A stretch of 64,000 bases of DNA from Halichondria panicea (Eukaryota > Porifera > Demospongiae > Suberitida > Halichondriidae): NCBI RefSeq assembly GCF_963675165.1, contig NC_087391.1, positions 4,514,646 to 4,578,645 on the forward strand, in the 5' to 3' direction. Shown one piece after another: positions 1 to 64,000 of this stretch (its first letter is position 1; every line of letters starts with the position of its first letter). Under the pieces are notes generated by a model. The model saw only the letters and a list, made by a program, of their open reading frames with translations. It was not told where the DNA came from and ran no database searches. Made by a program: the position numbers and the translations under genes.

Positions 1-69
1 AGTCTCCAGAATCAGAGAAGAGTCTGGGATGGCCATTGGGTCCTCTTTGTTCTTGTCTCCTCCTCCCAT
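1..69 (-). CDS. Possible first coding exon of a divergent gene (partial)
   Basis: Reading the minus strand from an ATG at 69-67 gives 23 open codons to the window edge, starting MGGGDKNKEDPMAIPDSS. The open frame begins 330 bp from the RALGAPA start and points away from it, so the two would share a divergent promoter. I do not recognise the protein. The stretch is short, no splice site is seen and the frame could be chance, so this is only a candidate. Confidence 0.25.
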   Translation of the reverse strand, partial: MGGGDKNKEDPMAIPDSSLILET

Positions 70-398
70 ACTGTCTGTGATTTCGATTCAGGTGAGCAAA
101 TATTGAGTATTGAGTTAAAAAATATGAAAGGTCTACTACTTATAGTTTTATAGCAGTCCAGGTACTAGCTAGGTACGTACATTCTGCAATTTCATTGCAT
201 GTTTTTGTAGATAATTAATTATGATGTAGCAAAATACTTAAAGGGAAAATCCCCTTGTTACTAAACCCAGCTTGTGATGCGCTCAGAAACAGAGCAGGTC
301 AAAGGTCAATCACAAAGTCCAAAAGCAGGAAAGTTCATAATGACTCTAAGATGATGGTGATTTGTGTATAGAGCTGAAAACACACTCTCGCTAACAGT
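70..398. other. Upstream region of RALGAPA, no gene seen
   Basis: These 329 bases precede the RALGAPA start codon. They contain no convincing ORF. If the minus-strand start at 69 is real, this is a bidirectional promoter region. I see no TATA box at a fixed distance or other clear core element. Confidence 0.3.
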
Positions 399-3300
399 AT
401 GAGTAGACGCAGAGACAGACAAGCCGAGCACAAACAACTGAAAAAGTTCCTGGAGCCCAGCAAGGACTCGTTGAAGAGACTCAGATCACTCAACCAAGGC
501 CTAGGTCAGTTTGGCCTACTGTACTGTACACCTGTCACTCTAGCTCTATGTATTTGTCATAAAGGGCTGTACAGTCAGGAAGTTGTCTCCCTTCTTTCAT
601 GGTCCTAGCGAGTAGGGTTTAATAGGGCGAATAGAGTCTACATCAAAAGTTCATTCCAATATATAGCTATCTAGTAAATAGTTTTTTTGTTGTTAAAATG
701 CAGATAAGAGCACTGATGAAGAGATCAAGTCGTTCTACACTGAACACTCGTCAGCCGTCTTCTACTGTGTGTACACCTCATTCACCATAGTCGAGGCTAA
801 CATACACGACAGAGGTGAGTGTGTCGCCTTGGTGTTTGTTATCGTGCACTATGTATTGTACGCACCTTACTAAGTTACTATCTATCAAGATAAGATGTTT
901 CTCAAACCACTTGTACTGGCGTAACAATAGGCAACTCTAGCAAACAAATTGAACAGGTATTTAATCCTCACAACACATTCGAATCCCTAGAGGTAAACTC
1001 AGGTAAGTTTACAAGTTACTGTGCTTGTATCTTATCTAAATCTATTAAGGCAGGGCCTTACTACCGTATAGCGTTTAATTTTCATGGGCAAGCTGACCTC
1101 TGTGAAAATTTTACTTACGAAAACGAAATTCAAGTTCAACTGTTCAAATTCAACAAATTTTTAATTCCACGAAGAATACCCGCTATATTATGGTAGGGAA
1201 TCATGCATTGAAGTACAACTCAAGTCAATTACTCATGCAGCAAAGTGGTTATGGGGTGTGGGGGTGTGGGAATGGGTCTCTGGAGGTTTTTGGTTGCCAT
1301 GGGTACATGTAGGGTTGACACTGATAATTAATACTTTAATTCACCACTCATAATGTGTTCATCCCATTCAGTGGTGAAGGGCAAGGGCTACAGTGAGATC
1401 TTCATTAAGGACCTGATAGAGCTTGTTTTGCCAGCCCTACAGGTAAGCCAAACTTAGACTAGCCTGAGGAGACAAGCTGTTTAGTTAGTCTAGCCTTAAG
1501 TAAGCTGTTTAGTTAGTCTAGCCTTAAGTATTGCTGTGTTGTAAAAGGAAGCATAGTTTTTTGGGTGTATAGCTTGTAATGCCCTCACAGTTTTAGTGTA
1601 TCCTTGCGTACATAGCAGTTGTCTTACTCACAAGGAATACAGTACGTTGTGTTTGCTCGAGTATTATTGTGAGTAACTATTGAATTCCCCAGTGGCCCAG
1701 TCGGTTAGAGCGTCGTACTTATAAGCAGTATTGGCTGAGCAATGCGAAGGTCGAGAGTTCGATCCTCTCCTGGGGAATATTGTTTTTGGTTTTGGTAGTT
1801 TGAACGATTCATGATAATATTATTGCTCGAGCCTCTCCTGGGATTGGGGATAGTTTTTGTTTTATTAATATCAAGAAGAAATCTTCAAAAACCTCTCTTC
1901 TTGTTTTTGTGTGCTGCAATAAAGACTTTTTCAGACCTGTGTGTATGTTTTCCATCTGTTCTTCCTGTAGAGAGTGTTGGAGTTTCTGCCAGAGCTGATT
2001 CACAGGAAGTGGCAGTTCAACAGCATATGTAAGTAGCATTGGGTCTCTAATGTCTCTGTTTCGCTTATTAACACAAAAGGAGTTAATGAAACTTGTAAAA
2101 TCGATCCTTCAATCGTTCATGTTGATCACAGTATTAATAGTACACTTTTCTATTCCCATTCCAGGTACAATAGTTCGTAAGCTGTTCCACCCTCAGAATG
2201 GACTCAAGATCAGGAAATATGCACTCAAGCTACTAGTGCTCTGGATCCAAGCCCTGCAGGAGAATGCTGGTGATGCTTGCATGGAACTGTTTGCATCAGC
2301 CATCCCTCACTTCCCTCCTAATAAGACTCCGCTAGGCCTCCCCACGGACTCATTGGACACGCCCACTTTCTCAGCCGGTGGTCTGTGTGAGCGCTATGGT
2401 GTGTACTCAAGTAGCTCAGTATCTGCTGACAATGGTGGACTGATCCCCAAGAGTAACTCCATAGGAGCAGCAATGAAAGGTTGGTTTACATTCTATGGGC
2501 AGGGATGTGCCCACACTGGTCGAGGATGGTTTGTGCTAACCACCTCTTCGGCCTAGCTACATAATAAGCTGCATGTATAAAGGAGGTAAATGTGTTGTGT
2601 GTTAAATTGTGATCGATTTAAATTGTGATTGAGGATTTCAAAAATTCTTGGGTAAACATCACTGTAATATATGGGGGACATGTCTGTGTTAATTGGTAGT
2701 ATAACATGTACACTAAATTTAAACTTGTGGTGTGCGAGTGATTGCCCCTCCCCCCACTTGTTCATAGGTGTCGTCAAGGTGCCATTTGTATGCAAGTTAA
2801 ATGTTGTGTATAATTGTTGTGTATGTACAATGTCCATTTGAATGCTGTTTTACTAATTCCCCTTTTCCATAGATGTGGTGCATGTGGGCATGATCTACCC
2901 GCTGTCCTCCCCTTCCTCTCTGGACAAGGATAACCTCACTCTGGAGCTCATGGAGAACCTCCTCAAGTGCCTCACTAGTCAGGTGACTAACACTACATGC
3001 CTGAATGAAATTCGTGACATTCTAGAATTATTGATAAAATGCATGGACAGTACTAGAATTTGACAACTAGTGTGAGCATTTGATCCTTTGGACCTAGTAG
3101 CATCTTGTACAGTAACAATACATGCAATTCAGTGCTGCACATTGCTTTTTCTAACCAAATTTTCCCCATAGCTGTTCTCTCTCCATTGGGACGATCCCTC
3201 CAACTTTGTGAGGGGGTTCAGCTTCCTATTCTTCCTGTTCAAGCTCTTTTACCTTGCCCCCCTCTACAAGGAGTTCAGGGCCAAGGCTGGTCTGTACACA

Positions 3301-6300
3301 CAACCACCACCACCCACTATCCGTGAGTAGCGCTCTCGTTCTGTGTAGTTAGTGATTCCTGCCTATGTATTGTTAAAATAATGAACATCACTATTTTATA
3401 CGCGTACATGTACATGTATACTCTAGCTATTACTAGAATGTTTTGCGAGTGAAAAAGCCAAAGCAGCAAAAAATGTGGCACTTTGTGATCTAACTTTTTG
3501 CGTTCTGGCAAAGATCATGATGCCCTAAAAGTACCTGTAGAGGTTTTTGCAGTTTTGTTGTTGCAAAGCAATCAACACTTGCAAAATTCGATGCTCCCGA
3601 AATATTTTAGTAATACAGTTACTGTACTGTACATGTATACACAATCTTGTGCTTTATATACTGCTATGCAGATTCTTCTGAGGGTAATGGTGATAACGAG
3701 GAGGGCTTACAGACATTGCCGGAAAACCCCTCCCAGGAATCACACGTCCTCAGCACACCCCCATTGTCTCGTCGCAAACACGGGCGCACTAGCCCCTACC
3801 GAATGTCCTCTGTGATCAAGCTCGAATACAACACCTCTCATCCAATCTACGCTAAGATCCAGAACCTTATACTACACTCTATCCTCAAGTGGGTCCTTCC
3901 TAGTAATGGAGGACAGAGAAGCAGCACCACACTTGAGAGTAGCCCCTCCTCCTCTCCCTTGTTCCCACGGAGGATCAGCTTCCCCCTGACAGGAGTTGAG
4001 CTCATGAGAGAAATGTGGTTCACTAATCGAGACAACGTGAATTTGTTGCTGGAAATTTGTCGAGTTGGATTCCAGACTCCACTCTCTGAGGCCACCACTT
4101 TGAAAAAACTCATTGAGCTCTACTTTCACTGGGAGCAGGTAAGTGTCTGTGTGTGGTGGTTTGCTGTGTCTACTAATGTAGTTAAAGTATCTCGTGTTTG
4201 TGCTGTATGCATTCTTTAATCAGTTATTATTGTGACATACTGTGTTCTTCATGTGTATAATTATTTAATTGTTGATGTGTTTTGAAAGTATGCTATCAGC
4301 CTTTGTTGTATTTTCCTCTCTAGACTGCACAAAAGCCACCATTCATGAATCCTGCTCCGGTCCAAAGCTATGGTGAGACCACACCCAGCACACCACCTCT
4401 CCTAGGCACCTCTGACCACTCCCACTCTGCTCCGAGCCGACTCTCAATTCTCTCCTGGGAGCAGCTGAGTTGTTACGAGGGCTTCGTTGCAACAACTGTA
4501 CAAGCCGGGCCCCAGTCATCTCTAAGGATGATTGTGTGTCACACGTGTCAGGTGTTCCTCAAGAAGGCAGAAAAGAGGGAGGAGCTTGACAGTCAGGTCA
4601 GGATACACATGTACCTACTTACGTGTACACCTGTAGAGGAACATGTGCACTTTATCCAAATCTGCTTTATGAGATATTTATATGCAACTGCTGTAGTGTA
4701 TGCAGCACATTATTCCTTCCTCTCTAAATATGTACATGTAGTTCATGCATGCTTTATAGAGCAGTGAGGACCTGTACACTGATACTCACTTCTCCGGTCC
4801 TCCTTTATCAGTGCTGTTACAGTAGTAATTATACTCTCTCTACAGATTGAGATGTGCCGTAAGATCCTTCGCCTCTACCAGGAGATAGCAATGACTGGAG
4901 ACATGGACCACGACACATGGTGAGCTATTAGTGTAGAAGTGTCTGCAACTACATGTATGTGGTGGTCCCTCTCATTCGGCAAACCCCAGAAACAAACCCT
5001 GACTGAGCAGGGTGTCATACAGGATTTTAAAGTACATGTAGAGGGGGGAAATGAGAAAAGTTAGCAGAAAATTTTGCTAAAAAAAGGTCAACTGTTATTT
5101 CAATACCCAGCTATGGACACTCAGTCATACAACTAGTACTTGAAGGGGGGGGGGGGGGGGAATTGGAGCTAGGGGGGATATCCCCCCTGTATAACACCCT
5201 GCTGAGTGAGACCAATTTTGGACCACTAGTTTCCCATCTACACTGTAGGACCTTCTTTAAATTATTCACTCTACACCCACACACACTTGGTACCAGTTCT
5301 CATCCACTCTGTTTAATATCCCTCCCACACCTCTTAGGGAGTATAGTCTGGCGGTGCTGCTCCACCTGACAGTGAGACTGCTCGCTGGCCCACCCCCCAC
5401 AAACAGGAACTCTACTCTCGGTGGCACACTGGCAGAGCTACTACTCAGGGTATGTGTATATAGCTAATGCTGAGTCTTGACATAGAGAGCTCTTAATGTA
5501 GAGATCTATGTACTCCTACATGAGACTTAAAATCTGTGTTTCTATCAGTAGATGTCCTTCCTTTTTCAACCTGAGTATCTACAGCTTTCTCATACGTATA
5601 CGTATGCACATGGCTGTGACAGTCACCGGTTGTATGCAGTAAATAGTTTGTCCTTTAAATTTATTCTTCTGTGCAGACCCTTTTGATCTACTACCTCCGA
5701 GCGTCCATGGCGACCAAGGTGTCCCCTCATTTGTGGGACGATCTCCTGACTGTCGTATCCTCTCTGACACGGTGGAAGGAGGTCATCACTGAGTGGCAGG
5801 TAAGGGCAAAATCATCTGTAATGTTACTCACTAATAATCACATCGCTTCTACAGTGTACCTGTACATGTCCATGTACATACATGTGTATTTAGACACACA
5901 CCCCTAATCACAATTAGATCATCCTTCACACTAGAGCACACAGATTTGTACATGTAATAATTATGTGGTTCTGGGACGTTGTTCAGGTATTAACCAAAAC
6001 CAACCACTACTCACTGGCCTAGTTTACCACATAACAATTGTGTGTAGATTGAGTGTTGTAAATAGCCCCCACTTTGAAACTTCTTGGTACATCATTGGTA
6101 TCATATATTATCATATATTCGCCTTACCCCACCTCCCCGACACATGCACACAGTTTGTGATGAGCTCAATGACGAGCGTACTGGCACAGACAGTGTACGG
6201 ACTCAACCTACTGGACCTTCCTCTGAGCAAGCTGGACAAAGGAGACCATAATAGCAGAGCAGCCAGTCGACGATCGGCGACTAGTAAAGAGATTCCTTCC

Positions 6301-9300
6301 TCACGTCGTCTCGACTCTTTCTCCACTATCAACATACTGACCGTATCATCCATCAGACTCACTCAAAGGAGGGACACAGCTGACGGTCAATTGAGGCTTC
6401 GAAACTTGAAAAAAAAGACTCCGCACATCAAACACAGTGGGAAATCAAACACAGAGGAGGCTGGGAATAACCCTAATCTGGAACTGTCTCATTTGAGGAA
6501 GAAGCATTCACTGCCATCGACTCTGTCTGAGGTGCAAATGGCGACTGGGGCCCCTCAATTGTGTGTAGTTCCCGAAAACAGAGAGGACGGTTCAAGTCCC
6601 GAATCACTAGAGCCAATGCCAATGAGAAGTGTCACCACATCCACGTTAGTCTCGCTTGGTAATTACGTGAGTGAAGAGAAACAAGACTTGCTAGTCCCTC
6701 AGGGCGTGCCGTCACCAGGGGCACTCTCTCTACCAGCTGAGTTCATTCTAGAGTCCAGTGAAGTTGTAGACGATTCCTCTGAACACTGCCGACAATTAGA
6801 ACAATTGAAAGAAGAAAGGAAAGGTTCGATGTTTGTAAATCTTGATACAAGCTCACCTAGCCCTGATTCTGTAGTCTCGAAAAACAAAAACTTCTTTTCC
6901 TCTGAGCAGCGAAATAGCAAAAACTCCAAGTCTCGAAAGCCACCAGCACCGGATCTAGTACTAACAAATGAAAACGTGAGTGACAGCGAGCAAGAGAGTC
7001 GCAAGTCTCTACGCTCTCACCGGTCTAGCTCTGAGAATCCCAATGTAGATTCCCCCCTTGTCATTTCCACCGTCATGGAGGCCACCGACTCTGATATCTT
7101 TGAGAATAGAAGACTGGCTACGATACGAAAATCATCCAGTGAGGGCAATATTCATCGTATAATACTGTGCCCTGATATGGACCCTAAACCAACGGAAATT
7201 GAAGGCTCTAACAGTAGTCATGTGATACGAAGAGTGCTGAGTTCGTCTATCAACGAAAATGAGAATGTCGGAGCAGGAGTTGGCGAATCGTTCTCTCATG
7301 CATCATCTTCTCCTTCTATGTCGCCTCCAGCCACGTCTAAAGAGTTCCACCCTCCACTGCCCCAGTCGCCACCCAAGCCACAGGGTGAGTGGACTGCTGA
7401 GTCAGTAGCTCTCATCTGGCAGAGAATGTTGAAGGTATTGGGAGACATCAACAAGATTCAAGACCCGGGCATCCACTCTGAGGCTATGGGTTGCTTGGAG
7501 AACACCTGGAGATCTTTGGTTGATGTGAGTGTTGTATACCTACCCTGTACATGTACTACATAATTATAAGCTCTTAGCAGTGAAGAAATGAGTAGTGTTG
7601 TGTGTTTGTCCTTAGCTCTTAGCAGTGAAGAAATGAGTAGTGTTGTGTGTTTGTCTTAGCTCTTAGCAGTGAAGAAATGAGTAGTGTTGTGTGTTTGTCT
7701 TAGCTCTTAGCAGTGAAGAAATGAGTAGTGTTGTGTGTTTGTCTTAGCTCTTAGCAGTGAAGAAATGAGTAGTGTTGTGTGTTTGTCCTTAGCTCTTAGC
7801 AGTGAAGAAATGAGTAGTGTTGTGTGTTTGTCTTAGCTCTTAGCAGTGAAGAAATGAGTAGTGTTGTGTGTTTGTCCTTAGCTCTTAGCAGGGAAGAAAT
7901 GAGTAGTGTTGTGTGTTTGTCTTAGCTCTTAGCAGTGAAGAAATGAGTAGTGTTGTGTGTTTGTCTACGTAGACATTGTGCAGTATACAAGTACAAGTGC
8001 TCCCCCCCCCCCCCCCCCAAAAGTGTCAGTGTACTATTACATGTATATTGATCCCCCATTGTACAGTAGCTATGGACGGCTTTATATAATTATGACTGTA
8101 ACAAGTACATGTATGTAATAAGTCCCTACCGTGTTATATTCGTTTTATTACACGGTCACGTAGTCTCGAGGCATAATTTGGTAAGGGATCATCGTGATAT
8201 AAAACACATAATTATAGCATGAAAATCTTCGTGTTGTTGTATGCAATAATGATACAGACAACTCACCCTCGGGCTTGTGCCTGTATATATTGCATACAAC
8301 ACTCGATCTAATGTTATATATAATTATTACATACACAACTGTAAGCATATAAAGTTGGCATGCCCATTCCGAGTGTCACGTGACACCTACATGTAGCTAC
8401 TGAGTTTCTTCATATGGGATGAACAACAATAAACCAATTGTGCAATTCAGTGTAATGCATGTATCCTTCTTTCTCTCTGCAGATGTCTGCGAACCTGGGC
8501 ATCCCAATTGGGTCCAGCCCCACCCCTCCACTACCGGAGTACGTGCCCCCACTCTCTGTGTTCTTCCCCTGGGTCATCAAGGCCTGCTCCTTACCTCAGC
8601 GCTACCTCGGTGGTCGTATCAAGGCCCATAAGATGCTCTGTAGGATGGTGATTCGTCACTGGCACACCCTCCCCTCACAAGCACAGCTGGCCCACTTCTA
8701 TAGACTCATGCACAGTGCATTTCAGCCGAACTCTGTAAGTGGCATAGAAACTGTATATTTGATAGTGGGTAAAGATCATCACCAACTCTACCACTATTTG
8801 GTTTTTGGTAGTGGGTAAAGATCATCACCAACTCTACCACTTTTTGACTAGTGTAAAGTGGCATTATGTTTGATAGTGGGTAAAGATCATCACTTTTTGA
8901 CATTTTCATCCAGCCTTATAAGTACATGTCTATGCATTAGTGTTGTGCACACAAATAAGGAGTTGTTTAGTTTTGCAAGAATTGTAGTTGCTTAGTTTTG
9001 CATGTCATTCTCATGTCATACTCAATAAATGCCTGTCTGTGCACATCTGTCGAAGCTTACACAATCTCAGTAAAACAAAGGCCTGTGGTTATATGTATTT
9101 ACCATTGTTCCACACTCATCCAATGTTTCCTCACTCACAGGACATTTTGCGTGTTGCTGTCAAGTATGGCTTCAAACTATTTTCTCACTGTCTCCCTGGC
9201 TCAAGCATTCTCCTCAGAGACTCCATCATTGCCATCGATTCCGTTCTCTCCTCCTCCTCAAAGGGTAGCCTCCCTCGAAATGAAGCCCTCCACTTTTTGG

Positions 9301-12300
9301 GCACCCTGCTGTGTCTACCTGATCACTACCCGAATGTACCCGTGCTTGGTGAGGGTGTGGAGATGTGTGGGCATGATGTGGAGGTGTGTGAGCGTGAGGG
9401 TGTGAAGGGCGTGGAGCTGAAGGAACAGATTCTAAGTCTCCTCTACCGCTCAGCTAAGACAGAGCCACTAAGGAACACACGATGTCTGGCAGTGTTTCAA
9501 GTTGGTTTGCTAGTGTTCACTGAGCTACGAGCTGGTAGAGAATCACTGAGGCTGACAGAAGGAGTTGACATCTTACTGGCTTCTCTACACGTGAGTCCAG
9601 TATCACTATACGTAGTGTAGATCATACAAAAAGGCTAAGTAATTTCTACTATGCAAGTGTGTGCTATGCCCACTAGTTAGGCCAAGCACGCACGAATGCA
9701 TACTCAGATATTGTTGCACTGTACTTCTGACCCCTATCAGGGTCCTGTTAGCTGAAAGGAAACTTATCAACAGAGGGAAATGTTATTATCCTTTTCTCGC
9801 ATTTGTATATACTCGATACTATTGCACCTTTGACCCCTAATACATGTGGAAGGAAGCTATCAGTGACTGCTACATGTATGTGTCATGAAAGCAAAGGGAA
9901 ATATCGTTATCCCTTCCTGACAGTTCGCCTTTTTAATAACTTCCACCCTCGTATCCTGTATGTGGAACACTACCAATATACTTGATTGTGTGTCTCATAC
10001 TGACCTCATCCCCCCCCAGTTTTCCGATCGGGCTGTTTCTATGGCAGCAGTGGACATGCTCAGTATGCTGGTTGAGGTGGCTCCGTGTATCCTCTCCCTG
10101 TACCACTCACTGCCGGCCAGGATCCTGCAGGCACTCTGTTACGCCATCGCAGGTGAGTGCATATAATATATGGGACCATTATAAACTCTGAATTTTTGCT
10201 TACAATAACAATGTTTACACTTCTGCTCATAAAGAGACCGTACTGTAAAAAATATAACGGCTCAAGATTTAAGCTGAGAGCTGTGGCAGCAGCCAAGAAT
10301 AGCATAATAACTGCTGCTGTGCAAGAGTTTGGAGTAGACAAAACAATAAACGCCCGTTTCGTTTAAACGCCCCCTCTACAGATGTTGCTAGGAAATAAAC
10401 GCCCGGGAGTTTAATCAAGTATATTTATGGAGCAGTTCTGGTAATTGAAAAAAGCTACGTAACATTGTCAGTTTACACGTGCATGCAGCTTTACTGCCTT
10501 GTACGGTATACACTCGATCTGCTCCCTTTAGATGTCCATTCCATAGCCCAGGAGCGGAGTTACTTGTACTAGCTCATATTACATTATCAGGATCGTTTTA
10601 TAGTACTTACAAATGCGTTCCATGAGCCTAGGCAACAGTGTAAGTATAGATACTAGATCTGTAATCGAGCCCAGTGCTTGTAATATGAGTGTGAGTGTAC
10701 CAGTGTGCTCTTAGCTTCATTCCTAATACATAGCCCTCGATTGTACAATGTACAGTGTTTCTGTGTGTATTACCCTCCCCCCCTAACTCTTGCAGTGTTC
10801 CTGTGTGTATAACCCCCCCTCCAACTCTTGCAGTGTTTCTGTGTGTATTACCCCCCCCCCTAACTCTTGCAGTGTTTCTGTGCGTACTAACCCCCCTAAC
10901 TCTTGCAGTGTTCCTGTGCGTATTAACCCCCCTAACTCTTGCAGTGTTCCTGTGTGTATTAACCCCCCTAACGCTTGCAGTGTTCCTGTGCGTATTAACC
11001 CCCCTAACTCTTGCAGTGTTTCTGAGTGAGGAGGTAGAGGGATCCTCGTGGTTGGACAAACTGGTGGTCACTCTCATTCTTTGTCTGAGGGACTGGCTAG
11101 TAGCGCTGCCCATCCCACTCATGGTCAGTGAGGGAGCTCTAGACAACAGCACACTCAAGTCGGTTTTTGAGGTGAGGCAATTAGTAGCAGCTAGTGCAGT
11201 ATTACCTAGACGCTAGTACAGGTGCTACCAATATTACATTACACAGAATTCCTCGGTATCCCATTTCTTTTATATGTAGTTCTATTTTACAAGTATTATA
11301 CATAACTTTTATGCTGTAAACTGATTGACTGACTGGAATTGGAGTTTTCAAGTGCAGTACTGATCTAGTGTTTAACAAACTAGTGAGTTTATTAGTAGTT
11401 AGTCATAGCATGAGTTGAGTCAACCAAATATGGTCTGACACCTCCAGTCAGTATAGGAACTTACATTATCCCTAAAAGTGATACAGTGCCTATTCTGCGT
11501 AGGATATAATATTTGCCTGTCCCACCCAGTATTCATTACACTTGACTCACTGTATATTTATTTGAATCCGTGAGAAACTTTGTTAGTTCAAGTTTCGTGC
11601 ATTAGCAAAGGTTGCCCAGTGTTGTAGGTGCCGGGTACAGACATGCTCTTGTTGTATGTACACTAATGAGCGTTGTCATTTGAGCAATGGTCTGTCTCTT
11701 GTGGCCACTGTTGTGTTTGAACAACAACACTTGTGCTACAGATTGCAGCTCTGGCTCACCTGCCAAAGAATGAATGCTGGAATCTGTAACACACATTACC
11801 AATAATATTACCTAGGCTAGCTTGTACATGTACTGTCGTCTGGTTGTTGATAGTTGATCACACTTGCATTCCCCTCACCACGAGTGACACTGTAACTCGC
11901 TATTTGTTGTTAGCTAGTTGTCTGCTTGTCCTCTTGGCATTGTTCCATTCTCTATATAACGTCTGGAATCCTAGCACTGTTATACACTCTCGGACACCCA
12001 ATAATAGAGTTGTTATAGCAACGTAGCTGCCTCTCCACTCTCTGTAGATATAGTCAAGCACCACCAATGTCATATAGATGATGTAGGTGAGACAAATCAA
12101 TGTCATATAGATGAGACAATGTGAAACAATGTCGTGTAGGTGATTGGTATGCATGTACGGGTATATTTTGAGGGTATAAATGTTTGCGGTTTCATTGATT
12201 AGCATGTACTGCAAACATTTATACCCTCAAATTTAATATCGCTTGCATGCATGCTGCAAATAGGCTGCTATTCCGTGAAAATTAAATCCGCAAAAACCTT

Positions 12301-15300
12301 TCTTAATGGTCTTTTCGTGAAAGTTTATGCCCTCCGCTGTACAGTATTATGCAGATCCCACACCCACACACACACCACATATCCCCAGGTGCTCCAGGTG
12401 GCGGCGGGCAGCATTGAATTATCCAAGCAGGTGTTCACAGTACGTAACCCCGTGACTCTGACACTGGCCCCAATGGACCACTCACAGGGACGCTCTCCTC
12501 GGGGGGAGCATAGTGGGCGTGTCTCCAAGGATAGGACCACACCCACACCACACAAGAGCACCGACAGTACGTGCTCTAATACACAAGTCATGCTTATATA
12601 ATAATTAGCACTAATAGTTGTCACGTCTTCAAATGATGACATTTTGACCTGTTTCATAATTGGTTCTGACTGTAAGGCTTCTACCTGTTATAATTATGTG
12701 ACTCTACATAGTACACATGACCTTGATGTAATATTGAAGTCAATAGCATAGCGTAAGTGTGACCTTGTAATGGAAGTTCAGGGTGCATGCGAATGGATTT
12801 TGTGGGATGTTTTCATACAAGTGTAATTAGAACAACCAGCATGCAAGTAACTTAATTGCACCTCAATTTGTACGTGTTACAGCATCGCTGGTTGCTTGAG
12901 AACCGTTGTTTGTTTGGGATGACACAGAGAATTATTGTTTCTAGCTGGTTTATCAGATTGAATACCCAGCCGCCCACGATGGGGCACAAAGCATTCTTGT
13001 GTGCTGAAGCCATTCTCCACCCACGGTTATAATAATCCTCTCAGCTAGTCCAGTGATGCTGTGTCTGCTCTGACAGGTCTTCTTTCCACAATAGAGAACA
13101 CGATATCCCCCTAATAGGATTTAACACCCTTGTCTTGGTTGTGTGAACCATTGTGGGCCGGGTATCATGTGCTATTAGGGGGGTGGACAACAGGAAGTAG
13201 AGTCAGGAGCATGAGCTCCTAGTAGTGTGTCTGGTCTGGGAAAGCACTGGTTCAAAGTGCCTCCGTTGCTAGGCTAGCTGTAATTGAATTTTAGTGCAGC
13301 AGCCTTGGATGTTTGCACATGTAACAGTGCATAATTGAAGGTAATAGGCAATAGTCTAGCTGTGCCAGTTTCTGGGTATTCAGATTGAGTTGTTGTACTT
13401 TTTGTGAATGTATTTCTTTCATCGTTTTTCAGAGTGTGTACATTGTGTAAAATATATACACAGGCGCTTATGTGGTAATGATGAAATTGTGTTGCTAGGT
13501 GTTAGTAATATTTCTCGGAGGTTGCTAAGATGTAAGAATGTGGTACGTATTAAACAACAGGGGTAATGTATTGTGTGAAGCTTTTCTATAGTTGAGTAAT
13601 TTACTTAAACTTTTGTGGTCTGTCTTTCCCACAAAGCGACTTAATTTTATTCCATGTGGGGTGGACTGTAATGCCATTATAATTATGTTCTAGCTGATTG
13701 AATTTGTTGATGCTAGTATACATGGCCACTAGATGCATGTACTTACGTTGTCATGTGCTGTTGCCATGCAGGTGTGCAGCTGTCCTCGTATAGACTGACT
13801 AACCTTGTGGACAAGGTCCAAATAGCAGCAAGATCGGTACGTATTTTTAATTTTATGTTGATGATCTTTACCAATGTACACTATCACTCGAACACACAAC
13901 TAACAGTGCATTACCCCACTAATAATTATAATTATGTCTGTGCCACCCCCTCACCCACCCACCCACCTACTCAGGTTATCACTCATTTGTTGAATCTGTT
14001 GGGGCATTTCCCGTTCTCCTGTGGGTCTGCCCAGATGAGCTCGGTGGTGCGTGAGTATCACGACAGCCCCACCTTCCAACATATGCACGAGCTATCCACC
14101 GAGATATTCGACTCTCCTAGAGTTCAGGTATTCTTAATGATACATGTACTGTACTAGCTATGGTCTATAATGGAGGACCCACTAGACTATACAGTGTATA
14201 CAGTGTACATGATGTCAGTGAGTGCTGTTACTACGGATGTGTATGTACTACTTGTTTTTTATTATGCACACTCCAGTGCTGTTCATTCGCCAGTGTGAAT
14301 TGAGCCCACCACACACACCACCACCCTCACACACACTCACTACACACCCCCACCCTCACATACACTCACTACACACCCCAACCCTCACATACACTCACCA
14401 TACACACCACCCCCTCACACACACTCACACACACACCATCCCCCTCACACACACTCACCACACATCCCCACCCCTTCACACGCCCCCACCCCCACATACA
14501 CTCCCACACACACCACCCCTTCACACACTCCCACCCCCACACACACAGTTCTTCTCTTTCAACAACACGGCCATCGTCACTCTGGTCGAGATTCCAACTC
14601 AAGTGAGTCGCACATTATTAATTAACTATTATTTAGGGTCACGATAATTATGTTCAGATCAGTTAGGGCTGCATCCAGGATTTTGGATCAGGGGGGGCGA
14701 AATGAGCAAATTAAAATGTAGGAGGGGCGAAGTCATCAGAACTATAGCAGTACAAATGAATCTGCCAGATCCTGGGGGGGGGGGGGCGATTACCCCCCTC
14801 AATGCAGCCCTGGATCTGCAATAGAAAATCCCATTATCAAGGAAGTGTACCATATATTATATATTAAATGCAAATTGCTTCATTGCCGTCTTGGCCAACG
14901 GGTAGTGGTTAGTTCTAATTTTACTATTTCTGCTCCTTTCACTTTTCTTCGCCTGCCAAACCACCCCCTTTGAAGGCCGGCTCTGTGACAATTATTCACT
15001 CAATAGAGACAAAGTAACTGCTATAATTGATCTTTGCTGTGGTATCTGGCTCCTCTGCAGACCAAACATTCTAAAAATGCTGGGTTTGGAGGCTTATTTG
15101 ATTATCCTGATCTTTGTTTGCCGTGTGAAACCTCTAGAGTGTGGTTTCTAGCCTGGTTAATAGATATTAAGTGTTTGTGTTGGCAAGTGAAGTGGAAAAA
15201 CAACATGCAACGGGTCATTATGGCATTGTTGATACTGGCAGGGTCAACACGGTGTGCTTGTGTGTACAAACTGTTTGCAAGAATCAGTGGGTGGTTGGCA

Positions 15301-18300
15301 AGCCAGCATTAGTGCTCACATATACAAGGCTGTTTGTTGGCGTGGATATGTAGTTTTTAGTTGGTTACTTCCACTCCATGTAAATAATACAGTTAAAAGT
15401 ACGTGCGTATAATTATATTATCGGTACGGTGTTTGCTATCAATAAAGTAGTTTTACCATAGTTCTCTTGACTGATCATCTTGTAGCTGGCATAATATTGG
15501 CTCAAAAACATTCCTTCATGTACTGTAAAGGTGACCCTATAAGCACACACTGCATGTACATGTACATGTGTATCGTTAGCATATGCACTTAAATTCTTCC
15601 AACCATAAGCTTAGGACACATATTTATGGCTAAGCATCCTTGGGATTTAATGAAAATGAGAGGTCCTATTACACTTGTCCGCATTCAAAAGGTGATTTGC
15701 CACTTATCTCACAGTGACACGTCCTCCGTCCATACCACCCCAGCCTTTGATCTATTTTGGTATTTCCTTCACAGCTGCACTCCTAAGAGAGACTTGAGGC
15801 CTTTCAGGAATTCTGTATTTGATATCTTTTTAATTGAATATCCGTATGTGGTGTCGGTAGCCATGCTACTTTTCTCGGTTGCTGTGTAATAAAAAAAACC
15901 GATACTCTTGTTCTGTGCGGTAGTTTGTGTCATTAATTTGTACAGCATTATATACATGCTCTGTACTGTACTTGCAGTCACGTAATTGAGAGTGAATATT
16001 TTTGTCTGACCTAGCAGGGTTCTATCTTTGGGGGGGAGGGGGGAGGGGAGACAAATTAAGTAAGGAGGGTTCGCAGGTCCTCCCCCGGGAAAAAAATTAT
16101 TTTAGCTCCTCAGAAATGCCATTTTGTAGATTGTAGACTCTCCGTAGTTTTTAATTAAGAATTTACCAGTTAGTGGAGGGGGGAGAGCTAGAGTGGTTGG
16201 GAGAGAAGCTTCCTCCCCTCCACTGGATATAACCCTGCCCAGAACTGTTTAACTCTTCTTGTACTGATTTTAGTGTGTAAGTATCTACATATATGTGTAG
16301 AACGATAATATACTCATTAACCCCTCTCTCCCCCTTCACACACACTCAGCTGAGTGGCGTGCCTTCAGAGGTTAAGACGGCCAACTACCAGACGAGAGTG
16401 ATAGTGAGGGATGTGAGTGGCAAGTACAGCTGGGACAGTGCCGTGCTCTACGGGCCAGAGAAGACCCCCTCACAAGATGGTGAGTCTCCATGCAGTTATG
16501 CTTTTTGCAAAATTACGATGTACCTGATTAAACGCCCGCGCAGTAATCTTAGCGTATTATATATACCATAAGTTGAAGGGCAAGCTTGTGGTATGCACAT
16601 TGTATGCTTCGATTAACCTTTTGAACCATTGTGTACTGTATAATATTTATGTACAGTATAAGTGGAGATCGATGTAGTATAATTATGTATGTCCAAGCTA
16701 GATCATTAATTATTTCCTTTCCTGTATGCGAAATTTGATAGCCTTTATTCAATTAAAGTATGTAATGGATCACACGGCCCACTCCTGTAACCATAGGTGA
16801 GTGGCCGTGTGTACTTGTACTTGTACATGCATGTGTAACGAGGCGTGCAATCCATACAACCAAATGCAGCTCTTCAAAAGCAGAACTAGGTCCCCTATTT
16901 GGCCCATAAGCCCTCTGAGTGAGTGCATGTTGCGTTAACTAGGTTAACTATCAGCGTGACTCGGCTAAGCTTCTGTTGTTGTTTGTTGGTGTTGGGTATT
17001 GTGGATTACTCTCGCTACTTAATCAAGTTTGCAAACACAACGTATTATTATTATTATTCACCTTACTAGTACCAAGAGTTCATTAGGAATAGTAGCAACT
17101 CCACTTAAAACTGTAGTAGGCGTTCTTTCAACCTACGGCACAACCACATGCTGTTGTATAAACTGTGAAATCAAATTTGCAATGAATAAGATAGTGATTA
17201 GACTATTACAGTTATCAAGAGATAAGAGTTAGAAAGCGTGTCTCTACTGTTAGTGACAGAGCACTAGTCTAAGAGCATTGATCATGATTCCTAGGGTTAC
17301 GTGTATGTACATGTAGTGTTTAGTTGTGACTATGTAACGTGTGTGTTTAGGTGACTATGTAATGTGTATGTTTAGTTGTGACTATGCAACGTGTGTGTTT
17401 AGGGGAAAGTGGTGTATAAAAGGTGTTCCCTGTGTACTCGTACTTACATGCATTGAGTATTTTGTACGTGCATGTAGGTGTGTGTGTGTGTGTGTGTAGG
17501 TGTGTGTGTGTGTGTGTAGGTATGTGTGTGTGTGTGTGTAGGTGTGTGTGTGTGTGTGTACGTTTGTCTTACTTTGATCCAAATTGTATACTTAGATAAA
17601 GGGTGCCTATAGCAACCAACGTTTTTTTGATGAGCTACTAACTACCGGGCAACATGAAGGGGGGTGGTGTCAAGTGGGGTGGGGGCAATCAGTTGGATGG
17701 TAGCGACTACATACAGTGTACTTCGTTTGTTGGAACACTCTTATTATTATGCACAGTTGTGTTTTTAGCATGCGTCTTCTTGCATCATAATCGATTATTA
17801 CATAAAAATGGAACAAGTGTGTGTGTGTATATGGCTGTAAAGACTCATTAACTAATCAGCCACCCATAATCTGACATGATCACAGGATGTTGTGCAGGGC
17901 CGGTATATTCCTGGATTCCTAGGTCACCTGTTATTGCTGAGTTGGGTTACTGCCAATGAGGAGGTTTCCCACACTAGCTTGTTTATAACTAGCCGGTTAG
18001 ATCTCTTTGATGTGGTACGATTAGCATTCTTTATACGCTTTGGATCATGTTTTGATTCTTTCTGTGATTCCTAATAAGTAATGGTTGTCCATTACTTCAT
18101 GTGTGTTACTAGGAAATCATATTATTAATTGCTTCATCTATGAAACCAGTTCTCGGTGGCTTCTAAAAGTAGTTTCTACTTTTGATGATTTTAATTTCTC
18201 TGGTTTTAATATGTGCCAATGCAACTATTTAGTTAGTCACCATAATTATCATGTCCTGTTGTGTAAAGTGAGAAAGAGGTAGTTCATATTTTAAGTCTTT

Positions 18301-20205
18301 AGGAGCACTTCCCATGTGACATAAAATGATGCATTTCCTATCTTAGTTGTAAACTCAACTCCAGTAAGTCAAAAGGTCAGTCACCCTGACTACACGTATG
18401 TGTGTGTGATGGAATAGCTTGAGTCATGATTTCCTCTATTTCTGTGAACTCCATAGGAGGCTCAATTCTTGGAAGTTAAGCCACAAGTATCATTAGTCAC
18501 GCTTCCAATGTCCTAAATGATCACATTTCGGTACTCTTTAGATCGTGAGTTAGGTTAGCCTCGATCCCAGGCCAAGTCAAAAGGTCAGTCACCATGACTA
18601 CATACATATGTACGTACGTGTGTGGGATGGAATAGCTTGAGTCATGATTTCCTCTATTTCTGTGAACTATGTAGCTCAATACTTGGAAGTTAAGCCACAA
18701 GTATCATTAGTCACGCTTCCAATGTCCTAAATGATCACATTTCGGTACTCTTTAGATTGTGAGTTAGGTTAGCCTCGATCCCAGGCCAAGTCAAAAGGTC
18801 AGTCACCATGACTACATACATATGTACGTACGTGTGTGTGATGGAATAGCTTGAGTCATGATTTCCTCTATTTCTGTGAACTCCATAGGAGGCTCAATTC
18901 TTGGAAGTTAAGCCACAAGTATCATTAGTCACGCTTCCAATGTCCTAAATGATCACATTTCGGCACTCTTTAGATCGTGAGTTAGGTTAGCCTCGATTTA
19001 GGCCTTGCGAAGGAGGCTAGAGTTAGGTATGGTTGTGGGGCTCCCCCTTTTGTTGTCCCACAATATTTGTTGTGCCACTACAACTTGTAAATGGACACAC
19101 TTTGTTGACACAACAGTAGTAAGATGTGTAGATATTCATTGGTGTAGTTAATGATATTCATAATCCAATTAATGTGTTTTGACCGCTGGCTGATTGTATA
19201 CAAACAGATGCATACACAGCAAAACCAAAATGAGTAGGTGGATACGCTACACATGTTTCTACTTGGCCCAGGACCCAGCATAATCACTGCTAGTGGGTGG
19301 GTGTGCAGCATACGTGCAGTGGACTTTAAGGCTCTTCTTAATAAGGTTCTAGTTTTGACCATTTTAGTACTTGCTTGAGGTTGCCAGCATGTTCAATGGT
19401 AGAGCTGAAGCCACTACAAGGGCTCTCTGAAGTGCACCACACATGTGCCCTCTAAAGGTAGTCTGTGACTGTTTAGTCTCGGCCCAAGTGGGAGGACTCA
19501 ATGATATCACAAACTCCCACGACTGTGAACTGTGAATCTCAGAAAGTTTGTCACATTTATCCTCGATTATTAATAATACTGAAATTAGTTGCTCATACCT
19601 GCCTAATAGGACCAATGGCTAGGATTACCGTGTCTGTCTCATTACAGAACAATGCGTATGGATAATGGATTAGTTGCATGCTCACTGTTGGGGATTCTGT
19701 TGTTCACTAGGTTCAAGACGTTGGACTCCATACTTTATAGTGTTTAGACTAGTCTGAGGTGTTTGTTCAGCTCATAACCTGAGCCACTACTGTGTGTGTG
19801 CCTAATTTGCATGGCTTCCAACTTGTGACCCAAACTGGTCAGGTCTTAAACTGATAAGATTCCAAAAATGTCCTTTGTTGGTTCTCCCTGATGAGATTAA
19901 CGGCCTTGCAGACTGGCAGTGGCAGTGGTTAGTCCAACTCTGTTTATCTTACACAGCAGGCAGCTGTAATTTATGTTTGTGGTCAGTATGTATGACAACA
20001 ATGCTCTTGTAGTGGGCAAACACTATGATAATGGCCTCGTGTGCAGTCTAAATGCTTTGAATTTTGAATTTCATAAGGACCACCTAGCTGTCCGGACATA
20101 CTGTAGTGCTTACCAAACACATACAAGCACAGTACACACAAACACAAACACATTCTCGTTAATTATCTCTCTTTTGTTACACACACACAAAAAACCACCA
20201 CCACA

Positions 20206-20246
<41 letters not shown>

Positions 20247-23200
20247 ACGCACATATACACGCACACACAGACCACCACCCATCACTGACGAGCTCTGAGA
20301 CTGCAGAGTCTCTAATGGACTATCTGTCCCTGATCTCCCAGTCTACCCCCGTCCCTGACTCGCCCTCTCTCCCCAGTGACCCCCTCCAACCACCCTCCTG
20401 GAGAACACATAACAACTCAAGCAGAGACGTCCTGGAAGATGTGAGTTGAGTCACCGTGTTCTAGAGTGGAGGGCGGAGCTAAAAGTACCTAGTTATTTTC
20501 TTTCCACTATAAACTAGTGATCGATAATCCCATCTGGGGTGAACATTTAATCTTTGCTGTGGCTGTATTGCTGTAGCTACCGAATCTGATACCTTTGGCA
20601 GGGAGGAGGCATTTACTATCTTGCTTGTTATGTAACACTGAGATACATGTTTTGTATGAGTAAGAAGAGGACTGCTCAGTTTACACTGTAGTTATATGGG
20701 ATGACATGATAGGCAGCATTCAGGAACCAGCATTCAGTATTTATACTTCATGTGCAACAATATCCTAGTGTGCGTTTCATGCTGCTGTTCTGTGACTTAA
20801 CAAATTCTGTTTGATCTCTCTCGTTAGCTACTGGTGCATATTGAGACCACCAGTCCTGAGTGTGTGTTGTTCCCTGGTACCTCGGGACTGTGTGAGGCTG
20901 TGCCTGTGGGGAGTGGTGTGGGCGTAAGGAACGAGGGTGTGAGAGGGACAGAAGAGGAGATGCTCCTCTTATTGAATCACCAACACTTTAACGAGCAGAG
21001 ATATGTCAACGAAACAAAACACATGCAAAGGTGTGAGACAAGTACTACTGTAACCCAAACTTTGTACATACAGTTGTGTAGTTTGAATGAAAAGATGACG
21101 AGTTTTAAACCAATAGCTGCTAAAGCTTGTTTTATGTGCTGATCAATAACTATATAGCAACCAGTGCTTGGCACTAGCCCCCTTTTTTGGTAATTGCACT
21201 TAATTATTAATATCCGACTTACCACATGAAAGTGGCCAAGTGTTATTGTAGTAGGATATCCGCCTCTAGTGAGCCAAGTACTAGTTAGTGAGCCAACTAA
21301 TTTGTTGTGATGGTACATGTATATGTATCCCCTCTCCCCTCCCATCTCTCCCCCTCCCTACCCACTCTGCCAAGGGACTTTCCTGAGCTTGGCCTTATAA
21401 GGTCTTAGAGTGGTGGTGAGAGTAGTACCCTTTACAAGAGTATCCTTAGTACATGTTTGAGGTCTCAATTACTGGGTATGTGACACAAGCTGGTGTGTGT
21501 ACAACTAGATTTACTACTATTTTTAAATTTGATGAAATGCTTGATGATTGTGCATGTCTGGTTAAGTAGCTTTTCCTGAGTCAATTGTTCACATTAAACG
21601 AGTGGTTAATCACGACTAAACTGACACTAGAAATTCGCGTGGGACTGCTTGATGTGTATTATACTCTTGGATTACAATTAGCTCAAATGATTGTTGTCAT
21701 TCATCACTGACAACAGAGCAGGCATTTAGTTATGGTGTCAGTAACACTTGAAACTTGAGCCTTGGGTGTGTTCATTGAGCCAGTAATGCTCTTAATTGAT
21801 AACTCCCGTGGACATTTTAACATGTCTCCACCTTGTATGTAGCTTGACTGGCTGCAGGGCGTATAGGCTTGAAATAATTACCGTGTTTTAAAGTTTTGCT
21901 GATACGGTAAATAGAAGCCTGGAATGTGTTTGTACAGCGTTCTACGTAATCTTGTCTACACAGTTCTGATTGGACGTCGTTTGATATGTGATATAGTTGA
22001 TATCATTTCTGAGCTCTCTGTAAGGTAGTGGCTGATGTGTGATGCAATATCTAGCACACTAACTAGAGTATGGTTGTACTCCATGTACGTACATGTACGT
22101 GCCTCGATATTTGCTCTGTGTATGACTTCTCTTTGCACGCACATACCACAGTATGCAGGGAGAGTGTGCAGCCATTCCCAAGTTCTTCCCCAGTTCTCTG
22201 CCCTTCCATCACTGCCGACTCTTCTTATCACATCTGGGCATGCTCAGTTGGGAGAAAAGGTAAACCCCCCCCCCGGCTACATGTACATGTGCAGTAACTA
22301 ATGACGATTTGACATTGTGTACTCTTATCATCATAATCTCTTAGTGGTTGTCTATTTCCGATTCTTATGAGTTATCATCGTATTCAGACACTAGTGTTGT
22401 GTATTGGGTATTCTTAGCTATTTTCAAAGGATGTTGGATAATCAGTGAGTGCTTCAATTTCTTATGAATTTATACTGTAGCTGAACAGTAGTGTATGTTT
22501 CATATTGGTTATCACAAGTCCCCAATGACAGAAACTAGTTGGGATTTTCTACTCGCAATTAACATAGCAGAAACTAAAAACCAATTAAGCTTCTAAAATT
22601 ACAAGTTGCCCTGTGTGCATGCAATTTCACCTTTCTTGAGTTGCACATGTGCATGTGCATGCAATTTCAACACACATGATCTATTGGTTAATAATGGGAT
22701 GTTAGGGTGTACCTGCATGTGGGCAGGATATGATTGATGGCAGGAAATGAGACCAGGGTGCTCTTGTGAATGGGGAGGGCAATGGGGTGGGTGGATTGAT
22801 CAGGTACTCGTTGCCAATCTGGCTATGTAGCTCGCCTAAAAGCCAATTAAATAAGGGGGCATGCACTGGCTGCTAAATTCCATATAGGCTCATTTATAGT
22901 TGAGATATTTGCTGATAGCCGAAAAGCAATTAATTTATAGTCTGCAATCAAATTGGCTCCCTTTTTATTAGACACCCACTATGTACAGTACTGTACATGT
23001 GTATCCCTTCATCACATTGCCTCCGCATACAACAGTGGTAAGCACACTGTGTTCTTTTGAAGGATTCTCCCTGTATAATTAGTCATATTATATGGAGCTC
23101 AATCCTTTGAACAGTAGGCCTTCTTTTGGCGCAAAGGATGCTACACACTAGGATTTCCTGACATGGGGCGAGTATCCTTCGTGTGACAATAGCTTCAAAG

Positions 23201-24338
23201 TCTATCAGTAATAATGTCAGTCTACCCGGTAGTATCTATGGCTTGTGATTTTAGGAAGAAGCTGGTGTACATACAATGTAGTGGGTGTGTGTTTGATTAT
23301 GTATTGCTCTGTAGGAACCACTTGGACCTGCTGGAGAAGAGCAAGCAGTTGATCCTGGAGCTGAAGCATCTCGATAATGTGCAGGCACAGACGTAAGTGC
23401 AGTACGCAATTCTCTCTGCAACCTATTCCGCATGCACACACGGGTACACTCACATCCCTCACCTCTCACACTCACATCCCTCACCCTCACTCACACACAC
23501 CACAGTAGCCGACAGACGTACAAGGTGGCGGTTCTCTACGTGGCACCAGGTCAGGAGGACAAGAGCTCCATCTTCTCAAACAGCCGGGGGAGCAGAGAGT
23601 ACGAGGAGTTCCTGGCAGGTCTTGGCTGGGAGGTGGGTCCCCTTGATTGGTACTTAATGTTGGATGACCTATACATACATGTATATGTAGAGATACACAA
23701 CGTTGCATTTCGCTGGCCATGATTACCCAAATTGCTACTTTGTCTGTTAGCAATTTAGGAATAATACTAGAGTGCAAACCCTCGGCAATTGTACGTCTCA
23801 TAAGACTGCTGCAGTTTGTAAAAATCAGTAGGATACATGTATTTACATGAAAATGGAAACCAAGCAGCAACTACCAATGAACGCTATGGCAGTGGGGCCA
23901 TGATCAGAACTATCACATGCACTAGGACTAGGATCACAGCAGAGTCAGCTATACAAATAAGGCACCTGAGGAGCCCTGGTTAGTTAGTAGGATTACAGCA
24001 GAGCAGGCCTGAAGTGTTAAAAGTACACCAGGCTGACATGCAGTGGGACCAGAGTAGGCTCACAGTAGCCAGCAAAGAAGCCTGTAGTCTCTTCCCATGA
24101 AAAAACAAATGTAGCCACATGGCTCTAATAGTGCGCATGTGTAATATAATTATAGTGCCTCGAATTAAATCCACTTATATCTAGCTAACTCTAATGGTTA
24201 AGTTCAAGCTTCTTTGCTTTTATTCGACAATGAAGCTTTAACATCGAAATCTGCCACTAGTAACGTGCTTTGTGAAGGCTATCCATGATGTAAACGCACC
24301 GCTATGGCATCCAGGTGAGCAGGCTCAGAAATCTTAAG

Positions 24339-24379
<41 letters not shown>

Positions 24380-27300
24380 CAATCAACCGACTACTATACC
24401 CATGACCACCCACACGCCTCCCGGTAATAAAGATTTTTTAAAGAATACCTTGGACAAATTGGGAGGATAAACAGTACCAAAGAATCCTTATAATGTGTTG
24501 GGGTGACCTTCTTATCAACTTGCTGTGGTAGGACTATACAAACTGTACACTTATAATTATGTGGCCATCACATACTTGCTTGAGTGACTTGCAATTGGTT
24601 ATGACACTTGTCACTCATTATTACTGGCCCAGAGGAGGTGGGACATATGACATGCGTATATGAAGCACTACAAGTTCAGTGCATTGGCCGAACGTTATCA
24701 CGTGACCGCCACAATGACATCAATACACTGAAGTTGTAGTGATTCGTGACGCATGTCCTCTGACTGTAGCGTATTGAATCTAAGTGGCATGTTCAAACAC
24801 AACTTCCTACAAATTGTTTACGAACTGATTGCAGTACAGGAAAGCTTGTAGGAACTACATGTACATGCAGATGTATGTGCCAGTGGATGCGTAGTGTTTA
24901 TTGCATTACAGCTTGGTGTGCGGTATGCTTACAACATTGCTTCACAGTTCTCTATAGTATCTGGTAAACATCCAGTTCTTAGTCTGAGAGGCTTCATACC
25001 TTGTAGGTAGTGTGTAGGACGTTGGGTAATCCCAATACTGATCTCTAGGTCTTCCCAAATTAATATAGTTGTTGATTTCAATTTTGCTTAGAATTGAGTG
25101 TATTGGGATCTTTAATCTATTTCCTATTCAATGGAGGATTCTTAGAACCCTTCACTGGCTGTATCTTCTGACTGTAACATGTGTCTTCTGGTGGGTATGT
25201 GTCTAGCTGCAGGGACTTAAAGACATTCCTGTTTACCTCTAGCAGACACAGTGATTCAATAACCTCACTATAATATTATAGCAATCACTCTGATCTTGCA
25301 CTGTAGTAGCACCAACCTCCTTTGATTGCCCACTAGTCTCTTAGCAACAACTGGCCATTGTTTACAGGACTCTTTCTTCTATTAACAGACAATTTGCAGG
25401 TCCTTGAAGATTTTTGTTGTGGTATATACACATGCTCTAGTATAGCCCTTCTAAAGTCTGTTGTTAAGTGTTATGTGGTCAGCTGGGACCAACTGCTTCT
25501 AAGCTCCTGCAAGGCTTCAAATTGTCTTGCTGACACTGTCTTTAATCTATAATCACATTGATTGTGTCCTCAAAAGCTTAGTCTATGACAAAGAGAAGGA
25601 GCTTTCTTCCCTCTGTTTGAAGTTACAGCAATGGATAATGAATATTCATAAGGTTAACACCTAGGGCATGTTAAGAATTGTATGGCTGCAATTATACGTT
25701 TGCAAGTTGTTTGAGAGGTCATTCCTTCGTTCTCACCCTTGATACTATTTAGATTTTTCAGGCAGTAGTTCACTTTATGATTCACCTTCTATCATTTCCT
25801 ACTGGGAGCTTATTACATTCCTTCCACAAATGCCTCCAGGCATATTCACCTACTGTTGCTGGTTGCCTTGGTTGCATTGTTGTCCAACATTATGGTATCT
25901 GGCCTGTGCCCATTGTAAACAATAATACTGTTCATTGCTTCCTGCTCATGCTTAGTCTACTAGTCAGTCATGACTCAACTCCTCTCTTGTCTGCCTTTCT
26001 TTTTCCATTCACACACTGGACTTGCAGGAGCATCTATATGCAGTGTCTCTTGCATGGTTCTTACCATTCAGTGGTGGACATGTTTGGAGATGGGGTGCAT
26101 TGTGTGTGTACATTGCTAGGCTGGACGTGGTGGCATCTACGTTCATTAATTTAGGGGCTATATATATATTTGAAATCAAGGATTTTGGGCCCCCATTAAA
26201 GATCAGTAGATTACTAATTAGAGCTAATTTTAAATTTTACCTTCCAGACAAGTTATTGTCCTTGCTAGCGAAACTGATTCATACTCCCCTCCTCACCCCC
26301 CACACACACACGCTAGGTGGAGATGGAGACTCACTCTGGCTACATGGGAGGTCTAAAGAGGGAGTTCTGTGCTAACTGCACCCTGCCCTATTATGCCACC
26401 TCCTCTGAAGAGGTGCTCTTCCACGTGGCTACCAGACTACCCCTCAAGATTGATCAGAAGGTACAATTATGCATGATGAAAATGTCAGTGGTTTAAAAGT
26501 GCTGAACACTGTAAAAAGTCCAAAATTTAGCTGAACTGATTTACCTATTTTAAGTCCCAGGGTATATGCTATGCTGTGTTCTGTTTCATATTGATAGCAT
26601 GCCTAGTTAGCAAAGCCATTGTTGGGTGCATGGTCACTCAAAGTCCCTCCAGTTTTTGTGGCATTCATTTTTACTATGGAAGTCTCATCAGCTCTCTCTA
26701 CATAGACTTTAAGTTGATAATTCCTGTGTATTCATGCGCAGTAATAGTGTTGTATCCATCTTGTTAGCTAAAATCAGAACTTCATTATGATCTACCTATA
26801 ATGTAATTTTTAAACTGTTGTTTCAGGATGTTTGCTCGTAAATTTAGTCTGCCTGGAGAGAAAGTGAACATGTTTTAGATAGTTAGCATGTCACCTTGTT
26901 GACGTTATTTTCTCATGTTGGCAAACTTCTTCCACTAATCGCCTGCCTCTAGACACTATATCTACCACTTTTGGAAATGTACCCCGTGCCAGTGTTAAGT
27001 GGAGGTCACAACTAGATGGATTGTGTTATGGCTTGACCTAACCAACTACGAAGTAATTATCATGTGTTCGTATTTCCGTCTACATTTAAGGATATTGGTG
27101 CACTTGTACAATTTGAATATTTCATTAATTTCCTGTTTGTTTCAAGGAAATACATTATTATAGCGATGTTTTGTTATCTTGTTGATGTTTATGCAGTTGC
27201 AGTTACGGCTGTAATTGTTAAGCGGCTTGTGATGACTCTTTTTCTGCATTGTGCATTGTCTAGGAGAGGCAGCATACATTCATTAGAAGCATAACCAAGT

Positions 27301-30300
27301 CTAGATAGAAACACCTGACAATGCAATGATTAAGTGGTTGTCCTAAAGCCCTGGGATGTGCGTGCGGTCCTTGGCTAAGAAGTTTAAAGAAATATAATAG
27401 CACACCAGTTAATATTAATGTCAGGGTGTGTTGGTTAGCAAGAAAATTTCGAGTACATGCATAGTAACATCTTGCTAGCTGGTTAATTAATCGGAGGGTG
27501 TCACTGTGAGTGCTAGGGAGTGTCAGGCCGCCATGGAGCTAGTAGTCACACACTAGCTGTGCACGCCGTTGGCATATAGAGCCTACTCTACTCAGACATG
27601 CACTTGGCAGGGCTCTAACTAGTGACATGTATTCTAGTCATTGACTGCATTATGGGACAATGCCAAACTGCACAACGCTGTCTTTGTGGCTCTGGTTGTA
27701 GCATTGTTCCTGTCCCTGCTATCAAGCTTGCCAGACTGCAGCTGGCATTGCTTACACTGATTGCCTTTTGTTTCCTAGCACAGCTGCTAATTGCATTTGG
27801 AAACTCTTGATTTGATTATTAGCCTACTGAGGGATGAGTGTGTGTGTGTGGTTCCTCTTAGATGTAAAGGGATAATTGCTGTGTGTTCACTCTTAATTTG
27901 CAGTGTTTTTAAGTGGCTCTCAAGTGATTTTAAACTATCTCCTTTTAAGCTGAGGTTGTGAGATTATTGCGAGCATGATTTTGAACCTCTTTTGTTTACT
28001 GCGATGGCTGATAGTACTGTGATCGATAAAACCTTTTCTCTGTAAAATTCCATCTCATCTATAAAACATGTTATGATCTCCACTGAGCTTGTATTGTACA
28101 CTATGGAGCCTTAGTGTTTCAATCTGGAGCGCGTTTATGTATTATAATTATAGCAGTTTGGCCTGACTGCATGCACTGTACATGCGTACGTAGTTCTAAC
28201 TTGCAATTCCATTGCCCATTTAAGGCTCCTATGCCCTGAGGCTTGTTCCTCCGTATCGTAACAGCTAGTTCCTCTCTCGACTCCCAACACCTTCCTAAGC
28301 CTTCTCCATACCCTGTACACAACTAAAGGTATGCAACTCTAAGGCATCTGCCAGCATCCTCAGTTGTGGCTCTTCCCTCCCCTTGTTGTGGGAGACCCCA
28401 AGGCCTGTGGTGAGGCGCTAGACAAAGCCTTTGATCTATATACTGCTACCAGTGGGTTATTAGTGTGGGAAATGTTAGAGTCTGTTGGACTGATTAGGAG
28501 TACTCTATCATCTGGCTAGGCATTAGCTTTCTGGCTGGAATACACACAAATTTATAGAATCTTGGTAATAGGGCATCTTAGGCATGTCATACATTTGCAT
28601 CAAAAACCCATAGGTGGTTGATTTTAATATTATGTCTACAGTGCCGAGTAGGCGGTAAGTATTGCGTAGGTCTTTGCTTTCATTTCATAATCTATACCAC
28701 CTCGTATATTGTCACAGGATGTTGTACAAATGTAAATATATGCTAGCTACTGAGTAATGGTCAACAGTAATGGCTGAGTGCAATCACATCTCACATCACA
28801 TCACTCATGTTGATCTTTATTATTGCTTTCCTTTGCATGTAACGTAATTATGTGATTCAGGGAACCACCCATATACTTGTCAAACCTCTAGGCCAGGTGT
28901 AGTTTACTACATAAACTACAATCATGTAGCTAGATTTTGTGGTTTTGTGCCAGATTGTCACCTTGAAAATTCCTAGTGAGAACAGATGATGAATATTACT
29001 TTTTTACTGGTTGCTGTGCATATGATATGCTAATCTCTGGTTCTCATACCTAATAAGTTCATGAACTGTGTATGATGTATGATTTAAATTAATCAAGTCA
29101 TCATCTCCTGGGTTCTTGTAACTAGGCAACACCTGCATGTACATGTACACCTCAAATTTCCAACTTCCTGTACATAGTTGAACAACCTCATGGTCACTAT
29201 TGTGTGTGTAGTGGGGGGGGGGGTGCTTTTAGCTAGCCTCCAACTATGTGTCACTATTTGCTTTTTTAATCTGTGTAGTTATGATTAACCCTGGCTAAGC
29301 TTAAGCCTGCCCATGAAAGGTATATTAGTTTGTGTGGATGTGTTATTAAGCGTGGAAATGATTTGATAAGCCCAGAATTCGTTTCCTGTTCACACTTCAG
29401 GATGTCACTTCAGAGGTTGCACGTGTGCATGATCTACTGTGTAATCTCCAGGGATATCTCCAGGGGGGTAATGAATAGACTTTGGACCTCTTAATGTGCA
29501 CTTCAAAGTTGATCACATGGATCTTCTCAGCCTCTGTATGGCTTCACTTCCCCTATGCATACTGTAATAATATCAGCATATGCAATCATGCATTTTTATT
29601 CAGAATGGGACTTATTGTTAGCATGGGACGTATGAAGTAGATACTTGACGCCTTTTCTCAGCTCATATTGCACAGACAGTTGTACCTGTGAGCTCAAGTT
29701 ACTGGGTAGCGTATAGACTGACTGAGAAATTGCTTTATAATATGTGATAAGGTTAGAGAAGCTGAAACAAATCCGTGATCGGCTCTTCCTGAAAGAAAAG
29801 CTGTAACACTACCCCCTAGATGTGGTATTCAATCTACAGGAGAATCCTCTGAAGACACTAGTCACCTGTGCTCTGATATGGTTTATGATGTTCGTATCAG
29901 TAGTGCATGGTTACGGTTACTTGAGTAGACACTTTCGGCTCCTAAGAGCGTGGGAAAGATACATTTTCTGCAGAGCTCATTTACAGCTTTGTTATCTCTA
30001 CTGTGCTGTGTGTGTTGATTGCTGTGGCTCCTAAGAGTATGGGAATACATTTTCTGTGGAGCTCATTTACAAGCTTTATTATCTCTACACTGTGCTGTGT
30101 GTTTGTGTGTGTTGATTGCTGTGGCTCCTACATTTTCTGCAGAGCTCGTTTACAGCTTCTACTGTGCTGTGGTTTGTGTGTGTTGATTGCTGTGTGTTAA
30201 CAATTTGACACCAGCCTAGTTATTACACATTTTCACACTGTTTAGCTATTTCACACCAATCCTTTTAACAGCTGAAGGGGTGCATCTGTATCTCAATAAT

Positions 30301-31613
30301 CAATCACACATAACAAGTGAAAATAGGTTCTAACAGTCATTTCCCTCCTGTATCGTCAAACTCACATAAAACAGTATTACTGATATGCATTCCTTCTCTT
30401 GTAGGTGCGTCACCTAGGTAATGACTTTGTGCACGTTGTGTGGAGTGAGCACTGGAGGGACTATCGAAGGTCCACCTTCAGAACTCAGTTTGGTGATGTC
30501 ATTATCATCATCTACCCACAACCAAACGGACTCTTTAGAGTGCAAATCGATATCAACAGCGAGCGTAAAGCAAATGTGAGTTACTATTATTGATCGTTGG
30601 TTAGTAAGCCCCTAATTTTTTAGCCCTGGGGAATTTTCCCACAAAAAAGTTTTGATCCCAAAAATGGTCAGTTCATTGAGAGAGGTTTTCATTGTTTAGC
30701 CATGTAGGGCAGTAGTTTCATGGTGGTCTACTTTTCCCTCAGGTCTCCCAATTTGGCCCCCTGTTCGATGGAGCGCTTGTGCCCCGGGACAGTCTACCAT
30801 CTCTGGTTCGAGCCACCGCCATCAACGGCTTGAGGGCGTTACGCAGCTCGCTCATAGGTAGCAGGGGAAGGTATGTACACATAATTATAACCAAAGTGTG
30901 ATAGAATGTTGTGGTAGCTACATGTATAATAACTAAGTTGTGTTTTGTGATTTGTGATTCTACCGTTCTTGTCACTTTGCAGGTACGAGGAGCGGCTACA
31001 AAACATCCACAAAATCACAAAAATGAAACTCATGTCGTCATTTGAGGAATTTTCAGAGAGTGTGATGCACCCGCTAGAGATGAGCTCTGCACAGCCTACA
31101 ATGTCATCTCGAAGAGCCAGTCCAACGAAGATTGTGTCATCACAAATGTCCTTCCCTTCCATTGCACACCATCACAAGAGCCACTCCCCCTCCCCACACA
31201 TGTCACACCATCACAAGGATCACAAGGGGTCTTCCCCTTCCCCACACCTTTTCTCGTCACAGAACTCTCATTCTCCTAAAACCTTTTCATCGTCCTTTCT
31301 CAGGATCCCTACTCTGAAGGACAGGGTGGTGGATAGGTTCTCTCCTCCTCATAGGCACCGAGCCAGCACTAACGATGATAGAATGCAAGCTTCTCCAAAA
31401 TGTAAGCAGAGCTATCTGTAAACATATGCTAGGTTTAACATGCACTCACACCTACCTTTGTACCCACACACACCCCCAATAGTCAAAGGAATTCGACGGA
31501 ATAGTTCTGTGCCAGATCTCTCTGAAATAGGAAAGCTGTCAGCTTCAGATTCCAAGTCAATCTCAGATAGCAAGAAACTCTCTGACTCAACAAAACTTAG
31601 GACTGTGAATTGA
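399..31613 (+). CDS. RALGAPA1: Ral GTPase-activating protein subunit alpha (RALGAPA1/2 type)
   Basis: Catalytic alpha subunit of the RalGAP complex, which works with RALGAPB to switch off RalA/RalB by stimulating GTP hydrolysis in the cytoplasm. Exons I can place: 399-504, 704-814, 1372-1442, 1971-2028, 2165-2479, 2873-2982, 3172-3322, 3672-4138, 4324-4596, 4846-4919, 5338-5449, 5677-5799, 6154-7524, 8483-8734, 9141-9590, 10020-10152, 11017-11171, 12389-12566, 13772-13836, 13975-14127, 14549-14602, 16350-16479, 20271-20440, 20828-~21004, ~22159-22259, 23315-23392, 23506-23632, 26317-26460, 30405-30575, 30743-30870, 30983-31401, 31483-31613. Phases agree throughout and give about 2,185 residues; the human protein is about 2,036. 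The Rap/RalGAP domain is in exons 27-31: [13 protein letters not shown], then [15 protein letters not shown] with the asparagine thumb near residue 1909, then [21 protein letters not shown] near 7387 is another family hallmark. The large exon 13 is Ser-rich and low complexity. The junction of exons 24 and 25 is uncertain because no strong donor fits the phase. Tuberin was considered but matches less well. Confidence 0.93.
1062..1194. mobile_element. Small foldback element (MITE-like) in RALGAPA intron 2
   Basis: The ends read TACCGTATAGCG and CGCTATATTATGGTA, which are imperfect inverted repeats. The interior (GCAAGCTGACCTC followed by GAAAATT) resembles that of the element at 42414-42590, so the two belong to one family. 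It has no coding capacity. Confidence 0.6.
1686..1776 (+). tRNA. tRNA-Ile(UAU) with an 18-nt intron
   Basis: The acceptor stem pairs 1686-1692 with 1770-1776 (7 bp). The A box TGGCCCAGTCGG and B box AGTTCGATCCT are intact. The T stem GAGAG/CTCTC pairs 1753-1757 with 1765-1769. The anticodon stem TCGTA (1713-1717) pairs with TGCGA (1743-1747) only if about 18 nt (1724-1741) are removed just after anticodon position 37, the canonical tRNA intron site. The anticodon at 1720-1722 is TAT. Eukaryotic tRNA-Ile(UAU) genes commonly carry an intron here, which supports the call. A T5 run at 1783-1787 can serve as a Pol III terminator. The gene lies in RALGAPA intron 3, same strand. Confidence 0.9.
1824..1862 (+). 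repeat. Degenerate copy of the tRNA 3' end and trailer
   Basis: About 70 bp after the tRNA, the bases CTCGAGCCTCTCCTGGG followed by a G-rich stretch and a T run repeat the order of the tRNA T arm, acceptor strand and terminator. It looks like a partial local duplication and cannot fold as a tRNA. Confidence 0.4.
5002..5207. mobile_element. Foldback element with internal G/C runs, RALGAPA intron 10
   Basis: The left end (ACTGAGCAGGGTGTCATACAGG) and the right end are inverted copies over about 22 bp with two mismatches. A G run (5144-5160) and GGGGGGATATCCCCCC sit near the right arm. Similar G-rich foldbacks occur at 14662-14825 and 16013-16240. Confidence 0.6.
7571..7964 (+). repeat. 44-45 bp minisatellite, about 9 copies
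   Basis: The unit begins CTCTTAGCAGTGAAGAAATG and ends GTGTTTGTCTTAG. Unit starts fall at 7571, 7616, 7660, 7704 and so on at 44- or 45-bp spacing, nearly identical to each other. The array is inside RALGAPA intron 13 and has no open frame. A C-run follows at about 8003-8018. The rest of this intron (7965-8482) shows nothing recognisable. Confidence 0.95.
8753..8902 (+). repeat. Three imperfect copies of a short repeat
   Basis: The core GATAGTGGGTAAAGATCATC or a close variant occurs three times, twice followed by ACCAACTCTACCAC. It lies in RALGAPA intron 14. Confidence 0.8.
10755..11016 (+). repeat. About 36-bp minisatellite made of repeated 3' splice sites
   Basis: About seven tandem units each contain a pyrimidine-rich CCCCCCTAACTCTTGCAG followed by TGTTCCTGTG. 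The last unit's CAG at 11014-11016 is the acceptor that fits RALGAPA exon 17 in frame. The array therefore repeats the polypyrimidine tract, the AG and the first exon bases. Confidence 0.9.
11172..13771 (+). other. RALGAPA introns 17 and 18
   Basis: Two introns of about 1.2 kb flank the exon at 12389-12566. The first contains a foldback element near its end (12156-12348). I see no gene, RNA or other organised repeat in the remainder. Short ORFs here lack family similarity and are taken as chance. Confidence 0.6.
12156..12348. mobile_element. Foldback element of the 'GGGTATAAATGTTYGCGG' family
   Basis: GAGGGTATAAATGTTTGCGG (about 12170) is inverted at about 12212-12229 (GCAAACATTTATACCCTC). 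The right part, with AAATCCGCAAAAACC and CTTAATGGTC, follows the order seen in the better preserved element at 63112-63452. It is a decayed member of the same family, in RALGAPA intron 17. Confidence 0.65.
14300..14548 (+). repeat. CACA/CACTCACC-rich low-complexity tract ending at a 3' splice site
   Basis: A cytosine- and adenine-rich tandem tract runs up to the acceptor at 14547-14548 of RALGAPA exon 21. It supplies the polypyrimidine tract of that exon. ORFs read through it are low complexity and not genes. Confidence 0.85.
14662..14825. mobile_element. G-rich foldback element
   Basis: The left end GGGCTGCATCCAGGA is inverted near the right end (TGCAGCCCTGGAT). Long G and C runs lie just inside, as in the elements at 5002 and 16013. 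Confidence 0.55.
16013..16240. mobile_element. G-rich foldback element
   Basis: AGCAGGGTTCTATC at the left is inverted as GATATAACCCTGC at the right. G-rich runs (16030-16051) and C-rich runs lie inside. It is non-coding. Confidence 0.55.
17479..17562 (+). repeat. TG microsatellite with regular AGG interruptions
   Basis: Four blocks of (TG)n are separated by TAGG at a spacing of about 20-22 bp, giving a higher-order pattern. Confidence 0.9.
18366..18998 (+). repeat. About 210-bp tandem repeat, three copies
   Basis: Copies begin near 18366, 18574 and 18788 with AAGTCAAAAGGTCAGTCACC and end with GTTAGGTTAGCCTCGAT. They differ by a few substitutions and by a short indel after GTGAACT. Copies 2 and 3 share an ACATACATATGTACGTACGT segment that is shorter in copy 1. 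There is no open frame. Confidence 0.93.
20176..20270 (+). repeat. CA microsatellite at the acceptor of RALGAPA exon 23
   Basis: A (CA)n tract with short interruptions runs to the CAG at 20268-20270, where the next exon begins. Confidence 0.85.
21005..23314 (+). other. RALGAPA introns 24 and 25
   Basis: Two introns of about 1.1 kb flank the exon ending at 22259. Apart from ACATGTA-type motifs I see no organised element. The left boundary is approximate because the exon 24 donor is uncertain. Confidence 0.5.
23633..26316 (+). other. RALGAPA intron 27
   Basis: A 2.7-kb intron that splits the GAP domain. It contains a GACA microsatellite (24341-24378). Protein continuity across it is complete compared with RalGAP alpha, so no exon is missing. 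Nothing else is recognised. Confidence 0.65.
24341..24378 (+). repeat. (GACA)n microsatellite
   Basis: About nine units of GACA, with GACAAAC variants at both ends. Confidence 0.9.
26461..30404 (+). other. RALGAPA intron 28
   Basis: At 3.9 kb this is the longest intron in the window. It ends with a short tandem repeat (29939-30195) and has a G-run at about 29211-29221. No gene, RNA or transposon with clear ends is recognised. Confidence 0.6.
29939..30195 (+). repeat. Three imperfect 70-95 bp tandem copies
   Basis: Each copy contains CTCCTA, TACATTTTCTG, GAGCTC(A/G)TTTACA and a GTGTTGATTGCTGTG end. Lengths differ because of internal deletions. Confidence 0.85.
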
Positions 31614-32607
31614 TTTACTATTTATTCACATATACATGTTATATAATTATATCTCAAAGCTTCATTGTTCTTATCCTATAATTATACTGGTAGTAAACTG
31701 TTTTAATTGTATTCATGATTTTTGTGGTAAAATTTTGTTAGTAAATGTTTTTCCTCAATAACCAGTACTATAAACAACTTGTACTGCATGTTGACATAGG
31801 GTAAACAGCTTCAAAAGCCTTGCTTGCCATCCACCCTCTCAAAGTGCCCATCCACTTACAATTTGGTTGACTTGTTGGCAAACACAACAACACTCTATGG
31901 TATCAGATTACCTCATGTAAAACTTGATATTCCTTTCTACACAGCCAAATTCCTTTGACTAGATTACCAATGTAATACGAGGTCTTCCTTGAACTTATAA
32001 GGACCTGCGTGTGACTGCGAGAGATTCGCTCCAAAGGAAACCTTTAGAATATGGAAGCTTTTCAAAGGTTGCCTTCTAATGGAGTGAGGCATGAGCACTT
32101 GCGTTAATTCAACGGTATCTTCTAGTATAATTCCAGACAGTGAGAATGTGCGCTATGGATCTAGAAACCCATTGTGATAACGGCCTATCATCTTTATTGT
32201 CACGGATGAAATTGATATTCTAACTTGTTTGCACACTATACCAGAGCTATGAATATCTGAATTCATTTAAGGCTATAGTGTATTGCATGTAATGTAAGCA
32301 GTAATAATTACAATTGCTTTGGTAATAACTTTTTTAACCATGTATTATGTGGAAATTGTGTGATGAATCAACAAAAATGATTAATATGCATGCATGAAAA
32401 CCAGCGTGGACACAAGGCCTGCCTAAAAAAGTGGTCCACGATTAATGTCTGAAAGATTTCACAAAAAGTTGAATGATTGTTTAAATAATTATACAAAAAA
32501 ATCAGACGATAAAGGGAGGCATATACAAGTGATAAAAATTAATAAATACAATCCTGTATGGTCCTGGCTATAGCAAAAAAATTTAGAAAACACACGTTGC
32601 CAGTAAA
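31614..32607. other. Convergent intergenic region between RALGAPA and FoxG
   Basis: AT-rich sequence between two genes that end towards each other, so it should hold both 3' UTRs. I could not pick a convincing poly(A) signal for either gene, and no other gene is seen. Confidence 0.5.
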
Positions 32608-34065
32608 TTAGATTGATGATGAGCAGTTTACACTGTTTGCTGAGTTAACACTGCTGTGACTTGAATACATGTTTACTGTGTCGGTTGAGAGCGAGTTTTG
32701 TGCAGAGGTGGTTGGGAAACTTGTGTTTGTCTGAGATTGGGAGAGGGGGAAGCTGCTACATGACGGAGGGAAAAAGGTTGCCGGGTGACCAGGGAGCACT
32801 GGGGTTGTGGGCATGAAGAAAAACTGTTGCGTCTGTGGAGACAACGGAGTTAGACCTGCAAATTGCATTGTGTTCGAGACGATACTTGGACTGGGCAGAC
32901 TAGGCAGTTTGTATGAGTTGATGCCTAGACTGGATGCAGATTGAATGCTTGCTGCACTGGGGAGGTACGGTAGGGAAGATGGGATACTGACACAACTTCC
33001 ACTGGTGGTGGTGGTGCCGGGTTTCAATAGACTGTCCATTGAGAATCCAAATGATTGAGATTTGTTCATTCCAAACGGAGAGACGATAGGGGGGTAACCA
33101 AATGAGAATGGCATTGATGAAGCATTATGCAATGTCGAGGGGATGCCACCATTATGGAGACTGGCAGGGGGGAGAGTCGAGTGACCTGTGACAGAGGGAT
33201 GGTGGTGGCCATCAATACCTCCCATGGGGACATGATGGGGCATCATAGGGTGGCCATATGGACCCATGTCGAAAGCAGGCATACCGCTGAAGCCAGGGTG
33301 TCTTGGCATTGTGAGGGGAGGTACTCGCATGTTGTGGCCGTAGATATCGTTTCCTTGGTGTCTTCTCGAGATCGGTCGTCTTCTCAGTTTACCTGTGGTA
33401 CCTCCAATGAACATAATATCGTCACTAGATGGGTCCAATGTCCAGTAGTTGCCTTTGCCGGGGTCATCATAAGGACGGGGGACCTTCACAAAACACTTGT
33501 TCAACGAGAGATTGTGTCTGATTGAGTTTTGCCAGCCTTGCTTATTTTCTCTGTAGTAAGGAAAGTTCTTCATTATGTAGTCGTAGATTCCACTGAGAGT
33601 CAGTTTTCTCTCTGGGCTCGATCTGATGGCCATTACAATCAGTGCATTGTAAGAGAAAGGTGGCTTGGATTTCTTAGAGTCTGTGTCATCTTCTTTCTTT
33701 ACATCATTGGATTCACTCTCTGAATCTGCTTTGCTATCAGCTCCATTATAAGAGAGAGTTTCTTCGAGCTTTACTGTCGTCTTGGGAGTGTCCTGTGGAA
33801 GATCCTCTACTGAGGCAGCATCCCAGGAGGCATTGCTTGCAGGAGTGCATGCAGAGCCTATGTCGATATCAGAATTGAATTGCTGCTGGCACGAGGGATT
33901 GTACATGTCTTTCTGCGAAGTCTGTGAAGGGGGAATCGATAGAGACCTTGACAGCTCTGTTGCGGTAGCATCCACCCGAATCACAGGGCTGTTGCTATAG
34001 GTATGCATAGATCCAGGTAGTCGCTGGTGTAGATTCGGTAGTTGTTTCGCCAGGGTAACTGACAT
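32608..34065 (-). CDS. FOXG1: FoxG-type forkhead transcription factor
   Basis: A nuclear DNA-binding transcription factor of 485 residues encoded by one exon, from ATG at 34065 to TAA at 32610-32608. The forkhead domain spans about residues 134-230. It has the recognition-helix signature [16 protein letters not shown] and the wing ending in [10 protein letters not shown]. The run KGNYWxLDPSSDD...[12 protein letters not shown] is the FoxG/BF-1 signature. The usual DDVFIGG reads DDIMFIGG here, one residue longer. An acidic, Ser-rich segment precedes the domain. A His/Met/Pro-rich region follows it, then FSMDSLL at 341-347, which resembles an eh1 (Groucho-binding) motif. In vertebrate FoxG a similar FSINSLV lies at the N-terminus, so its position here is unusual. 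Single-exon structure is common in this class. Confidence 0.93.
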
Positions 34066-36941
34066 ACTATGAAAGGACGAAGTTTTGTACTATAGCAAAT
34101 GCTAACAGTTCTTGTAACTTTGTTCTTTTTGCACACACACGTTTGCTGAGCTAGAGCTTGTAAATGGCTTGTTCTTATACAAACTGTTGTAAGGAATGTA
34201 ATTCGGTAATTAGGCCAACCGGATGTACTATGAATTTACTTCCTCTAACACCTACATCAAAGTGTATCCACAGGAACTTGTGTGGTTGTCTACACTATTG
34301 AAAAAAGTGTGTTCTTTTGTTTACTCTTCTGTTGTCCATTCAACTGTATTTGTCACTCCTACTAAATTGGAGTTGGATGTAGGTATGCTTTTGTAATTAA
34401 CCTCCCACAATTAATTGTAGGAAGTGGGTCTAATTGTCTGTTAGTGGGATGAATCATGTACTGCCAGTTTCGAGGATTTTTGCACACACTGTGGCCATTA
34501 TGTTTACTACAGATCAGAAACTATTGGATACAGTCGGAGACACCTGCAACAAATTTTGACCCCGTAATAACAATTAGTACCCTTTACCTAAAAACACTTA
34601 GGTGAAAACCGCTAATGCATAGTTTGCTAGTTAGCAGCTGTCCTCTTGCAAGGTGTAGGGCTTTACTGTTGACATTGACACTGGTTACCACCTCCAGATG
34701 AAAATGGTCAGACAAAGACACCATTAGTGAACATCAACATTAGCTCCTCTCTGGTCATAGCACAAAGAGTGCTAATTGGTGGCAAATTTGATTAGACAGC
34801 TCAAACTTCACTTTCTCAAAGCCTTTGCTCAAAGAGAATGTTATATCTATTGTGTCTCCCCTAGTTTGCATTGTGCCGCCGAATTCGAATTTACTTGCAA
34901 TGAGGGAAAGTAATTACAGCGAATTACAACGAATTATCATTTCCATTGTTGACTTATCCCTGCCTATATATATGTGCACGGTTAATACACCACGGAATCA
35001 CCTGTGTCCAGCTGTCAACATGCACCCACCCCCTTATATATATACAGAATGCACACATCAATGCACAAGAAAGTGCTCTCATCAATAGGCACACCGACAA
35101 CTCATTGTCTTTAATTAACAGGATATCAATCTATTGGGCACAATGTGAACACAGGGCACAAGTTTGTACACAAAACACTCTAGTCATGGATAACTCTTAC
35201 AATTCTATTGATCTAATAATTGTCTATTCTTGTTCTTTTCGGTGATGGTTGCCCAAGTTCACTTTCAATCGCACCCACACCTGTAGTGAAGAAACAGGCA
35301 AACGTTAAAACAGCACTGCATACTTTATATGACTGTACAGGTGTCGTTATGAGGGTTAAACAGCATGTGTGTTGCTATGATGTACACAGGGGCATGTGTG
35401 TTGCTACGGTGTACACAGGGGGCACAAACACATGCAAAAATGCTGAAGAAAAGGTGCAATATGTTATACAAGGCATTTATAGAAAGTTGAAGGTCACACA
35501 TTTGAATCCCACTTCTGTTTCCTAGGAACAAGTAAAGGCAACCAAAGGCCACTCTGGCAAGTGCTCAGTACCGAGGCAACCTCTGGTCTAGTCAAGTGGA
35601 CACGACAACACGACAACTATGTGGCAACAGTTACAGCTACGCAGTAACGTAGCACTATTGAATTAATCAATAATTAGAACAAAACAAATAAACAAACAAA
35701 CAATAGAGAGTGCAAGGATTGCGTTGATACTGACGGATTTAATTAAGCCTAATTCTATAGCCACAGATCTTTCAAGCACACTCTCTACATTGTAATAGAG
35801 CTCTCAAAAAGTGTCATCATGGATAACTGGGTAAGTGGCACTGTACAAAAATCATGTAGGCTGCAGTTCGACATGCTTAAATATGTGATGGCATGTGTTT
35901 ACAAATTTATATGTTTGCAGATTATGTGTCAACTATCGAAAACAGTAGACTTAGGTTTGACAACTGGGATTTGTAGGCTAGCCCATCCAAACATAGTTTA
36001 AATATTTAAGCTCTGTCATGTAAAATATGAAATTTATGAAATTTGTGAAACAAAGACAACTTGTACTGTGTACACAATACAGTCCTCTGCACGCATGTGT
36101 AGACACACACAACACATTATAACAATGGCCAGACAACAACTATAAACTTGCTGGAGCAACATCAAAATACCGAATAAAATTTATCGCTAATCAACCACAA
36201 TGGTCAGGTCATGGTACATCGAAGGTATGTCAGTCAGCATGCCAGGAGGAATTCTATAGCTAACTTGCCGGTCACTGAATGCAGCTGTAACCTTCAATGT
36301 CAACAGTTAGGCGTCCGATTACAGACTAACTGTCTAACGATCTGAAGACTTGACTTACTGTGAAAGTATAAGATTACCTGCTACATATGGTCAACAGAAG
36401 CATACATTTAACCTTGTGTATACATGTACGAATTGTATTTAGCCAATATTGACCTCATAAACCGATAAACTTTTTAGAAAGTACAATGCATTAGACACAG
36501 TCCTTAAAACGAATATGTTATGGAAATGCTGTACATGTGTGCTGTATAATTATGTCTAAAACTAAACCAAATCTCCTACAAGATGCTTTAAACTATGGAA
36601 GTAGGTGTCCTAGCAACTCTTGATATTCTGTGATGAGGCGTGACAGTAAAACGGTAACCTTACAACTGTTAGACTCGATATGCATGTGACCAATCTCATA
36701 TAGGAGTCTTGGAAACCAACGGGAAATTCCTAGCCTTTGTGGAGTGTTTCCATACAAAGCTGACCAACATGACATCAAGCAAAAATTACCTTCAATCATT
36801 CTACTTGGAATAAGGGTATACTTTCAACAAGACAGGATAACAAGATGAGAATATTAGAAACGTAAGGCCACCACACAATAACTTACTAAGAATCTCAAAC
36901 CTAAATAATTGCGTCACATACAATAAAGTTACTGATATAAT
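34066..36941. other. Intergenic region upstream of FoxG and downstream of TRMT5
   Basis: About 2.9 kb without a recognised gene. It contains small direct repeats, for example two copies of GCATGTGTGTTGCTA near 35365-35410. It should include the FoxG promoter at its left end and may include a last TRMT5 exon or 3' UTR at its right end. Short ORFs here show no similarity I recognise. Confidence 0.5.
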
Positions 36942-39900
36942 TTATCCCAACGAGTGCGTACCTTGTGCGTATGCTACTTCCTCTGGGAGCTGGAAACTAA
37001 CTCGAGTCATCGTTTTGTTTGGGGCCACTTTCCTCACGAGGTACAGCGAGTAAGTCCCTTTAATTAACTCCTTCACCCTCAGGCTCTTGACGACGGTATT
37101 TAGGGAGTCTTGCTCGGGGGAATTGGGGCACTTGGAGAACCCATAGCAGTGTATCGTCGGCATAACGAGCTCCCTCCTTCTAGAGTGTGGTACACGAGAG
37201 AACAATCCTCTAAAGGTATCCAAAAATGTGTATGCTATCGCAGGAAGGTTCATTATAACATGAGAATACATGGCACTTTGCCCATCGATAATCTGGTCCA
37301 AAAATAGTTCAGTTACTTTTCGAATAAACTCCCTACCATCCAAATTATAAGTAGAGATTTGTTTGTGAACTTTGTTTCTTTTTGCGTTCTCACATAAATA
37401 GTCATACGAGTGTGGATTGAGATCGTTAGCGTAGATGACACACCCCTTCTTTGCTGCGGGAATTGAAAATGGACCCACACCTGCAAAGACATCGAGCACA
37501 CTTTCTCCTCGTTTCAAGAATCCCACCAGCCGATTGTGCTCACTGTGTAACCGGGAGTTCCAATATACCTTAGAGAAATCAAATGTGAAAGAGCACCCGT
37601 TCTCATTAATGGTAGCAACAAGATTGTCTTCACCTGCCAACACTTCCATTTTGAAGAAACGAAACGTATTGTCAATTTGATCTGTCTTATTCACAACCGT
37701 TTTGATCAATTGATGCTTGTCTAGTGTAACTTGCCCTGCGTATGTAAACATTCAATTTCAGATGATTTTCAATGAAAAACAAACATGTCTACATACAATA
37801 AAGAATGAGTAGGCATACGGGGAGGAAGTAAACACAGCCAAAAAATCGTCTTTGACGTACCAAAAAAATCGTAATACTGGCCAAAAAATCCCACTCAAGT
37901 GAAAGTTGCAACAACACTAAACACCACATGTGAGGGGGCATCTACGTACGTCATACTCATCACGTCACTGCATGTTCCCTATATGCATGTGAGGGGGCAC
38001 CTACATGTATCTGTTAGTATGCATGTAATGGGAGTGCCTTATACTTTAATCACTACACTGCACGTTCTCTATAAGCGTGCAGAAATGGTTTGCTGACAAA
38101 TCAAAACTAAAGTTACATGTAGTGTATGCAGGTTACCAAAGGGTGTATAAAGATATGTAGGCTACTATAAAGAGATATTCCCTTGACCTTGACTTTACCT
38201 ATAATGCTCTTGAAGGGCATTGCATTCTCCCTCAGATTGTAATGAGCGATGTGACCAATGGCCTCAAATCCAGTCGGCACTTCCTTCACACTCTCAGGCA
38301 GTAACGCCCTCAAGATGGCCGAGTGGGAGTAGGAGTCAGGATAGGTGAGGTGTACAGTGTGGGTGGTTTCCTCGCCGCCATTGGTGGTGATCCAGTCGTG
38401 GTCAGTCGGAGAGAGGGTGTGTGGTCTCAGGCTCTCAGGAAGTAGGAGGAGAGCTTTGGATTCCTGTACAATACAAGAGGAAGTACATGAGCGTACACAC
38501 GAGGGGCAATATTTCACTATTATACAAAAAAGGCCAGGTATATTAAGGATATGAAAACTAACTACCGGAATTGATAACCCTAGCGATGCTCACAACGCTA
38601 TGATTGATCTTATAAAGAAGGCCGCCCATAATTGAATCTATTCTGAAACTGCTAAAAGCATGAATCACAGCACAAAGAGATCAGAGGTAGTGACTGAAGA
38701 CATCAATAAACCAGTTGCAGAAGGAAAGCATACAAAGCACAGGATTTCCATATCATTAACAGACGACCAAACAAACAAACAAACAAACACATGTGACAGT
38801 CTCATTCCGTGCTAAAGTTCTACATAATTCAGAGAACGAACCTAAATTAAGTGGCAGACGCAATCTCTGGGAAATATCAAAGTTCCCACGCACGTGCACA
38901 CACATAATCCAGTCTAAGGCACCATAATAGGCAAAGCCACTTCAAAAGCACCCCACCAGAAGTACCCTATTCACACCAGTCTCCCCACTTCCTGAGTCCC
39001 ACTGCCCTGGGTAATGTGTGACCATGGGAGCACCACCAGAGGGGAAATGGTGAGAATTAATAACTTAGTCTCCAAGTGTGTGTCTGCTCTTGTGTGAATA
39101 AGAACAAATAATGGTCTGCACAATGCAACTGTTTATAGAAAATATTTCTTAATTAGAGAATGAAGCCTGGTACCACTGTGTGTGACTGTGTGACAGGAAA
39201 GGGACTTCCTCTGTTCGATCAAACATGTTTACACACCCAACCTAATGTATCAGATTACTGGGTAACTCGATGGTGCGACCTCCAGGGGGGAAATAACTAG
39301 TGGGGAGACCAATTAACACATCGACTCAAGGACCTACAATGTACATGTATCTCACACCCATAATTATTTTTACTAGCGTTGAGTGCTTGATTGTAAACTT
39401 CAGTACGTTTCTTAGTACCGTATAGTGGATATATTTGAAGGTATAAACTTTTGCAGAAAGACTGTTGAAAGAATTTTTTGGATTTAATTGATTGGACTAT
39501 CTGTCTTTTGGCACATGCATGCATGCGATATTAGTATAAATGTTCGCGGTTCATCAAGTTTATACCCTCGAAACATACCCGCTATACGTTACTATAATTA
39601 AAACCATAATTCATTATGATACTAATGAGGTATCTGCATTGGCCGTGAGTGTGTCATGTGTGGCAGTGTATTTAATATACACAACAGAATAAAAGCAAGT
39701 ATAATATTACCGTACTTATTCGATTTAAGGCGACACTTGAAAATAATTACGTAAGCCAGAGATCGTTTCTTTTGGAGGTTGAAAAATTATATTGAAGTCC
39801 TGGTGTCGCATATTTAGAGGGTCGCATCTAATTGGAGGTTACTCTATTATCCTCGATTACAGGCCGTTTAAATTACTAGCGGCCTGAAATCGAGGCTATG

Positions 39901-40404
39901 CTTTGACCTCTATTTAGGACGCGACATAAAAAATAATTGTCAATGCAGCATGCAGTCGCTATTTTTAGAGGTCAGAAAATTGCCTAGATCAAGGGTGTCG
40001 CATATTTGGAGGGTCGCCTTAAATGGAATAAGTACGGTATGAGAACATGGTAAATCATACCCCACACTAACGAGCTTGGCAGGATATACCGCCCACTCAC
40101 ATACAAAACAAACCTTTCCTTCTTCATCGGTTATGCTAACGACTCTCTTGAGGAGAGGGTACTTCAGGATCACGTGAGAGAGGTGTGAGAGGAACTTGGA
40201 GACCAGTGAAGGGGTGTTCAGCTTGACAGCTGGTAGCTCAACCTCCCTCGCAAACAAGCCGCGGTCTAGAGAGGTCGACCCACACACAGTACATGGAGGA
40301 GCAAAGAATGCATCCAAGTCTTCCTTGGACATCGCCTCAGTGCATAGGTAGCTGCATACAGGAGAGTATAAGCTTCTGCTGACTACCCTACTACAAAGGG
40401 CCAT
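36942..40404 (-). CDS. TRMT5: tRNA (guanine(37)-N1)-methyltransferase
   Basis: Methylates G37 next to the anticodon, using S-adenosylmethionine; in animals it acts in mitochondria and the nucleus or cytosol. Three exons on the minus strand (40404-40114, 38463-38199, 37735-36942) join in frame to 449 residues. The start ATG at 40404 begins MALCSRVVSRSLYSPVCSYL, a basic, Ser-rich, acid-free segment that looks like a mitochondrial presequence. Exon 2 holds EVPTGFEAIGHIAHYNLRE. Exon 3 has the SAM-binding DVFAGVGPFS (about 267-276), the YANDLNP loop and MNLPA (about 347), which corresponds to the NPPY-type catalytic loop of Trm5. The frame ends at TAA 36944-36942, but CAAG|GTACGC at about 36961 could be a donor leading to a short extra exon. 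Introns contain foldback elements at 39416-39592 and 39708-40039. Fragments of exon 1 recur at 55564 and 62791. Confidence 0.92.
39416..39592. mobile_element. Foldback element in TRMT5 intron 1
   Basis: The left end TACCGTATAGTGGATATATT is inverted at the right (AAACATACCCGCTATACGT). Internal AAGGTATAAACTTTTGC and TTCGCGG blocks match the family at 63112-63452. Confidence 0.7.
39708..40039. mobile_element. MITE with 27-bp terminal inverted repeats in TRMT5 intron 1
   Basis: The two 27-bp termini, starting TACCGTACTTATTC and ending GAATAAGTACGGTA, are inverted copies with one mismatch. Internal blocks such as GTCGCAT and GAGGTT recur. It ends about 75 bp before the exon 1 donor (exon 1 is 40114-40404). 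The two TRMT5 fragments in the tandem array lack it, which provides empty sites. Confidence 0.85.
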
Positions 40405-40500
40405 GCGGTCCACCCAGTTTAATTAATAGGGGAATTCCCTGATTGTACTCTGTACATGTATTTACATGGGGGGAAACCCCCTTCCTCTTGACCCTCTACA
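40405..40500. promoter_or_regulatory. 96-bp bidirectional promoter of TRMT5 and GDPGP1
   Basis: The two start codons point away from each other with only 96 bases between them. The spacer has an AT-rich TTTAATTAATAG near TRMT5 and a short G-run/C-run inversion (GGGGGGAAACCCCC). Transcription start sites cannot be read from sequence; the 5' UTRs must be very short or overlap. Confidence 0.6.
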
Positions 40501-42741
40501 ATGAACTCACCTTTGGCCACAGGTCCTCTGTCTCCTAGTGCTGGTGACCCTCAGCCCGTGGTGTTCACCTACAGCAAGAGAGATGTGGAGAAAGCTGTGA
40601 ACAGTGCTACTGGTTGGACCAAGGAATGCTACTCAGAGGTGCATAGGCTTATTCAGTGACTAAATCTATGGCTGGCTAGGCTGGCTGCATGCATGGGCCT
40701 AATATATATACGTATGTCATATGACCATCTCTTCATAGTGATGTAGTTTGTAACTGTTATTTTGTTCGCCGTGTGTGAATGGGGTGATTTGCTGCAACAG
40801 TTTGACACTCTCCTCTGCTCTCAATGGGACCGTGCTGTAGCCGATGGTGTGTTCAGGTACAGCCTGGATGAGGTCGTCACCAGACTGGTACCCGGGAGGT
40901 ACGGGTTCATCGCTCAGAGGAATCCAAAACGATTCAGTCATCGTCGGAAACCAGATGAGGTGAAGAGTATCTGTCAGCCCTTCAACCGTGAGCTGTTCAA
41001 CTTTAACAAAGTGAAAAGAAGTGAGGTGAGTGAATGGAGCTAGTGTGGTTGAATGTGGCCTTACAATACTGTACAGTACAAGCCTAGCCAATTCAATATA
41101 CAAGCCAGCTGCTTATTGAGTGTCACAACATGTTTGTATGACAACTTTTCTTAAGCTAATTTACTATAATTATGCAAAATTATACTTAACAATGGGGGGC
41201 AATACAGGTTTCAAGCCCAGCTACAAGCCACTGTAATGTATTGACTGTGTAAAAGTTAGTAGCTTGTAAGTTTGTTCATAAGCTACGTGCAGTTTACTGT
41301 ATGCACCTCTGCACTGACCCTCTCAACACATGTATTAAGGCCCGGTAATGTGAAAACCTCCAAGCTAGTACTTACCTCCTTGGGCAGATCCTTCTTGAGT
41401 TGAAGAGGGAGGGAGGAGTCGGTCACTGGCTGCTGGTGAATGTGAGCCCTATTGACTACGGTCATGTGCTGCTGGTACCTCAACCCCAGGACTGCTTGCC
41501 TCAGGTGCATCATCACATGTGGTGTGTAGATACTGGTACTGTCATTTGAGTGGGTGTTATAACTGAAGTCTCACACACAAATTATGATTTATTTGCTGCA
41601 GATAATGACTCAGGATTCTATCCAGTTATGCCTCGACGTTATGGCTATGAGTGGCCACAGGTAGGACCTACCTTAGGATACGGGTAGTATTGTGAACATA
41701 AAAATTTGATGTGTTTTTCTCATTGTGCAGTGGGCTCATCATGGTTGCTAACAGTCTCCTGGCCTATGCCTCAGTCAACCACCTACACTACCACTTCATG
41801 TACACTGCACAGCCTCTACTAGCAGCCACAGTGGTGAGTGCTGCATGACTAACTTTAGGAATTGGTAAAGATCATTAATAACTATAATATATAATTATTG
41901 CACTTGATTATTCCTCTAGACTGGGAGACCCCTTACCAGATCATGTTTTGAGTTGGTAGACCACCCCATTCCTGGATTTGGGTTTCAGTTGGACACACCA
42001 ACCTATACCTGTGCAGAGTGAGGACTAACATTTGCCAAATATATTTTATCTGTTCGTGTCTTTGTTCCAGGAACATCTTTAAAGTTGTATCAATTCTAAT
42101 CGACGCTAATATTCCTCACAATTTGGTGATGCTGAGGGGAGTTCCCTTTAATCAAGGCTCATCAACAGCTGACTGCGTTGTGAGGGCATTGCTGATTCCT
42201 AGGAAACCAGCCTATGGTTAGTCGATACTAATTGCTTTTTTTTCTTCCTATACGTCCATTTATTTAGAGGTTAATGCTGCAGGTTTAAAGAGTATCTATG
42301 ACTCTGGACAAGTGCCACCATTCTTTGCTGCTGCCTGTGAGCTGGGCCTGGGGTTCATCCCAGTTGTAGGTGAGGAAAATTATTAATTCTCTTGTGGTGA
42401 TGCATGGCATTTATATAGCGGGTAATTTTCGTGGGGTAAAATATTCGTTATTTTCGTGGGAAAGCTGACCTCCACGAAATTAACATGAACGCATGCAATG
42501 CAGTGCAGTCAAACGAAATTTCTACTCACACAAATCATCGTGTTCTAAACGGATTTTTACCCCACGAAAATTACCCGCTATACTACGGTAATTATTGCTA
42601 GTTTAACTAATTTCTCCTGCAGACCAGTCCAAGTATGAGAGCTTAAGTGAAGAGGACGTGCTTCAAGTGTTGAACATGAGCTCACTAACTGTAGAGGACT
42701 TTGACTCCGTTAAAACAAGTGTATGTACTGTCAGTAACTAG
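40501..42741 (+). CDS. GDPGP1: GDP-D-glucose phosphorylase 1
   Basis: A cytosolic HIT-superfamily enzyme that phosphorolyses GDP-D-glucose to glucose 1-phosphate and GDP, thought to remove mis-made GDP-glucose. Nine exons (40501-40638, 40801-41025, 41388-41504, 41602-41660, 41731-41833, 41920-42017, 42071-42216, 42283-42369, 42623-42741) join in frame to 363 residues, close to the human 385. Family hallmarks are FRYSLDEV, PGRYGFIAQ, FNRELFNFNKV, LLVNVSPIDYGHVLLVP and the histidine motif ASVNHLHYH (HLHYH at about 197-201), which replaces the classical HIT triad. HNLVMLRG and CELGLGFIPV match the C-terminal part. It is divergent to TRMT5 over a 96-bp spacer. A MITE sits in its last intron. A GT at 42721 could splice onward and alter the final six residues. 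Confidence 0.93.
42414..42590. mobile_element. MITE with 26-bp perfect inverted ends in GDPGP1 intron 8
   Basis: The left arm, starting TATAGCGGGTAATTTTCGTG, is repeated inverted at the right, ending in CACGAAAATTACCCGCTATA, followed by CTACGGTA. The interior contains GCTGACCTCCACGAAATT, related to the element at 1062-1194. Confidence 0.85.
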
Positions 42742-42914
42742 GTTGTGCATTAATTATGTCTTCACATTATTACATTGTTATTAATTTATGATCATTCTAG
42801 GGGTATAGGGAAATCACACACATACACACAGCTAGCTAGCTATGCGCACTAGAATCTAGCCTCCTTCAAGAGAAAAAGAAGTGCGGGCTGGTATCGAGGC
42901 TAGCACACACATAA

Positions 42915-42957
42915 AACAAAGGCGTGGCTCGTTTGTGCATTTGTGGGTGTGCCTGAT
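42915..42957 (+). promoter_or_regulatory. Conserved upstream block of gene A
   Basis: AACAAAGGCGTGGCTCGTTT followed about 16 bp later by GTGTGCCTG lies about 64 bp before the gene A start codon. The same block, with a T at one position, lies about 61 bp before gene C (55859-55893). Conservation at fixed spacing suggests a core promoter or 5' UTR element, or simply shared descent. Confidence 0.4.
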
Positions 42958-42978
42958 CAGTCTTTATATGTGTGTACA

Positions 42979-45900
42979 ATGGCTGAAGGGATTAGCAAAG
43001 AAGTGAAGATCAAGGCAGCCTCAGAGGCCCTAACCAGCCAACTGGATAATCTCTTTGGAGTAATAGACCCCTTGTCTATATCTATGAAATTGATTTCCAA
43101 AAAGATCACTGATCGATCGATTCTTGAGAAGGTCAGATTGCAAAGTTCCACTAAGAGTGAGAAGGCGTGTGATGTTCTAACTGCTGTCTCTGATGCTGTG
43201 ATGGTTAACCCAAACTACTTTGACACTTTTTGCGATATCCTCGATAGTGAGCTAGTAACTAAAGATGTTGCAAGGATTCTGAAAGGTAGGTGTAAACAGT
43301 TTGATCAAGTTTCTGGCCTTATGTGATTCATTGACTAGCTCATAATACTGTGTTTCTTTAATATCCAGAGAATTATCAAGCGAACCTTCAGCAAATCCAC
43401 AGAGCTCAGCAAATTCCAAGTAAGTGCCCAATCTGGTGTTTGTCACACCAGCATTAAATTGTCTCTCTCTTTAGCATGCACATGTAATGTGCTACAAAAG
43501 TCATCCTTGAATGACCTTAAAAAATTGCTAGACGCTTTGAAAATATACAGCGGTGCCGATAAGAAGAAGATGGAACAAAAGGGTCTTACAGAATACGTGA
43601 CCTGCTTCATTCAAGCTGACTGCTCTTCCACTGACCATTTGGAGGAGCATCTCCTGGCTCTACACGAACAAGATAGCTTGATTACTGATGTCTCCGTATA
43701 CCATTGGGTGAAACAACTGGCCACACAAAAATTTACTGAAAGTGTGGCCATACCAACAAGTCCTCTTAAAGTTGCTCCTGTTACAAAATCATGTCTGTTT
43801 TCAAAGCCTGTTGTGTATCATGCCAGTATTTGCTCACTAGCAGTCAACAAAACTGATGCCGGGGAGTACCAAAAGTTCTTCAAAGACAAGCGGTTTGTTC
43901 CTGGGCACTCGCTTAAAGAAGTCTCCATCTCTCGGTCAAAACAGGATCGGTATCTCATAGCAACTCAAGACGACTCCACCTACTACATTGCCTTTCAGAG
44001 TGAGCCAAACATCACAGAATGGCCCAAGAGATTCACATCTTTTGAAAATGGTTGGTTATTTACCACAATGCTCAAAAAGATACATGTACTTATTACCTGT
44101 AGGAGTCAAAATGCAGTCAGAGAATTTTCCAATTGACTTCATCACAGAACTTCTCAACAATGACACAAAGAGAGTTGTTCTTACAGGTACCTTTGTTTTG
44201 TGCACGACTATAATGTTGTAATTCTAAAGTTAAGGTTTATTTTCATTTTCAGGTTTTTCTTTTGGTGGAATGCTGGCTTGTTCAATAGCCGTTCAAGTGT
44301 GGCAGCGAGGGTACATACCAGCTCAGCTGCTACAAGAGAACCTCGTATGTATCACATTTGCTCAGCCCCACCTCCCAGTGCCCCAACTAGCAGACTTAGC
44401 GAGAGACCGTCCTGAGATTGCTAACACAATCCATGCCATCTACTTTGAGGAGGACATAGTTCCTCGCCTTCTGAGGGTTTTTGACCTACCATGTAGCACT
44501 CTGATTGAAGAGCGAGTAACAAGAGAACCTGGCCTTCAGATGAAAGTTAGAGAACTACCCAAAGCTGTAAGTATGCTGTTCTGCTGTGTAATCAATGATT
44601 TAATTTCTATACATAATATATGTAGCAGGCTTTTCAAGACCTTTTAACACAGAAGCTTCTCTCAGACATAGGGCAGCTATTATTTGAAAGCTTGGAAGTA
44701 AGCAATGAATCGGATTGCAGCAAAAAGTATGATATGCCTTTTGTACTATTAGGTGTCCTCCTCATTTTCTGAACTTGTGGAATTCCTAAAGAGGATATTG
44801 GAAGGGTTGTCTCAAAACGCTGGACTAAGCCAATCGTTGACCTACTACCAGCTCTCGTACTCCACCGATCAGTCCTCCTGTCTTCAGTTCAGTGAGATGA
44901 CAAAAGATCAATCAGCCATTCAATCCTCACATCTCAAGATTGGTGAATTAGTTCATCTCACGCCTGAAGTCTTTAAAAAGGTTTGCTCTTTACTTATAGA
45001 GTTATACCGGTTAAGTACACACTTCTGTATACATGCAGCATTCCATGAATACGTACTGTGAGAAGCTCTTTCGAGGCTACTTGGACAAAACTCCTGGTTA
45101 CAGAATCCAACCCCAAGGAAAGGCCCCATCTTCTCTCAACATGAGACCGACTGTAAGTGGTGTCACTATTCACGAACACGGCTCAGAAGTTGCTTTGGTG
45201 GTGGAAGGTACCAACTTTTGGTTCTGCCATCGTCTGTCCATCAGAGGAGAGAGTGTTGTAACTCCAGCCTCTAAAATCTCTGGTACGTCAATGAAGCTCA
45301 ATTTTGACAAAGAAACCAAGACGACACTGAGTGCACTTTCTGACAACGAAGAAGTCAGTCTCAAAGTGTTCAATCACTTCATGAAGTCTCCAGTTGCTGT
45401 AAATGTGAAGGTCGTGAAGAAAGTAAGTTGGTTGTTGAAGTACTAGTGTGTATGGTGATGTTTTCATTAGGAATACCCGGTCAGCACAAGACAGCGACAG
45501 CTAGCTCGGCTCACTCCCTCTCAGCTGATCGAGGTGACCTACCTTAGTGCTCTGCTTGAGAAGCATCCCTACATCTCTGGCCCCCAACCTCAGTCACACA
45601 AGGTGACCGTTATCAAGGCATTTCTTGACAAGGTAGTGAATGTTGTGCCTTTGGAAAGTATTGGATACGCAATTGCATATGGAAACGATCATGTTGCGCT
45701 GCAATGTGTCAATGTGGTGGATGCTTTATTTGATGATTTACCTTCTTCCTATTTAATGGATGATGGTTTTGATAAAGCAACAGGCAGAGTTGGTAGCGGT
45801 ATGTCAGTTGAAATTGATAATGAACTGGTTAAGCAAGTTATTCGTCCGATTATTGACAGTATTGATATCAAGAATGATAACTATTCAGTTACTCATGACT

Positions 45901-48035
45901 TTAATAAAGAAGATAGGACACTCACAATTACAGTTTATTCTTCAGAGGAAACATTAACTCACCACACATACTCACTCGATGAGCTCGAAAAGAAATATAA
46001 GATAGCACCCAACATCGGTTTATCACAGCTAACTTATTTGAAAAATTTAGGTTCTCTACACAGTAAACTATTTCACAAGCAAAGATCAGGCATAGTCAGC
46101 AGTGTCATATGTGGATTAAATATAAGCTCACTATACGGTGCATCAAAAACGAAACTCAAGTCACCTATTGAAACGCTGCGACTAGGAAAGGAAAAACTTG
46201 CTTCCCCATCCTCAGACAAATTGGCATCTTCTGTGTCTTCTTCTGTTACTTCTGACATGAACTTAGAATGCCTGGATAACTCTCTCATGCTGAAAACTGT
46301 GAACGATATTCGTCAAGAAGAGCTAGCGATATGTACGTCACTGCTTGCGGGATTCATGGAACAACATCAAATTGACATTCCATTAATGAAATCAGAGAAA
46401 GATCACTCAAAAGCATTACAACTTTCTGCCAGAGCAAGTGTGGGTGTGTGGGCGTTATCAAGTCTTGATTTTGAGCATATTCAGCCGATTCTCAAGCAAT
46501 GCCGTGGTGAACAACTGCTTGTCAAGATTGAGAAGTATATCAAGGGTATTGTTGAAGCCAAAGCAATGTCACCTACTCCAGACGACACCAAATATGCTGC
46601 CAAACTTCAGTTCATTGTTCAAGGAGCAGAGAAAACAGTAACCTGCAACAGCCAATACATCAGCTACTCCCTCGAGCGACAACTTGCTGACACTTGTTGT
46701 GAAAGGAGAATCACTGAAGATATTCCCTTGGAAAAACTACTTTCACTGTGGGACCAACTTTTTGAGAAAAACATTCTCTCCCTTGTGGCCAAATCTCATC
46801 GCCCGCTGATTGCTCGCTGGCTGAAGTGGGCTTTGATGGTCCACAACCTTCGTGAGGAGCTGGCCAAGTACACAGCCGTGGGGGTGGTGGGACTCGTGAA
46901 CTCAGGGAAGTCACGACTCATCACCACACTCTTTGGAATACAGGTATTACATCAATCAGGTAGTAGCTAGATCTACATGCATACTAGTCACTCAGTCGGA
47001 CATTGACTTCTGTATTTTGTACTTCTAGTTTACCTAGATGAGTGCTTAGATTCCGAATGCTCAAAGCACATAGAGATTTCAGGTCATTTCAGTGACACTG
47101 ATGATTGTTTGCCTGTTTAGATTCCCTCTGGCACTACTGAGGAGAATAGGACGACCGTTCCATTTATGTACAACCTTGAAGACAGAGTGGATGGTCTGGA
47201 CGTGGTGGACTTCCCTGGGGTGGACGACAGAGACGAGAGCATCTCTGGACTGGCTGACCTCCTCCTCACTCTGGCACAGATCATCATCTTTGTGGTGGAC
47301 TACAGGTACATATGTATTACAGCTTTTGTAAATAATTTTATGTGCACACTATATTTAGTTTAAAAATCAGTAAGCAGTGAAATTAATAGTCCCATGCATG
47401 AATCATTATTATAATTGTCCACTGCAAATTGTCGTTGATCTTGTTTGTTAATTATGCAGGAAAGTCCACACTGAGTCCAGTAAGAAGTGGTTGGATAGAC
47501 TGCAGGTTGAGAAAGTTCCTGTGCTGGTGTGTCTTACCTTTGCAGACAAGCTCTATGCTGAGCACATGAGAGACGGCAAACACCTTACTGATGAAAGCAA
47601 GTACCCTGACAAGATATCTACTAAGCACAAGCTTCAAGCTGAGCTGGCTGTAAGTTATGACGATACTGCACACTTGTAATTCTTGAAATTATAATGCAAT
47701 GGTTGAACTGAATTTGCTCCTAGCCACTGGATATTACCATCTAATTCTTTACGACCATCTTTACGTGCAATAAACTCTGTTATTAGCGTGGCCTATAATT
47801 ATTGCAGAGAATCAAAGAGAAACTGGAACTCTCATCCTCTCATCAAATCGAGTTCTGCTCATTCAGTCAGGACAAGGATTCTATTCTGAATTGCGAGGAG
47901 GGTCGCCAAAGACTGAGGGACGTGGGAATCAGCACCCCCTCTGAGGTGGGGGATTGGCTGGTGGACACCTTTAGGAAGAGATTTGGACAAGACGATCTGG
48001 CAGACAGGCTCAGAGATTTTGTACATTCTAGTTAG
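42979..48035 (+). CDS. Gene A: death-fold-like / class 3 lipase-like / dynamin-like GTPase protein
   Basis: Family not recognised. Twelve exons (42979-43285, 43369-43419, 43475-44050, 44103-44186, 44253-44566, 44629-44697, 44753-44980, 45039-45422, 45471-46943, 47121-47305, 47460-47649, 47808-48035) join in frame to 1,362 residues. The start is the ATG of MAEGISKE, conserved in all four copies. Residues 1-102 are an all-helical CARD/death-fold-like block (KACDVLTAVSDAV...FCDIL). Residues ~200-545 match a class 3 lipase: GFSFGG with Ser342, EEDIVPRLL with Asp407, and His544 in HSMNTYC as a candidate triad. Residues ~579-640 resemble an IPT/TIG fold (VVEGTNFWF). A helical region follows, with a diverged part at ~767-875. 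The GTPase has GLVNSGKS (1145-1152), PSGTTEENRTTVPF, DFPG (1192-1195) and TFAD (1250-1253) where TKxD is usual. No signal peptide or membrane segment is seen. A lipid-acting immune effector or regulator is possible but is inference. Confidence 0.88.
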
Positions 48036-48105
48036 TTTCTAGTTAGTTGCATCGAATTCATTAGTGTGAGTCTTTTTATGTTTTGGTTAGCTACAATTGT
48101 ATTCT

Positions 48106-48167
48106 TAGTCTCATGAATCAGCCGCACCTTTGGTGGACACCAAAGGTGCGGCTGATTCATGAGACTA
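48106..48167. repeat. Perfect palindrome, two 30-bp arms with a 2-nt spacer
   Basis: The arm 48106-48135 (starts TAGTCTCATGAATCAGCCGC) is exactly complementary to 48138-48167, with only GA between. It lies between the gene A stop and the gene B start (48266). It could be a miniature foldback transposon, or a hairpin in the gene A transcript or the gene B 5' region. Confidence 0.95.
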
Positions 48168-48265
48168 TTGCATTCAGCTTAGTTGTTTGATAAACAAAAT
48201 TAATGACCTTTACCTACAATTTTGTGATTCTGTGGGTGTGTCCATGTTGTATTGACTTTGTAAAC

Positions 48266-51200
48266 ATGGCTGAAGGGATAAGCAAGGAACTGAAGATCAA
48301 GGCAGCCTCAGAGGCACTAACCAGCCAACTGTTTGACCTCACAGGGGTAATTGACCCCTTAATGATGGCTCTCAATTTGATTTCCAAAAAGATTATTGAT
48401 CGATCGATTCTCGAGAGAGTTAGACTGTTGAGTTCCACGAAGAGTGAGAAAGCGTGCGATGTCCTAACTGCTGTCTCTGATGCTGTAATGATTAATCCAG
48501 ACTGCTTTGCCACTTTTTGCGATATCCTCGACAATGAGCCAGTAACTAAAGATATTGCAAGGATTCTGAAAGGTAAACACAACCGCTAAGTTCCTTCTGT
48601 GATCATGATATTAGAAACCTATAATGCAGCTAACCATGCGTCATCTTTTTTTAGAAAACTATGAACAGGAACTTCATACAGCTCAACAAAGTTTATGTGA
48701 GTTCTCATTGTGTCATTTGTTAGCTACCATTTATTAATCTTGACTCTCTCTCTCTCTCTTTAGCATGCACATGTACTGTCCTAAAAAAGTCATTCTTGAA
48801 CAAGCTGAAGAATTTGCTGTACGGTTTGAAAGGGTACAGCTATGCTGAGAAGAAAAAGACGGAACAACATGCTCTTACAGAATACGTGACCTGCTTCATT
48901 CAAGCTGGCTGCTCTTCCACTGACCATTTGGACAAGCATCTCTTGGCTCTACACGAACAAGATAACCTGATTACCGATGTTTCCTTATATCATTGGGCAA
49001 AGCAACTGGCCACAAAAAAATTTACTGAAATTGCCACTCTACCAATGAATCCGATTAAGATTTCTTCTGTTACAAAAGTACCTCTTTTCTCAAAGCCTGT
49101 TGTGTATCATGCTAGTATTTGCTCACTAGCAGTCAACAAGACTGATGCTGGGGAATACCAAAAGTTCTTCAAAGACAAGCGATTTGTTCCTGGTCACTCG
49201 TTTAAAGAAGTGTCTATCTCTCGATCAAAACAGGAGCGGTATCTCATAGCAACACAAGACGACTCTACCTACTACATTGCTTTTCAGAGTGAGCCAAACA
49301 TCACAGAATGGCCCAAGAGGTTCATGTCCTTTGAAAATGGTAAGTTTATATTTATATCGCAATGGTATAGATTACGTATCACTGTCCTCTTATAGGGATT
49401 AACATTCAAGCGGAAAGCTTTCCAATTGACTTCATCACAGAGCTTCTCAACAATGACACAAACCGAGTTGTTCTCACAGGTATTATTTTGTTTGTGTATA
49501 TAATATATGTGGGTTACTATTCATTTCAGGTTTTTCCTTTGGTGGGATGCTTGCTTGTTCGATAGCTGTTAAAGTGTGGCAGCGAGGGTACATACCAGCT
49601 CAGCTACTTCAAGAGAACCTCGTGTGTATCACATTTGCCCAGCCCCACCTCCCAGTGCCCCAACTAGCAGACCTGGCGAGAGACCGTCCTGAGATTGTTA
49701 ACACAATCCATGCCATCTACTTTGAAGAGGACATAGTTTCTCGCCTTCTGAGGGTTCTTGACCTACCATGTAGCACTCTGATTGAAGATCAAGAACCTGG
49801 CCTTCAAATGAAAGTTAGAGAACTGCCTAAATCTGTAAGTGCATGTATACTGTTTATTGAATGCACATGAGGATTTACATAATTAACAGGCTTTTCAAGA
49901 CCCTTTGACACAAAAGCTTCTCTCAGACATAGGACAGCTCTCGTTTGAAAGCTTGGAAGTAAGCAATGAATCTCACTGCAGCAAAAAGTATGATATGCCT
50001 ATTTTACTATTAGGTGCCCTCATTTTCTGAGTTCGTGGAATTCCTAAGGAAGATATTGGAAGGGTTGTCTCGAAACACTGGACTAAGCCAATCATTTACC
50101 TACTACCAGCTCTCCTACTCCACCGACCAGTCCTCTTGTCTTCAGTTCAGTGAGATGACAAAAGATCAATCAGCCATTCAATCTTCACATCTCAAAACTG
50201 ATGAATTGCTACGTCTCACACCAAAGGTCTTTAAAAAGGTGTGTTCTTAATTTACAGAGTTTGAGCCTATAATTATTTACCCTGTGCGTGTGCAGCGGGG
50301 GTAGAGTGAGATCAGTGTGTGTGTCGGTTTGTGTGTGGGCACAGACATGAGTTGTTTAGAGCAAACTAGACACTTTCATGGACTGCTTTAAATCTTCAAA
50401 GCTAACAAAAAACACTGTTTTTAATCGTTGTTTTATAGATTTTCGCGATTCACCCCATTATATTAATTACGGTACAAAATTATCGTATCCGTTTTGCCGC
50501 TGTGCAATGAAGCTGAACGCATGCATCTTGTTAAATCTGTACAGCATTCCATGGTAACTTATTGTGAGAAACTTTTCCGTGGCTACTTGGACAAAACTCC
50601 GGAGTACAGAATTCCCTCCGAAGGAAAGGCTCCAGTTTCTCTCAACATGAGACCGACTGTAAGTGGTGTCACTATTCACGAACACGGCTCAGAAGTTGCT
50701 TTGGTAGTGGAAGGTACCAACTTTTGGTTCTGCTATCGTTTGTCCATCAGAGGAGAGAGTATTGCAACTCCAGCTTCTAAAATCTCTGGTACGTCAATCA
50801 AGCTCAATTTTGACAAAGAAAGCAAGCCGACATTGAGTGCTCTTTCTGACAATGAAGAAGTCATTCTTAAAATGTTCAATCACTTCATGAAGTCTCCAGT
50901 TACTGTGAATGAAAAGGTCGTAAAAAAAGTATGTTGGTTGTTAAATTACTAGTGTGATGAGATTTAAAACCGTTTTCTGTTTTCAGGAATACCCAGTCAG
51001 CACAAGACAGCGACAGCTAGCACGGCTCACTCCCTCTCAGCTGATCGAGGTGACCTACCTTAGTGCTCTGCTTGAGAAGCATCCCTACACTGGCCCCCAA
51101 CCTCAGTCACACAAGGTGACCATTATCAAGGCATTTCTTGACAAGGTAGTGAATGTTGTGCCTTTGGAAAGCATGGGATATGCAATTGCACACGGAAATG

Positions 51201-53475
51201 ATCATGTCGCACTGCAATGTGTCAATGTGTTGGATGCTTTAGTTGATGATTTGCCTTCCTCCTATTTAATGGATGATGGTTTTGATAAAGCAACAAAGAG
51301 AGTTCGTAGCGGTGTTCCTGTTGAAATTGTTAGTAAACTGATTGAGCAAGTTATAGACAGAAGCCTTTTACAAAGTCGGTTGTTGTATGGCATACAATTT
51401 TCCTTGAACAAGGAAGAAAAGACACTGACGTATACAATTCATTTACCTGACAAGAAAATCTTAACTCGGACATACTCCTTCGATGAGCTCAAAGATAAGT
51501 ATAAGGTATCACCCAACATCGATTTACTACAGCTATCTGGTGTGAAAAACATAAATTGGCTACAACATAAATTATTTGACAAAGTTCATAAGTCAAGCAC
51601 AGTCAAAAGTGTCATATGTGGATTGAATATTAGCTCACTGTACGGTGTATCGAATGAACAACTCAAGTCACCCATTGAAACCCTCCATATTGGGAAGGAA
51701 AAGCTTGCTTCCACATCAGGATTTACCTCAGACAAATTAACATCCTCTGTCTCGTTAGTAAATTCTGCCATGAAGTTAGATTGTCTTGATAACTCTCTCA
51801 TGTTGAAAACTGTGAACGATATTCGTCACCAAGAGCTAGCGATATGTACTTCACTTCTTGCTGGATTCATGGAGCAACACGAAATTAACATTCCATTAAT
51901 GAAATCAGAGAAAGATCACTCGAAGGTTTTGGAACTTTCAGCTAGAGCAAGCGTGGGTGTGTGGGCATTATCAAGTCTTGACTTTGAGCATATTCAGCCG
52001 ATTCTCAAGCAATGCCGTGGTGAACAACTGCTCGTCAAGATCGAAGACTATATCAAGGGTATTATTGTTGAAGCCAAAGCAATGTCACCTTCTCCAGATG
52101 ATACCCAATATGCTGCCAAGCTTCAGTTCATCGTGCAAGGAGCAGAGAAAACAGTAACCTGCAACAGTCAATACATCAGCTACTCCCTCGAGCGACAACT
52201 TGCCGACATTTGTAGTGAAAGGAAAATCACTGAAGAAATACCCTTGGAAAAATTAGTTTTACAGTGGGAACAACTTTTTGAGAAGAACATTCTCTCCCTC
52301 GTGGCCAAATCTCATCGCCCGCTGATTGCTCGCTGGCTGAAGTGGGCTCTGATTGTCCACAACCTTCGTGAGGAGCTGGCCAAGTACACAGCCGTGGGGG
52401 TGGTGGGACTCGTAAACTCAGGGAAGTCACGACTCATCACCACACTCTTTGGGATACAGGTAGGTTACCGTGCACCTATTTTTATGTTCCTCATCAGTTG
52501 AGTCAGACATGCATGTGTGCAAAGTTTATGTCCTTTAAAAGTTGTACTGATGATCGTTTCTCTATTTAGATTCCCTCTGGCACTACTGAGGATAATAGGA
52601 CGACTGTTCCATTCATGTATAACCTTGAGGATAAAGTGGATGGTCTGGACGTAGTGGACTTCCCTGGGGTGGACGACAGAGACGAGAGCATCTCTGGACT
52701 GGCTGACCTCCTCCTCACTCTGGCACAGATCATTATCTTTGTGGTGGACTACAGGTACAGTCTTTCAGATGTATTATCCTTTGTATATAATTATGTGCTA
52801 GTTTTGAATCCAAAGCAGTAGATCAAAGCCAGGAAAGGTTATTGTTAATTACTGCGAATTATTCTTGTTATATCTGCAGGAAAGTCCACACTGAGTCCAG
52901 TAAGAAGTGGTTGGATAGACTGCAGGTTGAGAAAGTGCCTGTGCTGGTGTGTCTCACCTTTGCAGACAAGCTCTATGCTGAGCAAATGAAAGATGGTGAA
53001 CACCTTACTGATGAAAGCAAGTACCCTGACAAGATATCCACTAAGCACAAGCTTCAAGCTGAGCTGGCTGTGAGTTATGCACGATACTGCACACTTGTGG
53101 TTCTCTTAAATCATTAAAATCTACCATAGTCCGTTCCTATTGTTGTGATCAGCTAGTTCCCAAGACGCTTTATGTGCATTAGAAATTGAAATTGAATGCC
53201 ATATTTTTTAGCATAATTATTTTAACTGGGGGCTGTAATTATTGCAGAGAATCAAAGAGAAGCTGGAACTCCCATCCTCTCACCAAATTGAGTTCTGCTC
53301 ATTCAGTCAGGACAAAGATTCTATTCTGAATTGCAAGGAAGGTCGCCAGAGACTGAGGGATGTGGGAATCAGCACCCCCTCTGAGGTGGGCGATTGGCTA
53401 GTGGACACTTTCAAGAAGAGGTTTGGACAAGACGATCTGGCAGACAGGCTCAAAGATTTTGTACATTCTAGTTAG
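48266..53475 (+). CDS. Gene B: second death-fold-like / lipase-like / GTPase paralogue
   Basis: Same 12-exon plan as gene A: 48266-48572, 48655-48696, 48764-49339, 49396-49479, 49530-49834, 49890-49958, 50014-50238, 50545-50928, 50987-52459, 52570-52754, 52880-53069, 53248-53475. It is open throughout, 1,355 residues. Exon 2 is 42 nt, not 51, and encodes a different linker (ENYEQELHTAQQS). Exon 5 lacks three codons after the lipase Asp region. GFSFGG, EEDIVSRLL, HSMVTYC, GLVNSGKS, DFPG and TFAD are all kept. The central part of exon 9 (about 51273-51590) is strongly diverged from A and C, while the flanking regions are near identical. Intron 7 is about 250 bp longer than in A, suggesting an insertion. 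Downstream lie a decayed calcineurin B copy and a TRMT5 fragment. It is the only complete copy with a B-type linker. Confidence 0.88.
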
Positions 53476-53837
53476 TACAGAGAGCAACTTTAACATTAAC
53501 TGTGTGTGTGTGTGTTGTTATAATTAACATTATTGTACATTCAATGTATTGTGTGGTAATAAGTTTATGGTCTGTTTGAATATGCTCTATAAATTTAATA
53601 CTGAGTCTGAGTATCCTATGATGTACTTTACCTACCTAGATAATTATATATTTTGACAGTAGGTTGTGTAGGCCTATATACTGGTAGAAGAAAATTACAC
53701 GAAGAATACATACAAAATACATGTATGTTTCATTCCACACAAATTATTGATATATTTTATATGGTGGGAAATGCACATTATAAAAACTGTGACTATATCT
53801 AACAATCGAGGTGAACATGATATATAGTTTATGTTCG
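53476..53837. other. Gene B 3' flank, convergent with calcineurin B copy 1
   Basis: AT-rich sequence with a TG run after the gene B stop. It is nearly repeated after gene C (61117-61466), beginning TACAGAGAGCAACTTTAACA, which shows that the two units share a duplicated 3' end. Confidence 0.6.
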
Positions 53838-55411
53838 TCAGTCGCTGCCTTGCTTGAAATCCAGTACCATTTTAGACGGGCCATCCATCGTGCCCACAAC
53901 CTGCAGAGGACACAAAGGCAACAGTGAGCAATGCTAGAGTAATACACTAGGCACCAACCAAATATCTCTCCGCATATAAACGGCATCACAAAATAATAAA
54001 TGCAGCGAGAAACATTTCTATAAACCACATTTCCCCTTTGAATTTGATAAGGGAACCATACAAACATCTAGGAAGACTCAAAGACCCACATGTACATGTA
54101 CATGTATTCACTGAGTAACTCACATCACAGAATTCCTCGTATGAAATCTTGCCATCGCCATCTTTGTCGGAGTAGAGGATGGTCTTATCGACTATTTCTT
54201 GGAGTTGCTTCTCTGTTAAGTTGTTTCCTACCATCGTTTTTAGCACTTAGAACAGTTCACCGTTGCTGATGAACCCGTCCTGGTCAATGTCGTAGATACG
54301 GAAAGCAACTATAAAAAGAGAAGCAGAAACCACTGACACAATAGTTACTAAAATGAGGCTCAAAATACTAACTCAATATACAACTGAACCCTAGCTGGTA
54401 TAGGAACTGAACCCTAGCTGGTATAGGAACTGAACCTAACGTAGGTTTTCCACGTGGTCTAAAGGTACATGTATACGGAACAATCCACAGACCTTGCTGG
54501 GTCCCCTAACAGTGGTAATAAAGAGTGAATTGTCTTATAAATTATTTAGCTAAGGTGCAATGGATTCTATAACATGCGTGTTTACACCACCTAACATAGA
54601 GAAAAAGTGATGGGCTTACACTTGAGCTTCTTGTCCCTGTCTCCCTCCACACTGAACTGTGAGACACCCTCTATGAACTCTGCACAAGGAGGGAAACACA
54701 CAAATACTGAAACTGTATCCTGCTATACATGTGTACATACATGCACTGCTGGCTTTTACATGAAGTATTCGTAAGACTCCATAAGGTTTTTCCCCTATTA
54801 TTAGGGTATTGTGATCACTCATGAATATTCATGAGTTTAATTCTGTCAGCTTTTTCTCTTTTGCAGGTTCAAAGAAGTCTGCTGTACTTATATTGTATGA
54901 TTATTAACTCTATTGCTATTGTTTTGTGTAAGAATGCCATGATTATGAAGATGCATGAATGAGAAAAGTGGGCATCAAAACCGCAAGTATATAGACTATT
55001 TTTTGCGTCAATTTATAAGAGCAGTAAGTACTTTCAGCAAGCTTTATTGGTATCTATATGTAGCTAAGTACCTTCCAGAGGGCCAGACGAAGAGATATTC
55101 GTTGTAAAACTTCATACGGGCGAGTAAAAGCTAAGAGTAGACAGTAAGTATCTAAAAACACGTTTGATATTTCGATAAACAGGAGGCTACCTTCAACCAG
55201 ATTGACTTTTTTCAAAATTTCTCTTCGTCTGGCCCTGCCCCTACCTTTCTTTAATCTCAACTGGTCGATTTGGTCGGTACTAACCACCTCTACACAAAAT
55301 ACCTGAGTAACTCTAATAGGCCTAGTTTACCACATTATTAGGATTGAAAATAGCGACAGTTCCTATAATTTATTGCCTATGTGCAATTACTTTACTCACC
55401 TCTGTACTCAT
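53838..55411 (-). pseudogene. PPP3R1: Calcineurin subunit B-like copy 1 (truncated, nonsense codon)
   Basis: Calcineurin B is the Ca2+-binding EF-hand regulatory subunit of the phosphatase calcineurin. Recognisable pieces on the minus strand are MSTE (55411-55400), VVSTDQIDQL (ending near 55256), EFIEGVSQFSVEGD (54679-54620), [20 protein letters not shown] (starting at 54308), the EF-hand [13 protein letters not shown] (ending at 54124) and the C-terminus GPSKMVLDFKQGSD (53900-53838). EF-hands 1 and 2 are missing. Codon 54249-54247 is TAA where copy 2 has CAA (Gln), so EF3 ends prematurely. A block of about 465 bp not found in copy 2 interrupts it at 54790-55255. It is most likely a dead passenger in the tandem unit; the functional gene must be elsewhere. 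Confidence 0.85.
54790..55255. mobile_element. Insertion specific to calcineurin B copy 1
   Basis: Copy 2 reads directly from ATAAGGTTT to CTCAACTGGTCG (about 62357-62385) with a few intervening bases. Copy 1 carries about 465 extra bases at that point. Inside them 55079-55095 and 55220-55236 are a perfect 17-bp inverted pair (AGGGCCAGACGAAGAGA). It is probably a transposon remnant. A deletion in copy 2 is the alternative, but the extra bases show no calcineurin B coding sequence. Confidence 0.6.
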
Positions 55412-55563
55412 TACTATAGCATGTACATCATCATTCCGCTCAGACACCTGGCTCAACTGCACTGTGTGTGTGTGTGCGTGTTGACATTATTTGTCAAATG
55501 ATTTGACAAGTTTTTTAGTTTCAGTTTTGTGCACACACTAATCCTTGTGGTGTATGTATCAGT

Positions 55564-55751
55564 CAGTGGTTGTATTAAACACACAATAGAATAGAGCAAG
55601 TGGCAAGTACAATATTAAATCAGACCCCCACGTACCTCCTCCCACCATCACTGCACGGACACAGAACGAACGTCTTCATTATTTTGTTATGCTAACGACT
55701 TTCCTGAAGAGCTTAAGGATAACATAAGAGAGGTGTGAGAGGAACTTGAAG
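55564..55751 (-). pseudogene. TRMT5: TRMT5 fragment (part of intron 1 and exon 1), copy 1
   Basis: GTTATGCTAACGACT, AAGAGAGGTGTGAGAGGAAC and other stretches match TRMT5 exon 1 at about 40129-40190. The preceding ACACAATAGAATAGAGCAAG and AATATTA match TRMT5 intron 1 at about 39680-39710. Intron sequence is present, so the copy arose at DNA level, not from mRNA. It is too short and decayed to be functional. Confidence 0.8.
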
Positions 55752-55858
55752 CATCACCATAGGCGCTAGACGTAGACAATAGCTATGTGATCATGATCAC
55801 ACACCCATTTACACATACACACCTCTAGCTGAGTTATTACACTTTCTGGATTGCAGAG

Positions 55859-55893
55859 AAACAAAGGTGTGGCTCGTTTTTGGGGGCGTGCCT
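55859..55893 (+). promoter_or_regulatory. Conserved upstream block of gene C
   Basis: ACAAAGGTGTGGCTCGTTT followed by GGGCGTGCCTGG, matching the block before gene A at nearly the same distance from the ATG (about 61 bp). Confidence 0.4.
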
Positions 55894-55919
55894 GGTTTCT
55901 GCCTGTGGCAAACAACACA

Positions 55920-58900
55920 ATGGCTGAAGGAATAAGTAAAGAAGTGAAGATCAAGGCAGCCTCCAAGGCTCTAACTAGACAACTGGTTAATCTCATTGGG
56001 GTAATGGACCCCTTCATGATGGCTGCCAACTTGTTCTCTGAAGAGATTATTGATCAATCAATTCTCGAGAAGGTCAGATTGCCAGGCACTAAAAGTGAGA
56101 AGGCTTTTGATGTCTTCACTGCTGTCTCTGGTGCTGTAAGAATTAACCCAGACTCCTTTACTACTTTTTGCAATATTCTCGACAATGAGCCAGTAACTAA
56201 AGATATTGCGAAGAATCTGAAAGGTAGGAAAGAGTTTGATCGATCGCTTATTATCATTTAGGCTTCTTGCTACTCATAATATATTATAGCTGATAATACT
56301 GTGTCTCTCTTTAATATTCAGATAGCTATCAAGCGAACATTCTGGAAATCCACAGAGCTCAACAAATTCCTAGTAAGTTCCGAATAAGGTATCACTTTAA
56401 TGTCATCTCTCTCTTTAGCTTGCACATGTACTCTGTTACAAAAGTCATTCTTGGAAAAACTGAAAAAACTGCTCGATGGTTTGAAATTTTACAGCGGTGC
56501 CGATACGAAGAAGATGGAACAAAAGGGCCTCACAGAATACGTGACCTGCTTCATTCAAGCTGGCTGCTCTTCCACTGACCATTTGGACGAGCATCTCTTG
56601 GCTCTACACGAACAAGATAACCTGATTACTGATATTACCGTATATCATTGGGCAAAGCAACTGGCCTCAGAAAAATTCACTGAAATCGTTGCCATACCAA
56701 CAAGTCCAATTAAAGTTGCTCCTGTTACAAAATCACGTCTTTTTTCAAAGCCTGTTGTGTATCATGCCAGTATTTGCTCACTAGCAGTCAACAAGACTGA
56801 TGCTGGAGAGTACTAAAAGTTTTTCAAAGACAAGCGGTTTGTTCCTGGCCACTCGTTTAAAGAAATCTCCATCTCTTGGTCAAAACAGGATCGGTATCTC
56901 ATAGCAACACAAGATGACTCTACCTACTACATTGCCTTTCAGAGTGAACCTAACCTCACAGAATGGCCCAAGAGATTTGCATCCTTTGAACATGGTAAAT
57001 ATATTTACAACATTGCCAATAGTTACTTAATGTTTTACCTATAGGAATCAGCATTCAAGCTGATAACTTTCCTATTGACTTCATCACAGAGCTTCTCAAC
57101 AATGACACAAAAAGAGTTGTTCTTACAGGTACTACTAAACTACAATGTTGTGATTTTAAAGGTTCCTTTCAGGTTTTTCCTTTGGTGGGATGCTGGCTTG
57201 TTCAATAGCCGTTCAAGTGTGGCAGCGAGGGTACATACCAGCTCAGCTGCTTCAAGAAAACCTCGTGTGTATCACATTTGCCCAGCCACACCTCCCAGTG
57301 CCCCAACTAGCAGACCTGGCAAGAGACCGTCCTGAGATTACAAACACAATCCATGCCATCCACTTTGAAAAGGACATAGTTCCTCGCCTTCTGAAGGTTC
57401 TTGATCTACCATGTAGCACTTTGATTGAAGAGCGAGTAATAAAAGAACCTGGCCTTCAGATGAAAGTTAAAGAACTTCCCAAACCTGTAAGTCTGCTTTG
57501 TGTGTGTGTGTGTGTGTGTGTCAGCAACAATTTTTACTGCACAGGCTTTTCAAGACTTGTTGACGCAGAAGCTTCTTTCAGATGTAGGGCAACTCTCCTT
57601 TGAAAATGTCGAAGTGAGTTGTGAATATCATTGCAGCAAATATAATGAATATACTGTGCCGATAGGTACAATCTTCTTTCTCTGAACTTATGGAATTTCT
57701 AAGAAAGCTATTGGAACGGTTGTCTCAAAACGCTGGACTAAGCCAATCATTGACCTACTACCAGCTCTCCTACTCCACCGACCAGTCCTCCTGTCTTCAG
57801 TTCAGTGAGATGACAAAAGATCAATCAGCCATTCAATCCTCACATCTCAAAACTGAAGAATTGCTTCGTCTTACACCAGACGTCTTTAGAAAGGTTTGTT
57901 CATTGTGTACACTGTCCGTTTAAAATAATCCTGTACAGCATTCAATGGAGACCTATTGTGAGAAGCTTTTCCGTGGTTACTTGGATAAATCTCCTGAGTA
58001 CAGAGTTCTACCCACAGGAAAGGCTCCAGCTTCTCTCAACATGAGACCGACTGTAAGTGGTGTCACTATTCACGAACACGGCTCAGAAGTTGCTTTGGTG
58101 GTGGAAGGTACTAATTTTTGGTTCTGCCATCATCTGTCTATCAGCGGAGTGAGTATTGCAACTCCAGCTTCTCAAATTTCTGGCTCATCAATCAAACTCA
58201 ATTTTGACAAGGAAATCAAACCGACCTTGAGTGCTCTTTCTGACAATGAAGAAGTCAGTCTCAAAGTGTTCAATCACTTTATGAAGTCTCCAGTTACTGT
58301 AAATGTGAAGATCATTAAAAAAGTAAGTTGGTTATTGAAGCACTGTCAGTATAGAGTTTAATAATTTTCTTTAGGAATACCCGGTCAGCACAAGACAGCG
58401 ACAGCTAGCACGGCTCACTCCCTCTCAGCTGATCGAGGTGACCTACCTCAGTGCTCTGCTTGAGAAGCATCCCTACATCTCTGGCCCTCAACCTCAGTCA
58501 CACAAGGTGACCGTTATCAAGGATTTTCTCGACAAGGTAGTGAATGTTGTGCCTTTGGAAAGTGTGGGATATGCAATGGCACATGGAAATGACCATGTTG
58601 CGCTGCAATGTTTGAATGTGGTGGATGCCTTATTTGATGATTTGCCTTCTTCCTATTTAATGAATGATGGTTTTATTAAAGCAGCAAGAAGAGTTGGTAG
58701 CGGTATGTCAGTTGAAATTTATAATGAACTGATTGATCCGATTGTTGAAGGATATGATTCACAGAATGATAAATATTATGTTGAATATGCCTATAATAAA
58801 GAAGATAGGACACTTACAATTACAGCTGATTTTTCAGAGGAAATATTAACTCACACATACTCACTCGATGAGCTCGAAAAGAAATATAAGATAGTACCCA

Positions 58901-61116
58901 ACATAGGTTTATCACAGCTAACTTATTTGAAAAATTTAGGTTCTCTACAAAGTAAACTATTTGTAAAAATGCGAAGGTCAGGCATAGTCAGCAGTGTCAT
59001 ATGTGGATTAAATATTAGTTCACTGTACGGTGCATCAAAAAAGAAACTGAAGTCACCCATTGAAACGCTGCGACTAGGAAAGGAAAAACTTGCTTCCCCA
59101 TCCTCAGACAAATTGGCATCTTCTGTCTCTTCTTCTGTTACAGTAACTTCTGCCATGAACTTAGAATGTTTTGATAACTCTCTTATGCTGAAAACTGTGA
59201 ATGATATTCGTCAAGAAGAGCTAGCGATATGTACTTCACTGCTTGCTGGATTTATGGAACAACATGAAATTGACATTCCATTGATGAAATCAGAGAAAGA
59301 TCACTCGAAAGCATTGGAACTTTCAGCTAGAGCAAGTGTGGGTGTGTGGGCGTTATCAAGTCTTGATTTTGAGCATATTCAGCCGATTCTCAAGCAATGT
59401 CGTGGTGAACAGCTGCTCGTCAAGATCGAGGACTATATCAAAGGTATTGTTGAAGCCAAAGCAATGTCCCCTTCTCCAAACGACACCCAATATGCTGCCA
59501 AGCTTCAGTTCATTGTTCAAGGAGCAGAGAAAACAGTAACCTGCAACAGCCAGTACATCAGCTACTCCCTCGAACGACAACTTGCTGATATTTGTAGGGA
59601 AAGAAAAATCACTGAAGAAATTCCCTTGGAAAAATTACTTTCACTGTGGGAACAATTTTTCAAGAAGAACATTCTCTCCCTCGTGGCCAAATCTCATCGC
59701 CCGCTGATTGCTCGCTGGCTGAAGTGGGCTCTGATGGTTCACAACCTTCGTGAGGAGCTGGCCAAGTACACAGCCGTGGGGGTGGTAGGACTCGTAAACT
59801 CAGGGAAGTCACGACTCATCACCACACTCTTTGGAATACAGGTATGTTAACACTTTTAATTATGTGCTATGACTGTGGTTTTACTTCCATAGCTTTACTT
59901 GTCGTCGTTAGTCAGCCATAATTGTTTACATGTGTATTTTTCTGTTTCTATTTCGCTGATGATTGTTTCGATATACCTGTTTAGATTCCCTCTGGCACTA
60001 CTGAGGAGAATCGGACGACTGTTCCATTCATGTACAACCTTGAGGACAAGGTGGATGGTCTGGATGTGGTGGACTTCCCTGGGGTGGACGACAGAGACGA
60101 GAGCATCTCTGGACTGGCTGATCTCCTCCTCACTCTGGCACAGATCATCATCTTTGTGGTGGACTACAGGTACGTACCTACCGTAGTCTATAAAGGCGCC
60201 ACAAAAATTTTTGGGCGCACAAATAGAGCAGAAAAAAGTTTGGATGGCACTTCATTTAGAGTGACGGCCGAATTGAATTGGCAGATACAGCTTTAATTTT
60301 AGAGCCTAGACTGTTTAGTTAGCGCTAAAATTAGAGTGGCGCCTTTATTAGACTTTTTACAGTATAGTCATTTATAAACTTGTGCACACGCTTTAATTTG
60401 TGGTTTAAATCCATAGATCAAAGTAATTATTTGTCCCCAATGACCTTAGTGATTGTAGAGTGTATTTTACAGCAGTTGATTTTGGTCTGTCGTATTTATC
60501 TATATAATCATATCTACAGGAAAGTCCACACTGAGTCCAGTAAGAAGTGGTTGGATAGACTGCAGGTTGAGAAAGTGCCTGTGTTGGTGTGTCTCACCTT
60601 TGCAGATAAGCTCTATGCTGAACACATGAAAGATGGCGAATATCTTACTGATGAAAGCAAGTACCCTGACAAGATATCCACTAAGCACAAGCTTCAAGCA
60701 GAGCTGGCTGTGAGTTATGCAGCATACTGCACACTTGTGGTTCTCTTAAACTACCATAATCCGTTCCTATTGTTGTGATCAGCTTGTTCCCACTGGAAGA
60801 CGCCTTATGTGCATTAGAAATTGAAATTGAATGCCATATTTTTAGCATATTTGTTTTCGTTTGTAACTGTGACCTGTAATTACTGCAGAGAATCAAAGAG
60901 AAACTGGAACTCCCATCCTCTCACCAAATTGAGTTCTGCTCGTTCAGTCAGGACAAAGATTCTATTCTGAATTGCAAGGAGGGTCGCCAGAGACTGAGGG
61001 ACGTAGGAATCAGCACCCCCTCTGAGGTGGGCGATTGGCTGGTGGACACTTTCAAGAAGAGGTTTGGACAAGACGATCTGGCAGACAGGCTCAGAGATTT
61101 TGTACATTCTAGTTAG
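55920..61116 (+). pseudogene. Gene C: third paralogue, with a nonsense codon in exon 3
   Basis: Twelve exons as in A and B: 55920-56223, 56322-56372, 56419-56994, 57045-57128, 57173-57486, 57545-57613, 57666-57893, 57939-58322, 58375-59841, 59985-60169, 60520-60709, 60889-61116. All splice sites and all other exons are intact, which would give 1,359 residues. However, codon 251 (56814-56816) is TAA where A and B have CAA (GEYQKFF). Translation would stop after the death-fold-like and linker parts, before the lipase core. A conserved Arg in SISRSKQ is also Trp. The rest is well kept (GFSFGG, HSMETYC, GLVNSGKS, DFPG), so the lesion is recent, polymorphic, or bypassed by splicing. The 5' half and exon 9 variable region resemble A; intron 11 and the 3' flank resemble B. 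Intron 10 carries a MITE. Confidence 0.85.
60179..60365. mobile_element. Foldback element in intron 10 of gene C
   Basis: The left end TACCGTAGTCTATAAAGGCG is inverted at the right (GGCGCCTTTATTAGACTTTT, then TACAGTA). Genes A and B lack it in the same intron, so it inserted after the copies split. It begins 10 bp after the exon 10 donor. Confidence 0.8.
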
Positions 61117-61466
61117 TACAGAGAGCAACTTTAACATTAACTGTGTGTGTGCATGTTTTGTTATTGTACATTCAATGTATTGTGTGGTAATAAGTTTATA
61201 GGTAAACAAAATTAATGTACTCTATAAATTACTGAGTTAGTGAGTATCCTATGATGTACTTTACCTATACCTAGATAATTATATATTTAGACAGTATAGG
61301 TTGTGTAGGTCTATACTGGTAGAAGAAAATTGCATAAAGTTACATGAAGAAATACATACAAAATACATGTATGTTTCATATATTTTATATGGTGGGAAAT
61401 GCACATTATAAAAACTGTGACTAATATCTAACAATCGAGGTGAACGTGAAATATAGTTTATGTTCG
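61117..61466. other. Gene C 3' flank
   Basis: Near copy of the gene B 3' flank (53476-53837) with small indels. It contains no gene. Confidence 0.6.
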
Positions 61467-62658
61467 TCAGTCGCTGCCTTGCTTGAAATCCAGTACCATT
61501 TTAGACGGGACATCCATCGTGCCCACAATCTGCAGAGGATACAAAGGCAACAGTGAGCAATGCTAGAAAATTATATTTAATATACTATATATATATAGGC
61601 ACCAACCAAAAATATAATATCTCTCCGCATATAAACGGCATCACAAAATAATAGTACATGCACGAGAAACATTTCTATAAACCATACAAACATCTACATT
61701 GATTAACAGGAAGACTCAAAGACCTACATGTATAGAATGTATTCACTGAGTAACTCACATCACAGAATTCCTCGTATGAAATTTTACCATCGCCGTCTTT
61801 GTCGGAGTAGAGGATGGTCTTATCAACTATTTCTTGGAGTTGCTTCTCTGTTAAGTTGTTTCCTACCATCGTCTTTAGCACTTGGAACAGTTCACCATTG
61901 CTGATGAACCCGTCCTGGTCAATGTCGTAGATACGGAAAGCAACTGTAAGAGAGAAGCAGAAACCTCTGACACAATAGTTACTAAAATGAGGCTCAAAAT
62001 ACTAACTCAATATACAACTGAACCCTAGCTGGTATAGGAACCGAACCTAACGTAGGTTTTCCACGTGGCCTAAAGGTACATGTATATAGAATAAGTCCCC
62101 TAACAGTGGTAATAAAGTGTGAATTGTCTTATAATTATTTAACTAAGGTGCAATAGATTCTCTAACATGCGTGTTTACACCACCTAACACAGAGTAAGAG
62201 TGATGGACTTACACTTGAGCTTCTTGTCCCTGTCTCCCTCCACACTGAACTGTGAGACACCCTCTATGAACTCTGCACAAGGAGGGAAATACTGAAACTG
62301 ATGTGTACATACATGCACTGCTGGCTTTTACATGAAGTATTCACAAGACTCTATAAGGTTTCCTCTATTGTCAAGGAACTCAACTGGTCGATTTGGTCGG
62401 TACTAACCACCTCTAGACAAAATACATGAGCAACTCTTAGGCCTAGTTTACCACTAGTCTCGTGAGCAGACTTGACACACACTTGAAAAAAAACATTACA
62501 ATACTTGTACAGTGTTTCACCCAGGCTCCAAGTTCCCTCTAGGACAAGTCTGCTCGCGAGACTAGTTTACCACATACATGTATTCCAGGATTGAAAATAG
62601 CGACAGTTCCTATAATTTAATGCCTATATGCAAATACTGTACTCACCTCTGTACTCAT
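61467..62658 (-). pseudogene. PPP3R1: Calcineurin subunit B-like copy 2 (truncated)
   Basis: Same pieces as copy 1: MSTE (62658-62647), VVSTDQIDQL (from 62410), EFIEGVSQFSVEGD (62272-62213), the EF3-EF4 exon (61943-61759) and the C-terminus (61529-61467). Here the Gln codon after GELF is intact, so EF3 and EF4 are open. VVSTDQIDQL runs into SSLTIEE, as if EF-hand 1 had been deleted, and then reaches a stop. No EF-hand 2 loop is found between the exons. Canonical splice sites remain at the last three exons. A MITE has inserted between the first two pieces. It is probably a non-functional passenger, though a shortened EF3-EF4 protein cannot be excluded. Confidence 0.8.
62453..62566. mobile_element. 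MITE with about 22-bp inverted ends and a target-site duplication
   Basis: The left arm 62453-62474 (ACTAGTCTCGTGAGCAGACT then TG) is inverted at 62545-62566 with one mismatch. CTAGTTTACC occurs on both sides (62443-62452 and 62562-62571). Calcineurin B copy 1 has it once (55322-55331) with no insert, which is a clean empty site. The exact element end overlaps the duplicated bases. Confidence 0.88.
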
Positions 62659-62790
62659 TGCTATAGCATGTACATCATTATTCCGCTCAGACACCTGGCT
62701 CAACTGTGTGTGTGTGTGTGTGTGCGGCGTGGTGACATTTGACAGTTTCAGTTTTGTGTACACACTAATCCTTGTGGTGTCTGTATCAGT

Positions 62791-62993
62791 CAGTGGTTGT
62801 ATTAACACACAATAGAATAGAGCAAGTGGCAAGTACAATATTAAATCAGACCCCCACCTCCCACCGGCACCATCACCGGCACCGGACACAGAACAAACCT
62901 TTCCCTCTAACGTCATCATTTGTTATGCTAACGACTTTCTTGAAGAGAGGGTACTTAAGGATCACATAAGAGAGGTGTGAGAGGAACTTGGAG
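62791..62993 (-). pseudogene. TRMT5: TRMT5 fragment (part of intron 1 and exon 1), copy 2
   Basis: ACAAACCTTTCC, GTTATGCTAACGACT, GAGAGGGTACTT and GAGGTGTGAGAGGAACTTGG follow TRMT5 exon 1 in order. The AATATTAAATCAGACCCCCAC part corresponds to TRMT5 intron 1 on both sides of the MITE at 39708-40039, which is absent here. It is better preserved than the copy at 55564. Confidence 0.85.
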
Positions 62994-63111
62994 CTCCACC
63001 ATAGGCGCTAGGCATGCACAGTCAGTACTGGTGAAGAAACTTGACAAAAGGGGTCCAGATAGTCTCTCGGGCCATACTGGTAGATCTACTGCACATGCGC
63101 AAAGCGCAGTG

Positions 63112-63452
63112 TACCGTATAGCGGGTATATTTCGAGGGTATAAATGTTCGCGGTTTTCGCGGATTGAGCCTAAACCGCGAAAATTTATACCCACAAAAAT
63201 TTATATCTTTATTGAATAGTAGGCGTGTTCAGTATTATTGACCACACCTATCGACAATAAGAGGTACATGTACCTCACCGTTATAGGCTAGGCCTGGATT
63301 CGAGGCTAACGGTGTGGTGGTACAGCTGCATGTTGATGTGCGCATGCGCCAAAAGGCTGGGAACTCAGACCACAAAAATAAAATCCGCGAAATCCTTTGT
63401 AATGGTCCATCCGCGAAAATTTATACCCTCGAAATATACCCGCTATACGGTA
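63112..63452. mobile_element. MITE immediately upstream of gene D
   Basis: The termini TACCGTATAGCGGGTATATT and AATATACCCGCTATACGGTA are perfect inverted 20-mers, and the similarity continues inwards (GAGGGTATAAATGTTCGCGG). The element ends 34 bp before the gene D start codon, in the position where genes A and C have their conserved upstream block. Confidence 0.9.
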
Positions 63453-63486
63453 TGTTGGGGGCGTGGTGTTTTGCTGGAGTGAAGCA

Positions 63487-64000
63487 ATGGCTGAAGGAAT
63501 AAGCAAAGAAGTAAAGATCAAGGCAGCCTCGAAGGCTCTAACCAACCAACTGGTTAATCTCATTGGAGTAATTGATCCATTAATGATGGCAGCTAATTTG
63601 ATTTCTAAAGAGATCATTGATCGATCAATTCTTGAGAGAGTGATGTTGCCAATTTCCACTAAGAACGAGAAGGCGTGTGATGTCCTAACTGCTGTCTCTG
63701 ATGCTGTGATGATTAACCCAGACTATTTTGCCACTTTTTGCGATATCCTCGACAATGAGCCAGTAACTAAAGATATTGCAAAGATTCTGAAAGGTGGGCG
63801 CAAGCATTGTTTACATTAATTGTACGATTTCATAAAATGGCTTGTTTTGAGCTTGCGTTTGTTTATTCTTATATATCAGAAAAATATCAGGAAGAGCTTC
63901 GTGCAACTCAGAAAATTTCGTGTGAGTTGCCATTTTGTGTCTTTGACACTAATATAATGTTGACTTGACCCTCTCTTTAGCTTGCACATGTACTGTGCTA
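63487..64000 (+). CDS. Gene D: fourth paralogue, 5' part only
   Basis: Exon 1 (63487-63793) starts MAEGISKEVKIKAASKALT and encodes the death-fold-like block ending DIAKILKG. Exon 2 (63880-63921, 42 nt, EKYQEELRATQKIS) is of the gene B type. Exon 3 begins at 63981 (TCTV) and is cut by the window end. Exon 1 is closest to gene C by eye (AASKALT, QLVNLIGV, MMAANL), while exon 2 groups with B, another mosaic sign. It is open as far as it goes. Lipase and GTPase parts are expected beyond 64000. Confidence 0.85.

What the first reader, a model, noticed from the sequence alone, without database searches (positions are those of the whole stretch)
42979..64000. Tandem family combining a death-fold-like domain, a class 3 lipase-like domain and a dynamin-like GTPase
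Four paralogues encode the same order in about 1,360 residues: CARD/death-like helices, alpha/beta hydrolase, IPT/TIG-like domain, long helical region, GTPase. I know of no described animal family with this combination. Lipase-like proteins act in plant immunity (EDS1/PAD4/SAG101), and death folds and large GTPases act in animal immunity. A sponge-type cluster uniting all three would be a candidate innate-immune or membrane-remodelling system. The domain calls come from motifs, the function from analogy.
Basis: partly seen in the sequence, partly recalled or inferred. Interest (0 to 1): 0.95.

Follow-up and report, generated by a model that had tools for sequence, protein, structure and literature searches.

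The report
Tandem CARD-like, lipase and GTPase proteins
A eukaryotic genome carries a row of duplicated genes that each seem to fuse a helical assembly-type domain, a lipid-cutting enzyme domain and a GTP-powered switch; the layout resembles an internal defence protein, but neither the function nor the host species has been tested.

Summary
The window has three full-length tandem copies and the start of a fourth. Copies 1 and 2 splice into open frames of 1,362 and 1,353 residues (12 exons). Copy 3 has an in-frame stop at codon 251. Copy 4 is cut by the window end, so its domain order is unseen. A class 3 lipase and a P-loop GTPase pass Pfam's cut-offs in both intact proteins. "Dynamin-like" is not supported: the GTPase is C-terminal, scores below the Dynamin_N cut-off and is nearest to Era/Der/HydF-type GTPases. 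The N-terminal domain is CARD-like by profile comparison (0 of 300 shuffles), but not by Pfam or a confident fold. The IPT/TIG-like domain is only suggestive. A fast-evolving patch lies at residues 780-870 of otherwise constrained proteins. Best reading: an intracellular conflict-type protein with assembly domain, lipase effector, variable region and GTPase switch. It would work like fungal lipase-NLRs or bacterial GTPase conflict systems, without being a member of either or of the EDS1 family. No paper with this combination appeared in the listings of ten library searches.

The parts
42979..48035 (+). copy 1, 12 exons, 1,362 aa, intact: 42979-43285, 43369-43419, 43475-44050, 44103-44186, 44253-44566, 44629-44697, 44753-44980, 45039-45422, 45471-46943, 47121-47305, 47460-47649, 47808-48035 (stop included)
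   Evidence: hand model, frame and splice sites
48266..53475 (+). copy 2, 12 exons, 1,353 aa, intact
55920..61116 (+). copy 3, 12 exons in frame but TAA at codon 251 in exon 3: likely a pseudogene or a null allele, or an assembly error
63487..64000 (+). copy 4, exons 1-2 and first 20 bases of exon 3, cut by the window end
42979..43285 (+). copy 1 exon 1: CARD-like domain (aa 1-102)
   Evidence: profile comparison with CARDs, 0 of 300 shuffles; no Pfam CARD; fold model pLDDT 45
43475..45422 (+). copy 1 lipase region across exons 3-8 (about aa 227-574), candidate triad Ser342, Asp407, His544
   Evidence: Lipase_3 above cut-off; Ser and Asp regions aligned with PAD4; positions; His by recalled motif
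45039..45422 (+). copy 1 exon 8: beta-sandwich, IPT/TIG-like (aa 544-671)
   Evidence: suggestive only
45471..46943 (+). copy 1 exon 9: middle region (aa 672-1162) with a fast-evolving patch at about aa 780-870 and the P-loop at its end
46842..48035 (+). copy 1 GTPase region from about aa 1129 to the end (exons 9-12), G1 at 1145, G3 at 1192, G4-like TFAD at 1250
   Evidence: MMR_HSR1 above cut-off

Best explanation
A tandem gene family encodes intracellular proteins built as assembly domain (CARD-like), effector (class 3 lipase), beta-sandwich, variable sensor-like region and C-terminal GTPase switch. Most likely mechanism: the variable region around residues 780-870 senses a microbial or altered-self ligand; the Era/Der-like GTPase switches state; the CARD-like ends bring copies together; and the lipase, released or clustered at a membrane, hydrolyses lipids to signal or to kill the cell. 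Shown here: gene structure, lipase and GTPase homology, constraint on the copies, and the fast patch. Inferred: CARD-type assembly, lipase activity, sensing, and the immune role.
For: Lipase_3 29.5 and 25.8 bits against a cut-off of 22, MMR_HSR1 38.6 and 38.7 against 21.9. Candidate Ser/Asp/His in 3 of 3 copies. Exon 1 against a CARD profile: 0 of 300 column shuffles reach the score; reversed exon 1, exon 8, residues 120-210 and 8 slices of exon 9 score lower. dN/dS 0.23-0.26 overall, with an excess of non-synonymous changes at 780-870 (odds 3.7-6.1). Precedents: fungal NLRs with sesB-like lipase domains (PMC4986451, passages), bacterial GTPase-switch conflict systems (PMC7159879, passages), Death-like expansions with variable C-termini in Amphimedon (PMC8195603, section 10).
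Against: No expression, activity or structure data. Pfam and PDB searches find no CARD for exon 1; pairwise and single-sequence CARD comparisons are mixed. No known sensor repeats (no LRR, WD40, ankyrin or TPR reported). The G4 motif reads TFAD, not the usual NKxD/TKxD (recalled), so GTP binding may be altered. Two of the three pairs behind the fast patch include copy 3, which has a stop; relaxed constraint or local misalignment could give the same signal, and the patch limits were set after looking.
Confidence: 0.4

Rival explanations
1. Lipid-metabolism or membrane-remodelling enzyme: the GTPase regulates a lipase at an organelle membrane, with no defence role; the N-terminal helices only target or dimerise it.
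For: Lipase and GTPase homology; strong constraint on the GTPase region (96-98% identity between copies).
Against: Tandem copies with a fast-evolving patch and a broken copy are unusual for a housekeeping enzyme, though not excluded; CARD-like signal.
Confidence: 0.25
2. Non-catalytic signalling scaffold: the lipase fold binds a ligand or partner, as reported for plant EDS1-family proteins (recalled), and is not an enzyme.
For: Best solved-structure match of the lipase region is PAD4, not significant (E 0.57).
Against: Candidate Ser, Asp and His all retained in 3 of 3 copies; no EP domain reported.
Confidence: 0.2
3. The N-terminal helices are unrelated to death folds, and the protein is an ordinary uncharacterised lipase-GTPase fusion of unknown role, perhaps widespread in animals.
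For: HMMER finds no CARD for exon 1. Eukaryote protein databases could not be searched, so such relatives may be common.
Against: Profile comparison with CARDs, while reversed exon 1 and other segments of the protein score lower.
Confidence: 0.15

Closest known systems
Fungal NLRs with sesB-like lipase/esterase N-terminal domains (PMC4986451, passages)
   Same: A predicted lipase effector in the same chain as a P-loop NTPase switch.
   Different: There the switch is a NACHT or NB-ARC STAND domain with WD40, ankyrin or TPR repeats; here it is an Era/Der-like GTPase, no repeats were reported, and a CARD-like domain precedes the lipase.
Bacterial GTPase-centred conflict systems, DO-GTPase/GAP1 (PMC7159879, passages)
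   Same: A TRAFAC GTPase proposed as switch, with variable sensing parts and effectors.
   Different: Those are multi-gene operons; the word lipase does not occur in that text; sequence kinship with DO-GTPases was not tested.
Amphimedon Death-like/TRADD-N expansions (PMC8195603, section 10)
   Same: Death-like N-terminal domains with a variable, sometimes enzymatic, C-terminal part, in a sponge.
   Different: No lipase is named in that paper's text; no TRADD-N domain was reported in the two proteins scanned.
Plant EDS1/PAD4/SAG101
   Same: Class 3 lipase fold; PAD4 is the best of two solved-structure matches (not significant).
   Different: No EP domain reported; a GTPase and a CARD-like domain are added here.
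Dynamin superfamily, including GBP and VLIG/GVIN large GTPases
   Same: A P-loop GTPase in a large protein; weak URGCP_GTPase match (15.8 bits against 55).
   Different: GTPase at the C-terminal end, below the Dynamin_N cut-off, nearest to Era/Der/HydF.

Membership tests
Class 3 lipase (Pfam Lipase_3) | Profile score above the curated cut-off | tested here: met
   29.5 (copy 1) and 25.8 bits (copy 2) against 22
Class 3 lipase (Pfam Lipase_3) | Catalytic Ser, Asp, His | tested here: inconclusive
   Ser342 and the Asp407 region align with PAD4; His544 assigned by position and recalled motif; present in 3 of 3 copies; activity not tested
TRAFAC GTPase (MMR_HSR1, Era/Der type) | Profile score above the cut-off, with G1 and G3 motifs | tested here: met
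   38.6 and 38.7 bits against 21.9; G1 GLVNSGKS and G3 DFPG; NCBIfam Era, Der and HydF matches are below their own cut-offs
TRAFAC GTPase (MMR_HSR1, Era/Der type) | G4 motif NKxD/TKxD (recalled) | tested here: not met
   TFAD in 3 of 3 copies
Dynamin superfamily | Dynamin_N above cut-off, with a stalk after the GTPase (stalk order recalled) | tested here: not met
   25.7 and 25.2 bits against 27; the protein ends 112 residues after the G4 site of copy 1
CARD / death-fold superfamily | Pfam CARD or death match | tested here: not met
   Not reported for exon 1 of 4 of 4 copies nor for the 2 full proteins; filters drop weak matches, and a genuine APAF1 CARD finds other natural CARD families only at E 0.024 or worse in a PDB search
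CARD / death-fold superfamily | Six-helix death fold | tested here: inconclusive
   Six helices drawn at pLDDT 45; profile comparison beats 300 of 300 shuffles
IPT/TIG domain | Profile match and Ig-like sandwich | tested here: inconclusive
   No Pfam match in 2 of 2 exon 8 copies scanned; 1 of 300 shuffles reaches the hhalign score; 1 of 5 models at pLDDT 70
EDS1/PAD4/SAG101 | EP domain after the lipase-like domain | tested here: not met
   No EP model reported at E up to 10 (that Pfam holds one is recalled); EP as a defining domain is from the PMC12069366 abstract in the listing
NLR (NACHT/NB-ARC plus LRR) | STAND NTPase and LRR | tested here: not met
   Neither reported by Pfam at E up to 10

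The most novel reading that the evidence does not exclude
An undescribed class of animal intracellular immune receptor in which a GTPase, not a STAND ATPase, is the switch; the effector is a catalytic class 3 lipase in the same chain; and recognition lies in a short diversifying segment, so that lipase-based immunity arose or persisted in animals in parallel with plants and fungi.
Probability: 0.25. Interest if true: 0.85.

Novelty: new variant of a known kind. Interest (0 to 1): 0.6.

Why it matters
If the immune reading is right, one chain holds sensor, switch and lipid-hydrolysing effector. Even if it is not immune, a CARD-like/lipase/GTPase fusion kept under purifying selection is an enzyme-switch arrangement for which the searches here found no description.

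Tried and rejected
Dynamin label: rejected on the Pfam cut-off and domain order. EDS1 membership: rejected, no EP domain reported. Four intact paralogues: rejected. Separate gene halves: not supported by the sequence, because the frame runs through all 12 exons in copies 1 and 2 and all 33 introns modelled must be spliced; transcripts could still show otherwise.

Relatives in prokaryotes and viruses: two scans of genome contigs, with the GTPase and the lipase alignments, gave 24 and 35 pattern matches, none confirmed; one scan of viral contigs with residues 1-671 gave 3, none confirmed; plasmids gave 9 records with GTPase matches at E 0.02 or worse; PADLOC matched 0 of 5 pieces at E up to 1; PHROGs, GTPase part only, matched one unnamed family at E 3.2e-4. 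The contig scans start from short patterns and cannot exclude distant relatives; the phage and metagenome collections were not searched.

A second death-like domain in residues 120-210: no CARD signal and no likeness to exon 1. Pairwise scoring of exon 1 of 4 copies against 8 recalled CARDs was mixed: z from -0.9 to 4.7 over 32 pairs, the two highest with copy 3; 12 non-CARD pairs (PYD, DED, DD) reach up to 2.7. By hhalign against single CARDs, one of six (RAIDD) reaches E 0.005 and the other five 0.07-0.29; single DED, DD and PYD give 0.09, 0.25 and 0.34. The exon 1 model was not used for a fold search because its confidence is too low.
Full report
WHAT IS THERE. Self-comparison of the window shows a tandem array on the + strand. 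I modelled 12 exons by hand in copy 1 and transferred them to copies 2 and 3 by exon alignment, frame and splice sites. Copy 1 spans 42979-48035 and gives 1,362 residues; copy 2 spans 48266-53475 and gives 1,353. Copy 3 spans 55920-61116 and keeps the frame over 12 exons, but codon 251 is TAA where the other two have CAA. Copy 4 starts at 63487, and the window ends 20 bases into its third exon. So 'four paralogues with the same order' is, within the window, two intact genes, one with a stop, and one start.

IS IT REAL. Yes. All 33 introns are GT-AG, and each either shifts the frame or holds a stop, so the exons join only by splicing. Whole-protein dN is 0.065-0.084 and dS 0.28-0.32 in the three pairs, a ratio of 0.23-0.26. 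There is no transcript evidence.

THE LIPASE. Lipase_3 scores 29.5 bits (copy 1) and 25.8 (copy 2) against a cut-off of 22, and 27.9 for the excised region of copy 2. A profile search of solved structures gave two matches at E up to 10; the better is plant lipase-like PAD4 (8zf0, E 0.57). This is not significant, but it aligns the nucleophile motif and the Asp region. Ser342, Asp407 and His544 (copy 1 numbering) have counterparts in 3 of 3 copies. The His is my assignment by position and recalled motif.

THE GTPASE. MMR_HSR1 is matched over positions 2-111 of 113 at E 1.3e-9 and 1.2e-9, while Dynamin_N stays below its cut-off in both proteins, 25.7 and 25.2 against 27. NCBIfam lists HydF, small_GTP, Der and Era first, all below their own cut-offs, and the best PDB chains are Der/EngA (best E 0.0016). 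G1 and G3 motifs are present; G4 reads TFAD. The domain sits at the C-terminal end. I therefore call it Era/Der-like, not dynamin-like.

THE N-TERMINUS. Pfam reports no CARD or death family for exon 1 of four copies; the few weak matches are unrelated and below cut-off. A PDB profile search gives three matches, best E 0.59, none a CARD. As a yardstick, the APAF1 CARD finds other natural CARD families only at E 0.024 (RIG-I), 0.2 (CARD8) and 0.65 (NOD1), so silence means little. Profile against profile with six CARDs (five of them recalled and unchecked) gives score 22.8 and P 0.0013, aligned over residues 37-101, but an hhalign probability of only 18.5%. None of 300 column shuffles reaches it (largest 21.0); the reversed domain scores 11.5; exon 8, residues 120-210 and eight slices of exon 9 score 15.6 or less. 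Single-sequence comparisons are mixed. AlphaFold2 draws six helices at pLDDT 45, which decides nothing.

THE MIDDLE. Exon 8 gives a beta-sandwich in the best of five models (pLDDT 70; the other four 34-40). Foldseek finds no match at E 0.001 or better; the best E is 3.2e-3, most of the 50 rows shown are Ig-type chains, and the largest query TM-score shown is 0.41. A 20-column match to a small IPT profile is reached by 1 of 300 shuffles. IPT/TIG is possible but unproven. In exon 9, residues 780-870 differ far more than the rest: non-synonymous/synonymous differences are 66.5/20.5 (copies 1-2), 25.2/4.8 (1-3) and 63.8/20.2 (2-3), Fisher P 5e-8, 4e-5 and 6e-7 against the remainder. The densest 60-codon non-synonymous window exceeds all 2,000 permutations in each pair; for copies 1-3 that window is in exon 1, residues 22-82, not in the patch. 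The patch limits were chosen after a sliding-window look, copy 3 is broken, and relaxed constraint or local misalignment is not excluded; the 1-2 pair, both intact, shows the excess too.

HOW IT MAY WORK. The order assembly domain, effector, variable region, switch resembles conflict proteins. In fungal NLRs a lipase-type sesB domain is a presumed effector joined to an NTPase (PMC4986451, passages). In bacteria, TRAFAC GTPases are predicted switches of conflict systems (PMC7159879, passages). In the sponge Amphimedon, hundreds of proteins carry TRADD-N, mostly with Death-like domains and variable, sometimes enzymatic, C-termini (PMC8195603, section 10 and passages). I propose sensing in the variable patch, a GTPase switch, CARD-like clustering and lipid hydrolysis. 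Only homology, constraint and the fast patch are shown.

LITERATURE. Ten full-text searches listed no paper that I could recognise as describing this combination; Lipase_3 together with MMR_HSR1 gave 0 papers. Limits: only the top of long lists was shown (for example 8 of 3,727, 20 of 293), one search was blunt because 'card' matched 'cardiac', and subscription journals are mostly not held. I saw passages of five papers. In the Halichondria paper the word lipase does not occur and GTPase occurs 13 times; in the Dysidea paper neither lipase nor GTPase occurs, while CARD and Death genes are counted.

HOST. No genome is held for the window. Introns show a eukaryote; a forkhead gene and calcineurin B-like exons lie nearby.

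Noticed in passing
54121-54680 and 61756-62375, minus strand: Calcineurin B-like exons, about 75% identical to a recalled mammalian sequence in their best exon, after copies 2 and 3; they lie in spacer stretches that are themselves duplicated (52870-54789 with 60510-62361), so the repeated unit may include this gene.
   Followed up: partly
48106-48167: A perfect inverted repeat, two 30-nt arms with 2 nt between, in the spacer of copies 1 and 2; its 15-base core occurs nowhere else in the window at up to 2 mismatches.
   Followed up: partly
32611-34089, minus strand: Long open frame with a forkhead domain (E 7.7e-40).
   Followed up: no
36945-37751, minus strand: Exon-like frame with a TRM5/TYW2 methyltransferase domain (E 9.1e-29).
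   Followed up: no
7569-7966 and 18394-18997: Tandem repeats: 44-bp unit, 9 copies; 214-bp unit, 2.8 copies.
   Followed up: no
3' exons of the copies, e.g. 47121-48035: Synonymous divergence is lower over the GTPase region (0.16-0.21) than over the whole protein (0.28-0.32), which could mean gene conversion at the 3' ends.
   Followed up: no
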